Origin: Thermococcus sp.
GTDB taxonomy: Archaea; Methanobacteriota_B; Thermococci; Thermococcales; Thermococcaceae
Length of the DNA stretch: 43,457 nucleotides
Direction of reading: 5' to 3'
Assembly (NCBI RefSeq): GCF_017656495.1
Contig: NZ_JACDNS010000018.1
Location: forward strand, 1-43,457
Shown here one piece after another: positions 1-43,457 of the stretch (position 1 is its first letter; each line of letters opens with the position of its first letter). The notes under the pieces are model-generated. The model saw only the letters and a program-made list of their open reading frames with translations, was not told where the DNA came from and searched no databases. The position numbers and the translations under genes were made by a program.

Positions 1-49
1 GACCTCCGGCTTAGAAGGCCGGCGCCCTATCCTGCTAGGCTACGGGCCC
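1..49 (-). tRNA. tRNA-Arg (UCU), 5' part only
   Basis: Read on the minus strand, the sequence starts GGGCCCGTAGCCTAGC, a typical archaeal acceptor arm and D arm. An anticodon arm follows, with five-base stem CCGGC/GCCGG around loop CTTCTAA, which gives anticodon TCT and so tRNA-Arg for AGA codons. The variable loop begins and the window then ends, so the T arm and 3' acceptor strand lie outside. No intron is seen in the visible part. Confidence 0.92.
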
Positions 50-73
50 TCGGGAACTAATCATCAGAAAGGT

Positions 74-84
74 GTTTATAAAGA
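74..84 (-). promoter_or_regulatory. TATA box of the tRNA-Arg gene
   Basis: The minus strand carries CTTTATAAAC, centred about 29 bases upstream of the tRNA 5' end. This is the expected archaeal TATA-box distance from a tRNA transcription start. It also lies just past the 3' end of asnS, so the two minus-strand genes need not share a transcript. Confidence 0.7.
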
Positions 85-113
85 TTGCGGTAGTTAAAAG
101 GAAGAGAGAAAGC

Positions 114-1406
114 TCATGGATAGAGCCTTGTTGGAGTTCTTGGGAACAGGGTTGCCCATCTAACGTGGTCAAGACTGAGGATCCATGCAACTACCCTCTC
201 AACTCCAAGCCCAAAACCGCTGTGCGGAACGCTTCCATACTTTCTAAGGTCAAGATACCACTCATAATCCTTTGGATCCATACCTTCCTCGATGATTCTT
301 TGCACAAGCTTGTCATAGTTGTCTTCCCTCTGTGAACCACCGATTATTTCACCATATCCTTCAGGTGCAAGCATGTCAGCTGCTAAGACTTTTCTTGGAT
401 CGCTTGGGTCTTCCTTCATGTAGAACGCCTTGATGTGCTTTGGATACCCATAAACAAAGAATGGCCTGTCGAATTCCTCTGTCAAAACTCTCTCTTCATC
501 TGCACCCATGTCTTCGCCCCACTCTATGCTGACGCCTTTGCTTTGGAGGATATCAATTGCCTCATCGTAACTTATTCTCGGGAATGGTGGCTCTGTGTTC
601 TTTAAGGTTGTGAAGTCTTTTCTGTACATTTCAATCTCTTTTCTTCTCAGCTCTAAAGTCCGCTGAACCATATAGCTGACGAGTTCCTCCTCAACCTTCA
701 TGATGTCCCAGAGGTCCATCCATGCAGCCTCAAGCTCGAGGTGCCAGAACTCTGTTAAGTGCCTCCTTGTTCTGCTCTTCTCTGCTCTGAAGCTCGGCGT
801 TAGAGACCAAACTTTTTCAAGACCGAAGATTGCAGCCTCAAGGTAAAGCTGAGCAGATTGGCTTAAGTAAGCAGTTTTGTCAAAGTATTTAAGCCTGAAA
901 AGAGTTGCACCGCCTTCACAAGCTCCTGTAACCAATATTGGTGGGAACACCTCATACCAGCCATCTTGAAGAAGCCATTCACGAGCTGCTTGGATCATAG
1001 TTGCTTTAACTTTCATTATTGCTGCTACTTTCGGAGACCTTAAGTGGAGATGTCTCACGTCCAAGAGAAATTCTGGGCTTGCATCCTTAGTAATCGGAAA
1101 GAACTCGACGTTTTGAATGACCTCAATTTTGTCTCCCTGAATTTCAACTCCTCCCGGAGCCCTTTTATCTTGTTTAACGATACCTTCAATTATCACGCTT
1201 GACTCTATTCCAGTTTTCTTTGCAGTTTCATACGCTTCTTTGCTAAGCCCCTCTTTGAACACGGTTTGAATAATCCCGCTTGAGTCCCTAAGGACTATAA
1301 ACACCTTGTCTTTAATTTCTCTCTTTCTATACACCCAACCAGCAAGTTTAACCCTTTGTCCTTCCATTTCAGGTTTAACTTGAGCGCAGTAAATCTTATC
1401 AATCAT
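114..1406 (-). CDS. asnS: asparaginyl-tRNA synthetase
   Basis: Class IIb aminoacyl-tRNA synthetase of 430 residues that charges tRNA-Asn; the length is normal for Thermococcales AsnRS. An N-terminal OB-fold anticodon-binding domain (about 1-105; VKLAGWVYRKREIKDK) is followed by the class II catalytic core. Motif 2 is SFRAEKSRTRRHLTEFWHLE, then IIGGSQRED, and motif 3 is SGFGLGVERVVAW. The ACEGGATLF stretch and overall similarity point to AsnRS rather than the related AspRS, from family knowledge. The frame extends to a GTG at 1415. The ribosome site GGGGTGAT overlaps that GTG but sits 5 bases before the ATG at 1406, so the ATG is chosen. The minus strand has a TATA-like TTTAATAAA near 1445-1453. 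The gene is monocistronic, with tRNA-Arg downstream. Confidence 0.93.
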   Translation of the reverse strand: MIDKIYCAQVKPEMEGQRVKLAGWVYRKREIKDKVFIVLRDSSGIIQTVFKEGLSKEAYETAKKTGIESSVIIEGIVKQDKRAPGGVEIQGDKIEVIQNVEFFPITKDASPEFLLDVRHLHLRSPKVAAIMKVKATMIQAAREWLLQDGWYEVFPPILVTGACEGGATLFRLKYFDKTAYLSQSAQLYLEAAIFGLEKVWSLTPSFRAEKSRTRRHLTEFWHLELEAAWMDLWDIMKVEEELVSYMVQRTLELRRKEIEMYRKDFTTLKNTEPPFPRISYDEAIDILQSKGVSIEWGEDMGADEERVLTEEFDRPFFVYGYPKHIKAFYMKEDPSDPRKVLAADMLAPEGYGEIIGGSQREDNYDKLVQRIIEEGMDPKDYEWYLDLRKYGSVPHSGFGLGVERVVAWILSLDHVRWATLFPRTPTRLYP

Positions 1407-1444
1407 AACTATCACCCCACAACTTTTTGAAAGTTAAACTGAGG

Positions 1445-1453
1445 GTTTATTAA
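1445..1453 (-). promoter_or_regulatory. probable TATA box of asnS
   Basis: TTTAATAAA on the minus strand lies about 40 bases upstream of the asnS ATG. That leaves a short leader of roughly 15 bases containing the GGGGTGAT ribosome site. The rest of the gap up to 1668 is AT-rich. It holds the opposite-strand promoter (TTTAATATCC near 1620) and no convincing gene. Confidence 0.45.
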
Positions 1454-1668
1454 ACTAACCATGCTACCTTAAAGAAAAGCCAACCATCAATTTATCCACA
1501 ATGCTAACGCTTTAACTTTCAGTCTAAGCTCAATCAACATCGGCATTGTGCATCGAGTTTTCTTCAGGTAATCATTATTTAAATCCTTTGCCCTCCTGAT
1601 TGACAAAATGACAAAAAGCTTTAATATCCTATTAGCTGAAATTACTTTCCCCCGGTGGAGGTGATAGG

Positions 1669-2898
1669 ATGAAGGCAATAATTGCGAAGTATATCTTGGA
1701 TGTTAATGGAATAAGGGAAAATATGGCAGTTTTAATAGAAGATGATAAAATTTATGATGTTATTCCAAAGGATAAGCTTAAAGAATACGATGTTGATGAA
1801 ATTTTTGGCGGAGAAAACTATCTCCTAATCCCCGGACTTATTAATGCCCACACCCACGTAGCAATGACAAAATTTAGGGGAATTGGGGATGACTTACCTC
1901 TTGATAAATGGCTGAATGAAGTTATTTGGCCTATGGAAAAAGAGTGGACGACAGAAGAAATCCATAAATGGGCACTTATTGGAATTGCAGAGGCCATCGC
2001 CAACGGTTCAACAGTAATCAATGACCATTACTTCTTTGCTGATGAGATTGCTAAAGCAGCTCAAAAATTGGGGGTTAGAGCGTTCATTGGACAGACCATG
2101 ATGGATTTAGTTGAATTCCCAATTGCAGAACCAGAGGAGGGGTTTAAGTTTTTCAAGAGATGGAAAGACAGAGATAAACTTGTTAAACCAGTATTAGCCC
2201 CACATGCTACTGATACGGTTTCTCTCGACCTTTTAAAAGAAACCAAAGAGTTCTCTGAAAAAGAAAAGGCGTTAATCCATATGCACGTTTCTCAGAGCAG
2301 GGAAGAAGTTTTGAGAGTCAAAAGGAGAGAAGGAGTCTTGCCTGTTGAATACCTCAAGAAAGCCGAGGTCTTAAATGAGAACTTCATCGGCGTTCATGGT
2401 GTTTATCTAAGTGAGAGAGAAGTTGGGCTTTACGCGAAAAGTAAGGCAACATTAGTGCATTGTGCAGTTAGTTTGGCAAAGCTTGAGGGGAGTGTCGCAC
2501 CGATAATTGATTTATGGGAAAGAGGAGGTAACATCGCACTTGGAAACGACTGTGCGGCTTCGAATAATTCACTTGACATGATCCAAGAGATGAAGTTCGC
2601 GGCAATACTAAATAAAGTTAAAGTCCAAAACCCTACTAAGGCTTCAGCGAGAGATGTATTTTACTGGGCAACAGTCGGAGGAGCAAAAGCATTGAAAATT
2701 AAAGCAGGATTGATAGAGAAAGGGTATCTTGCAGATCTAGTGCTAATTAACATCAACAAACTTCACTTCACTCCAAAGACAAATCTGCTTTCACATCTGG
2801 TTTATTCCGCCAAGGGAAGCGATGTTGAGAAAGTTTTTGTGAATGGGAAGCTAATTTACAACTCTGGAAAGTTTGCAAAAATGCCAGTACTTTTTTAA
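1669..2898 (+). CDS. amidohydrolase, MTA/SAH deaminase-like paralogue
   Basis: A 409-residue member of the chlorohydrolase/MtaD branch of the amidohydrolase superfamily. These are metal-dependent TIM-barrel deaminases of 5'-methylthioadenosine, S-adenosylhomocysteine or similar compounds. Metal ligands are visible: H61-T-H63 after the PGLINA strand, H206, H243 and D294, plus substrate-side H179. Three conserved blocks differ from canonical deaminases. The usual HxxE has Gln (H206-V-S-Q209), the usual HNPASNxKL reads HCAVSLAKL, and GTDGAASNN reads GNDCAASNN. The activity may therefore differ from plain MTA deamination. The ATG follows GGAGGTGATAGG, a very strong ribosome site, and a TATA-like element lies near 1620. 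The gene stands alone. The family assignment is firm; the substrate is not. Confidence 0.82.
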   Translation: MKAIIAKYILDVNGIRENMAVLIEDDKIYDVIPKDKLKEYDVDEIFGGENYLLIPGLINAHTHVAMTKFRGIGDDLPLDKWLNEVIWPMEKEWTTEEIHKWALIGIAEAIANGSTVINDHYFFADEIAKAAQKLGVRAFIGQTMMDLVEFPIAEPEEGFKFFKRWKDRDKLVKPVLAPHATDTVSLDLLKETKEFSEKEKALIHMHVSQSREEVLRVKRREGVLPVEYLKKAEVLNENFIGVHGVYLSEREVGLYAKSKATLVHCAVSLAKLEGSVAPIIDLWERGGNIALGNDCAASNNSLDMIQEMKFAAILNKVKVQNPTKASARDVFYWATVGGAKALKIKAGLIEKGYLADLVLININKLHFTPKTNLLSHLVYSAKGSDVEKVFVNGKLIYNSGKFAKMPVLF

Positions 2899-3017
2899 CT
2901 TCTTAGTTGATTGTTTAATATACTAAGCAGTAAGATTTATATAGGATAATTTCCAATTATTTCTAGAATTATTTACAAAAATTATAACACCCATCACTAT
3001 GATTGGAGGGATTATAA

Positions 3018-3338
3018 TTGTTCATTGATCCCTTTGTAATTCGCTCCATTAACCGGAGTGAACTCCGGAAACGGATTCTATTGTATCTTCACGAGATATA
3101 TCCTTCTCCCACATATCTTGCTGAAATTGCACGAGTTGTCCGTTCGGATCCTTCAAATGTTAAGGGGGCCCTAATAGGGCTTGGGAATAGATATAATGGA
3201 CATAGTTCTCTCGTAAGTTTAGGGCTAGTTGAAATAATAGAAGAAAATGGATTCAAATACTATCGACTCTCAGAATACGGAAAAAAAGTTGTCGAGCTTC
3301 TTAAATCATATCGTAGTTACTATAGCAAATTTATGTGA
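3018..3338 (+). CDS. small winged-helix transcription regulator
   Basis: A 106-residue protein with one winged-helix domain. A helical N-terminus (SELRKRILLYLHEIYPSPTY) leads into a helix-turn-helix (LAEIARVVRSDPSNVKGAL), then a wing-like segment (LVSLGLVEIIEENGFKYYRL) and a short C-terminal helix. It resembles the small ArsR-like regulators conserved in Thermococcales and Methanococcales. The start is TTG at 3018, seven bases after GGAGGG; no ATG exists near the N-terminus. The next gene starts 11 bases downstream and its ribosome site overlaps this stop, so the two form an operon. The position just upstream of fam and the archaellum operon makes an EarA-like role possible, which is inference only. 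Confidence 0.8.
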   Translation: MFIDPFVIRSINRSELRKRILLYLHEIYPSPTYLAEIARVVRSDPSNVKGALIGLGNRYNGHSSLVSLGLVEIIEENGFKYYRLSEYGKKVVELLKSYRSYYSKFM

Positions 3339-3348
3339 GGTGAAAGGG

Positions 3349-4308
3349 ATGAATTCCCTAGTTAAAAAAATAGATGAAAACATTTCAGCCATGATCCAAA
3401 TATCTATGCTCAACTTAATCAAACTTGGATTAAAATACGGAATTTTTAATAAACTAACAATAAAACACCACTATGCCGATATTTTAAGCTCAAGTCCAAT
3501 TAGAAATAAGCCTTTATTAAAAAGCCTTCTAGATACATATGTTGAAGTAGGAATATTAGAAAAAGGCATTAATGAAATAAAAATGAAAAACTTTTCTTAC
3601 ACAATAACTCTCAATAGAGAAAGTGTTCAACATATGCTTCCCAATTGGGTCCCAATTTTTGAGGAAATATATAAAATGGTGGATTACGCGTTTATAACTC
3701 CAGAACATCCGAAGATTTTAATGGATTTTGATAAAGATGCAGATTTTTGGGATATGAGGCTCTCTCTGGAATTTAACAGTAATTATAGGAAATTGATAGC
3801 ATCCATAGGGAAGCTAAAAGATGGAATGGCAGTTTTGGATCTAGGATGTGGTTCCGTTTCCCCGATAGAAATTGGAAGACTAGTAGGACCTAACGGGAAA
3901 TACGTGGGTATCGATTTCTCTCCAGGCATGTTGAGCATAGCAGAGAGTAGAATAAGAGAGCTAAGATTCGATTGGGTAATTCTCAGGGAATTGGACATTA
4001 GGACAATAATCCCCCGTAATAAATATGACATTGTCATAATGAGCTTTGTTCTTGAGTATCTTCCCACACTTTCAAAAGTCATAAATACTGCAATGAACGC
4101 GCTGAATGAGAATGGGAAATTGATCATTATAGAGCCATTCAGAGAAAATTATCCCCAAATTTCTGCATGGGAGTTTTTTGAAAAACTAACAAAGGAATTT
4201 ACCCAATTTCCTAGCAAATTTGCAATAAGAAATTCTCTCGAACAAACAAACTATGATTTCAAGCTTCATGAGATTGGAAAATCTGTTCTTGTTGTAGAAA
4301 AACTCTAA
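3349..4308 (+). CDS. fam: SAM-dependent methyltransferase, archaellum-associated (probable fam)
   Basis: A 319-residue class I methyltransferase. The N-terminal 140 residues are helical and may be a dimerisation or winged-helix region. They are followed by a Rossmann domain with motif I AVLDLGCGSVSPIEIG, a GIDFSPGML acidic-loop strand and the YDIVIMSFVLEYLP motif. The open frame extends upstream to 3247. The ribosome site GAGGTGA at 3337-3343 fits the ATG at 3349, which also puts the gene cleanly after the regulator. From memory, Thermococcales archaellum clusters commonly begin with a methyltransferase gene called fam, and this one lies directly upstream of the archaellin gene. Its substrate is not known to me. 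A 158-base promoter region separates it from arlB. Confidence 0.75.
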   Translation: MNSLVKKIDENISAMIQISMLNLIKLGLKYGIFNKLTIKHHYADILSSSPIRNKPLLKSLLDTYVEVGILEKGINEIKMKNFSYTITLNRESVQHMLPNWVPIFEEIYKMVDYAFITPEHPKILMDFDKDADFWDMRLSLEFNSNYRKLIASIGKLKDGMAVLDLGCGSVSPIEIGRLVGPNGKYVGIDFSPGMLSIAESRIRELRFDWVILRELDIRTIIPRNKYDIVIMSFVLEYLPTLSKVINTAMNALNENGKLIIIEPFRENYPQISAWEFFEKLTKEFTQFPSKFAIRNSLEQTNYDFKLHEIGKSVLVVEKL

Positions 4309-4356
4309 TTTTGTTTATTTTTCGAACTTTTGTAATTTACTTAGTTTTTTGGTAAA

Positions 4357-4374
4357 TACCTACATATGTAGGTA
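4357..4374. promoter_or_regulatory. 18-bp perfect palindrome upstream of the archaellin gene
   Basis: TACCTACATATGTAGGTA is a perfect inverted repeat, read identically on both strands. It contains TACATA in both orientations, and a TACATT copy follows at 4373-4378. A second, shorter palindrome (ATATGCATAT, 4382-4391) lies just downstream. TACATA is, from memory, the motif bound by the archaellum activator EarA of euryarchaea. The location about 25 bases upstream of the core promoter fits an activator site. Confidence 0.6.
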
Positions 4375-4401
4375 CATTACTATATGCATATGCAAAAACA
4401 A

Positions 4402-4418
4402 AAAATTGATTTATATTC
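4402..4418 (+). promoter_or_regulatory. probable core promoter of the archaellum operon
   Basis: The A-rich stretch AAAAATTG (BRE-like) is followed by ATTTATATTC (TATA-like). Transcription would begin near 4438 and leave a leader of about 29 bases containing the ribosome site GGGAGGTG at 4453. A second AT-rich match, ATATTATAAAT at 4427-4437, lies too close to the ribosome site to be preferred. Confidence 0.5.
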
Positions 4419-4466
4419 AAAGCGTAATATTATAAATTGCAAACTTTCCAAGGGAGGTGCCAAAGA

Positions 4467-5114
4467 ATGGGATACCTTATAAAGAAGAGAAGAGGTGCCG
4501 TTGGTATCGGCACCTTGATTGTGTTTATAGCTATGGTGCTAGTAGCTGCAGTTGCTGCAGCCGTTTTGATCAACACAAGCGGATATTTACAACAAAGAGC
4601 TGAAGCAACAGGAAGACAAACAACAAAAGAAGTAGCAAGCGGATTAAAAATCGACAAAGTTGTTGGGTATGCTCCAAGTGCAAATAACATAACAATGCTT
4701 GCAATACAAGTATCTCTCAATGCCGGAAGTGAACCAATAGACCTTAATCAAACTAAGCTTTACCTAGACGATGGCGCTGCCCAAGTTGTTTTAACGTACT
4801 CAGGCAATAAGGCAACATTATCTGGTAATTTATTCGATACCACCTTGAGTGCATGGAACTTAAGCTCAACAACCTTTGGAATCCTTGTAGTACAAGATGC
4901 TGATGGATCTTTAAGTGGAAGTATTCCAACCTTGACTGCTGGAGACATTGTAATTCTAACCGTCGACGCCAATTCAGTATTTGGTGGAATTGAACCAAGA
5001 ACTACTATAACAATTGAAGTCAGACCTGAGTTTGGTGCCCCAGGATTTACAAAGTTTGTTACCCCAACAGCTTACGGATTAAGCACAAACGACAAAATTG
5101 TAGATCTCAAGTGA
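4467..5114 (+). CDS. arlB: archaellin (archaellum filament protein)
   Basis: A 215-residue preprotein of the filament subunit family. The class III signal peptide MGYLIKKRRG ends in a glycine where the prepilin/pre-archaellin peptidase would cut. The conserved hydrophobic helix AVGIGTLIVFIAMVLVAAV and the INTSGYLQQRAEATGRQTT region follow and form the filament core. The rest is a beta-rich, Ser/Thr/Asn-rich outer domain with sequons such as NNIT, NQT and NLSS that could be N-glycosylated. The frame opens at 4437, but ribosome site GGGAGGTGC places the start at 4467. Only one archaellin gene is present here, whereas many Thermococcales carry two to five in tandem. A T-rich tract follows the stop codon. 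Confidence 0.95.
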   Translation: MGYLIKKRRGAVGIGTLIVFIAMVLVAAVAAAVLINTSGYLQQRAEATGRQTTKEVASGLKIDKVVGYAPSANNITMLAIQVSLNAGSEPIDLNQTKLYLDDGAAQVVLTYSGNKATLSGNLFDTTLSAWNLSSTTFGILVVQDADGSLSGSIPTLTAGDIVILTVDANSVFGGIEPRTTITIEVRPEFGAPGFTKFVTPTAYGLSTNDKIVDLK

Positions 5115-5145
5115 TGCTTAGTGTTTCTTTGAATTTTTATGTAGA

Positions 5146-5161
5146 CCTTTCTTTTTTTCAT
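5146..5161 (+). terminator. T-rich tract between arlB and arlC
   Basis: The 70-base gap after arlB contains CCTTTCTTTTTTTC, the kind of T-run at which archaeal RNA polymerase terminates or pauses. Partial termination here would make archaellin mRNA more abundant than the downstream motor genes. This is inference from the sequence only. Confidence 0.45.
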
Positions 5162-5184
5162 TAACCTTCCGGAGGGAACAGAGA

Positions 5185-5679
5185 ATGTCATTCTCATATC
5201 TAAAAGACAAATTCAAGAAAAAAAAGGAGGAGAATAAGAAAGATGACAATGTGGAGATAATTAAGTTAGATGAACTCAAAGAGAGCGAAGTTAATGAAGA
5301 AAAGAAAAAAGAGGAAGAAGAACTCCTGAACCAAGTTATGACAAGAATAAACGAAATCGAGAATGATATCCCAAGAATAAAGGTTAGCATAGATACTTTG
5401 AAATCTCAAATACAAGAAGTTCGAGAGGAGGTTGAAAAGCTAAACAAGACTATCAAAGACGTCATGATGCTTTATGAGGTTGTATCTCAAGAAATAAACC
5501 CATTTAAAGATCAAGAAAAGGATAATCCTTTACTTAATGAGATTCAGGAACTTAAGAGACATCTAGAGGATTTACGAACCGAAATTGTTCAGCTAAAATC
5601 AGATTTGAAGCTGTTGGCAACTCATGGTATTGATCTCGATGAAGTTATATACGAAGTAATTTCGGAGGGAGAGTTATGA
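5185..5679 (+). CDS. arlC: archaellum motor-associated protein ArlC (FlaC)
   Basis: A 164-residue, highly charged, cytosolic coiled-coil protein. A Lys/Glu-rich N-terminal 60 residues (FKKKKEENKKDD onward) leads to heptad-like segments (INEIENDIPRIKVSIDTLKS, IQEVREEVEKLNKTI) and a C-terminal helix (LEDLRTEIVQLKSDLKLLAT). In euryarchaea ArlC works with ArlD/E to link the motor ATPase to the chemotaxis system. The start follows GGAGGG at 5171-5176. Its last four bases overlap arlD as ATGA, so the two are translationally coupled. Confidence 0.9.
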   Translation: MSFSYLKDKFKKKKEENKKDDNVEIIKLDELKESEVNEEKKKEEEELLNQVMTRINEIENDIPRIKVSIDTLKSQIQEVREEVEKLNKTIKDVMMLYEVVSQEINPFKDQEKDNPLLNEIQELKRHLEDLRTEIVQLKSDLKLLATHGIDLDEVIYEVISEGEL

Positions 5680-6476
5680 TTACTGAGATAGAAATCGAAG
5701 AGAGACTCAAAAAACTTCGAGGAAAAGTTCCTAATGTGCTCATAGAGGATTTAAGAGAAAAATTACTCAGTAAAATGGATATTCTTACTCCAGAGCAAGT
5801 TGACAAAATAATCGAAAGAATCCTCCAAACATATTCTGGACAAGTAGAGAGGCTCATCAAGCTTGACAAACGCGTTGAAGAGATTGGCAAGTATATCGAG
5901 GAAATCCGAAGTTATCTAATAGAGAAAAAAGGCATGAGTAAAGATCAAACAACTCTTGAGGAAATAGCTGTTGAAGAAAAACTCTCTCCTAATTATGAAG
6001 AAATCAACATTACAAACTCTGAGAAAGTTGAAAAGGAGGAAGAGATTATGGGGAGAAATTTTGAGATACCTCAGGAAATTAGAGATGTACTGGTTGTTTC
6101 ATCAAATGGTAAGGCTAGGCTTGAAAAGATTCCTCAAGACATGGCCTCAACAATGGTGGCTCTAAAGTGGTTAGGATTTCTAATAGATCGCGTTGGTATG
6201 CAAAATCTCGAAAATGTACTAGAATTTTACTATGAAATCGGCTGGATATCTGAGAACGTCTTAAATACCCTACTAAAATATGCCAATGGAACGAAACCAC
6301 ATCATAGAGAACCTAGCTGGAGACCCGAGGATAAGTTGACTATCCAAGACCACTTAATCTCACTGTTGTTCATAGAAAGGCTTAGGGGCGTTAGGATAAC
6401 TCGGGAAATCCTCGACTCAATAGAGCGCGAAATGAAGGTGATAAACAGAATTCTAGAGGAAGTGTATGGTGTGTAG
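5676..6476 (+). CDS. arlD: archaellum protein ArlD (FlaD/E family)
   Basis: A 266-residue protein. The N-terminal half is helical and charged, with a coiled-coil-like stretch around residues 20-90. A linker of low complexity rich in Glu and Asn follows. The C-terminal domain of about 120 residues is the conserved FlaD/E domain (RLEKIPQDMASTMVALKWLG, LENVLEFYYEIGWIS, LIERLRG-like segment, helix at the end). It is thought to be part of the cytosolic ring that passes chemotaxis signals to the motor. It overlaps arlC by four bases and is followed by arlF after nine bases. No separate arlE is present. Confidence 0.9.
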   Translation: MITEIEIEERLKKLRGKVPNVLIEDLREKLLSKMDILTPEQVDKIIERILQTYSGQVERLIKLDKRVEEIGKYIEEIRSYLIEKKGMSKDQTTLEEIAVEEKLSPNYEEINITNSEKVEKEEEIMGRNFEIPQEIRDVLVVSSNGKARLEKIPQDMASTMVALKWLGFLIDRVGMQNLENVLEFYYEIGWISENVLNTLLKYANGTKPHHREPSWRPEDKLTIQDHLISLLFIERLRGVRITREILDSIEREMKVINRILEEVYGV

Positions 6477-6485
6477 GGGATTCCA

Positions 6486-7001
6486 ATGGGTTTCAGTGTC
6501 TCAGCGTCATTTGCGCTATTGTTCACGGTGACTCTGATTTCCTTTGCTATAATGTATACAGCTCTAGACAATACTTATAGTTATGTATTTGATGCAATTG
6601 AAGATCACGCTAATACTATAATCATAACTAAATCCTCACAGCTTTATGTGTCACTCTATGATTACACTACCCAGCTTAATGTGTCTGTCTATGATGTTAC
6701 ATTTAACATTACAAATGGCGGCACAACACTCTCTCCATCTCGCTGGAACTTTGTATATGATGGAAGACTAACCTCGAGTAACATTGACATTGAGAACAAA
6801 CAATACCTCATACCTGGAGATTCTCTGCTCCTAACAGTACTAAACGTTCCGAAAACTACAGACACCCATGCTCTAGTTGTAATTACAGAAACTGGATGCA
6901 ATCTGAAATTCAAGTGGCGATGGGTATGGTTGAATCAAACTGCAGGTACAGGAACGGTTGAGGTAATTAATAGTGCATGGTATTGCCCAATGGAGGGTTA
7001 A
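6486..7001 (+). CDS. arlF: archaellum stator protein ArlF (FlaF)
   Basis: A 171-residue protein. One N-terminal membrane helix (FSVSASFALLFTVTLISFAI) anchors an extracytoplasmic beta-sandwich. In the crenarchaeal homologue this sandwich binds the S-layer and acts as part of the stator, according to family knowledge. The beta domain is visible as alternating hydrophobic strands (LNVSVYDVTFNITNGGTTL, SLLLTVLNVPKTT). Several N-x-S/T sequons occur. Two cysteines lie near the end (GCNLKFKW and WYCPMEG) and may form a disulfide. The gene sits between arlD and arlG with almost no spacing. Confidence 0.9.
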   Translation: MGFSVSASFALLFTVTLISFAIMYTALDNTYSYVFDAIEDHANTIIITKSSQLYVSLYDYTTQLNVSVYDVTFNITNGGTTLSPSRWNFVYDGRLTSSNIDIENKQYLIPGDSLLLTVLNVPKTTDTHALVVITETGCNLKFKWRWVWLNQTAGTGTVEVINSAWYCPMEG

Positions 7002-7003
7002 AC

Positions 7004-7465
7004 ATGGCGAGTAACGTTGCATCAGAACTTATACTCTTCATAGCATCTCTGCTAGTGGCTGGGATGATTGCAGGTGGATTATATGTTATAACACAAGATA
7101 TCTCCGATGGAATAACTACTAGAGGGAAAGATGCAGCATATAATTTGAGGGTGAATTTTGAAATTATAAATGATCCCGAAAACATTCCTACTGATAATGC
7201 TGGAGCTTATATCTTCTATGTCAAGAATATTGGAAAAGTGCCATTCACATTTGAATCTAGCTCTATTATTGTATTTATTGATGGAAATATGATACCTTCT
7301 TCAAATCTGACCTTTGTTAACTTAAATAACCCCACCTCAAATCAGCTCTATCCCTATGATGTTGGCGAGATTCATGTTGCAACTTCCCTCTCATTAGGGT
7401 ACCACAAAATTGTTGTTGTTCTTTCAAATGGAAAGCAGAGAGCACTAATATTTAAGATAGGGTGA
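7004..7465 (+). CDS. arlG: archaellum stator protein ArlG (FlaG)
   Basis: A 153-residue partner of ArlF. An N-terminal membrane helix (SELILFIASLLVAGMIAGGL) precedes a beta-sandwich (AAYNLRVNFEIIND, AYIFYVKNIGKVPFTF, YHKIVVVLSNGKQRALIFKIG). Homologues form filaments capped by ArlF and span the pseudo-periplasm to the S-layer. The frame opens at 6977. The ribosome site GGAGGGT at 6992-6998, lying over the arlF stop, selects the ATG at 7004. The TGA stop overlaps the region that provides the arlH ribosome site. Confidence 0.9.
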   Translation: MASNVASELILFIASLLVAGMIAGGLYVITQDISDGITTRGKDAAYNLRVNFEIINDPENIPTDNAGAYIFYVKNIGKVPFTFESSSIIVFIDGNMIPSSNLTFVNLNNPTSNQLYPYDVGEIHVATSLSLGYHKIVVVLSNGKQRALIFKIG

Positions 7466-7470
7466 GAGGC

Positions 7471-8166
7471 ATGGGAACACTCCTTAAGATTCAAATTCCA
7501 AACGACGAATTACATAGAAGATTGGGGGGAGGGATCCCCTCAGGAAGTGTAATGCTAATTGAGGGAGATAGGGGTACTGGCAAGTCTATTTTCTCTCAAA
7601 GACTTCTCTATGGATTCTTAAGAAATAACCATACTGCTTCTTATATTTCAAGTCAATACACAACGCCTGAATTCATAAATCAGATGGAATCCTTAGGTTA
7701 CAGTGTTATTACAGATTTAATTAGACGACGTTTGCTTTTTGTATCTCTGTATCCTCTCTTAGCTGGGGTTTCAAAAAGAGAGAAGTTCTTAACAAGATTT
7801 TTAAGTGAATCAAGAATCTGGGATAGAGATGTTGTAATTATTGATTCAATTTCTTCCCTACTCCCAGCCACTCTCGATGAAGACGAATTAAGGAGATTGG
7901 CAGATCATATCAAAAGATTAAGCTCTCTAGGCAAGGTAATAATGCTAACAGTCAATCCCAATGATATTGATAGGGACATCTTAAGAGTCCTAGAGGAAAT
8001 CTCTAGTATATTGGTCAGGCTACAAGTGAAAGTTTTTGGAGGAGATTTGAAGAATTCCGCAACTATTGTGAAATATAACAATGCAATGGGAATATTCCAG
8101 AAGATTATTCCATTTAGAGTAGAACCGAGAGTAGGATTTATTGTAGAAATTGCTGCGGTGGTGTAA
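7471..8166 (+). CDS. arlH: archaellum motor regulatory ATPase ArlH (FlaH)
   Basis: A 231-residue KaiC/RecA-like ATP-binding protein that caps the ArlI motor ring. Walker A is GDRGTGKS at about residues 32-39, and Walker B is DVVIIDSISS. From family knowledge, nucleotide binding rather than fast hydrolysis governs its interaction with ArlI. The longest frame begins at GTG 7462, but GGTGA at 7461-7465 is an ideal ribosome site for ATG 7471, so that start is preferred. The next gene begins one base after the stop. Confidence 0.92.
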   Translation: MGTLLKIQIPNDELHRRLGGGIPSGSVMLIEGDRGTGKSIFSQRLLYGFLRNNHTASYISSQYTTPEFINQMESLGYSVITDLIRRRLLFVSLYPLLAGVSKREKFLTRFLSESRIWDRDVVIIDSISSLLPATLDEDELRRLADHIKRLSSLGKVIMLTVNPNDIDRDILRVLEEISSILVRLQVKVFGGDLKNSATIVKYNNAMGIFQKIIPFRVEPRVGFIVEIAAVV

Positions 8167-8167
8167 A

Positions 8168-9793
8168 ATGGCTGAGAAATTCAGTGATAGCTTAGAGGTT
8201 GCAATGGCACGTAATCCCCATTTAAGGAGATATATAAACAGTTTTGTCAAACAAACAGGTAAATTCCCAGAGTTTCATGTCCAGCTTAGTAGGAGCATGA
8301 AAGAAATAAAGTATCCAAACATAATCTATCCCGTTGGAGACCCAATTTTTATCCATATATATGGTGATCCAAAAACAGAAAGGAAGTATATAGTCATAGA
8401 GCCTCGCATAACAAGTCCTCAAGAGGAAGAAAAGTACGAGCTTATCAAGGATAAAATCCTAGAAATGGCACCTTCAAAGAGAATACCGGAAGACAAAGAG
8501 GAATTCGAGATGTTTCTTGATTCTCTATTTGATGAGGCTCTGAATAAAATAAGTAAAGGCGGATTGTTTAGAAGAAATACTGTAAATATCACAAGAGAAG
8601 AAGCAGAGAAATTTAGATATCTCCTAAAGCGGGACATTGTGGGTATTGGACCTTTAGAACCCCTAATTAGGGATCCATATATTGAGGACATTCACATAAT
8701 TGGGGCAAATTATGTTTCTTTAGTTCACAAAATTTTCGAGTCCTTGCCTACTAACATCACATTCGGGGATAACATAAGATTAGCTGACTATTTCAAAAAC
8801 TTAAGTGAGAGAATGGGAAGACCTGTAAGTGATAAGAACCCCATAGTTGATGGTACCCTTCCAGATGGATCAAGAATTAACATCATATATAGTCCAGATG
8901 TCAGTATAAGAGGTCCTAGTGCTACTATAAGAAAGTTCTCAGCGACACCCTTAAGTGTTGTACAGCTAGTTAATTGGAATACATTCTCTGCAGAAATTGC
9001 GGCCTACTTATGGATTGCACTTGAATATGGTATGAGTATATTTGTATGTGGAGAAACAGCAAGTGGAAAAACTACAACACTAAACTCTATCATTCCTTTT
9101 ATCAAGCCTAATGCAAAAATCTATACCGCAGAGGACACTCCAGAGGTTGTAGTTCCACATCCTACTTGGCAGAGACTAACCACAAGAGAAAGAGGTCCAG
9201 AAGAGTCAAGGGTTACACTATTTGATCTTCTAAAGGCAGCACTAAGATCAAGACCAAACTACATCATTGTTGGTGAGATTAGAGGTGCAGAAGGTGCAAT
9301 AGCGTTTCAAGCAATGCAGACAGGACACCCTGTACTCTCCACATTCCACGCAGGGGATATAAAAAAGATGATTCAGCGTTTTACGGGTTCGCCTATTAAT
9401 GTACCTGTCACATTTATAGACAACCTAAATATTGCCCTTTTCCAGCAAGCTGTTTATGTTAGAGGGAAATTCCTGAGAAGAGTTGTCAGCGTTGTCGAGA
9501 TTGAGGGGTACTATGAAGAACTTGGAGGAGTTGCTACAAGAAATGTGTTCGAATGGGATTCTGTTTCAGATAGGCACATTTTCAGAGGCATGAACAACTC
9601 ATATATCCTTGAAAGAAAAATAGCAGAAGTTGCAGGATATGAGGATCCCAAAGATATATACAACGAACTCTTCTTGAGGGCGAGAATAATCAAAAGGATG
9701 ATAGAATTAGGTATAATGGACTATTACTCAGTTTACAGGGAGATTAAGAACTTTTATGAGAAGGGAATAGAGGGATTGAGCTTTAGGCTGTGA
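8168..9793 (+). CDS. arlI: archaellum motor ATPase ArlI (FlaI)
   Basis: A 541-residue type II/IV secretion-family ATPase that powers filament assembly and rotation. A helical N-terminal domain (1-230) is followed by the RecA-like core. Walker A is GETASGKTT near residue 295. An Asp box (YTAEDTPEVVVP), Walker B (YIIVGEIRGAEG) and a His box (GHPVLSTFHAGD) follow. The C-terminal helices are typical of archaellar rather than pilus ATPases. The longest frame begins at 8150, inside arlH. The ATG at 8168 just after the arlH stop is preferred, although its ribosome site (GGTGGTG) is weak and coupling to arlH translation is likely. Confidence 0.93.
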   Translation: MAEKFSDSLEVAMARNPHLRRYINSFVKQTGKFPEFHVQLSRSMKEIKYPNIIYPVGDPIFIHIYGDPKTERKYIVIEPRITSPQEEEKYELIKDKILEMAPSKRIPEDKEEFEMFLDSLFDEALNKISKGGLFRRNTVNITREEAEKFRYLLKRDIVGIGPLEPLIRDPYIEDIHIIGANYVSLVHKIFESLPTNITFGDNIRLADYFKNLSERMGRPVSDKNPIVDGTLPDGSRINIIYSPDVSIRGPSATIRKFSATPLSVVQLVNWNTFSAEIAAYLWIALEYGMSIFVCGETASGKTTTLNSIIPFIKPNAKIYTAEDTPEVVVPHPTWQRLTTRERGPEESRVTLFDLLKAALRSRPNYIIVGEIRGAEGAIAFQAMQTGHPVLSTFHAGDIKKMIQRFTGSPINVPVTFIDNLNIALFQQAVYVRGKFLRRVVSVVEIEGYYEELGGVATRNVFEWDSVSDRHIFRGMNNSYILERKIAEVAGYEDPKDIYNELFLRARIIKRMIELGIMDYYSVYREIKNFYEKGIEGLSFRL

Positions 9794-9802
9794 GGTGATA
9801 AC

Positions 9803-11512
9803 GTGGGAAGAAAAAAGGCAGGGATATTTACACAGTCAGATTTGACAATAAGAAGGTACCTAAGGGCAGTGTTAGGACCGAGTATAGCTACTTCAGTAGT
9901 TCTCTTTATCATGATATCAATTGCTCCACGCTTTGTAAATATTCCTCGCATGGTAAGTATAGCTCTCTATGCAATACCGCTATTGCCCTTGATTTATGCT
10001 GTCTCATACCCTTACGCAAAAGCAAGCAGTAAAAAAGTTAAGATAAACTCGAAGATACCATATTTCGCCACATATTTTGCAGTTCTATCCACAAGCGATG
10101 TGAGTAGAAGTGACTTAATATGGAATTTGTCCACAGAGGAGATTTTAGAACCCATTGCAACGGATATGAAGAAAGTCTACTACTTAATAGCCAAGCTCCA
10201 TCGTGGAATGCCCGAGGCGCTGAGATTTCTTGCAAAAAGAACACCAAGCAAAGTTTTTTCTGATTTTCTTGAGAGGTTGGCATATTCATTAGATAGCGGT
10301 GTTGAACTAAAAGACTATCTGCTCCAAGAACAGAAAACTGTTATGGATGATTATGAGACATTCTATGAGAATGCCCTTTACGATTTGGACGTATTTAAGG
10401 AAATTTACTCATCACTTATAATTTCTGTTGTGTTTATGGTTACGTTCATCATAATTGGTCCGATAATAACAGGCCAAGATATTGTAAGCCTTAGCATTTT
10501 TATGTTTGTACTTATTTTGGCCACTGAGATTGGTGTTTTGGTGGTTATAAAGCATAAAATGCCCGAAGATAAGATATGGTCAGAAACTGCAATGATACCT
10601 TCCCGCAAGTCAAAAATAATTAAAGCAGCTGTAATATCAATTATTGGAATGATAATAATGGCAATTCTATACACCCTTGTAATAAAGCCGAGGTTTGATG
10701 TGCCCCTTCTTATGCGTATCGCAATAGTCCTAACCCCCCTTGCATATGTTGGTAAGGTTATTGGAAATGAAGAAGAGAGCATAATTATAAAAGATGAAAA
10801 CTTCCCGGCATTTATAAGGAGTTTAAGCTCATCATTGGCAGCAAGTGGAGCTTCTCTTCACCTCGTTCTCAAGTATCTTAGCTCTCACGATTTTGGAACA
10901 TTAACCCATGACATACGAAATCTTTACCGTAGAGTTGCCATGAGAATAAACGATGCAAGGGCATGGGATTACTTCGTTTCAGATACGGGGAGCTGGCTCA
11001 TAAGCATATTTTCTGAGATATTCAAAAAGAGCATAAAACTTGGAGCAGAACCGGATTATGTGGGTATGGTAATTTCGAGAAACTTTGAACGTCTTGTGAG
11101 ACTCAGAAGGAAGAGACAACAAAATGTAGCCAGCTTTAAAGGTGTAATTTATGGGATTACGGGAGCTTTTGCATTTTCAGTTGCAGCAGCATTTCAAGTT
11201 GCTGTATATATGAATTACCTCTTCTCAAATATACAAGTCAGCGGAGAATTTCTACAAAGCATAATATTTGTGCCGTCTTCAAGCGGCTTACGGCTAACGA
11301 GTTATATTTTAGTTGCAATTCTCTTGCTTCATGCTTTTTTGTCTTCCTTCTCAATAAAATTAGCAGATGGTGGGCATTTAGGAATCTCAATTTATCATTT
11401 TGTCATATTAACATGGATTGCTGCTCTCTCAATGTATATTGGAGAGCTTGCTATGAAAAAGATGATGACATTTGCGGGGGCGATCTGGCCACTTTTGGGG
11501 GTGATTTCATGA
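9803..11512 (+). CDS. arlJ: archaellum membrane platform protein ArlJ (FlaJ)
   Basis: A 569-residue polytopic membrane protein of the GspF/TadC/FlaJ family, the platform on which ArlI acts. Hydrophobic segments occur near residues 25-70, 205-260, 285-325, 450-480 and 495-560, separated by two large charged cytosolic loops with GspF-like helices. Start is GTG at 9803 after GAGGTGATAAC. The stop overlaps the next start as ATGA. The N-terminal segment MGRKKAGIF is strongly basic, as expected for the cytosolic side. Confidence 0.92.
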   Translation: MGRKKAGIFTQSDLTIRRYLRAVLGPSIATSVVLFIMISIAPRFVNIPRMVSIALYAIPLLPLIYAVSYPYAKASSKKVKINSKIPYFATYFAVLSTSDVSRSDLIWNLSTEEILEPIATDMKKVYYLIAKLHRGMPEALRFLAKRTPSKVFSDFLERLAYSLDSGVELKDYLLQEQKTVMDDYETFYENALYDLDVFKEIYSSLIISVVFMVTFIIIGPIITGQDIVSLSIFMFVLILATEIGVLVVIKHKMPEDKIWSETAMIPSRKSKIIKAAVISIIGMIIMAILYTLVIKPRFDVPLLMRIAIVLTPLAYVGKVIGNEEESIIIKDENFPAFIRSLSSSLAASGASLHLVLKYLSSHDFGTLTHDIRNLYRRVAMRINDARAWDYFVSDTGSWLISIFSEIFKKSIKLGAEPDYVGMVISRNFERLVRLRRKRQQNVASFKGVIYGITGAFAFSVAAAFQVAVYMNYLFSNIQVSGEFLQSIIFVPSSSGLRLTSYILVAILLLHAFLSSFSIKLADGGHLGISIYHFVILTWIAALSMYIGELAMKKMMTFAGAIWPLLGVIS

Positions 11513-13449
11513 GAAAAGTCTTTTTGGCTGTTGTGATCTTTTTTATCTTCCTTCCCCAAATCCTAGCAGACTCTGTATTTTATGGATGGTTACAAGTACC
11601 AACGACAATAACGATTGGGGACACACAAATAACGCTCAAAGACATATCTGGGGTGGATGGTTCAATTTTTGTCGTATTTAAGGATGACAAAGACTCCAAC
11701 ATGGAAATTCTTCCACTTAGTAGTTATATCTATTGGAGGGGATACAATCTCAGCTCCGAATATGTGCTACTAAATGAGAGAGGGCATGTAAAACTAGCGC
11801 TTAACTTCCCATACCTGCTTGAGGGAGAAACCATGCACTTTGGAGATTACAAGATATATTTGAAGTCTGTGACAAAAAAGCAAGCACAGTTAGAGCTGAG
11901 TTATAAAAATATTACAAAAGAATTCACATACAAGGAAGGGGAAATAAATTTCGAAAACCTAAAGCTTTCTTTGATATTAGCCCCAACAATTTTTGATGGG
12001 TATATAGCTAGAGGATATCCAAAGAAAATAGATGAATGGAGCATAACTTTTGTGTCATATAATATCACAAAAGAAGACGGTACATTAAAGGAAATTGTTG
12101 AGCTCAAAATTAATCAAAAAACTTACTGGAGTGAAGTTGGAGATGTCCTTGAGGCCGAAGGACTTAGGATAGAAATAAATGATTTAGTTGGGTCTACCTA
12201 TTTGAGGATGAAAGTAGAACTTAAAGGCGCCTACCTTAACATTAGCCTAACTCCCTATTTTGAAAGCTGGCTAAGTGAAGGAAAAACAACCAAAATTGGA
12301 CCCTATATTGTAAAAATAGAGAAAATATTCTCTGATCAAGCATATGTTTCAATTAAAAATCCTTGTGGGATGCCACTTAAAAGCGGTTTAGTTAAAATTG
12401 GCAAGTTTTCATACATGCTTTCATATGACGGAATTTCAATAGGATTCGTTGAAACAAAGGAAGAAAATGGAGAAAAAAAGGCCAAGGTCGTGATTATTCT
12501 AGATAATGAAAAGATACCAAAAATCGAAGATGTTGCCTTCCTCAATGTTTCTTATGAAGTCCCAGCCAGGATTACCCAGTATAGCACTTTTGGGACTAAG
12601 GTTATATTAAAAAACACTGGAAAAAGCGATCTTAAATACGTCGAGATAATCCCAAATGTCTCAAAAATATTCTCTATTGTAAATGACTATCCAGTATATA
12701 TTCCTACAATCAAAAGAGGAGAGAAAATTGAGTTCACTCTCGTACTACAATCCCAAGCTTATGGAAATTTAACAGTAGGAAACATCAGAGTACTAGCGCA
12801 TGCTCCTTACGAACTTTCATGCTATGGTTTAGGAGAAGTTGAATTCTCCTCAGAGACAAAGAGGGTAGAAATTCTAAAAGCAGAGCCCAACTACAGTATT
12901 AATGTAAAGACTTTAAATGGAACAGCCGGAAGTCCTATTCCGCTTAATATTACGATAACGAATTTAGGTAATGTAGATAGCCCTTTTGATTTGACTGTTG
13001 CGCTCCCAAAGGGATTCGGTGTTGTCGCAGAGAACTTCACGATATATGGAAAATGGCTTCATTTAAAAGACTCTCTAAAACCTAACAGTTCAAAAACGTA
13101 TAAAATGTTCTTAATCCCCACAAAGGAGGGACAGTACGAAGTGGAAGTTTTAGTAAAAAGTTTTGGAAAATTATTTCAGAAATCTACAACATTAACAATA
13201 ACTTCATTAGTAAAGGAGCCTAGAAACACTGAAAATATTTTACCAGCTCAAAATGCCACATGTACCCCAAAAGTCATAGAAAAAATTGTAGAGGTCCCCA
13301 AGATTATCCAACAAAACAACACTGTTACAGTGGAAACTGTTTCACTGAGGTGGAAAATTATGTATGGTGGAGGATTCTTCCTAGGCGGAATACTATTCAT
13401 TCTAGCACTGGCATGGATAGCAGCGAAATTGGAAGAAAGAAGGGAATGA
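11509..13449 (+). CDS. membrane-anchored multidomain surface protein coupled to arlJ
   Basis: A 646-residue protein with no assignment I can name. It has a signal peptide (MRKVFLAVVIFFIFLPQILA) and then four repeated beta modules with a shared pattern. The modules open near TITIGDTQITLKDI, ETMHFGDYKIYLKSV, DVLEAEGLRIEINDLVG and TTKIGPYIVKIEKI. Two immunoglobulin-like (CARDB/NEW3-type) domains follow at about 375-490 and 495-595. After them come a short polar linker with ATCTP and one C-terminal membrane helix (GGGFFLGGILFILALAW) ending in charged KLEERRE. The repeats resemble archaeal S-layer modules. The ATG overlaps the arlJ stop by four bases, so it belongs to the archaellum transcript. 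A role as an envelope partner of the ArlF/ArlG stator is inference. Confidence 0.75.
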   Translation: MRKVFLAVVIFFIFLPQILADSVFYGWLQVPTTITIGDTQITLKDISGVDGSIFVVFKDDKDSNMEILPLSSYIYWRGYNLSSEYVLLNERGHVKLALNFPYLLEGETMHFGDYKIYLKSVTKKQAQLELSYKNITKEFTYKEGEINFENLKLSLILAPTIFDGYIARGYPKKIDEWSITFVSYNITKEDGTLKEIVELKINQKTYWSEVGDVLEAEGLRIEINDLVGSTYLRMKVELKGAYLNISLTPYFESWLSEGKTTKIGPYIVKIEKIFSDQAYVSIKNPCGMPLKSGLVKIGKFSYMLSYDGISIGFVETKEENGEKKAKVVIILDNEKIPKIEDVAFLNVSYEVPARITQYSTFGTKVILKNTGKSDLKYVEIIPNVSKIFSIVNDYPVYIPTIKRGEKIEFTLVLQSQAYGNLTVGNIRVLAHAPYELSCYGLGEVEFSSETKRVEILKAEPNYSINVKTLNGTAGSPIPLNITITNLGNVDSPFDLTVALPKGFGVVAENFTIYGKWLHLKDSLKPNSSKTYKMFLIPTKEGQYEVEVLVKSFGKLFQKSTTLTITSLVKEPRNTENILPAQNATCTPKVIEKIVEVPKIIQQNNTVTVETVSLRWKIMYGGGFFLGGILFILALAWIAAKLEERRE

Positions 13450-13469
13450 GAGTATAACTCAACCTAAGT

Positions 13470-13479
13470 ATTATAAACC
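13470..13479 (+). promoter_or_regulatory. TATA box of the PUA/PAPS-reductase-like gene
   Basis: TATTATAAACC lies about 35 bases upstream of the ATG at 13509. It predicts a start of transcription near 13500 and a very short leader holding AGGTGA. This marks the end of the archaellum operon and the start of a new transcription unit. Confidence 0.65.
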
Positions 13480-13508
13480 CTCTCCCTTTCTTTCCTTTAG
13501 GTGAGAAG

Positions 13509-15401
13509 ATGAGAAGAGGTCCAGTATTTTTAGGGAAAGCTTATATTCACTGGTGTGAGAGATGCAATGTTCCTCTAATCAGCGGGAAGTGTGACATTCA
13601 TGAAAAAGAAGGGATTTTTAAATTAGATCTAACCCCTCCCGCAGATGTTAGATTTGCTTTTGAAAAAGATCTGGAGTTCATTAAGAGAGAGTTTAAAAAG
13701 CACTATGGCATTGATATCGGCGAGATAATTAATGGAAAGGTTGTTCTCCTCAATAAAACTCCGGGAGAAGACGACATTTACGAGATAATATTTGATGGCT
13801 ACATTTTTGGATGGCTCCGCTTTGATCCATTAGAACTTAAATGGAAGCCGGGGCTTAAGGTTGAAGGGGCGATTGCACTTTGGAAGCGCTTTGGGAAGAG
13901 GATGAGAAAATGGGTCATTGTAGATGAAGGTGCCGTGAAGCCAATAAAGAAAGGTGCAAATGTTCTGCCTGTAGGCATAATTGAGGCAGATCCCTCAATT
14001 AAGATAGGGGATGACGTCATAGTTGTAAGCGAAAGTGGAGAAGTTATTGCTACAGGAATAGCAAAAAAAGATTATGAGCAACTTATAAATCCAAAAGAGA
14101 GAGGAACAGGCATTAAAACAAGGCACCAGAGAAGTGTTAATTATAGAGAAGGAAAAAATGCTACTATTGACGATGTAATTAAAGCTAACAAATCAGCACT
14201 CGAAGAAAGAGTTAGAGAAGCAAGAGAGTTTATGAGAAAAACTGCTGAGAAGATAAGGCTTCCAATGGCCGTTGCATTTTCTGGGGGCAAAGACAGCCTG
14301 GCTGTTCTTGGATTGATGCTCGAAGAATTTGGAGAAGGTTTTACGAGTTTTTTCAACAACACAGGACTCGAATTTCCTGAAACTCTGCAATACATTGAGG
14401 AAATAAAGAAAGAGCTTAAAGACAAAAATATTGAGTTTATAGTTGCCGATGCTGGAGATTCCTTTTGGCATGCTATAAATGTCTTTTCTCCGCCTGGAAG
14501 AGACTACCGCTGGTGCTGTAAGGTTACAAAGCTAGGCCCTATAACACTAACAATCAAAAAACACTACCCTCAGGGTGTTTTGATGTTTGTGGGGCAGAGA
14601 AAATATGAAAGCATCCAGAGATATAAGCAACCGAGGATCTGGAAAAATCCCTGGGTACCTAATGAGATAGGAGCTTCTCCCATATTTCACTGGAATGCCC
14701 TTGAAGTTTGGCTTTACATATTCTCAAGGAAGCTGAAGTATAATCCGCTATATGAACATCGCTTGGACAGAATTGGATGTTTCTTGTGTCCGAGCTCATC
14801 TTTAGCTGAAATTTATACACTTAAAGAAGAGAAACCAGAACTGTGGGATAAATGGGAGAAAGAACTCGAAAAATGGAGGAAGCGTCTTAATCTTCCTAAA
14901 GAATGGATAACCTATGGATTCTGGAGATGGAGACAGCTTAGTAGGGGACAAAAGAAGCTGGTGGAACAGCTTGGAATTGAGCTTCCAGAGAAGAGAGTCT
15001 GGGAACCTGTGCAGTATTCAATTGAAGAGCACGAAAATGGATACTTAGTAAAGCTAAACACAGCAATAAACTTGAAAAGAATCAAAGAAGTTGCTCCTAT
15101 TCTCGGTAAAGTTGAAATAGGGGAAAATTACATAAAGGTTGGTGAAATAGTTTTCAAAGAAGAGGGAATATTTGCTCCTGAACGGAGAGAAGGTGTTCAG
15201 GCATATTATTTAGTCAAGAGGGCCTATGAGTGTGTGGGCTGTGGGGTTTGTGTCGGAAAGTGTCCAGAAAATGCATTAAGCATAAATCCAAAAACGAAGA
15301 AAATCGTCGTTGATTATGAAAGATGCATTCACTGTAGGGAGTGTATGGAAGTATGTCCCCTGTTAAAAATCAAAAATCCAAGAGAAGGAAGTCAGCTTTA
15401 A
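13509..15401 (+). CDS. PUA / PAPS-reductase-like / ferredoxin fusion protein
   Basis: A 630-residue protein with four parts in order. A small zinc-ribbon-like segment near residues 15-35 (WCERCNVPL...CDIH) comes first. A PUA-type RNA-binding domain follows near 130-205 (VLPVGIIEADPSIKIGDDV). Next is an adenine-nucleotide alpha-hydrolase (PAPS reductase) domain with the PP-loop AFSGGKDSLAVLG near residue 255 and an RWCCKVTKLGP motif. A C-terminal pair of 4Fe-4S sites ends the protein (CVGCGVCVGKCPENA and CIHCRECMEVCP). A PUA domain suggests an RNA substrate, and the PP-loop plus clusters suggest sulfur or redox chemistry such as tRNA thiolation. Simple sulfate assimilation is less likely. Archaea commonly annotate this architecture only as a PAPS reductase family protein. 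The next gene starts inside its 3' end. Confidence 0.85.
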   Translation: MRRGPVFLGKAYIHWCERCNVPLISGKCDIHEKEGIFKLDLTPPADVRFAFEKDLEFIKREFKKHYGIDIGEIINGKVVLLNKTPGEDDIYEIIFDGYIFGWLRFDPLELKWKPGLKVEGAIALWKRFGKRMRKWVIVDEGAVKPIKKGANVLPVGIIEADPSIKIGDDVIVVSESGEVIATGIAKKDYEQLINPKERGTGIKTRHQRSVNYREGKNATIDDVIKANKSALEERVREAREFMRKTAEKIRLPMAVAFSGGKDSLAVLGLMLEEFGEGFTSFFNNTGLEFPETLQYIEEIKKELKDKNIEFIVADAGDSFWHAINVFSPPGRDYRWCCKVTKLGPITLTIKKHYPQGVLMFVGQRKYESIQRYKQPRIWKNPWVPNEIGASPIFHWNALEVWLYIFSRKLKYNPLYEHRLDRIGCFLCPSSSLAEIYTLKEEKPELWDKWEKELEKWRKRLNLPKEWITYGFWRWRQLSRGQKKLVEQLGIELPEKRVWEPVQYSIEEHENGYLVKLNTAINLKRIKEVAPILGKVEIGENYIKVGEIVFKEEGIFAPERREGVQAYYLVKRAYECVGCGVCVGKCPENALSINPKTKKIVVDYERCIHCRECMEVCPLLKIKNPREGSQL

Positions 15402-16285
15402 TCATAATGTTAGCTGTTATTTTCCTTCTTCCGCTTGCTTCTCCCCAAGAGGAATATGAGTACAACATAGAGAGCTACTCAATTTATTTTGACATAATCA
15501 ACGATAACACCATAAAAGAAACAATTGAAATCAGTCTAACTGCGAATACGAATTTCAGCAGATATGTGTTCTATTCGGATTACCCAATAGAGAATCCTGA
15601 TGCAATAGTGAAGATAAATGGCAAGATACAAGTTGTAAATATAAGTGTAAGCAAAATAGTTGGCGGGATTAATGCCGTATATGTGAAATTTCCAACTGTA
15701 CATTCCGGGGATAGTGTTAATATCAAAATAAGCTTCTATTCTTCAGGAATGTTGCAAAATGTTCAAAATAAAAAACAGTTTGCGTATTACATAAAATTCA
15801 GCCAGCCAGTGACTGTCTTCTATGTTAGGTTGTTTGTTCCAAAAGGATATGCAATTCTCTCTCCGATAATACCCTCGCCAGACATGGTAGAAAGCTCAGA
15901 GAACAGACTTGTGTTAGAATGGAAAAGAGAGAACGTCAAAGCTGGAGAAGAATTTTATTTTATTGTTGGATTCTCTGGAGAAATCAAGAGCTTCTCCCCT
16001 CTGTGGCTTGTAGTAATATTTGTATCTGCATTTGCAGGAGGATTCTTTGCGGGGATGCTATATAAGGAGAGAAGAGGCAAAGAGAAAGTAGAGATACTTA
16101 GAAGTGACGAAGAGAAAGTCATTGAACTCTTAAAGAATGGGCCTGTTTTGCAAAGTGAACTCGTCAAGAAGCTCGGTGTTTCAAAGGCAAAAGTCAGCCT
16201 TCTCCTAAAAGATATGGAGAAAAAAGGACTAATCGAGCGTGTTAAGGAGGGCAGAAGTTACCTCGTTAGACTCAAAGAAAGCTAA
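15353..16285 (+). CDS. membrane-bound winged-helix regulator
   Basis: A 310-residue membrane protein. A basic n-region (KNQKSKRRK) and hydrophobic core (ALIIMLAVIFLLPLAS) form a signal peptide. An extracytoplasmic beta-rich domain of about 170 residues follows. A membrane helix comes next (LWLVVIFVSAFAGGFFAGML), then a basic stop-transfer (YKERRGKEK). A cytosolic winged-helix domain ends the protein (VIELLKNGPVLQSELVKKLG, SKAKVSLLLKDMEKKGLIER). The order outside-membrane-DNA-binding domain suggests a one-component sensor that regulates from the membrane, as in the archaeal DUF7345/DUF7343 type proteins. The start is uncertain: GTG 15341 and ATG 15353 both lie inside the upstream gene, and ATG 15407 would remove most of the basic n-region. 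The GGGAG at 15337 favours 15353. Confidence 0.75.
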   Translation: MSPVKNQKSKRRKSALIIMLAVIFLLPLASPQEEYEYNIESYSIYFDIINDNTIKETIEISLTANTNFSRYVFYSDYPIENPDAIVKINGKIQVVNISVSKIVGGINAVYVKFPTVHSGDSVNIKISFYSSGMLQNVQNKKQFAYYIKFSQPVTVFYVRLFVPKGYAILSPIIPSPDMVESSENRLVLEWKRENVKAGEEFYFIVGFSGEIKSFSPLWLVVIFVSAFAGGFFAGMLYKERRGKEKVEILRSDEEKVIELLKNGPVLQSELVKKLGVSKAKVSLLLKDMEKKGLIERVKEGRSYLVRLKES

Positions 16286-16287
16286 GG

Positions 16288-16297
16288 TTTATAAACC
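16288..16297 (+). promoter_or_regulatory. TATA box for the zinc-finger / pcm / HAD operon
   Basis: TTTATAAACC is a near-perfect Thermococcales TATA box, about 37 bases ahead of the ribosome site GAGGTGA at 16322. It lies immediately after the stop of the membrane-bound regulator. It probably drives the next three same-strand genes. Confidence 0.65.
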
Positions 16298-16333
16298 ATG
16301 GAAATTAGCTCATAAAACTGCGAGGTGAATGAA

Positions 16334-17645
<1,312 letters not shown>

Positions 17646-17646
17646 A

Positions 17647-18285
17647 GTGGAGATTAGACTAATAGCTTTTGATTTAGAGGGAACACTGGTAAAATCAAAG
17701 TCAAGCTGGGTAGAACTGCACAAGCGCTTTGGTACTTGGGATAAGGGAAAAGAATATGCCGAGAGATTTTTTAGAGGAGAGTTTGATTATCAAACATGGG
17801 CGGATTTAGACGCCTCTCTTTGGAAGGGACGCAAGAGAGAGGAAATCTTGGAGTGGGCAAATTCTGTTGAGTACATGGAGGGAGTTGAAGAGCTCTTTGA
17901 ATTTTTGAGAGAGAACAACTTTAAAATTGCCATAATCAGCGGAGGTTTAATGTGCCTTGCAAAAAGGGTTGCAGATGAGCTTAACGCGGATTATGTGTTT
18001 GCAAATGAGCTCATTTTCGATGAAGAAGGCAGAGTAACGGGAAAAGTCATCGCAAGGGTTGATTTCCAGAATAAAGGAGAAATTTTAGCAAAGCTAAAAG
18101 AGGAGCTTAAGCCTTCATTAACAATAGCTGTGGGGGATGCACACAACGACATTGCAATGTTCAAAGTGGCTGATGTCAGCATAGCAGTAAATCCCCACAA
18201 AGGTGTTAAAGGCAATTATGTTGCAAAGGATTTGAAGGAAGTGAAAGAAATCATCAGGAAGATTTTAGAAGAAAGAGGTCAGTGA
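17647..18285 (+). CDS. HAD-IB phosphatase, phosphoserine-phosphatase-like
   Basis: A 212-residue HAD-superfamily hydrolase with a helical cap. Motif I is FDLEGTLV (D9 nucleophile, E11 in place of the usual second Asp), motif II is IISGG, and motif III is a Lys in the NKGEIL region. The metal-binding loop GDAHNDIAMFKVAD completes the set. The overall form matches SerB-like HAD-IB enzymes of Thermococcales, but the substrate is not certain. GTG at 17647 is chosen because GGAGGGA ends six bases before it; the longer frame starting at 17620 lies inside pcm. Its stop codon lies opposite the 3' guide of a minus-strand C/D sRNA. Confidence 0.85.
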   Translation: MEIRLIAFDLEGTLVKSKSSWVELHKRFGTWDKGKEYAERFFRGEFDYQTWADLDASLWKGRKREEILEWANSVEYMEGVEELFEFLRENNFKIAIISGGLMCLAKRVADELNADYVFANELIFDEEGRVTGKVIARVDFQNKGEILAKLKEELKPSLTIAVGDAHNDIAMFKVADVSIAVNPHKGVKGNYVAKDLKEVKEIIRKILEERGQ

Positions 18286-18331
18286 AGGGCGTGTTCATCA
18301 CTCTTCAGCAAAGCAAAAGTTCATCATCCCT
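18276..18331 (-). ncRNA. C/D-box guide sRNA (dual guide)
   Basis: On the minus strand the order is box C GATGATGA (18328-18321), a 12-base guide (18320-18309), box D' CTGA (18308-18305), a 4-base spacer, box C' TGATGA (18300-18295), a second 12-base guide (18294-18283) and box D CTGA (18282-18279). The 12/4/12 spacing is the standard archaeal sRNP layout. The D guide matches TGAAGGGCGTGT. This resembles the UGAAGGRCGUG stretch near E. coli 23S position 50-60 and would direct methylation at about G54 (from memory). No target was recognised for the D' guide. The RNA is antisense to the last bases of the HAD gene. Confidence 0.85.
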
Positions 18332-18389
18332 GTAGGCCCAGCCGGAACCCCCGCTTCACTGTTCCGCGGAGAGGGCGGGAGCTGGGCCT
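18331..18389 (-). ncRNA. GC-rich hairpin, possible H/ACA-like guide next to the C/D sRNA
   Basis: A markedly GC-rich 59-base element sits in AT-rich surroundings. A 9-bp perfect outer stem (AGGCCCAGC/GCTGGGCCT) encloses 38 bases. The inner part can fold as TCTCCGC/GCGGGGG, leaving an internal loop. The minus-strand 3' arm is then followed directly by T-ACA, 14 bases from that inner stem. This is the geometry of an archaeal H/ACA guide. A competing fold (CGGAAC/GTTCCG) exists, so the class is unproven. Box C of the sRNA starts only two bases after the ACA. The plus strand could instead encode a stable hairpin. Confidence 0.5.
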
Positions 18390-18411
18390 CCAGTAAAAAC
18401 CTTAGTGAGGA

Positions 18412-18421
18412 CAGTTTAAAA
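18412..18421 (-). promoter_or_regulatory. possible TATA element for the hairpin/sRNA transcript
   Basis: The minus strand reads GTTTTTAAACT about 25 bases ahead of the outer stem. It lies just after the prepilin-peptidase stop. It could give the RNAs their own transcript, or they could be processed from the 3' UTR of the peptidase message. Confidence 0.3.
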
Positions 18422-18423
18422 AC

Positions 18424-19551
18424 TTAAAGCCCGCTCATCTTCTGGAGCAGTAACCAGAACAAGTCGCCATAAAAGACCGAGATTAAAAATCCCAAAAAGA
18501 GTGCCGGTGCAAAGGGCATGGCTTTTCTAACGATGAACTCATTTTCGAGCTTTCCTTCCTCAACAAGCTTTTTGAGCTTTTCTATTTGCTCTTTTGTTAG
18601 ACCTTCAGCAGTTGGAGATGCTATGATACCCTCATAATGAGGCTTTAGGAGACTTAAATTACCAGTAGCTAAAGCTTTTTTGAATTTATCTATAAAGCTT
18701 TCTCTATCTCTTAGAATTTCTCCATTCTTTTCGTAAATCCACTCCCCCAGAATGTCCCACTCCTTTAAATTCTCAACAGGTTTCTTTTCTATAAGAATCT
18801 CTTCCCTGAGAACTTTAACAATAGAGAAAAAGACTTTGAAGATGTAGAATACAATCAAGAGCTTTGCAAAAGATAACAGAAAGACAAATCCAACAATATA
18901 AGTGAAAACAGCCAACATTATAGTGCCGAGTATGTTACTAGCTTTTTTGTATTTCCCCAATATTCCTAATATTACTAAAGTTCCAATCCATCTAATCAGT
19001 GGATGTAACGTAATGCCAAAATAATACTGCAGAGCTATAAACAATCCTAATGAAACCATAATCCAGAGAGCTAGCTCAATAGTTAACGTTAAGTTTTCAG
19101 TGAAAACGATTTTCAGCTTGTCTATTTTTTTCTTGACAATTAAGCCCCCTAGAGCATAAATAAATAGGAAGGGGAAAACTCCAATTATACTGTTGAACAA
19201 AAGGGTTAATGCGTGGAGGGGATAGTAAACTGCGTAAGGAGCTTTTATCTTAGCAAATTCTGAAGCATATGGAAAGAGTGCAGAATATCCAGCTAAGATT
19301 ACGACATCCCCACTTGCCCATCCTCCCATTAAGTACATAAAGTAGCCCAACAAAAACCCCGCTCCAAGGCCCATTAATCCTGAAAATGCATAAAAGAGAT
19401 CCCCAACTTTAAGACCCTTATACATATAATAGACTATTCCCAGAGCAACAAAAGGAAAAACATGTTTATCATCAATAAAACCAGTTTTTATGTCAGTATA
19501 GGAAGTCAAAATCCCCATAATAACCCCAAGAGCTACCAAGAAGAGCTCCAT
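18424..19551 (-). CDS. prepilin / pre-archaellin peptidase (A24 aspartyl protease)
   Basis: A 375-residue polytopic membrane protease that removes class III signal peptides. The first catalytic Asp is in SYTDIKTGFIDD (D19) and the second in GGWASGDVVIL, the GxGD-type site, here with Ser-Gly-Asp. Membrane segments alternate from residue 1 to about 245. A charged cytosolic domain of about 90 residues follows (KKPVENLKEWDILGEWIYEK onward), ending in a last membrane helix near the C-terminus. The start follows GAGGTGAAATA. The two small prepilins lie immediately upstream on the same strand, ten bases away, so enzyme and substrates are probably co-expressed. It may also mature ArlB. Confidence 0.88.
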   Translation of the reverse strand: MELFLVALGVIMGILTSYTDIKTGFIDDKHVFPFVALGIVYYMYKGLKVGDLFYAFSGLMGLGAGFLLGYFMYLMGGWASGDVVILAGYSALFPYASEFAKIKAPYAVYYPLHALTLLFNSIIGVFPFLFIYALGGLIVKKKIDKLKIVFTENLTLTIELALWIMVSLGLFIALQYYFGITLHPLIRWIGTLVILGILGKYKKASNILGTIMLAVFTYIVGFVFLLSFAKLLIVFYIFKVFFSIVKVLREEILIEKKPVENLKEWDILGEWIYEKNGEILRDRESFIDKFKKALATGNLSLLKPHYEGIIASPTAEGLTKEQIEKLKKLVEEGKLENEFIVRKAMPFAPALFLGFLISVFYGDLFWLLLQKMSGL

Positions 19552-19560
19552 TATTTCACC

Positions 19561-19725
19561 TCAAAGATTTTCTATAAGCTTTTGTCTAATTGTCGTTGTA
19601 TAGTTAGCTATTACGTCATTTATATTTTGCATACTGTTTAGAATAACCTGGAGAGTTATAGCGACAAGTATCAAAGCAGCAGCTACCATGAACAAATATT
19701 CTAATGCAGTTTGAGCTCGTCTCAA
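19561..19725 (-). CDS. small type IV prepilin (class III signal peptide)
   Basis: A 54-residue reading frame: MRRAQTALEY, then the hydrophobic helix LFMVAAALILVAITLQVIL, then a polar tail ending in RQKLIENL. The RRA|QTALEY junction is the class III prepilin site with Gln at +1 and Glu at +5. The start is TTG at 19725, five bases after GGTGA. This is supported by the paralogue next door, which starts with the same MRRAQTALEYLFM at an ATG. A GTG nine bases upstream is possible but has no ribosome site. It lies between its paralogue and the peptidase gene. Confidence 0.8.
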   Translation of the reverse strand: MRRAQTALEYLFMVAAALILVAITLQVILNSMQNINDVIANYTTTIRQKLIENL

Positions 19726-19761
19726 CTTTCTCACCAAGAGATAATTTGAAATTCAACAAAT

Positions 19762-19947
19762 TTAAAGGTTATTATATTCCTCCTTAACTTGCTCTGTAAG
19801 ATTGGATGTTGCATTAACAATAGCTGTACCTAGATTTTCTGTATCTCCTGAAGTTGACTGCGGATGGACACGATATAGAATTATAAGAACCATAATTGCC
19901 ACAGTCATCATGAACAAGTATTCCAACGCAGTTTGTGCTCTTCTCAT
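19762..19947 (-). CDS. small type IV prepilin (class III signal peptide)
   Basis: A 61-residue prepilin: MRRAQTALEY followed by LFMMTVAIMVLIILYRV and a short polar tail with two N-x-S/T sequons (NATSNLT). Cleavage is expected before Q5. The first 13 residues match the neighbouring paralogue, so the pair arose by duplication and then diverged in the tail. The ATG follows GGGTGACACAAC, and TCTTTATATCAA near 19983-19994 serves as a probable TATA box. It is the first gene of a three-gene pilin-peptidase operon. Confidence 0.85.
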   Translation of the reverse strand: MRRAQTALEYLFMMTVAIMVLIILYRVHPQSTSGDTENLGTAIVNATSNLTEQVKEEYNNL

Positions 19948-19999
19948 GTTGTGTCACCCATAGTACTTTCTAAGGTAAAATATTGATATAAAGATATTT

Positions 20000-20034
20000 C
20001 CCCAAAATTGGGTTACACTTACTAAAAATTGGGG
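20000..20034. promoter_or_regulatory. inverted repeat in the divergent pilin/ASCH promoter region
   Basis: CCCCAA at 20000-20005 and TTGGGG at 20029-20034 form a 6-bp inverted repeat. Inside it CCCAA-AA-TTGGG (20001-20012) forms a second, tight one. The element lies between the TATA box of the pilin operon and the plus-strand TATA (TTATAATATTTTTAAAC, about 20036-20052). It could be an operator acting on both. Confidence 0.35.
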
Positions 20035-20080
20035 AGTTATAATATTTTTAAACACATGGGAGTACTAGGACTGAAGAACC

Positions 20081-20428
20081 ATGAAGGTGTATAAGCTCTA
20101 TGTTAAAGATGAATACCTTGAGATGATAAAAAGCGGAAAAAAGAGGATTGAGGTTAGGGTAGCATATCCTCAAATAAGAAACATCAAAGCGAAAGATAAA
20201 ATACTCTTTAACAACCTTGTACCCGCTGAGGTAATTAGTGTAAAAAAATATGAGACATTTAGACAGGTACTTAGAGAAGAGCCCATTGAGAAAATTTTCC
20301 CTGACAATCCAAGCTTTGAAAAAGCCTTAAAAAGATTTCATGAAATGTACCCAAAATGGAAGGAAAACCGCTATGGTGTAATTGCCATTAAATTCCGCCT
20401 TCTGAAACCAAAATCAAAAGGTGAGTAA
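20081..20428 (+). CDS. ASCH-domain protein
   Basis: A 115-residue protein that is essentially one ASCH domain, a beta-barrel related to PUA and thought to bind RNA or nucleotides. The opening [20 protein letters not shown], the conserved IEVRV strand and the [10 protein letters not shown] turn support this. It carries many Lys and Arg residues. Function unknown. Its stop overlaps the ribosome site of the next ASCH gene, so the two form an operon. The ATG at 20081 has only a weak purine stretch upstream and may be read from a short leader. Confidence 0.75.
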
Positions 20429-20429
20429 A

Positions 20430-21002
20430 GTGAAGAACTTAAAATTCGATGGACGTTATAAAGACATGATAATCAGTGGAAAAAAACGAGCGACCATTAG
20501 ATTGGGGAGAAAGATAAATCTAAAGCCCGGTGATGAAGTGCTGATACATTCTGGAGGATACGTTCTAGGTAAAGGGGTAGTAAAGAGAGTTGAAACAAAG
20601 AAAGTTTCTGAGCTCACTGACGAAGATGCCCGCCTAGATGGATTTAAAAACAAAGAAGAGCTTCTAAAAGCTCTAAAGGAACACTATAGACGCTTAACCC
20701 CAGAAACACCAGCAACAATAATTGAATTTGAGATAACCAAGCTCTTGGATAAACCCATTCTCTCAGCGGATTTTCCATATGAAGGGAACAATCCAATCGA
20801 AATTGCAGAAAAGGCACTTAAATATCTCGACAATCTAAGCTTTGAGGAAATTGCGCTTTTAAACCTCTTTCTGAAAGAAGGAAGTCTTAGAAAGGCAGCA
20901 TACAAACTTGGAGGATTAAACAAGAGATATAAAATCAGAGAAGTTTTAAGAAAGGCTTATGAAGAGCTTAAAAAGAAAGGTTTAATGGGACCAAAGATTT
21001 AA
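20430..21002 (+). CDS. ASCH-domain protein with C-terminal helical domain
   Basis: A 190-residue protein. An N-terminal ASCH domain (FDGRYKDMIISGKKRATIR, LKPGDEVLIHSGGYVLGKGVV) is followed from about residue 120 by a helical segment. That segment resembles a helix-turn-helix (LSFEEIALLNLFLKEGSLRK, AAYKLGGLNKRYKIREVLRK). The start is GTG 20430, chosen because GGTGA at 20420-20424 fits it. A GTG at 20421 is the longer option. The 3' end overlaps the convergent minus-strand gene by four bases. Confidence 0.72.
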   Translation: MKNLKFDGRYKDMIISGKKRATIRLGRKINLKPGDEVLIHSGGYVLGKGVVKRVETKKVSELTDEDARLDGFKNKEELLKALKEHYRRLTPETPATIIEFEITKLLDKPILSADFPYEGNNPIEIAEKALKYLDNLSFEEIALLNLFLKEGSLRKAAYKLGGLNKRYKIREVLRKAYEELKKKGLMGPKI

Positions 21003-21283
21003 TACACCCATATTTGTTGTCTTGAATCCCAATACTCTTCTAGCTCCTCCTTTGTGTGATGTTCAGCCACTGGATATATTCTTACTGAATATACACCCTT
21101 CATTTGAGAAATCTCAATGGCAAAGTCTCTTAAGCTTCTCTCGCTTTCAATATTCATTATTGCCACTACATTCGGATCTCCTTTAATTTTATGAATCTCC
21201 TCTATTAACCCTCTCTCCCATAATTGCTTCTCAATCTCACTAATTTTTTCCTCAAGCACGCTTATAACTAATATAACCTTCAT
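20999..21283 (-). CDS. stand-alone Lrp/AsnC-type ligand-binding domain protein
   Basis: A 94-residue alpha/beta protein with the RAM (regulation of amino-acid metabolism) fold pattern. The features are MKVILVISVLEEKISEIEKQ, then the strand NVVAIMNIES, the helix RSLRDFAIEISQM and the strand GVYSVRIYPVAEH. It has no DNA-binding domain. The start is ATG 21283, five bases after GGGGTGAGAG; the longer open frame to 21490 has no such signal. The C-terminal 17 residues are very acidic and aromatic. The neighbour upstream on the same strand is of the same class. Confidence 0.65.
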   Translation of the reverse strand: MKVILVISVLEEKISEIEKQLWERGLIEEIHKIKGDPNVVAIMNIESERSLRDFAIEISQMKGVYSVRIYPVAEHHTKEELEEYWDSRQQIWVY

Positions 21284-21368
21284 ACTCTCACCCCATACTA
21301 TAATATATCCAAAACAATTTATACGCTCTATGCTCACTCTAAGTGATGAAAAATGACAAAATGGGAAT

Positions 21369-21656
21369 TTAAAACACATAAAAAACAGTATTCTTACCCA
21401 TCTCTTTGATCTGAGGATTTTCAATGGAATTTTTAAATATACTACTTGATAATTTAATCGGATAGAGTTTGAACTTTCCCCTTCCCACAAGCCTTGCTAG
21501 TCTTAAACTAAATTCTTTAAGCTCATTTTCATCGGCAAATTCAACCTTAGCTATGAAATCATACTCCCCATAGAGCCAGTATCCCTCTACGGGGAGCTTT
21601 TTGAGTACTTCATCCCTCACTCCCCACACCAATAGTATAGCCTCGAGTGCAACCAC
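21369..21656 (-). CDS. stand-alone Lrp/AsnC-type ligand-binding domain protein
   Basis: A 95-residue RAM-like domain: VALEAILLVWGVRDEVLKKL, then GYWLYGEYDFIAKVEF (the YGxYDxxxKV pattern typical of Lrp C-terminal domains), then a helix and strand (LARLVGRGKFKLYPIKLS). No helix-turn-helix is present. The frame is open to TTG 21731. TATATACC near 21692-21700 would start transcription around 21670, so the GTG at 21656 is preferred even though a GGGGGTG overlaps it rather than preceding it. The start is therefore uncertain. Confidence 0.55.
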   Translation of the reverse strand: MVALEAILLVWGVRDEVLKKLPVEGYWLYGEYDFIAKVEFADENELKEFSLRLARLVGRGKFKLYPIKLSSSIFKNSIENPQIKEMGKNTVFYVF

Positions 21657-21857
21657 CCCCAGAGACTTTTTAGCTATCAAATGTGAAAGAGGTATATATT
21701 CTTTTTGTAAATTTTTCGGATAAAATTTCAAAATTTAGAAAAATTTTTGATAAGTTTCTGTCATCTATGCAATAATGCTTTCATGGAATCCAAATATTTA
21801 ATCCACAAATAACAAAGGGTTTTAACTCAAAAATCAGAGATAAACACGGTGGTGTTC

Positions 21858-22562
21858 ATGATTAAAGCAGTGTTCTTTGATTTTGTCGGGACTCTCTTAA
21901 GCAAAGAGAGCGAAGCCGTTACCCATCTCAAAATCATGGAAGAAGTTCTGAAGAATGCGAATGCAAAGGTTGAGGTTAATGCAAAACAGCTTTTGGAGGA
22001 GTATGAGCATCTCACAAAAGAAGAGTTCAGCAAATTGGCAGGAAAACCTTACAAGCCAATACGCATCATAGAGATTGAAGTCCTCGAAAAACTTGCCCAA
22101 AAACATGGCTTTAAAGTTCCAGAAGATTTCTGGCAAACCCACTTGAAAATGCACCAACTCTATGGAAAACTTTATCCAGAAGTCGTTGAAACTCTAAAAG
22201 AGCTCAGAAAGAGAGGTTATCACGTTGGACTTATTACAGACTCAGATAATGACTATTTAAGAGCTCATTTAGAAGCATTGGGAATTCTTAACCTCTTTGA
22301 CAGCATAACAACAAGTGAAGAGGCAGGATTCTTTAAGCCACATCCGAAAGTTTTCGAAATTGCACTTAAAAAAGCTGGAGTTAAAGGAGAAGAAGCAGTT
22401 TATGTTGGTGATAATCCTCTCAAAGATTGTGTTGGTGCAAGGCAAGTTGATATGGTAAGCATCTTGCTTGATAAAACGGGAGAAAAGAGAGAGCTGTGGG
22501 GAGAGTGTGAGTTCATAATAAGCGACTTAAGGGAAGTTTTAGACATAGTATCTGAGATCTGA
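21858..22562 (+). CDS. HAD-superfamily hydrolase, haloacid-dehalogenase-like
   Basis: A 234-residue HAD hydrolase with a helical cap. Motif I is FFDFVGTLL: D8 nucleophile, with Val at the position of the second Asp. Motif II is LITDSDND, motif III the Lys in FFKPHPK, and motif IV is YVGDNPLKDCVGA. Val at the general acid position is seen in dehalogenase-like or otherwise atypical HADs, so phosphatase activity is uncertain. ATG 21858 follows GGTGGTG; a longer GTG start at 21849 is possible. A probable TATA (AAATATTTAATCC) lies near 21788. A minus-strand C/D sRNA abuts its stop codon. Confidence 0.82.
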   Translation: MIKAVFFDFVGTLLSKESEAVTHLKIMEEVLKNANAKVEVNAKQLLEEYEHLTKEEFSKLAGKPYKPIRIIEIEVLEKLAQKHGFKVPEDFWQTHLKMHQLYGKLYPEVVETLKELRKRGYHVGLITDSDNDYLRAHLEALGILNLFDSITTSEEAGFFKPHPKVFEIALKKAGVKGEEAVYVGDNPLKDCVGARQVDMVSILLDKTGEKRELWGECEFIISDLREVLDIVSEI

Positions 22563-22619
22563 GGTCAGCAACGGCAGGGTTCATCACAACTCAGCCAGCG
22601 AAATTATCATCATCCCTCT
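22562..22619 (-). ncRNA. C/D-box guide sRNA (dual guide, probable 23S rRNA target)
   Basis: Minus strand: box C GATGATGA (22614-22607), guide of 12 bases (22606-22595), D' CTGA (22594-22591), spacer of 4, C' TGATGA (22586-22581), guide of 12 (22580-22569), D CTGA (22568-22565). The D' guide can pair with AGCGAAATT, a highly conserved 23S stretch around E. coli 1932-1940, predicting methylation near C1934. The D guide can pair, with one G-U, with AACGGCGGG about 30 bases upstream, predicting G1903. Two close sites in one rRNA helix region are typical of archaeal dual guides. rRNA sequence is from memory. Confidence 0.87.
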
Positions 22620-22623
22620 CTTT

Positions 22624-23184
22624 TCAGCTCAGCCTTTTTTTCGCCTCCCATAACCTTTGAAAGACTGTAATCCAAGCTAAGACTGCAACAATGTAAACTC
22701 CCACATCCACTCTGTTAAAGAATGCTGCAATTATTAGAATTAGCAGTCTTTCAGCTCTCTCTGCAATACCCACAGCTAAAGTCCCACTTCCAGCAAGTTC
22801 TGCTCTGCACCTTTCGTAACTTACCAAATATGACCCAATTAGAGCTATGAATGCAATTTTCCAATCAACCAAACCACCATAAGCAATTCCAAATAAAACT
22901 GCCCCATCACTAACTCTATCAGTTGTTGAATCTAAAAACGCCCCAAAACGGGAAGTTCTGCCAGTTAGCCTTGCTAAAGTGCCGTCAAGGGCATCAATTA
23001 ATGAGCCAAAGATTAGAGTTAATGCCGCTAATCTTTGCTCCCCCATAGCAAAGAAGTAAGCAGCTAATAGTGAGATCAGCATTCCAATAACAGTGAGCTG
23101 ATTTGGAGTTAGGCCGATTTTTGCTAGAGGTCTAACGATTGCTTCTAGGTAACCCTTGAAAACTGGCCTGTATCTATTGAGCAT
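22624..23184 (-). CDS. CDP-alcohol phosphatidyltransferase, archaetidylinositol-phosphate synthase type
   Basis: A 186-residue integral membrane enzyme. The family signature [20 protein letters not shown] plus LDSTTDR carries the DxxDGxxAR...GxxxDxxxD catalytic Asp residues. About five to six hydrophobic helices are visible. In Thermococcales this subfamily attaches inositol-1-phosphate to CDP-archaeol, making archaetidylinositol phosphate. Gene start ATG 23184 lies just after GAGGGAG and overlaps the trm56 3' end by eleven bases. It is the last gene of a four-gene minus-strand operon. Confidence 0.85.
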
Positions 23185-23713
23185 CTCCCTCGACCTCTAT
23201 CACCTTTTTCCCTCTTTCTTGGGGTATTATCTTGAGTTTAGCATTTTTGAATTCTTTCCTTAGCCCTTCTCCCTCTAAAAGTCTGTCCAAAAATACTGCT
23301 AACGCTGCAACCTCACTGTGTGGCTGGTTCCCAATTGCAACATTGTACTGGGCAAGCTCGTAAACTTCTCTCGGGACTTTTTCTGCTCCTACAACAACTA
23401 AGATGTTTTTTCCACGTTTTAAATCTTCCTTGATTTTAGGCAGTATGTCATCAACATGAATTCCATACATTGTGAGGTGGACTATCTTTCCCTCCCATTC
23501 ACGCATTATCTTTTTCCAGTGGGGATCAAATTTTATGAAAAATGGTCCTCCCCAACGTTTTACAACGTCTTCAACACTTTCCCTTACATGTTCGTCCTCA
23601 TCAGCTGCAATTATTATTCCATCAGCCCCAAAAGCTCTTGCTGTTAACGCTACGTGAGTTGTTATTCTTTTATCTCTCTCGGGTCTATGCCCTAATCTAA
23701 GTACTACTATCAC
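23174..23713 (-). CDS. trm56: tRNA (cytidine(56)-2'-O)-methyltransferase
   Basis: A 179-residue SPOUT-class methyltransferase that makes Cm56 in the T loop of archaeal tRNAs. The N-terminal [20 protein letters not shown] and the knot segment [20 protein letters not shown] followed by [20 protein letters not shown] match the archaeal Trm56 family closely. The start is GTG 23713 after GGGGGGTG with five bases spacing; the longer frame to 23740 lies inside the upstream lipoprotein gene. The stop of that gene overlaps this start by four bases, so they are coupled. Confidence 0.92.
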
Positions 23714-25308
23714 CTGTACACCCCCCTGAGAATGTACCAATATTTTCTAAAGTCATCTGGCCAAGGTTTATCTTTATAGAACTCATAAAGTGCCCTGATA
23801 CTCCTTGCAATGTCTTTGTAATCATAGTTAAGAAACATCTCATTCAACTCCTTTTCAGGAGCTGAAGCTAGTATGAACAACGTGAAAATTTGTTCATTTT
23901 CATTCATTCCAGTGAGCATCAATGTAAGCTTCGGCCTAAGCATTGGACTAAACTTCTTCTCTACTTCCTTCAGTAGCTTGTCCTTGAGATTTGCAAGATA
24001 ATCTGGACCAACATCTACATGCTCATGCCCTTTTAATTCTTCTGGAGCTTGAGCAACAAGTTTATAGTTTCCTTGAGTTAATAGTTGATAGATCCTAGGG
24101 AAGTATGGGGTTGCTATGTATTCCTCCCTGCTTCCAATAAATTTATGTCTGAAGTCAACAACGTACCACTTTCCTCCAGAGTAGAACTCTGATAGTGGGT
24201 TTGAAGTACAGTCTGTACCATTATATAAGCTCACGACTCTCGAGGGCACATCAATAGATTTCATCATGGCTGTAAAGAGGAGCTGTCCTTCGGCATAACT
24301 AATTTTGTTTTGCTGAAGTATCTTTTGTGGATCAATAGAAGCTGTTGTATCTCCGAATTTGTAATGTTCAACAATCCACGTGTATATTTCTTTGGCTGCC
24401 TCCACTTCAGATTTTGATTTAAGGACAAGGGGTAGAGCATAATTTCTGAGGACATTAACATTAACATAAGGCGTAGAGTTAAACCTCTTAATCCAATATC
24501 CATCGACTAGATACTTGTTTTCAATCCAATAGTATTTATCTCCATACGCCTCTTTCAGAGTTTCATTGTTTGCAAACCATGGGGTCCAAGTTATCTCCAA
24601 GTATCTGCTCTTAATTTCCTTCTTTTCTTTATCATTTTCAAAATAGCTTACGACTGCAGTAACATATCCAGAAAGATATTCATATGGAGCTTTTATCTGA
24701 TACACCAAAAGATATGATTCTCCTTTATCTATCTTTTGAGGAACTTCTGTTTGATTCACTATCTTTAGCCCATCAAGGAGATTTAAGGAAATTTCGCTTA
24801 TCTCTATTGGTGCAGTACCAACATTTCTTAATTCTAAGGTTATATTGAAGAGCTTTCCCCCTCCAACTGACTGAGGTGCTCTTAAGTCCATATACAATTC
24901 TCCAGATGGAATCTCACTTTCTTCTTTAACGACAGTTATTGTAAACTCATGATAGAATCCTTTCCATGTTCTATGAAGTTCATCAATAAGCTCTAGGGGC
25001 ACCCCAATAGTATAAACGCCAGGTTTATCAGGGGCTTTAACTATCCATACAAGTTCAGCCTTTTCTCCTACCCTTAACAGGGCTGGAAACTTGGGGTTCT
25101 GTAAAATCTTAAAGTTTGGATTGTTAATCATTAAGTTCGCATCGATAAATGCAACTTTTCCTGTGTTGTTAATAGTCACAATTATATGGAAAGTCCCCCC
25201 TGCTTTTACAACTGTTTTGTCAACCTCAAAAGTAACCACAGCCGGTTGCTTAATCAGACATCCCGATGCGAAAATTATCAAAAGCAAAAGGAGGGCAGAT
25301 TTTTTCAA
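23710..25308 (-). CDS. surface lipoprotein with degenerate transglutaminase-like domain
   Basis: A 532-residue exported lipoprotein. The signal [16 protein letters not shown] has a lipobox Cys at about residue 17. Two CARDB-like beta-sandwich domains follow (about 25-125 and 135-235), each with the [14 protein letters not shown] / [13 protein letters not shown] pattern. A transglutaminase-fold domain lies at about 300-400 ([47 protein letters not shown]). The usual catalytic Cys before this helix is absent (SYAEGQ) and the His/Asp pair is not evident, so it is probably non-catalytic. The start is TTG 25308 after GGGTGA; a GTG at 25317 is the longer option but overlaps that ribosome site. Confidence 0.75.
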
Positions 25309-25313
25309 TTGGC

Positions 25314-25745
25314 TCACCCTTTCAGTTCATGGAGTAAGATTGCTAATTCTCCAAGCTCACCAATTTCCCACTTAACGTTGATAGGTGCCCCCATCTCAAT
25401 CTCCTTTTTGCTTAACCCAGGTTCAGTTCCACCAAAGATAAACATTATCTTCCTTTCTTTGACTTTCTCCCTTAGCTCTTCCCAATTAGCTGGTTCTCCA
25501 AATTTAGTGATTGTATAAATTTCATCGGGCTGGACTACCTCAATAGCGTCGGACAAATCTCCCACGATTAAGACATTTTTACCTTTCTTGAATGCCTCCT
25601 TATGTATTTCCGGCACTCCCATTTGTGCCGCTGTGCCGGTAGGCTTCGAAATCACCAATAGGTCAACATCAAAGCCAAAAGATATTTTAGCAAACTCCTC
25701 AAGCTTCCTTGTTGCATTGATGTTGTGATACACAACGATTATCAT
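25314..25745 (-). CDS. SPOUT-like protein (COG4080 type, often labelled RecB-family nuclease)
   Basis: A 143-residue alpha/beta protein conserved in Thermococcales. Features are MIIVVYHNINATRKLEEFAK, then VDLLVISKPTGTAAQMGVPE, VLIVGDLSDAIEVVQPDEIY and the terminal FIFGGTEPGLSKKEIEMGAP. The last segment resembles the trefoil-knot region of SpoU/SPOUT methyltransferases. I recall database labels of RecB-family nuclease or SpoU methylase for this family, but activity is unproven. GGAGGTGAGGGA precedes the ATG. It is the first gene of the operon containing Trm56, a proven SPOUT enzyme, which supports the RNA-methylase reading. Confidence 0.6.
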   Translation of the reverse strand: MIIVVYHNINATRKLEEFAKISFGFDVDLLVISKPTGTAAQMGVPEIHKEAFKKGKNVLIVGDLSDAIEVVQPDEIYTITKFGEPANWEELREKVKERKIMFIFGGTEPGLSKKEIEMGAPINVKWEIGELGELAILLHELKG

Positions 25746-25795
25746 TCCCTCACCTCCAAAGGCTCTTTAAAGGATTGAACCTTAATAATCTTTAG

Positions 25796-27126
<1,331 letters not shown>

Positions 27127-27129
27127 AGT

Positions 27130-28287
27130 TTACTTCTTCTTTATCTTAATGAACAGCATCCCAACAACCAAGAAAAGAAGGAAACTCGCCGCATAGGGCA
27201 GAGTCGCGTGGATGCTTGCCAATGCTCCAGCAATAAATGGTGTAAAGAGACCTATAAGCTTGCGGTAGCTCGATATTGCTGCATGGAACTCGCTTGCTTT
27301 TTCCTTTGGAATGAGCTTGAACATCCAAGAGCGGTAAAATGGGAACCAGAAGGTATTTCCAAAGTCCCCGATAGCATAAACCAGCAGCACTAACCAGAAG
27401 GGCGGTGAGAGCGCCATGACAAGAGCGTAGATCGCGTTTAAGAACATCCCCAGACCAATCGCCTGAAAACCTCTTCCCTTCGGAACCCTCTCGCTGGCGT
27501 AGGTACCGAGTATCGAAGCGAGACTGCTCACGCAGGCTATCAGCGTTACCTCAAAGACCGTCCTGTGAAGCACAAAGACAACATAGTTAAGAAGAACTAT
27601 TTCGGGGGCAAGAAACCAAGCTAAAGTAAGCAGGGTCTCAAAGAGGAGCAAGAACTTGAACTCACCTGCTTTAAAGGTGAAACTCTCGGGAGTTACCCTC
27701 TCTTCTTTGCCGACTGACGGAAGAAAAAGCCAGATGTAAATCATAGTCGGGATTGAAAACAATCCAAAGAAAAGGAACGCTAAACGGTAGTGATCAACCG
27801 AGCTCCAGACATAGCCAAAGAGGTAGCCAAGGATCGGGAACGTTATGAGCCTGCTTATTTCAGGCAAACGGAGATGCCAGGCAAAGATTTCTTCGTATCT
27901 GTCTTCAGGATAAATCACCTGCTCGTAAGCTCGGTAGAGAGGATAAAGTACTGTCGAGAGCTTTTCAACAGTTCTTCCAGCGAAGAGCATGACCGGAGCA
28001 ATTGCACCCTTTGCAAAGCCGTAGAGGATGTAGGCTATCCCGTCAAGGGCATCAATAACTATTAATCCCTTCTTAATGTCCCACCTGTTGAATGCCCTTC
28101 CGAGAAGATACGTGAGCGGAATGACGGTAACGTTGACAGCTGTGAAGAATGCTCCAACTTCGAGAACGGAATAGCCTGAATACATCATGTAGAGGGGAAG
28201 GAGAATCCAGACTATAAGTTGCGGGGCTATAATCGTGTGGTAGATAATGTAAGCTTTGGCATCCTTAGGAATTTCGCTCCAGCGCAT
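27130..28287 (-). CDS. MFS transporter
   Basis: A 385-residue major facilitator superfamily protein with about twelve hydrophobic segments. A mid-protein charged loop (SVGKEERVTPESFTFKAGEF) separates two halves, and the ending KIKKK is basic. The substrate cannot be told. The ATG 28287 follows AGGTG at a spacing of five; a GTG at 28296 is the longer option. Minus-strand GTATTTAAG near 28318-28328 is a possible TATA box. Its codon use looks more GC-rich than the flanking genes, by eye only, which might reflect transfer. Confidence 0.8.
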   Translation of the reverse strand: MRWSEIPKDAKAYIIYHTIIAPQLIVWILLPLYMMYSGYSVLEVGAFFTAVNVTVIPLTYLLGRAFNRWDIKKGLIVIDALDGIAYILYGFAKGAIAPVMLFAGRTVEKLSTVLYPLYRAYEQVIYPEDRYEEIFAWHLRLPEISRLITFPILGYLFGYVWSSVDHYRLAFLFFGLFSIPTMIYIWLFLPSVGKEERVTPESFTFKAGEFKFLLLFETLLTLAWFLAPEIVLLNYVVFVLHRTVFEVTLIACVSSLASILGTYASERVPKGRGFQAIGLGMFLNAIYALVMALSPPFWLVLLVYAIGDFGNTFWFPFYRSWMFKLIPKEKASEFHAAISSYRKLIGLFTPFIAGALASIHATLPYAASFLLFLVVGMLFIKIKKK

Positions 28288-28414
28288 TGGAGACACCTTT
28301 TGAAATTTATCGTGAAACTTAAATACTTTTATCAGAGCTTTAAGGATTAAAAATAAAAACTTAGGGGCTTTTTCTGCTGATTACTCATTTCCACATAACT
28401 AAAAACAAAGATGT

Positions 28415-28528
28415 TCAAAGAACCCTGTTCCTAAAATCTATCGCATCCTTGATAGCCCACTCTTCCACTACCCTCGAGTCATCTCTGCTCACTTTCTTCC
28501 AAAACTTCAAACTCTCGAAATCAAACAT
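28415..28528 (-). CDS. possible small protein, 37 residues
   Basis: A short frame with a good ribosome site (GGTGAGG, three bases before the ATG at 28528). It encodes MFDFESLKFWKKVSRDD followed by a charged helix and ends DFRNRVL. It has a plausible amphipathic, charged composition but no recognised family. It could be a genuine small protein or the remnant of a larger gene. The region 28300-29023 otherwise has no intact gene: promoter sequence of the MFS gene, this frame, and a nonsense-interrupted pseudogene. Confidence 0.35.
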   Translation of the reverse strand: MFDFESLKFWKKVSRDDSRVVEEWAIKDAIDFRNRVL

Positions 28529-28672
28529 TGTCCTCACCAAATACCAATAGTGTGCTCAAAGTAGAACTTATGAGTGGTCAAAAGAGAACAGATACCATTT
28601 TTCAACAAGTCTGAAAGCTTAGAATAGTTTAGTTTTTAAGTTCATCAAAAGACAAAATAATCAGTGATTTAA

Positions 28673-29035
28673 ACGGCAACCATTGAGGAATACACCTCTG
28701 GAAAGATTATAAAGGAAGGTAAGATTGCTCTCTTGAGTCTCAAGTTTATTAGAGTTGCAGTTGGACCAAGGGCGTGTTTCGAGTTGCATAAGACTAATTT
28801 TACTGAGTAGGTTTTCTTAGATGGACTTGCAGAGGGAATGGTTAAAGTCGGAAAAGCTAGATTCGTGAGCAAAGAGGAAGTCATAGAAGTTCTGAAGAGA
28901 TACAAAACGCCAATAATAATCTCAAAAGTTTCTGGAAAATACATGGAAATCTGTCACACTTCACCAAGAGATTGCGTTTACTGGAATGCTGAGAGAAGAG
29001 GCTTGAAGTGTCTGAAGAGAAAATTATCTCCTTAG
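28673..29035 (+). pseudogene. broken hypothetical gene with in-frame stop
   Basis: One continuous frame runs from 28673 to the TAA at 29033-29035, apart from a TAG at 28808-28810. Before the stop it reads IEEYTSGKIIKEGKIALLSL...ACFELHKTNFTE. After it, VFLDGLAEGMVKVGKARFVS...TSPRDCVYWNAERRGLKC. The coding character is the same on both sides, and the N-terminus has no start codon (a TAA precedes it). This indicates a decayed gene rather than chance. The family is not one I can name; it has a CVYW and CLKRK cysteine pair at the end. Confidence 0.6.
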
Positions 29036-29481
29036 ACACTTTACATAAATCAAAGCTGGCTCACTCCAATCCGGATAGGGATCAACTGAAGCTACTCGAA
29101 CAAATCCTTTCTCTTCATAAAAGCGTCTCGTTTTATCGTATGGTTTGTAGTTTAAGTCTCCTGAGGTCTTAACAACAAGTACTTCAAAGCCTTTCTCTCT
29201 TGCCCACTCTTCAACAACCAACAAGAGTCTTGAGCCTATGCCTTTTCCATGATGCTCTCTCTTTACAGCCATCCAGAGGATTTCAAGGGCTTTTTCATTA
29301 AGAGGCTGGACAGTTATGAAACCAAGGACTTCTTTATCAAGGGCTATGAACGTGATCTCACTTTTTAAATCCTCTTCACAATAGCCTTAAGTCCAGCCTC
29401 ATTGAACCACTCTGGCAAATTGCGGGCTATTTCAAGACATGCCTTTCTTTCGTCATCGGTCTGTAGAGATTTGATGATCAT
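29024..29481 (-). pseudogene. GNAT acetyltransferase interrupted by a frameshift
   Basis: The ATG at 29481 after GGGTG starts MIIKSLQTDDERKACLEIAR...GLKAI and then meets a stop. In another frame the protein continues EEDLKSEITFIALDKEVLGF and then ILWMAVKREHHGKGIGSRLL, the acetyl-CoA-binding loop (R/QxxGxG) of GNAT enzymes, up to CLRR. The break lies around 29375-29395 and needs removal of two bases or addition of one. Joined, it would be about 150 residues, a normal GNAT length. It could be true decay or an assembly error; it is not at a homopolymer. Confidence 0.75.
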
Positions 29482-29504
29482 ATCCAACACCCTTAAAGTT
29501 TTAA

Positions 29505-30155
29505 TCATAAGATTCTGCTTTTTCTTTCCAGCCATAGCCAGCCAGTCATCCCAACCAAATTAGCCGCTGAGTGAAGGGCATAGGCTGGAATCAAAGAACC
29601 ACTGATGGCTCTGAAGTAGCCAGCGACAAGACCCATTAAGACCGCATCCAGCACAATGAAAATTCTGAATCCCTTGGGGGCATCACGAAAAGCTAGTATG
29701 TGAACGAGACCAAAAATAATCGCCGTGAAAACTATCGCAACCCAGAGATTCGTATAGCAAAGGAGATATCCCTCAATGAGACCTCTGTAAAGTGTCTCTT
29801 CGCCGAGAGGTGCAAGGATGAGCATTAAAAGAACCATCTTAATTGCACTGTCGGGTAAAAAGTCTGGTCTGTAGTTTTGAACCAGCTTGTAGGCTATTGG
29901 AGCCGTGATTGCAGATAAGAGCAGCCCGACAAAGAAGGCTTTTGGAACGTACATCAAGCTGAATCTGAAGCCGTATTCATCCAAGTTTCCAATCAGCGAA
30001 ATCACAGCTACTGACAGCAAGAAAAAGCTCACCTGTGTTACCACTCCGATTATAAACGGATCATCTTTTTTCTTTGAGACTTCCCCAGCTATTATAAAGC
30101 TTGGGATTAAAACAAGAAGCCAGAGGACAAGAGCTATGAAAAGTGGGATTAACAT
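29505..30155 (-). CDS. CPBP-family intramembrane metalloprotease (CAAX protease type)
   Basis: A 216-residue membrane protein with six or more hydrophobic helices. The catalytic motifs of the CPBP/Abi family are present in order: APLGEETLYRGLIEG (EExxxR), then FGLVHILAF (FxxxH), then YALHSAANLVG (HxxxN). Such proteases cleave substrates within the membrane; targets in archaea are mostly unknown. The start follows GAGGTGATTGT. It ends a tight minus-strand run of four genes (GNAT, 47-residue protein, 144-residue protein, protease). Confidence 0.87.
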   Translation of the reverse strand: MLIPLFIALVLWLLVLIPSFIIAGEVSKKKDDPFIIGVVTQVSFFLLSVAVISLIGNLDEYGFRFSLMYVPKAFFVGLLLSAITAPIAYKLVQNYRPDFLPDSAIKMVLLMLILAPLGEETLYRGLIEGYLLCYTNLWVAIVFTAIIFGLVHILAFRDAPKGFRIFIVLDAVLMGLVAGYFRAISGSLIPAYALHSAANLVGMTGWLWLERKSRIL

Positions 30156-30159
30156 ACAA

Positions 30160-30594
30160 TCACCTCTTTAAATATCTCAAAATTTCCACAACTTCATCCC
30201 TCAACTTCTTCGGCAGATACTCATCATCGAGATAGCTCTCAACATCTTTAAGCCTCTTCTTAATCCACTCAACATCACCTTCTTTGAGAGCGAACTTAAA
30301 CTCCTCTTCGAGCGCCTTTAGATGGCATTCATAAATTGTTTCAGGGTTTTCGACTATAACATTCGACGTTACTTCTAAGCCTCTCTTCTTGAGACACTCA
30401 ATTTCAACGAGTTCATGAAACAGTAGATATTCATTTGACAAGATGTCCTCGAGGGTGTATTTATCGTCCTCATAAGTTTCTGCAGTTAGATAGGTGTAAA
30501 GCTCTTCAGAGGAGACATTAAACTCTTTTCCAAACTTTTTTGACAGTTCATTTATTCGTTTTTTGATTTTGACAATAATCCCCTCTATCCTCAT
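30160..30594 (-). CDS. conserved helical hypothetical protein
   Basis: A 144-residue, all-helical, acidic and basic protein with no family that I can name with certainty. It begins MRIEGIIVKIKKRINELSKK, has a central YLLFHELVEIECLKKRG helix containing a HExxE pattern (HELVE), and ends KKLRDEVVEILRYLKR. HELVE resembles a metal site, but no third ligand is evident. An AAGGGT precedes the ATG. Four bases separate its stop from the CPBP protease start, so it may work with that protease. Confidence 0.65.
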   Translation of the reverse strand: MRIEGIIVKIKKRINELSKKFGKEFNVSSEELYTYLTAETYEDDKYTLEDILSNEYLLFHELVEIECLKKRGLEVTSNVIVENPETIYECHLKALEEEFKFALKEGDVEWIKKRLKDVESYLDDEYLPKKLRDEVVEILRYLKR

Positions 30595-30598
30595 TGTA

Positions 30599-30742
30599 TT
30601 ACCCTTTAAGCCACTCTTTTAGTGCTCTGTTCACAATTCTTAAAAATTCTTCTTTGGTTCCTCCTTTTTTGTAAAACTCATCTAGCAGATCTAAAAACTC
30701 TTTTTCTTCCTTAGTGAACTTTTCTCTGCTCCATCTTGCCAT
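30599..30742 (-). CDS. small conserved-looking protein, 47 residues
   Basis: A 47-residue frame: MARWSREKFTKEEKEFLDLL, then a Gly-Gly turn (YKKGGTKEEFLRI) and a basic helix ending KEWLKG. It is highly charged and helical, with a codon pattern like its neighbours. GGAGAG right after the GNAT stop lies nine bases ahead of the ATG. The stop is only four bases before the start of the 144-residue gene. It is too short for many gene callers. No known family recognised. Confidence 0.55.
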   Translation of the reverse strand: MARWSREKFTKEEKEFLDLLDEFYKKGGTKEEFLRIVNRALKEWLKG

Positions 30743-30756
30743 CTTGAAGGGCTCTC

Positions 30757-31227
30757 CTAAGAACTCAACAGTATGAGGATTTCACTCCTCGCTGTGGGTT
30801 CCAAATCCTTGACGAGTTCAATCGTGTTTATCATATCATAACCGAGCTTTTTCCAGAATGTTATTGCATCTTTGTCCTGTGGAAGAACGAAGAGGTAAAG
30901 CGCTATATCCCATTTTAAAACTTCTTCCTCAGCTCTCTTAACGAGCGCCTTTCCAATGCCCTTTCCCCTGAATTCCGGCCTAACATAAAGTTCCTCAATC
31001 CAGAAGCTGTCTTCCCTTGATGAGACTCTGATGAAGCCAGCAGCTCTATCTCCTTCAAAAGCAAGGAGGATAATGTCACCACGCTTGAAGTAGTGTAGTG
31101 CCTCAGCCTGATACTCAACCTCGTCGTGTGGATTCCAGCCCTGCTTGCCCCTCAGCTCCTTGAAGAACTCGATGTAGAGGTTGATAAACTCGTTAAGGTG
31201 TTCCTTAGTCAAGGAAAGAATCTGCAT
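30757..31227 (-). CDS. GNAT-family N-acetyltransferase
   Basis: A 156-residue GNAT enzyme. The central strands FIRVSSREDSFWIEELYV lead to the acetyl-CoA loop RPEFRGKGIGKALVKRAEEE. The C-terminal IALYLFVLPQDKDAITFWKKLGYDMIN is typical of the fold, with the Tyr of the FWKKLGY segment as a possible acid. The substrate is unknown. The ATG 31227 is placed five bases after AGGTG; a GTG at 31236 is the longer option. First gene of the four-gene run that ends with the CPBP protease. Confidence 0.87.
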   Translation of the reverse strand: MQILSLTKEHLNEFINLYIEFFKELRGKQGWNPHDEVEYQAEALHYFKRGDIILLAFEGDRAAGFIRVSSREDSFWIEELYVRPEFRGKGIGKALVKRAEEEVLKWDIALYLFVLPQDKDAITFWKKLGYDMINTIELVKDLEPTARSEILILLSS

Positions 31228-31253
31228 AAAGCACACCTTTAAAGAAGAACAAA

Positions 31254-32438
31254 CTAAATCTTAAATCCTTTGCGGTTATTTTTGGTACCATATATTAAGG
31301 CGGAAAAACTTATTGCACTGAAAACTCCAAGTCCAAACACTCCAACAGCCAGCATTGAAACACCAACACCATGCTCAATCAACCATGCAAAAGTCAGCTG
31401 TGATAAGGGAATTATAAGGGTAGCCAACGCATCAAAAATTCCTCTGTAAGTACCGAGCTTTTCAAGCGGGATTATCTTCTGAAACAGGCTGTCAAAGGAA
31501 ATATTTAGAATCTGCCCCCCAAACTTCAAGAGCAAAATTCCGACAAAAAGCAGGACTAATGAATGCAAACCTAAAAGCAGAACCGCAAAGCTTTGAAGGA
31601 GAATCCCTATGAAGAGGGGCTTTGAGATCCCGATTTTACGCTTGTGGGCAAAAAGAGTTATTCCAATTGCACCAGCTAAGCTTCCTAAAGTTCCAACTGA
31701 GTTCAGCAGACCGTAAATAAATTCTCCTCTGGTCAAATTTTTGAGAGCACTAAAGACAAAAATCCTTGCTGGGGCCATTGCAAAGTTGAAGAGCAAAACT
31801 AGTGTAATTCCTCCAAAAATGACCCTGCGAGAAACTTCAAGTTGAACTGATTTGCTTTCTTCTTCAATTGTTTTTTCCCGTCTCACTGGAATGTTAATGT
31901 ATGAAATGAGAAGCAGAGCTCCAATTAAGAGAGAAACTGCATCCAAAAGCATAAGCCTAACTCCAAAGAGGTAAGCAAGATAACCCACAATAGGGAACGC
32001 AAGAAGAGAAGTTACCTCTCCGACGGTTTGTACTTTTGCGTTGAGCTTTTGAAGCTCAGACTCTTCAAGAGTCATGGAAGCTATAAGCGTAAAGCCGAAG
32101 TATCTATGAAGAATATCAAGAGCCGAGATTAGTGAGATTAAAACATAAAAGGCCCAAATGTTTGAGGCAAACTTTATTATCATCAGAGCTAGGGAAGACT
32201 GAATGAACAATGCGAGAAAAGCAAGCCTAACTTTTTTCTCAGTCTTATCAAGAAAGCGACCCATCAACGGAGGGAATATAACCCAGGGAAGCATGGAAGC
32301 AAATGAATAGCCCGCAACACTCAGTAGGGAACTCGTTTGGTTAAGGAGATGCCAAGGTAGGGCTATGCTTTCAATTGCATCTCCAATGACTCTGAGCACA
32401 GTTGTGATCAGTAGGAGTGTGTAGAGTTTAGATTTCAT
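31254..32438 (-). CDS. MFS transporter
   Basis: A 394-residue MFS protein with two six-helix halves. The first loop has the family pattern PPLMGRFLDKTEKKVRLAFL. A charged central loop (NIPVRREKTIEEESKSVQLE) is followed by the second half and a basic tail (KNNRKGFKI). It resembles drug-efflux type members, but the substrate is open. The ATG 32438 follows GGTGG at a spacing of five; GTG 32447 is the longer option. It diverges from the 32517 gene with a shared promoter region. Confidence 0.82.
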   Translation of the reverse strand: MKSKLYTLLLITTVLRVIGDAIESIALPWHLLNQTSSLLSVAGYSFASMLPWVIFPPLMGRFLDKTEKKVRLAFLALFIQSSLALMIIKFASNIWAFYVLISLISALDILHRYFGFTLIASMTLEESELQKLNAKVQTVGEVTSLLAFPIVGYLAYLFGVRLMLLDAVSLLIGALLLISYINIPVRREKTIEEESKSVQLEVSRRVIFGGITLVLLFNFAMAPARIFVFSALKNLTRGEFIYGLLNSVGTLGSLAGAIGITLFAHKRKIGISKPLFIGILLQSFAVLLLGLHSLVLLFVGILLLKFGGQILNISFDSLFQKIIPLEKLGTYRGIFDALATLIIPLSQLTFAWLIEHGVGVSMLAVGVFGLGVFSAISFSALIYGTKNNRKGFKI

Positions 32439-32488
32439 CGAAGCCACCAGTAAGTTCTCTTTTACTTTTGAGATTACCCCAGATAAAA

Positions 32489-32497
32489 GTTATAAAC
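32489..32497 (+). promoter_or_regulatory. TATA box of the 32517 gene
   Basis: AGTTATAAACT lies about 25 bases ahead of the ATG at 32517. Transcription would then begin at or next to the start codon. No ribosome site precedes the ATG, so a leaderless message is likely. Confidence 0.5.
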
Positions 32498-32516
32498 TTT
32501 CTGGAGAACTTTAAAT

Positions 32517-32987
32517 ATGCCGTTCACACCTTTCCACTTTGGGTCAGCGTTATTATTTGCAACGCTCTCTGGGTATTTGGATTTCTTGACTTTCATGATT
32601 GCCAATGTAATCGTGGACTTTGAACCCCTCTTGGTTTTGAGCCTTGGCTTAGATTTGCGCTACGGCTATCCGCTCCACGGCTTTTTCCACACTTTTATTG
32701 GAGGCTCTCTGGTTGCCTTAGCTTTAGCAGAGATTATGACAAAATTTTACAAACATTTGGGAAGAGAGATAAGCATCAAAAAGCTTAGAATCACGGCATT
32801 ATGCGGAGTCTGGCTTCACATACTTCTCGATTCCTTCCTATATACAGATATAAAGCCCTTCTTTCCTCTGAGCTGGAATCCGTTTTACGGCGCATTTTCA
32901 GCTTTCGAAGTTTATGGATTCTGCATAGGAGCTTTTTTGTTAGGAGTGCCCTTATATTTGCTGAGAAAAATCAAAACCTCTTCCTGA
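32517..32987 (+). CDS. membrane-bound metal-dependent hydrolase-like protein
   Basis: A 156-residue membrane protein. It opens MPFTPFHFGSALLFATLSGY, and His residues at conserved positions follow in YGYPLHGFFHTFIGGSLV and GVWLHILLDSFLYTDI. The pattern HxxxH...HxxxD recurs in the YdjM/DUF4184-type membrane metal-dependent hydrolases. About four hydrophobic helices are visible. Function unknown. Probably leaderless (TATA at 32489). The convergent, frameshifted GNAT gene would overlap its 3' end by 17 bases if restored. Confidence 0.7.
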   Translation: MPFTPFHFGSALLFATLSGYLDFLTFMIANVIVDFEPLLVLSLGLDLRYGYPLHGFFHTFIGGSLVALALAEIMTKFYKHLGREISIKKLRITALCGVWLHILLDSFLYTDIKPFFPLSWNPFYGAFSAFEVYGFCIGAFLLGVPLYLLRKIKTSS

Positions 32988-33790
32988 ACACTAAAACGTC
33001 AGGCTCTCCAAGGTTCGTCCAGCTTTTAAAGCCAAGCTTCTTTAGGGGGTCCAATTAAGTCTTTCCTCCCCTCAGGGAGCATTATGTCAATGCTGTCGTA
33101 GTCTATTTTGCCTGCTTCAAAACTCATTGCAGGCAGAATGTTTTTTATAGCCTCAGTTGAGAGTTTGAAGGGTGTGAATGCAGGTTCATTTTCATGTATT
33201 GGAGCATAAAGGAATTTGAATCCTTTAAATTCTCTTATCTGTGCCTTTTTGTTTAACCACTCAAGGCTTTCCTTACATCTATGCAAGAACTTCCAGCCAT
33301 AGGGAATATATCCCTCATAATCGAGCTCATCTAAAGAGTTGATTCTTGAAAGTTTTGGTTCTTTTTCCTCCCCAAGCGCTCTTTGAACGTAATAAAACCG
33401 CTCTACGACCTTAAATCCATCTTTCTTTGCCATGGTAATACTCTCTTTGTTGATGAAGTAGGTTGAGAATTCCACTGCATTTATAACACCTTTCTCTGCC
33501 AACTCTTTTCCTTTGTGAAGCATGAAATTATGAAGAACTCTCCCAAAGCCGCGTTTTTGATAATTAGGATGGACTCTAAGACCTTCAAGCCACCCGACTT
33601 TGTCAGGTAAGATTATAAGCTTTGCCGTTCCAATAACTTTTCCTTCCAGCTCAAGGACATAGAAGTTTCCCTCTCTTAGCCAGGTCTCAAAAACCCGAGC
33701 GAGATAGTCCTCACCTTCCCATGTTAAGCGGGCTATCTCCTCAATAGAAGGCTTATCTTCGGGTTTAGCTTCCCTGATAAGAGGTTCCAT
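32971..33790 (-). pseudogene. GNAT acetyltransferase with a 3' frameshift
   Basis: The visible frame from ATG 33790 encodes 254 residues with an N-terminal GNAT domain (LRVHPNYQKRGFGRVLHNFM is the acetyl-CoA loop) and a C-terminal domain of unknown role. It ends abruptly at 33026 just after a run of five C (plus strand G, 33045-33049). With one base removed from the run the frame continues GPLKKLGFKSWTNLGEPDVL and VFRKRF to a TGA at 32971, which looks like a natural C-terminus. The change costs about 30 residues. The protein may still work without them, so this is a mildly broken gene or an assembly error. Confidence 0.75.
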
Positions 33791-33843
33791 TCGTATCCCA
33801 AACCTTTTATTAATTTCAAGATATAAATCTTTGAGGTGCTGAG

Positions 33844-34326
33844 ATGATTCCTCAAACTCACCTCAAAGTCCTGCGCAAACTGTATGAGCGGTTAAAAGAC
33901 AGCGATGTGAACTGGGTTGTTACTGGGAGTCTTGGCTTTGTCCTCCAGGGCGTCCCCGTTGAGCCACATGATATTGACATCCAAACTGATAAAGAAGGAG
34001 CTTACGAAATCGAGCATCTCTTTTCTGAGTTTGTAGTGAGACCCGTAAAGTTCAGAGAGAGTGAGAGAATCCGCTCGCACTTTGGAGCACTGATGATTGA
34101 TGGAATCAAAGTCGAGATAATGGGGGATATTCAAAAGAAAGTTAATGATGAATGGGAACCTCCTGTGGATATAAATAGGTACAAACGCTTTGTACAAATC
34201 GAAGGTATGAAAATTCCAGTTTTGGATTTAGAATATGAGTATCAAGCCTATCTCAAGCTGGGAAGGGTTGAAAAAGCTAAGATGCTGAAGAAGTTTTTGG
34301 AGGAGAGAAGAAAAGAGAAACTTTAA
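33844..34326 (+). CDS. nucleotidyltransferase-fold protein
   Basis: A 160-residue protein with the minimal nucleotidyltransferase pattern. WVVTGSLGFVLQGVPVEPHD is followed by IDIQTD, giving the GS...DxD site with two Asp residues, and later KVEIMGDI supplies the third acidic strand. Such proteins occur as stand-alone enzymes or as toxin/antitoxin-like partners (AbiEii/MNT type), but no partner gene lies next to it. Start ATG 33844 follows GAGGTGC. ATATAAATC near 33820 is a possible TATA box. Confidence 0.75.
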   Translation: MIPQTHLKVLRKLYERLKDSDVNWVVTGSLGFVLQGVPVEPHDIDIQTDKEGAYEIEHLFSEFVVRPVKFRESERIRSHFGALMIDGIKVEIMGDIQKKVNDEWEPPVDINRYKRFVQIEGMKIPVLDLEYEYQAYLKLGRVEKAKMLKKFLEERRKEKL

Positions 34327-34353
34327 ATGCATCGAGCCGTCTTGTCACTCACA

Positions 34354-34968
34354 CTATTTCTTTGCATTTATTATATGCCAGATAGTCTCATCCCCAATGA
34401 CAACGAGTATTACAGCCCTATCGTTGCTCAATCTAAGCAGCTCAACGTATATGTACCCATCTTGAGTTTTGAACAGTACATTTTTTGAATCAACAAAGCT
34501 GTTTCCACACATAGAGTATGCGTTGTCCTTAAGTGGAATGTTCTCCTCTTGAATAGGGTATTTCTTTTTCAGTGCTGATATGAAGTTCTCATAACTCTGT
34601 AGGGCCTTTGTGTGGTCCGTATAGTAGAAGGAGGCGAAGTAGTACTCATGAACCTTGATAGCATAATAACATTTGTAACTCCTTGGCACTTCAAACGTCC
34701 AGTTAATTCTCAGCCAATCTAAAGGACACATGTGCTCTCCTTTAATTTTAAAATCCCTAAGGTTCATTAGTAAAGCTGCTTTTTGATCACAGGTATAGTT
34801 ACCTACGAGTCTAATAGAGTCAACGTTAGAGGCGTGCTTTGCATTTAACCTTTTGTCAATTTCATTATTGCTTATCCAATTTACTTTTTGTACATCCAAT
34901 ATAATTAGAGTAAAAAGAATTAAGAAAAAAATAATCAAAGAAAAAACTATTTTTAAAGAGCTCCTCAT
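34354..34968 (-). CDS. membrane-anchored secreted protein of unknown function
   Basis: A 204-residue protein. An N-terminal hydrophobic helix (KIVFSLIIFFLILFTLIIL) acts as an uncleaved anchor or signal. The external domain holds four Cys residues (YTCD, HMCP, YKCY, SMCGN), which could form two disulfides. No family recognised. The start is ATG 34968 after AAGGTGGGAACC; GTG 34977 is the longer option. It follows the C39-like peptidase gene by about ten bases, so the two probably share a transcript. Confidence 0.6.
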   Translation of the reverse strand: MRSSLKIVFSLIIFFLILFTLIILDVQKVNWISNNEIDKRLNAKHASNVDSIRLVGNYTCDQKAALLMNLRDFKIKGEHMCPLDWLRINWTFEVPRSYKCYYAIKVHEYYFASFYYTDHTKALQSYENFISALKKKYPIQEENIPLKDNAYSMCGNSFVDSKNVLFKTQDGYIYVELLRLSNDRAVILVVIGDETIWHIINAKK

Positions 34969-34978
34969 GGTTCCCACC

Positions 34979-36043
34979 TTAATTTGGCCTTAGGTATATA
35001 TAATCTATATCTTGTGCTTCATTAACATTTAGTTTGACATCGTAATAGTGCCATCCATCATGTATCCAAAGATACTTTGAATATGGATACACGTATTCAT
35101 ATCCAATTCCCACGACAGCATGGTCTCCGTAAGTCTCTGATCCAATTAGAGCTATTGTAACAGGTCTTTCGTGGTCAATCTCAGACACATACTCCCAATA
35201 ACCATCTAGATACCAAGAATCAAAGATGTATCCATAATCTGATGTGAATTCCTCATATCCGGGTGGAATGCTGGATACAGTTGTAGCTCCAGTAGCAGGA
35301 TTGTAGTCAAAATATTGTTTGAATAAATCCTCCAATATACTCTTCCCCTATTGGAAAGTTATAATAACCAAGGTTACGCCAATATGAGATTACCATAGCC
35401 GCTGCAGTCAGAGCACAACCTTCATCTGCAATAAAATACGGAACACCACGGATCTTTTTGTAACCTTTATCTACATATTGAGGCAATATTTCACCAGAGA
35501 TTAATTTTTCAACATAAGTCCATTCTTTTCTTGTCTTTGGGTTATACGAAAAAACACTATTTGTGAAATCCTTTTTCCGATAATGTATTCTCTTACCTTT
35601 AATTAAATCAATATACATGTATGAGGGGTTGTTGTTCTTATCTTTTACTTCATAGCGTGCTATAAATGTAAAGGGTTTTGGATAAAGATATTTAATGTTC
35701 TTAGCTCCTTTTTTAGATTTAGGTTATATTGTGGAGGCAGACCTTTATAAAGCATCACAAGAGGAGCATGATCCTTTGTTGCACCTATGATAATCGTGCC
35801 ATAAACTTTGCCGTCCTTTAATATTTCAAAACTGTATACTGCTGGTTTTCCTGAAGGTTCGTAAAATAATACATAGTCCCCAATCTCAATGTTTTCGCTA
35901 AACGCCTCTTTTGCAAAATATTCTGCAACTTGCTTTGCTTTTGCTGGTGGAATGATATTTCCCCGAAATGCTGAAACACTACTAAGAGTACTCAAAACTA
36001 GCAAACTTAGTAACAAAACACCCAACAGTTTCAGTCTTCTCAT
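34979..36043 (-). pseudogene. secreted C39-like cysteine peptidase, broken by two frameshifts
   Basis: Three consecutive frames make one protein. Frame 1 from 36043 has a signal peptide (LKLLGVLLLSLLVLSTLSSV) and a propeptide-like domain up to YNLNLKK. The frame changes at a run of six A (plus T, 35709-35714) and continues GAKNIKYLYPKPFTFIARYE to the active-site segment DEGCALTAAAMVISYW. A second change at a run of four G (plus C, 35345-35348) leads to SILEDLFKQYFDY and then GDHAVVGIGYEY...LWIHDGW, supplying the catalytic His and an Asp. The order Cys-His-Asp fits papain-like C39 peptidases. About 350 residues if restored. Confidence 0.75.
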
Positions 36044-36323
36044 TTTTGCACATCCTTCGAGACTTCATAACAATATTACGTAATTTTAATATTTAAATTT
36101 TTTGATTTAGAATAGTAAATTTATTCAGAAAAAATAGTAAACTTTAAAGAGCTTTGTTTTTGAAACCAAGAGGATTTAAAACAGAAAAACTCTGAAAGTA
36201 ATCAGATTTTTAATATTCTCTCGGATTTAAGAAAGTTTACTAGAATAATTTCTAAGGAACATTAGTAGATTAGGAAGATAAAAACTTTAAAGGAGAAAAG
36301 GAGAATTAAAAAGTGATGTTTGA
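36044..36323. other. AT-rich intergenic region
   Basis: There are 280 bases without a convincing gene. Near the peptidase start the minus strand has TTTAAATATTAAAA, a probable TATA region, and a 10-bp palindrome ATTACGTAAT at 36075-36084. The remainder is very AT-rich and shows no ribosome site linked to a usable frame. Confidence 0.5.
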
Positions 36324-37241
36324 CTATCCACACTCTTTTCCAATCGAAATCACGAACTTTTCATTTATCCTAAATGAAACAACAATTGTTTTGAATGAGA
36401 GATAGTCAAGAGGAATATCAAAGTCTTTAGCCTCAAAGGTTATCTTCACCTTTTCGTTTTGGTTCTTGGAGAGCTTTAAAATTTGTTTCTCAACGAAAAC
36501 TTCTAAACCTTTTGGACTTAAAGGCCTGGTCTCAAAGCTTGAGTTTTCCCCATAATTGAAAATCCCAACCTCAAACGGATTCTCATAGGTAACTAAATCA
36601 AAAGCCTTTTTTCCTTCCATAAAAAAGATTCCCGCAATTCTTGGCATTGTACCTTCTTGCCCTGGCTGACCTCTAAAGTAGACTTTTAAGCATGCATTGT
36701 TCATAATATCAGCAAAAGAAATCTCATAGAGTTTTTCATCATGAAAATTAACCTTCTTTCTGGAAACTTTGAACTCAAAAAGAGGATGAGCCTTGAGAAA
36801 GTTTTCGACAAAGCTGCCTTTTCCAAACCTAAAAAGCCAGAGTTGCTTCCTTTTAGAGAGTATCGCTGGATAAAAGTTAAACTTTTTATAAAGGTTTAGG
36901 GCGGGAATATTATCGTATTCTGTCATTAAAAATTGAATATTGTGTCCTTTGCTTTCGGATATTTTGATGCACTCCTCTATGAGCTTTGTTCCAATTCCCT
37001 TTCTTTGGTATTCGGGATGCACTATTAAATTAACAATCTCCGCATAAGGTGGAAAAGCTACATCGAGAGTTACCTTTCCAACGACTCTATCATCAGACAA
37101 CGCTATTAGGACTTTTGAATAGTTCCTCAGGCTCTTCCAAATATTAATAAGTTTTGGGCTGAATTTCCAGCCTAATGTATTATAAAGCTCCTCAACACCT
37201 TCTGCAAATTTTTCTTCAAACTCAAGGACTTGGACTTCCAT
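36324..37241 (-). CDS. GNAT acetyltransferase with C-terminal extra domain
   Basis: A 305-residue protein. The first 130 residues are a GNAT domain: VGKVTLDVAFPPYAEIVNLI, then the acetyl-CoA loop HPEYQRKGIGTKLIEECIKI and NIPALNLYKKFNFYPAILSK. The last 170 residues form a beta-rich domain I cannot name (CLKVYFRGQPGQEGT, FETRPLSPKGLEVFVEKQIL, FEAKDFDIPLDYLSF). The start ATG 37241 follows GTGATGAG. It lies at the end of a five-gene minus-strand run starting at 40225. Confidence 0.8.
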   Translation of the reverse strand: MEVQVLEFEEKFAEGVEELYNTLGWKFSPKLINIWKSLRNYSKVLIALSDDRVVGKVTLDVAFPPYAEIVNLIVHPEYQRKGIGTKLIEECIKISESKGHNIQFLMTEYDNIPALNLYKKFNFYPAILSKRKQLWLFRFGKGSFVENFLKAHPLFEFKVSRKKVNFHDEKLYEISFADIMNNACLKVYFRGQPGQEGTMPRIAGIFFMEGKKAFDLVTYENPFEVGIFNYGENSSFETRPLSPKGLEVFVEKQILKLSKNQNEKVKITFEAKDFDIPLDYLSFKTIVVSFRINEKFVISIGKECG

Positions 37242-37257
37242 TTCTCATCACTAACTC

Positions 37258-37824
37258 TTAACATGGTTGGCAGTAGTACATAAGGTTTACAACCTCTATA
37301 ATTCTCTTTGCCAAATAATCAATCAGCATTTGAGTTTTTGAGTCATTTACAGTTTTCCCTCCTTCCCGGTATCCTGGCACAATGACGGCACCAGCAATGA
37401 TTGCCTGGGCATCTAAGATAAGTGAGGATGTTAAAGTGCAGAGTGCTTTTACACCACCTAAGTTCGAAACAATCAGTAAGGCGACGACCTTATTCTTTAG
37501 GTAATTTTCGAGATAACCCCGTTCTAAAAGTGTCCTCAGCTTGGAAGGAATGTCCGTGTTGTAAGTTGGCGTTCCGATAACTATTACATCGGCACTCTTC
37601 AGCTTTTCTAAAAGCCTCACCCTCTCATTGAGGGCATCAACTTTGCATACATCTTCTCTTAAGCATTCAGCATTGCAGAGCTCACCGCATGCTTTTATAT
37701 CGAAATCATGAAGGTTTATCATCTCTTTTTGCCAATCTGCTGGTAGTTTCTCTAAAAGTAATGAGAGGGCTTTTGAAGTGTTCCCCTCCTTTCGGGGAGA
37801 GCAGCAGAGAGCAAGGGCTTTCAT
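37258..37824 (-). CDS. iron-sulfur flavoprotein / NADPH-dependent FMN reductase family
   Basis: A 188-residue flavodoxin-fold protein. The FMN phosphate loop is CCSPRKEGNTSKALSLLLEK. A cysteine cluster follows (CGELCNAECLREDVC), of the spacing used by iron-sulfur flavoproteins. VIGTPTYNTDIPSKLRTLLE is the flavin ring-binding loop. A C-terminal YYCQPC adds two more Cys. It probably passes electrons between reduced nicotinamide or ferredoxin and an unknown partner. ATG 37824 follows AAGGTGAC; the longer frame to 37863 lies in the neighbouring gene. Confidence 0.85.
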   Translation of the reverse strand: MKALALCCSPRKEGNTSKALSLLLEKLPADWQKEMINLHDFDIKACGELCNAECLREDVCKVDALNERVRLLEKLKSADVIVIGTPTYNTDIPSKLRTLLERGYLENYLKNKVVALLIVSNLGGVKALCTLTSSLILDAQAIIAGAVIVPGYREGGKTVNDSKTQMLIDYLAKRIIEVVNLMYYCQPC

Positions 37825-37843
37825 TTTTGTCACCTTTAGATTC

Positions 37844-38806
37844 TCATTCCTCCAAGAACTCAATCCCTATATGTCCTTTTCCCTCACTTCCAACAATACC
37901 GGTCACAAAAACCATATTTTTGACCCACTTGATAACCTCTACCCATCCCTCCTCCCAGAGCTTCTTTTTCCAGACTAACTTTCCATCAAAGTCCAGCTTG
38001 GCAACAATGGCATTCCCGTCGAGTTCCCCACCAAAGAGTATTCCATCATCAAGGATTTGAATGGCCGTTCCAGCACCCTCTCCGAGCGTTGTTTCCCACT
38101 CCCCAATTAGGGAAACCCAGAACTCCCGATTCTTGTCACCCGTAATGAGGATTTTGCCGTTTAAATCTGTGACATCGAGTGCCATTCCATCCCCAAGGGT
38201 TTCCTCTCTGATTGTGTTTCCTTCCTCATCGAGCTCAAAAGCTATTACACTCCAGCCGGCATCTTTCACGCTTCCTATCAGAGTGGAGCTGCCTTTGCCT
38301 TCAATGAGGCCTCCAAACATTGCATTTTCCCATAAGTCGAACGTTCTCTTCCAGAGCGGGTTGCCCCTAAGGTCTGTCTTCATGACAAAGAAACTCCTTC
38401 TGCTACCATCTGAGGTTTCACCACCCAAAAGAATACTGTCTCCAATCGGGACTATTGAGTATACACACTCATTGCCAAGGATTCTGTATTTCCTCTCCCA
38501 GATTTTGTTTCCATTTTCGTCCACCTTTGCAAGATAGGCTTTCCAGCTCTTCCCACCCTCTGGACTGGCTATGCCTTCAACAGCGCCGCCTATGAGGTAT
38601 CCATCGTTTACTTTGGCTATCGAATGCCCCTCCCAGTCATTTTTGCCGCCAAAGAGCTTGAACCACTCGAGTTTCCCTCCCTTATTCAGCTTGAGAAGCA
38701 TAATCTTGTAGTTTTCATTCCTCACGCTCCCAATGATTAAAATGCCGCCTTCCATAGATACTCCAGCTACTGGAACGGTTTCTTTTCCAAAGGTGTAAGT
38801 TCTCAT
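37844..38806 (-). CDS. cytosolic beta-propeller protein
   Basis: A 320-residue protein built of about six similar blades of the form IMLLKLNKGGKLEWFKLFGG, YLAKVDENGNKIWERKY, FVMKTDLRGNPLWKRTFDL and AKLDFDGKLVWKKKLWEE. Each blade ends in a Gly-x-x-x-W turn, which resembles PQQ-like or Thermococcales delta-60-type propellers. There is no signal peptide, so it is likely cytosolic. No enzymatic residues stand out. The start overlaps the upstream methyltransferase stop by four bases, after GGGGG. Confidence 0.75.
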   Translation of the reverse strand: MRTYTFGKETVPVAGVSMEGGILIIGSVRNENYKIMLLKLNKGGKLEWFKLFGGKNDWEGHSIAKVNDGYLIGGAVEGIASPEGGKSWKAYLAKVDENGNKIWERKYRILGNECVYSIVPIGDSILLGGETSDGSRRSFFVMKTDLRGNPLWKRTFDLWENAMFGGLIEGKGSSTLIGSVKDAGWSVIAFELDEEGNTIREETLGDGMALDVTDLNGKILITGDKNREFWVSLIGEWETTLGEGAGTAIQILDDGILFGGELDGNAIVAKLDFDGKLVWKKKLWEEGWVEVIKWVKNMVFVTGIVGSEGKGHIGIEFLEE

Positions 38807-39516
38807 GATTTAACCCCCACAGTCACAACACTAAACGTTCCCAGATAGTGCATCTCCACTTCAAACCCGACTTTTCTAAGGATGAACTCCACTATCCACG
38901 GTGCCCAGACATTAATCTTCACTCTGAAGAAATAGCCCTTCTCAAGGTTAATGAAAAGCCGTTCTATTTGGCCTTTTGTCGTATCGAGAGAAATGTGGAA
39001 CGAAATAAATGGGTCTTCGACAAGCACCTCTCTATAGCCTTGATGGAGCAGTCTAATCCAGTCTGCATATTCGAGGAACAGGACTCCATTGGGTTTAAGC
39101 ACTCTAAAGGCTTCTTGGATAATTTTATCAAAGTCATAAACGCTTAAGTGAGGAAGAGGGTTCCCTAAAAGCGCAACTAAATCGAGGGTTTCATTGGGGA
39201 AATCGAGTTTTCTTGCGTCCATAACTCTAAACTCCATTTTATATCCAAGCTCTTCTGCGATTTTCTTTGCTTTCTCTACAAGTTCCTCCTGAACATCAAT
39301 CCCAATAACTTCAAAACCCAGCTCTTCAAGCGCAAATGCTGAGATTCCCATACCACAGCCGATATCCAAAGCTTTCCCACTTTTTATGGGGAGAAATTTT
39401 TCAAGCAGTTCTTTCTGCTTCTCCATCCTTTTCTTTCCAACTTCACTTCTTGGATCATACATCCAGAGCTTTTCCGTATAGGTTGGTTCAAAGGTGCAGC
39501 CGAGATTTTTGAACAT
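38803..39516 (-). CDS. class I SAM-dependent methyltransferase
   Basis: A 237-residue methyltransferase: motif I ALDIGCGMGISAFALEELGF, post-I VIGIDVQEELVEKA, motif II-like LDLVALLGNPLPHLSVYDFD, and motif III VLKPNGVLFLEYAD. The C-terminal 70 residues are beta-rich and probably select the substrate. It is a close paralogue of the adjacent upstream gene; both open MFxNLGxTxEP. The start follows GAGGTGATACC, with five bases between the two genes. Substrate unknown. Confidence 0.87.
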   Translation of the reverse strand: MFKNLGCTFEPTYTEKLWMYDPRSEVGKKRMEKQKELLEKFLPIKSGKALDIGCGMGISAFALEELGFEVIGIDVQEELVEKAKKIAEELGYKMEFRVMDARKLDFPNETLDLVALLGNPLPHLSVYDFDKIIQEAFRVLKPNGVLFLEYADWIRLLHQGYREVLVEDPFISFHISLDTTKGQIERLFINLEKGYFFRVKINVWAPWIVEFILRKVGFEVEMHYLGTFSVVTVGVKS

Positions 39517-39520
39517 GGTA

Positions 39521-40225
39521 TCACCTCATTTGAGCAAGAATCAAGTCCTTATCCTTAAACTCAGCCCCAAATCCATTTTTCTCAAGAACATAACGTAGAA
39601 TCCACGGCGACCAAATGTAGAACCTATCTCTTGAAAAGACGCCTTTCTCAAAATCTATGAGCAATCTCTCCAAATAACCTTCATGAACATTCACGTCTAT
39701 GTTTATTCTAACCAACCCCCCAGCCTCAAGCCCTGGCTGGTTAAAGCCCAGGATAAGCGTCCAGAGGAAGTCGCTTTCTTGAATTACAATGTAGCCTTGA
39801 GGTTTTAATACTCGTCTAACTTCATGCAAAATCATATCAAAATCCCAAATACTGAAATGTGCTAGTGGATAGCCAAGCAATGCAACGAGGTCAAAAGTAT
39901 TTTCTTTGAAGCTTAGATTTTTAGCGTCCATAACATAAAATTCTGCCTTCGAGCCTCGTTTTTTCGCTAGCTCTTTGGCTCGTTCAACGGCTTTTTCTTG
40001 AATGTCTATCCCAATAACTTCAAAACCAAGCTCCTCTAAGACAAAACTGCTCAGCCCAGCGTTGCAGCCAATGTCCAAAGCTCTGCCGCTTTTAATAGGT
40101 AAGTGTCTTGAAAGAATCTCCCTTAACTCTGCAAATCTTTCTCTACCTCTCTCGCTTTCTATATTGTATTCATCTTGGGTCTTTTCATAGAAAGGCTCAT
40201 CAGTATAGCCAAGATTCCTGAACAT
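39521..40225 (-). CDS. class I SAM-dependent methyltransferase (tandem paralogue)
   Basis: A 234-residue paralogue of the next gene. Motif I is ALDIGCNAGLSSFVLEELGF, with Asn in place of the usual Gly; then VIGIDIQEKAVERAKELAKK, FDLVALLGYPLAHFSIWDFD and VLKPQGYIVIQESDF. The C-terminal domain is similarly organised. The start is ATG 40225 after GGGAGGAGCT; the longer frame to 40252 has no ribosome site. This gene opens a five-gene run: two methyltransferases, propeller, flavoprotein, GNAT. Confidence 0.87.
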   Translation of the reverse strand: MFRNLGYTDEPFYEKTQDEYNIESERGRERFAELREILSRHLPIKSGRALDIGCNAGLSSFVLEELGFEVIGIDIQEKAVERAKELAKKRGSKAEFYVMDAKNLSFKENTFDLVALLGYPLAHFSIWDFDMILHEVRRVLKPQGYIVIQESDFLWTLILGFNQPGLEAGGLVRINIDVNVHEGYLERLLIDFEKGVFSRDRFYIWSPWILRYVLEKNGFGAEFKDKDLILAQMR

Positions 40226-40368
40226 AGCTCCTCCCAGGATTACTACATGCAAAAGTTTTAAAACTTTTTTGGATCAGTTAAAATAGGTGACATGGGTGGA
40301 CTTTCTTAAACTCTACTATGATGAAGCATTTATGAGGGGTTTTTGATAACCGTTGGGTGGTGATTAGA

Positions 40369-41118
40369 ATGTGGCTCGGAAAAGAGAAGGAGATAATAAA
40401 ACCTTGCGACTTTACAAGAAATGAAGAGCCCTATGAAAGATATCTAATAATCTTCACAGATATCGCCGCGAATTATGCCAGGCAATTGCTGGATGATGTG
40501 GAACTCAAAGAAGAGTGCACTTATGTTCGTCGAGCTTTTGTTGGTGAGTATAAAGAGAACAAAATTTATGTCCTAAATCCCTACTTTGGGTCACCAGCAT
40601 CGGTCTTCGCTCTAGAGATAGCAATAGCTCGAGGTGGAAAAGAGTTCTTAGTGGTTGGAGAGGCAGGCGCAATAAAGGAAGGGATTACAATTGGCGATGT
40701 TATACTACCAACTTGGGCTTTAAGGGAAGAGGGTACAAGCTATCATTACATGCCTCCCGACTACATACCAAAGCCCAGCGAGAAGCTTTTTGATGCACTT
40801 GAAAAAGAAGTGAAACATCAAATTGGAAGGAAGAAAATCAACATCTTCAAAGGGGGCATATGGACAACAGATGCACCGTTCAGAGAGACAAAGGATAAAG
40901 TCAGAGATTATTCAAGCCAAGGAATCCTTGGCGTTGAAATGGAGGCTTCCGCTTTGATGAGTGTTGCCAGCTTCAGAGGAGTTGATTTAGCAGTTGCATT
41001 AGCGGTATCGGATGAACTTTATAAAGAAAAATGGAATCCAGGATTCGGAAGTAGGAAATTAAAAAGAACGGAAAAACTCTTAGTTAAAGCTGCCTTGGAA
41101 GCCTTAGTATCTCTTTAA
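40369..41118 (+). CDS. nucleoside phosphorylase, uridine-phosphorylase-like
   Basis: A 249-residue enzyme of the PNP/UDP phosphorylase family, which releases a base and pentose-1-phosphate from nucleosides. Characteristic segments are GSPASVFALEIAIARGGKEF, VVGEAGAIKEGITIGDVILP, KGGIWTTDAPFRET and the ribose-contacting GVEMEASALMSVASFRG. The exact nucleoside is not clear. ATG 40369 follows GGGTGGTGAT. It is transcribed away from the methyltransferase run across a 143-base AT-rich gap with no other gene. Confidence 0.85.
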   Translation: MWLGKEKEIIKPCDFTRNEEPYERYLIIFTDIAANYARQLLDDVELKEECTYVRRAFVGEYKENKIYVLNPYFGSPASVFALEIAIARGGKEFLVVGEAGAIKEGITIGDVILPTWALREEGTSYHYMPPDYIPKPSEKLFDALEKEVKHQIGRKKINIFKGGIWTTDAPFRETKDKVRDYSSQGILGVEMEASALMSVASFRGVDLAVALAVSDELYKEKWNPGFGSRKLKRTEKLLVKAALEALVSL

Positions 41119-41220
41119 AAATGTTGATCCCAAGCTTTCTCCAGATTTTCGCCCATTTCTATCTCCATCTTCAAAAAACTAATAAGCCATAAGATAGCAC
41201 AGATTATAAGGGTGATATTC

Positions 41221-41895
41221 ATGGAGAATGGTGTGGAGGAACTTGGTAGACTCTGGGAATCGATAGTGCCTGGAGAGAGTGTTCTGGCAGAATATGACTC
41301 ACTAGTGCTTCCCTACAAAGGGTTTCATTATTTAATTAGCTGGGCTAAAGAGAATAACTATCACATTGTAATTATTGATGTTCTCGATACGCTTTATCTA
41401 TACAAAACACAGATAGCGCTTGCCGGACTAGATACAACTATCATCGATAATGCAGATGTTATCAAGATAGGTGGGCGATTAAATGTTGGGTATATACTCG
41501 CTAGACTACCAGCCAATGATGTTCCGAAGCTTCTCAAAGATTTTGAACGGGTTTATAATCCATATCTAGCAGAAATTAAATACGAGAAAAGTATTGTCAT
41601 TGTTTTAGGTCTCTCTAAGCTGTTGTTGCTTGCTGAATCAAAATTTGAAGGACTTATGGTTATTGATTTGCTCATTAGATACACGGGAACTCAAAAAAGA
41701 GCTGCATTTTATTTCGTAAACGTAGATGTCCTAGAAAACAGTTCTCGCTATCTAATCCCACTTCTAGAAGAGTTGGCAACTACTGTGATAGAAGTAGTGC
41801 GGGCAAGAAAAGGAGATGATATCGAACCATATGTGTATGTTAGAGTTGTGAAAGCGGTTAACGCTGAATTAGAAGGCATTAAAATCAGGCTTTAG
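41221..41895 (+). CDS. DUF257-family protein
   Basis: A 224-residue protein matching the DUF257 family, known mainly from Thermococcales. It has a KaiC/RecA-like arrangement of strands (YHIVIIDVLDTLYLYKTQIA, SIVIVLGLSKLLLLAESKFE, RAAFYFVNVDVLENSSRYLI) but no Walker A glycine-rich loop. Function unknown. Start ATG 41221 follows GGGTGATATTC; a GTG at 41212 is the longer option. It converges on the broken MFS gene with only eight bases between them. Confidence 0.7.
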   Translation: MENGVEELGRLWESIVPGESVLAEYDSLVLPYKGFHYLISWAKENNYHIVIIDVLDTLYLYKTQIALAGLDTTIIDNADVIKIGGRLNVGYILARLPANDVPKLLKDFERVYNPYLAEIKYEKSIVIVLGLSKLLLLAESKFEGLMVIDLLIRYTGTQKRAAFYFVNVDVLENSSRYLIPLLEELATTVIEVVRARKGDDIEPYVYVRVVKAVNAELEGIKIRL

Positions 41896-41903
41896 GTGGA
41901 TTT

Positions 41904-43047
41904 TTACCTTTTAAACTCTTGTTCCTTGATTAAATCCTCGTTTAGAGAAGTCTTCGCCAGAGTGAAACAGGATAAGTTTATAACAGCTTTAAACACAAAA
42001 GGTGTCTCAGCTCCAAAGCTCAGCAAAAGCCCGCCGAAGGAAGGGGCTGGGATTGAGACCAGTGTTGTTATTGCACTGATTGTCCCAAATGCTGACGCTT
42101 TCATCTTCCCGAAGTATTTTTCAACCAGTAAGGGTAAAGCAGCAAAGCCTATCATTCCGAAGGTTTTCCATACTAAATAAGCTAAAGCAAGAATCCAGCC
42201 TTTTCCAAGCGAGAATGCTAAAAGAGATAGAGCAACAGATAAATAGCTCAAACTCAAAGCATTGACTGGTTCAAATCTATCGACAAAAATACCAGCAAAA
42301 GTTCCTCCAAATGCTATTATCAGCGTTTGAGCCGAGATTAAAAATCCATAATCCAAGACAGAGTATCCAAGCTCCCTCAGATAGAGTGGCACAATCCACT
42401 GCACTGCCTCGGTGGAGAATGCATCGAGGGAGTACAGGATGAGTAGGATTGTGAAAGGTTTTGATCTTAAAAGGTTAAAGTTAAATGAATTTTGAGCTCT
42501 TTCTCTCTTGGTGTCTTTCAAAAACACCAGCAAAAGAAGAGAGATTAACAAACCAAAAAAAGCCTATGAAGACAGCAACATCATATTTACCCATCTCATA
42601 GAGCTTGGCACCTACTGGAGCCGTCAGTGCTGGAGGAATCGAAGGTAGTACTCTTTGAATGAGCATATAGGTTAAGCCTTTTCTCCTTTGAGCTTGCTCC
42701 ACTATGAAGAGAGACTTTGCTGGCATGCCAATCCCAGAGCCAAGACTCATGAGAGGATAAACCAGAGAAGCAAGAAGAGCGTTGTGAAGCAGAATTAGTA
42801 ATGGAGGAAAAGCATAAATGGTATATCCTACGAGCAAGGTTCTTTTATAACCAAGCATATCAGCTATTTTACCCCCAATAAGATTTCCAAAGGCTCTCAT
42901 CAGAAGTGCGAGGCTAAATACTAATCCTATTTTAGCTTTTGCTAATCCTAAGTCAAGGAGAAAATACTGGATATACATAATCCAGAGGGCATTTGAAGAG
43001 ACCAATATTACGTTTGAGAGCGTGATCAGGGAGAGATTTCGATTCAT
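41904..43047 (-). pseudogene. MFS transporter broken by one frameshift
   Basis: The N-terminal frame from 43047 gives six membrane helices (SLITLSNVILVSSNALWIMY, FGNLIGGKIADMLGYKRTLL is the conserved loop 2-3) and runs off frame after VAVFIGFF. The C-terminal half is in another frame (LLISLLLLVFLKDTKRERAQ to the end). Removing one base from a run of seven T (plus A, 42555-42561) joins them as IGFFGLLISLLLLVFLKDT. The joined protein of about 380 residues is a normal MFS length. The frameshift is either a real inactivation or a homopolymer error. Confidence 0.8.
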
Positions 43048-43096
43048 CCCTGCTTACTACTCAGAAAAGTTTTTAAGGGTTTTGAGGGAGGTTGTC

Positions 43097-43457
43097 ATGG
43101 GGCAAAGTATGAGAGTATTCATATCATCTTCTCTAAAGAATAAGGAGCTTAACAAAAGGATAGCTGAGGTTCTTGAAGAGCACGGGTTTGAAGTTTATCT
43201 CCCTCAGAGAGACACTCCACAATCTAACGATATAGAGACTGTTTTCAGGGCAAACGTTGAGGGTATTAAAAAAGCAGATGTTGTAGTTGCCGTCCTAATC
43301 AATTATGGACGTGACCTTGGATTTGAAGTTGGTTTTGCTTATGGACTTGGGAAGCCAATAATTGGCCTGATAAATGATGAGAGTTATAAAGAGGACAAGA
43401 TGATTGCAGGGGCACTTACAGATACGGCAAAAGGTTTGGATGAATTATTTTATAAAA
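43097..43457 (+). CDS. nucleoside 2-deoxyribosyltransferase-like protein (truncated by window end)
   Basis: The frame is open for 120 codons to the end of the window. It reads MGQSMRVFISSSLKNKELNK, then EEHGFEVYLPQRDTPQSND, the strand ADVVVAVLINYGRD, then LGFEVGFAYGLGKPIIGLIN. The GFEVGFAYxxGKP segment, with the Glu used as nucleophile, is typical of nucleoside 2-deoxyribosyltransferases and related TIR-like folds. ATG 43097 follows GGGAGGT. It diverges from the broken MFS gene across about 50 bases. Confidence 0.8.
   Translation, partial: MGQSMRVFISSSLKNKELNKRIAEVLEEHGFEVYLPQRDTPQSNDIETVFRANVEGIKKADVVVAVLINYGRDLGFEVGFAYGLGKPIIGLINDESYKEDKMIAGALTDTAKGLDELFYK

Follow-up and report, generated by a model that had tools for sequence, protein, structure and literature searches.

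The gene directly 3′ of the archaellum platform gene arlJ in Thermococcaceae, here called S, is almost certainly dedicated to the archaellum and very probably encodes an extra motor part beyond those on the textbook lists. In the stretch of Thermococcus sp. DNA analyzed (43,457 nucleotides, hereafter the window), S closes the arl cluster (11509..13449, + strand) and its ORF encodes a 646-residue type I membrane protein with an extracytoplasmic ectodomain. Strong support for an archaellum link comes from its exclusive position, co-loss, co-transfer and co-regulation.

Results

Coupling of S to arlJ and expression of its orthologs

A sequence-only reading of this DNA had described S as translationally coupled to arlJ through an ATGA overlap, and the overlap was confirmed. 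The arlJ gene, which matches the NCBIfam ArlJ equivalog (709.7 bits over cut-off), extends from 9803 to 11512 (+ strand), the S ATG lies at 11509 on the same strand as the arl genes, and an SD-like sequence, GGGGGTGAT, sits within the end of arlJ (11497..11505, + strand). The same 4-nt overlap (ATGA, GTGA or TTGA) was found at 54 of ~63 distinct loci and is kept at nearly all loci in both deep lineages; where it is missing, S starts 0-7 nt downstream. An SD-like motif precedes the S start at 36 of 62 loci, compared with 3% for a control inside arlJ. Genes of the S type have arlJ on one side and PAPS-reductase or PCMT genes on the other. Because the TATA-like element of the gene 3′ of S (TATTATAAAC; 13469..13478, + strand; found by sequence comparison) is kept in the archaellum-less relative G088, S is probably the last gene of its transcription unit.

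The S orthologs by position, next after flaJ/arlJ, are TK0050 in T. kodakarensis and PF0329 in P. furiosus, both annotated as a hypothetical (membrane) protein; TK0050 is followed by PCMT (TK0051), as S is in genome G024. In the published P. furiosus archaellum cluster, arlJ is followed by "a hypothetical gene" (PMC10665913); the gene in this position had thus been seen but not assigned. Transcript data bearing on whether S belongs to the arl mRNA conflict. In T. kodakarensis RNA-seq, TK0050 was down 6.5-fold and 5.4-fold together with the whole fla operon, despite which it was left outside the "TK0038-TK0049" operon (PMC8155482). TK0051 was also down 4-fold, so the co-regulation of TK0050 may in part reflect read-through. 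In P. furiosus, however, RT-PCR never joined flaJ to PF0329, which was explicitly left out of the operon; flaJ and flaI were never joined either (PMC4263178).

Distribution of S and its loss with the archaellum

Homologs of S were found in 65 of 94 Thermococcaceae genomes. The arlJ-adjacent position, whose conservation the initial reading had proposed to check, is exclusive: across the 94 genomes S occurs only directly 3′ of arlJ, no intact S away from arlJ was found, and the only copy whose contig has no arlJ is a broken remnant. A contig scan matched one 94% relative only, a MAG with a broken copy. A phylum search (115 genomes, all of one class) revealed no S ortholog outside Thermococcaceae.

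Absence of S from relatives that lack archaella was likewise borne out (0 of 11 archaellum-less genomes at least 90% complete). Among genomes of at least this completeness, 54 carry both arlJ and S, 9 carry arlJ without S, none carries S without arlJ and 11 carry neither (Fisher test for co-occurrence, 4e-8, not corrected for phylogeny). The arl genes were lost in 11 separate clades of the EF-2 tree, 8 of them containing genomes at least 90% complete, and S was never kept. As a control for linkage, the housekeeping gene PCMT, which in many genomes follows S, was retained by 14 of 14 arl-less genomes tested. The possibility that arl-less genomes are assembly gaps was rejected, since PCMT is present, ArlG is absent and the empty site in G088 is read through. 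The block absent from G088 corresponds to 2859..13458 of the window and contains earA, fam, arlB-arlJ and S; a blastn comparison of L222 with the window gave homology at 1453-2858 and 13459-16898 only, and homology in G088 restarts 10 nt past the S stop. In G074, which kept fam, it restarts 11 nt past the stop, and in the remaining arl-less genomes homology to S-bearing relatives begins 3′ of S, at +41 nt or later.

The S tree also tracks the ArlJ tree, with the same deep split across genera, through apparent horizontal transfers (r(S,ArlJ) of 0.78; partial r given EF-2 of 0.745, p 0.001). Physical linkage also favors co-loss and co-transfer of S with arl.

arl clusters that lack S

Twelve arlJ-bearing Thermococcaceae genomes lack S (one, G064, counted by search only, its arlJ being cut by the contig end), several of them with complete arl clusters, and the absences amount to two losses on the ArlJ tree that left most of the affected clusters intact. 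Because such genomes exist, S is not universally required and hence is not core like ArlB, F, G, H, I and J. The part that the initial reading had suggested for S, an envelope partner of ArlF/ArlG or a filament bushing, is weakened by these genomes as a universal requirement. These natural S-less clusters provide a ready comparison group.

One ArlJ position, a transmembrane Gly at codon 454 (11162..11164, + strand), is G in 58 of 60 genomes with S and A in 10 of 10 without, with the G-to-A change in both S-less lineages and Ala in two S-bearing genomes as well; in the S-less genome G070 it is the sole change among 180 conserved ArlJ positions. Gly454 as a candidate contact with S is suggestive only, the association being post hoc with ~3 of 180 positions expected by chance. 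Two related ideas were rejected: recombination at the arlJ 3′ end as the cause of S loss in G070, whose arlJ and PCMT are closest to those of S-bearing sisters, and changes in the S transmembrane (TM) helix that offset Ala454 in the two S-bearing exceptions, for which there was no clean pattern.

Architecture of the S protein

Kyte-Doolittle hydropathy called a hydrophobic N-terminus (residues 1-28) and a C-terminal TM segment (~615-643), in agreement with the signal peptide and C-terminal anchor initially proposed. The signal peptide comprises residues ~1-21 (11509..11571; cleavage site placed by eye; all features of the protein are on the + strand). It is followed by beta modules 1 (residues 22-97, approximate boundaries; 11572..11799), 2 (98-175; 11800..12033), 3 (176-252, degenerate; 12034..12264) and 4 (253-335, with an invariant Cys286; 12265..12513). 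That these are four repeated modules was upheld by profile-profile comparison, which makes all of them homologous (hhalign probabilities of 95% for m1-m2 and 91% for both m2-m4 and m3-m4; the direct pairs m1-m3, m1-m4 and m2-m3 are weaker, at 76%, 33% and 35%), but only modules 1 and 2 clearly show the literal GDxxIxLKxI pattern by which they had been recognized. The two Ig-like domains proposed earlier, Ig1 (residues 336-460, with a nearly invariant Cys438; 12514..12888) and Ig2 (461-566; 12889..13206), match each other with 97.7% probability, and profile-profile comparison of the beta modules with the Ig domains gave no match.

Ig2 is of the BatD/CARDB type. It matches Pfam BatD (E 1.1e-5; 26.5 bits, cut-off 24.1), CARDB was matched in 36 of 52 S members (best member E 2e-9; the window protein is below cut-off), and it aligns with PDB entries 2kl6 and 3idu over ~98 residues (E ~1e-3). 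AlphaFold2 gave a mean pLDDT of 35 for the window protein alone, usable for the two end helices only, and 57 for Ig2 alone; Foldseek with this predicted Ig2 gave no match at E ≤ 0.001. The term "S-layer-like" found no backing, as no S-layer family in Pfam or NCBIfam matched S; a role as an S-layer lattice protein was rejected on this ground and on the co-loss with the archaellum.

Beyond Ig2 lie a poorly conserved stalk, Thr-rich in many orthologs (residues 567-611; 13207..13341), the TM helix (13342..13428) and a short charged cytoplasmic tail with the stop (13429..13449). Length is 646 ± 7 residues (629-672) despite identity down to 22%, and domain order is constant; overall sequence conservation is low, and the ectodomain evolves fast and carries 9-27 N-glycosylation sequons. 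No other long segment is as well conserved as the TM helix (37% between divergent pairs), with a conserved i/i+4 G-I-A-A face (G627/I631/A635(W636)/A639) in which G627 and A635 are present in 52 of 52 members and with an AW..A motif that is not in the paralogs. This face suggests specific packing inside the membrane, or could instead form homo-oligomers.

Discussion

How the rotating archaellum is held in the envelope is an open question. As an explanation of the whole, we favor an accessory archaellum component, so far apparently confined to Thermococcaceae, that is docked on the motor as a strut across the pseudoperiplasm, and we give this reading a little under an even chance. We infer its docking partner, extracellular rod shape and mechanical role as follows. 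S would be translated as the final gene on the arl mRNA, secreted, and held in the membrane by its one C-terminal TM helix, which would pack through the G-I-A-A face, probably on an archaellum membrane partner with ArlJ as the first candidate. Stalk, Ig-like pair and the set of four beta modules (~545 folded residues) would together form an outward-pointing rod. Placed in the pseudoperiplasm as a strut or collar, this rod would most likely keep the filament or the ArlF/ArlG stator aligned or steady relative to the canopy-like S-layer; the strut or collar role taken by itself is plausible but tentative. In P. furiosus, the periplasm that the filaments cross measures ~34 nm, contains unassigned densities close to the membrane and shows no full conduit (PMC5517150). 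A fully specified version would have the TM helix dock close to Gly454 of ArlJ, the ectodomain bridge the ~34 nm pseudoperiplasm and link the S-layer canopy with the ArlF/ArlG stator or the emerging filament, and S derive from an ABC-transporter ecto-partner family recruited to a rotary motor; it is unlikely to be right in every part.

S might instead be an assembly factor, a chaperone or exit guide, anchored in the membrane and working in the periplasm, that helps archaellins or ArlF/ArlG to leave the membrane or to meet the glycosylation enzyme, and not part of the finished motor. Its gene adjoins the platform gene, Ig-like, BatD and TRAP-beta-type folds are common among extracytoplasmic assembly helpers, and many S paralogs lie beside ABC transporters, so that export machines may be what the family at large serves. 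Yet the assembly core is universal (PMC4858521) whereas S is found only in Thermococcaceae, complete arl clusters persist in genomes without it, and its near-constant length is more in keeping with a spanning part than with a chaperone; we regard an assembly role as unlikely. Adhesins usually vary strongly in both length and repeat number, and the constant length and domain order of S, together with conservation that peaks in the TM helix and not at a distal binding face, make it quite improbable that S is an adhesin or surface decoration that works not in rotation but in the adhesion and cell-cell cables for which Thermococcales are known to use their archaella, even though CARDB-type domains are frequent in adhesins (PMC8416519), P. 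furiosus archaella stick to surfaces (PMC4263178) and the ectodomain is fast-evolving and bears N-glycosylation sequons. Very unlikely is a passenger, an envelope protein of unrelated function carried by arl linkage and read-through transcription, which would accommodate the missing flaJ-PF0329 co-transcript in P. furiosus (PMC4263178), the loss of S from otherwise complete arl clusters and the read-through into TK0051, but not the retention of PCMT and never of S in every arl-less genome tested, the lack of an intact S elsewhere in any genome (the sole arlJ-less copy being broken) or the arlJ/S overlap kept across both deep lineages.

P. furiosus (on gene position alone) and T. kodakarensis, both of them cryo-ET models, carry S. 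If S is a motor part, as we favor, then models and density assignments from these organisms omit a ~70 kDa cluster-encoded, membrane-anchored component, and the decision of 2014 to leave PF0329 out of the operon deserves re-examination.

Several known proteins resemble S in part. The CARDB structures 2kl6 and 3idu are single isolated domains and carry no functional information over to S. VARTIG Ig-domain proteins (arCOG07710; PMC8416519) likewise lie on the Thermococcales surface and carry CARDB/E-set Ig domains, some of them ending in a TM helix, but they form large, hypervariable, recently acquired islands, whereas the locus, length and architecture of S are fixed; this distinction is drawn from descriptions. 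Closer are full-length paralogs in genera g1 and g6 (L093-L096; 620-631 residues), which are matched by profile over S residues 1-379 and ~450-636; unlike S, they are not near arl genes, are kept in the archaellum-less G088 and have another TM motif. Paralogs adjacent to ABC transporters in Thermococcales (L098-L107, L111) share with S a length of ~600-720 residues, a signal peptide, a C-terminal TM helix, S-profile matches in the N-terminal module and/or Ig domains, and translation beside an ATP-driven membrane machine. They differ in that their partners are ABC2 or MacB/FtsX-type transporters, in a TM helix without the AW..A motif and, in the one scanned (L100), in NEW3/carboxypeptidase-regulatory domains; no S gene lies beside ABC ATPase or permease genes, its neighbors being those given above. 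The ArlF/ArlG stator proteins are archaellin paralogs with an N-terminal TM helix and an Arch_flagellin match and, unlike S, occur in nearly all archaella. S combines a Sec-like signal peptide with six beta domains and a TM helix at the C-terminus, and was rejected as an ArlF/ArlG paralog because it has no archaellin-type match (PF01917, NF052590 and NF052591 in Pfam and NCBIfam). Like S, however, ArlF and ArlG are extracytoplasmic beta proteins encoded in the arl cluster with one TM helix each, and the job proposed for them, tying the motor to the envelope, would be similar to the one we propose for S.

The archaellum cluster and the gene after arlJ

The window carries a Thermococcales archaellum (arl) cluster, whose genes were identified partly by Pfam/NCBIfam matches and for the remainder by order: a small ORF in the earA position (3018), a fam-like methyltransferase gene (3247), arlB (4437), arlC (5185), arlD (5676), arlF (6486), arlG (6977), arlH (7462), arlI (8150) and arlJ (9803-11512). 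The gene directly 3′ of arlJ, here called S (11509-13449, forward strand, 646 residues), begins within the arlJ stop codon (ATGA), with GGGGGTGAT three bases 5′ of its start at 11509. The protein has the architecture first described, with a hydrophobic N-terminus, a C-terminal transmembrane (TM) helix, four homologous beta modules and two homologous Ig-like domains; matches to known families were restricted to the Ig domains (BatD, CARDB and similar).

The window's genome has a single NF006325-family archaellin gene (4437-5114), as do G087 and G092, and four occur in G090, a member of the same genus; a Thermococcales survey reported two to five per genome (PMC10665913). Directly 3′ of S, a gene with its own TATA-like element (13509-15401) encodes one protein with PUA, PAPS-reductase-like and two 4Fe-4S domains (PRK13795 type). 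Two genes after S, 15341-16285 encodes a protein anchored in the membrane, with its N-terminal domain outside and a winged-helix domain of DUF7343/MarR-like type at the C-terminus; it is a possible membrane-bound regulator.

S is inherited and lost with the archaellum

S was found in 65 of 94 Thermococcaceae genomes and ArlJ in 76, and on every contig holding both, S is the next gene after arlJ; the offset is highly conserved, with the exact 4-nt overlap at 54 of ∼63 distinct loci. The sole exception to the arlJ-adjacent position is in a 75% complete genome (G089), where a remnant with no start and with internal stop codons lies on a contig without arlJ. This remnant (L077 5126-6362, contig G089:C193) is beside a threonine-synthase-like gene, and no arl genes are on the contig. 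In genomes at least 90% complete, 54 have both genes, 9 have arlJ without S, none has S without arlJ and 11 have neither (Fisher 4e-8). The genomes without arl genes form 11 separate clades on an EF-2 tree, 3 of which rest on genomes less than 90% complete; ArlG follows the same pattern. A search of the whole phylum found no S ortholog outside Thermococcaceae, only weak Ig-region matches.

Because S adjoins arlJ, joint loss could reflect linkage alone, and we therefore used PCMT as a control. This gene lies 3′ of S in many genomes, directly follows arlJ where S is absent, and was retained in 14 of 14 arl-less genomes tested. The close relative G088 has no archaella. Its locus matches window positions 1453-2858 and resumes at 13459; the missing block therefore extends from earA to S and ends 9 nt past the S stop, and the gene after it still has its TATA-like element. 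The empty site (L222 1404-1449 versus window 2859-13458) is clean for the whole earA-arl-S block and is useful for defining the limits of the arl cluster. The loss in G074 starts near the end of fam and ends, much as in G088, at 13460, and in the remaining arl-less genomes homology to S-containing relatives begins at least 41 nt past the S stop. Thus, in every case the boundary placed S together with the archaellum genes.

The same deep division into two lineages is seen in the ArlJ tree and in the S tree. It runs across genus boundaries, which would be expected of a cluster passed between species; S and ArlJ distances are correlated (0.78; 0.745 with EF-2 distance removed, permutation p 0.001). 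That both lineages cross Thermococcaceae genera, against the EF-2 tree, points to whole arl clusters having moved horizontally on repeated occasions.

Published expression data bear on the same link. In T. kodakarensis histone mutants TK0050, which is S by gene order, was down 6.5-fold and 5.4-fold; these values lie between those of its fla neighbours and that of the next gene, TK0051/PCMT (4-fold) (PMC8155482). This supports S being expressed as the last part of the arl transcript, together with some read-through. In P. furiosus, RT-PCR detected no transcript joining flaJ to PF0329, the gene in the position of S, and flaJ, too, was found only alone (PMC4263178); later long-read data found no internal start sites and suggest that arlB0 is the start of all arl transcripts (PMC10665913).

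ArlJ is present without S in 12 genomes. Nine form one clade on the ArlJ tree and G070 is separate; G020 (decayed arlJ) and G064 (arlJ truncated at a contig end) were left off. Since the arl cluster is complete in most of the others (G042, G073 and G020 look broken), S is accessory. We conclude that S is an arl-cluster member by position, inheritance and loss, so far in Thermococcaceae only, and dispensable in two lineages. The proposal of the sequence-only reading is supported in part, and its "S-layer-like" label should be dropped.

A candidate role at the membrane

The TM helix is the most conserved long segment of S. G627 and A635 are present in 52 of 52 proteins, W636 and A639 in 49 and I631 in 47, and G627, I631, A635 and A639 share one face. 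The motif is absent from the TMs of paralogs, and this pattern of residues suggests a specific helix partner, for which ArlJ would be the first candidate. ArlJ residue 454 (window 11162-11164) lies in a hydrophobic helix. It is Gly in 58 of 60 genomes with S (Ala in the other two) and Ala in 10 of 10 without it; in G070, an independent S loss, it is the sole change among 180 conserved ArlJ positions. As a clue to contact this is a hint, found post hoc at a chance level of ∼3/180.

A profile search of the same genomes identified S paralogs, many of them translated beside genes for ABC transporter ATPases and permeases (ABC_tran with ABC2_membrane, or ABC_tran with MacB/FtsX). These COG1361-like paralogs are at L098-L107 and L111 (the window's own genome, G000:C14 near 49858). 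Full-length paralogs also occur in genera g1/g6 (L093 7385-9280, L094 7462-9342, L095 7409-9304 and L096 5846-7711) and in archaellum-less G088; that of L093, the only one scanned here, has a carbon-nitrogen hydrolase gene on one side and a calcineurin-like phosphoesterase gene on the other. The S family in Thermococcales may comprise proteins that partner ATP-driven membrane machines on their outer side; the archaellum would then have recruited one of them.

At down to 22% identity, S proteins still measure 646±7 residues and have near-constant domain lengths, as would be expected of a part bridging a fixed gap. We estimate that six beta domains and a stalk could plausibly reach 25-35 nm; in P. 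furiosus, the membrane-to-S-layer gap is ∼34 nm and contains membrane-proximal periplasmic density with no continuous conduit (PMC5517150).
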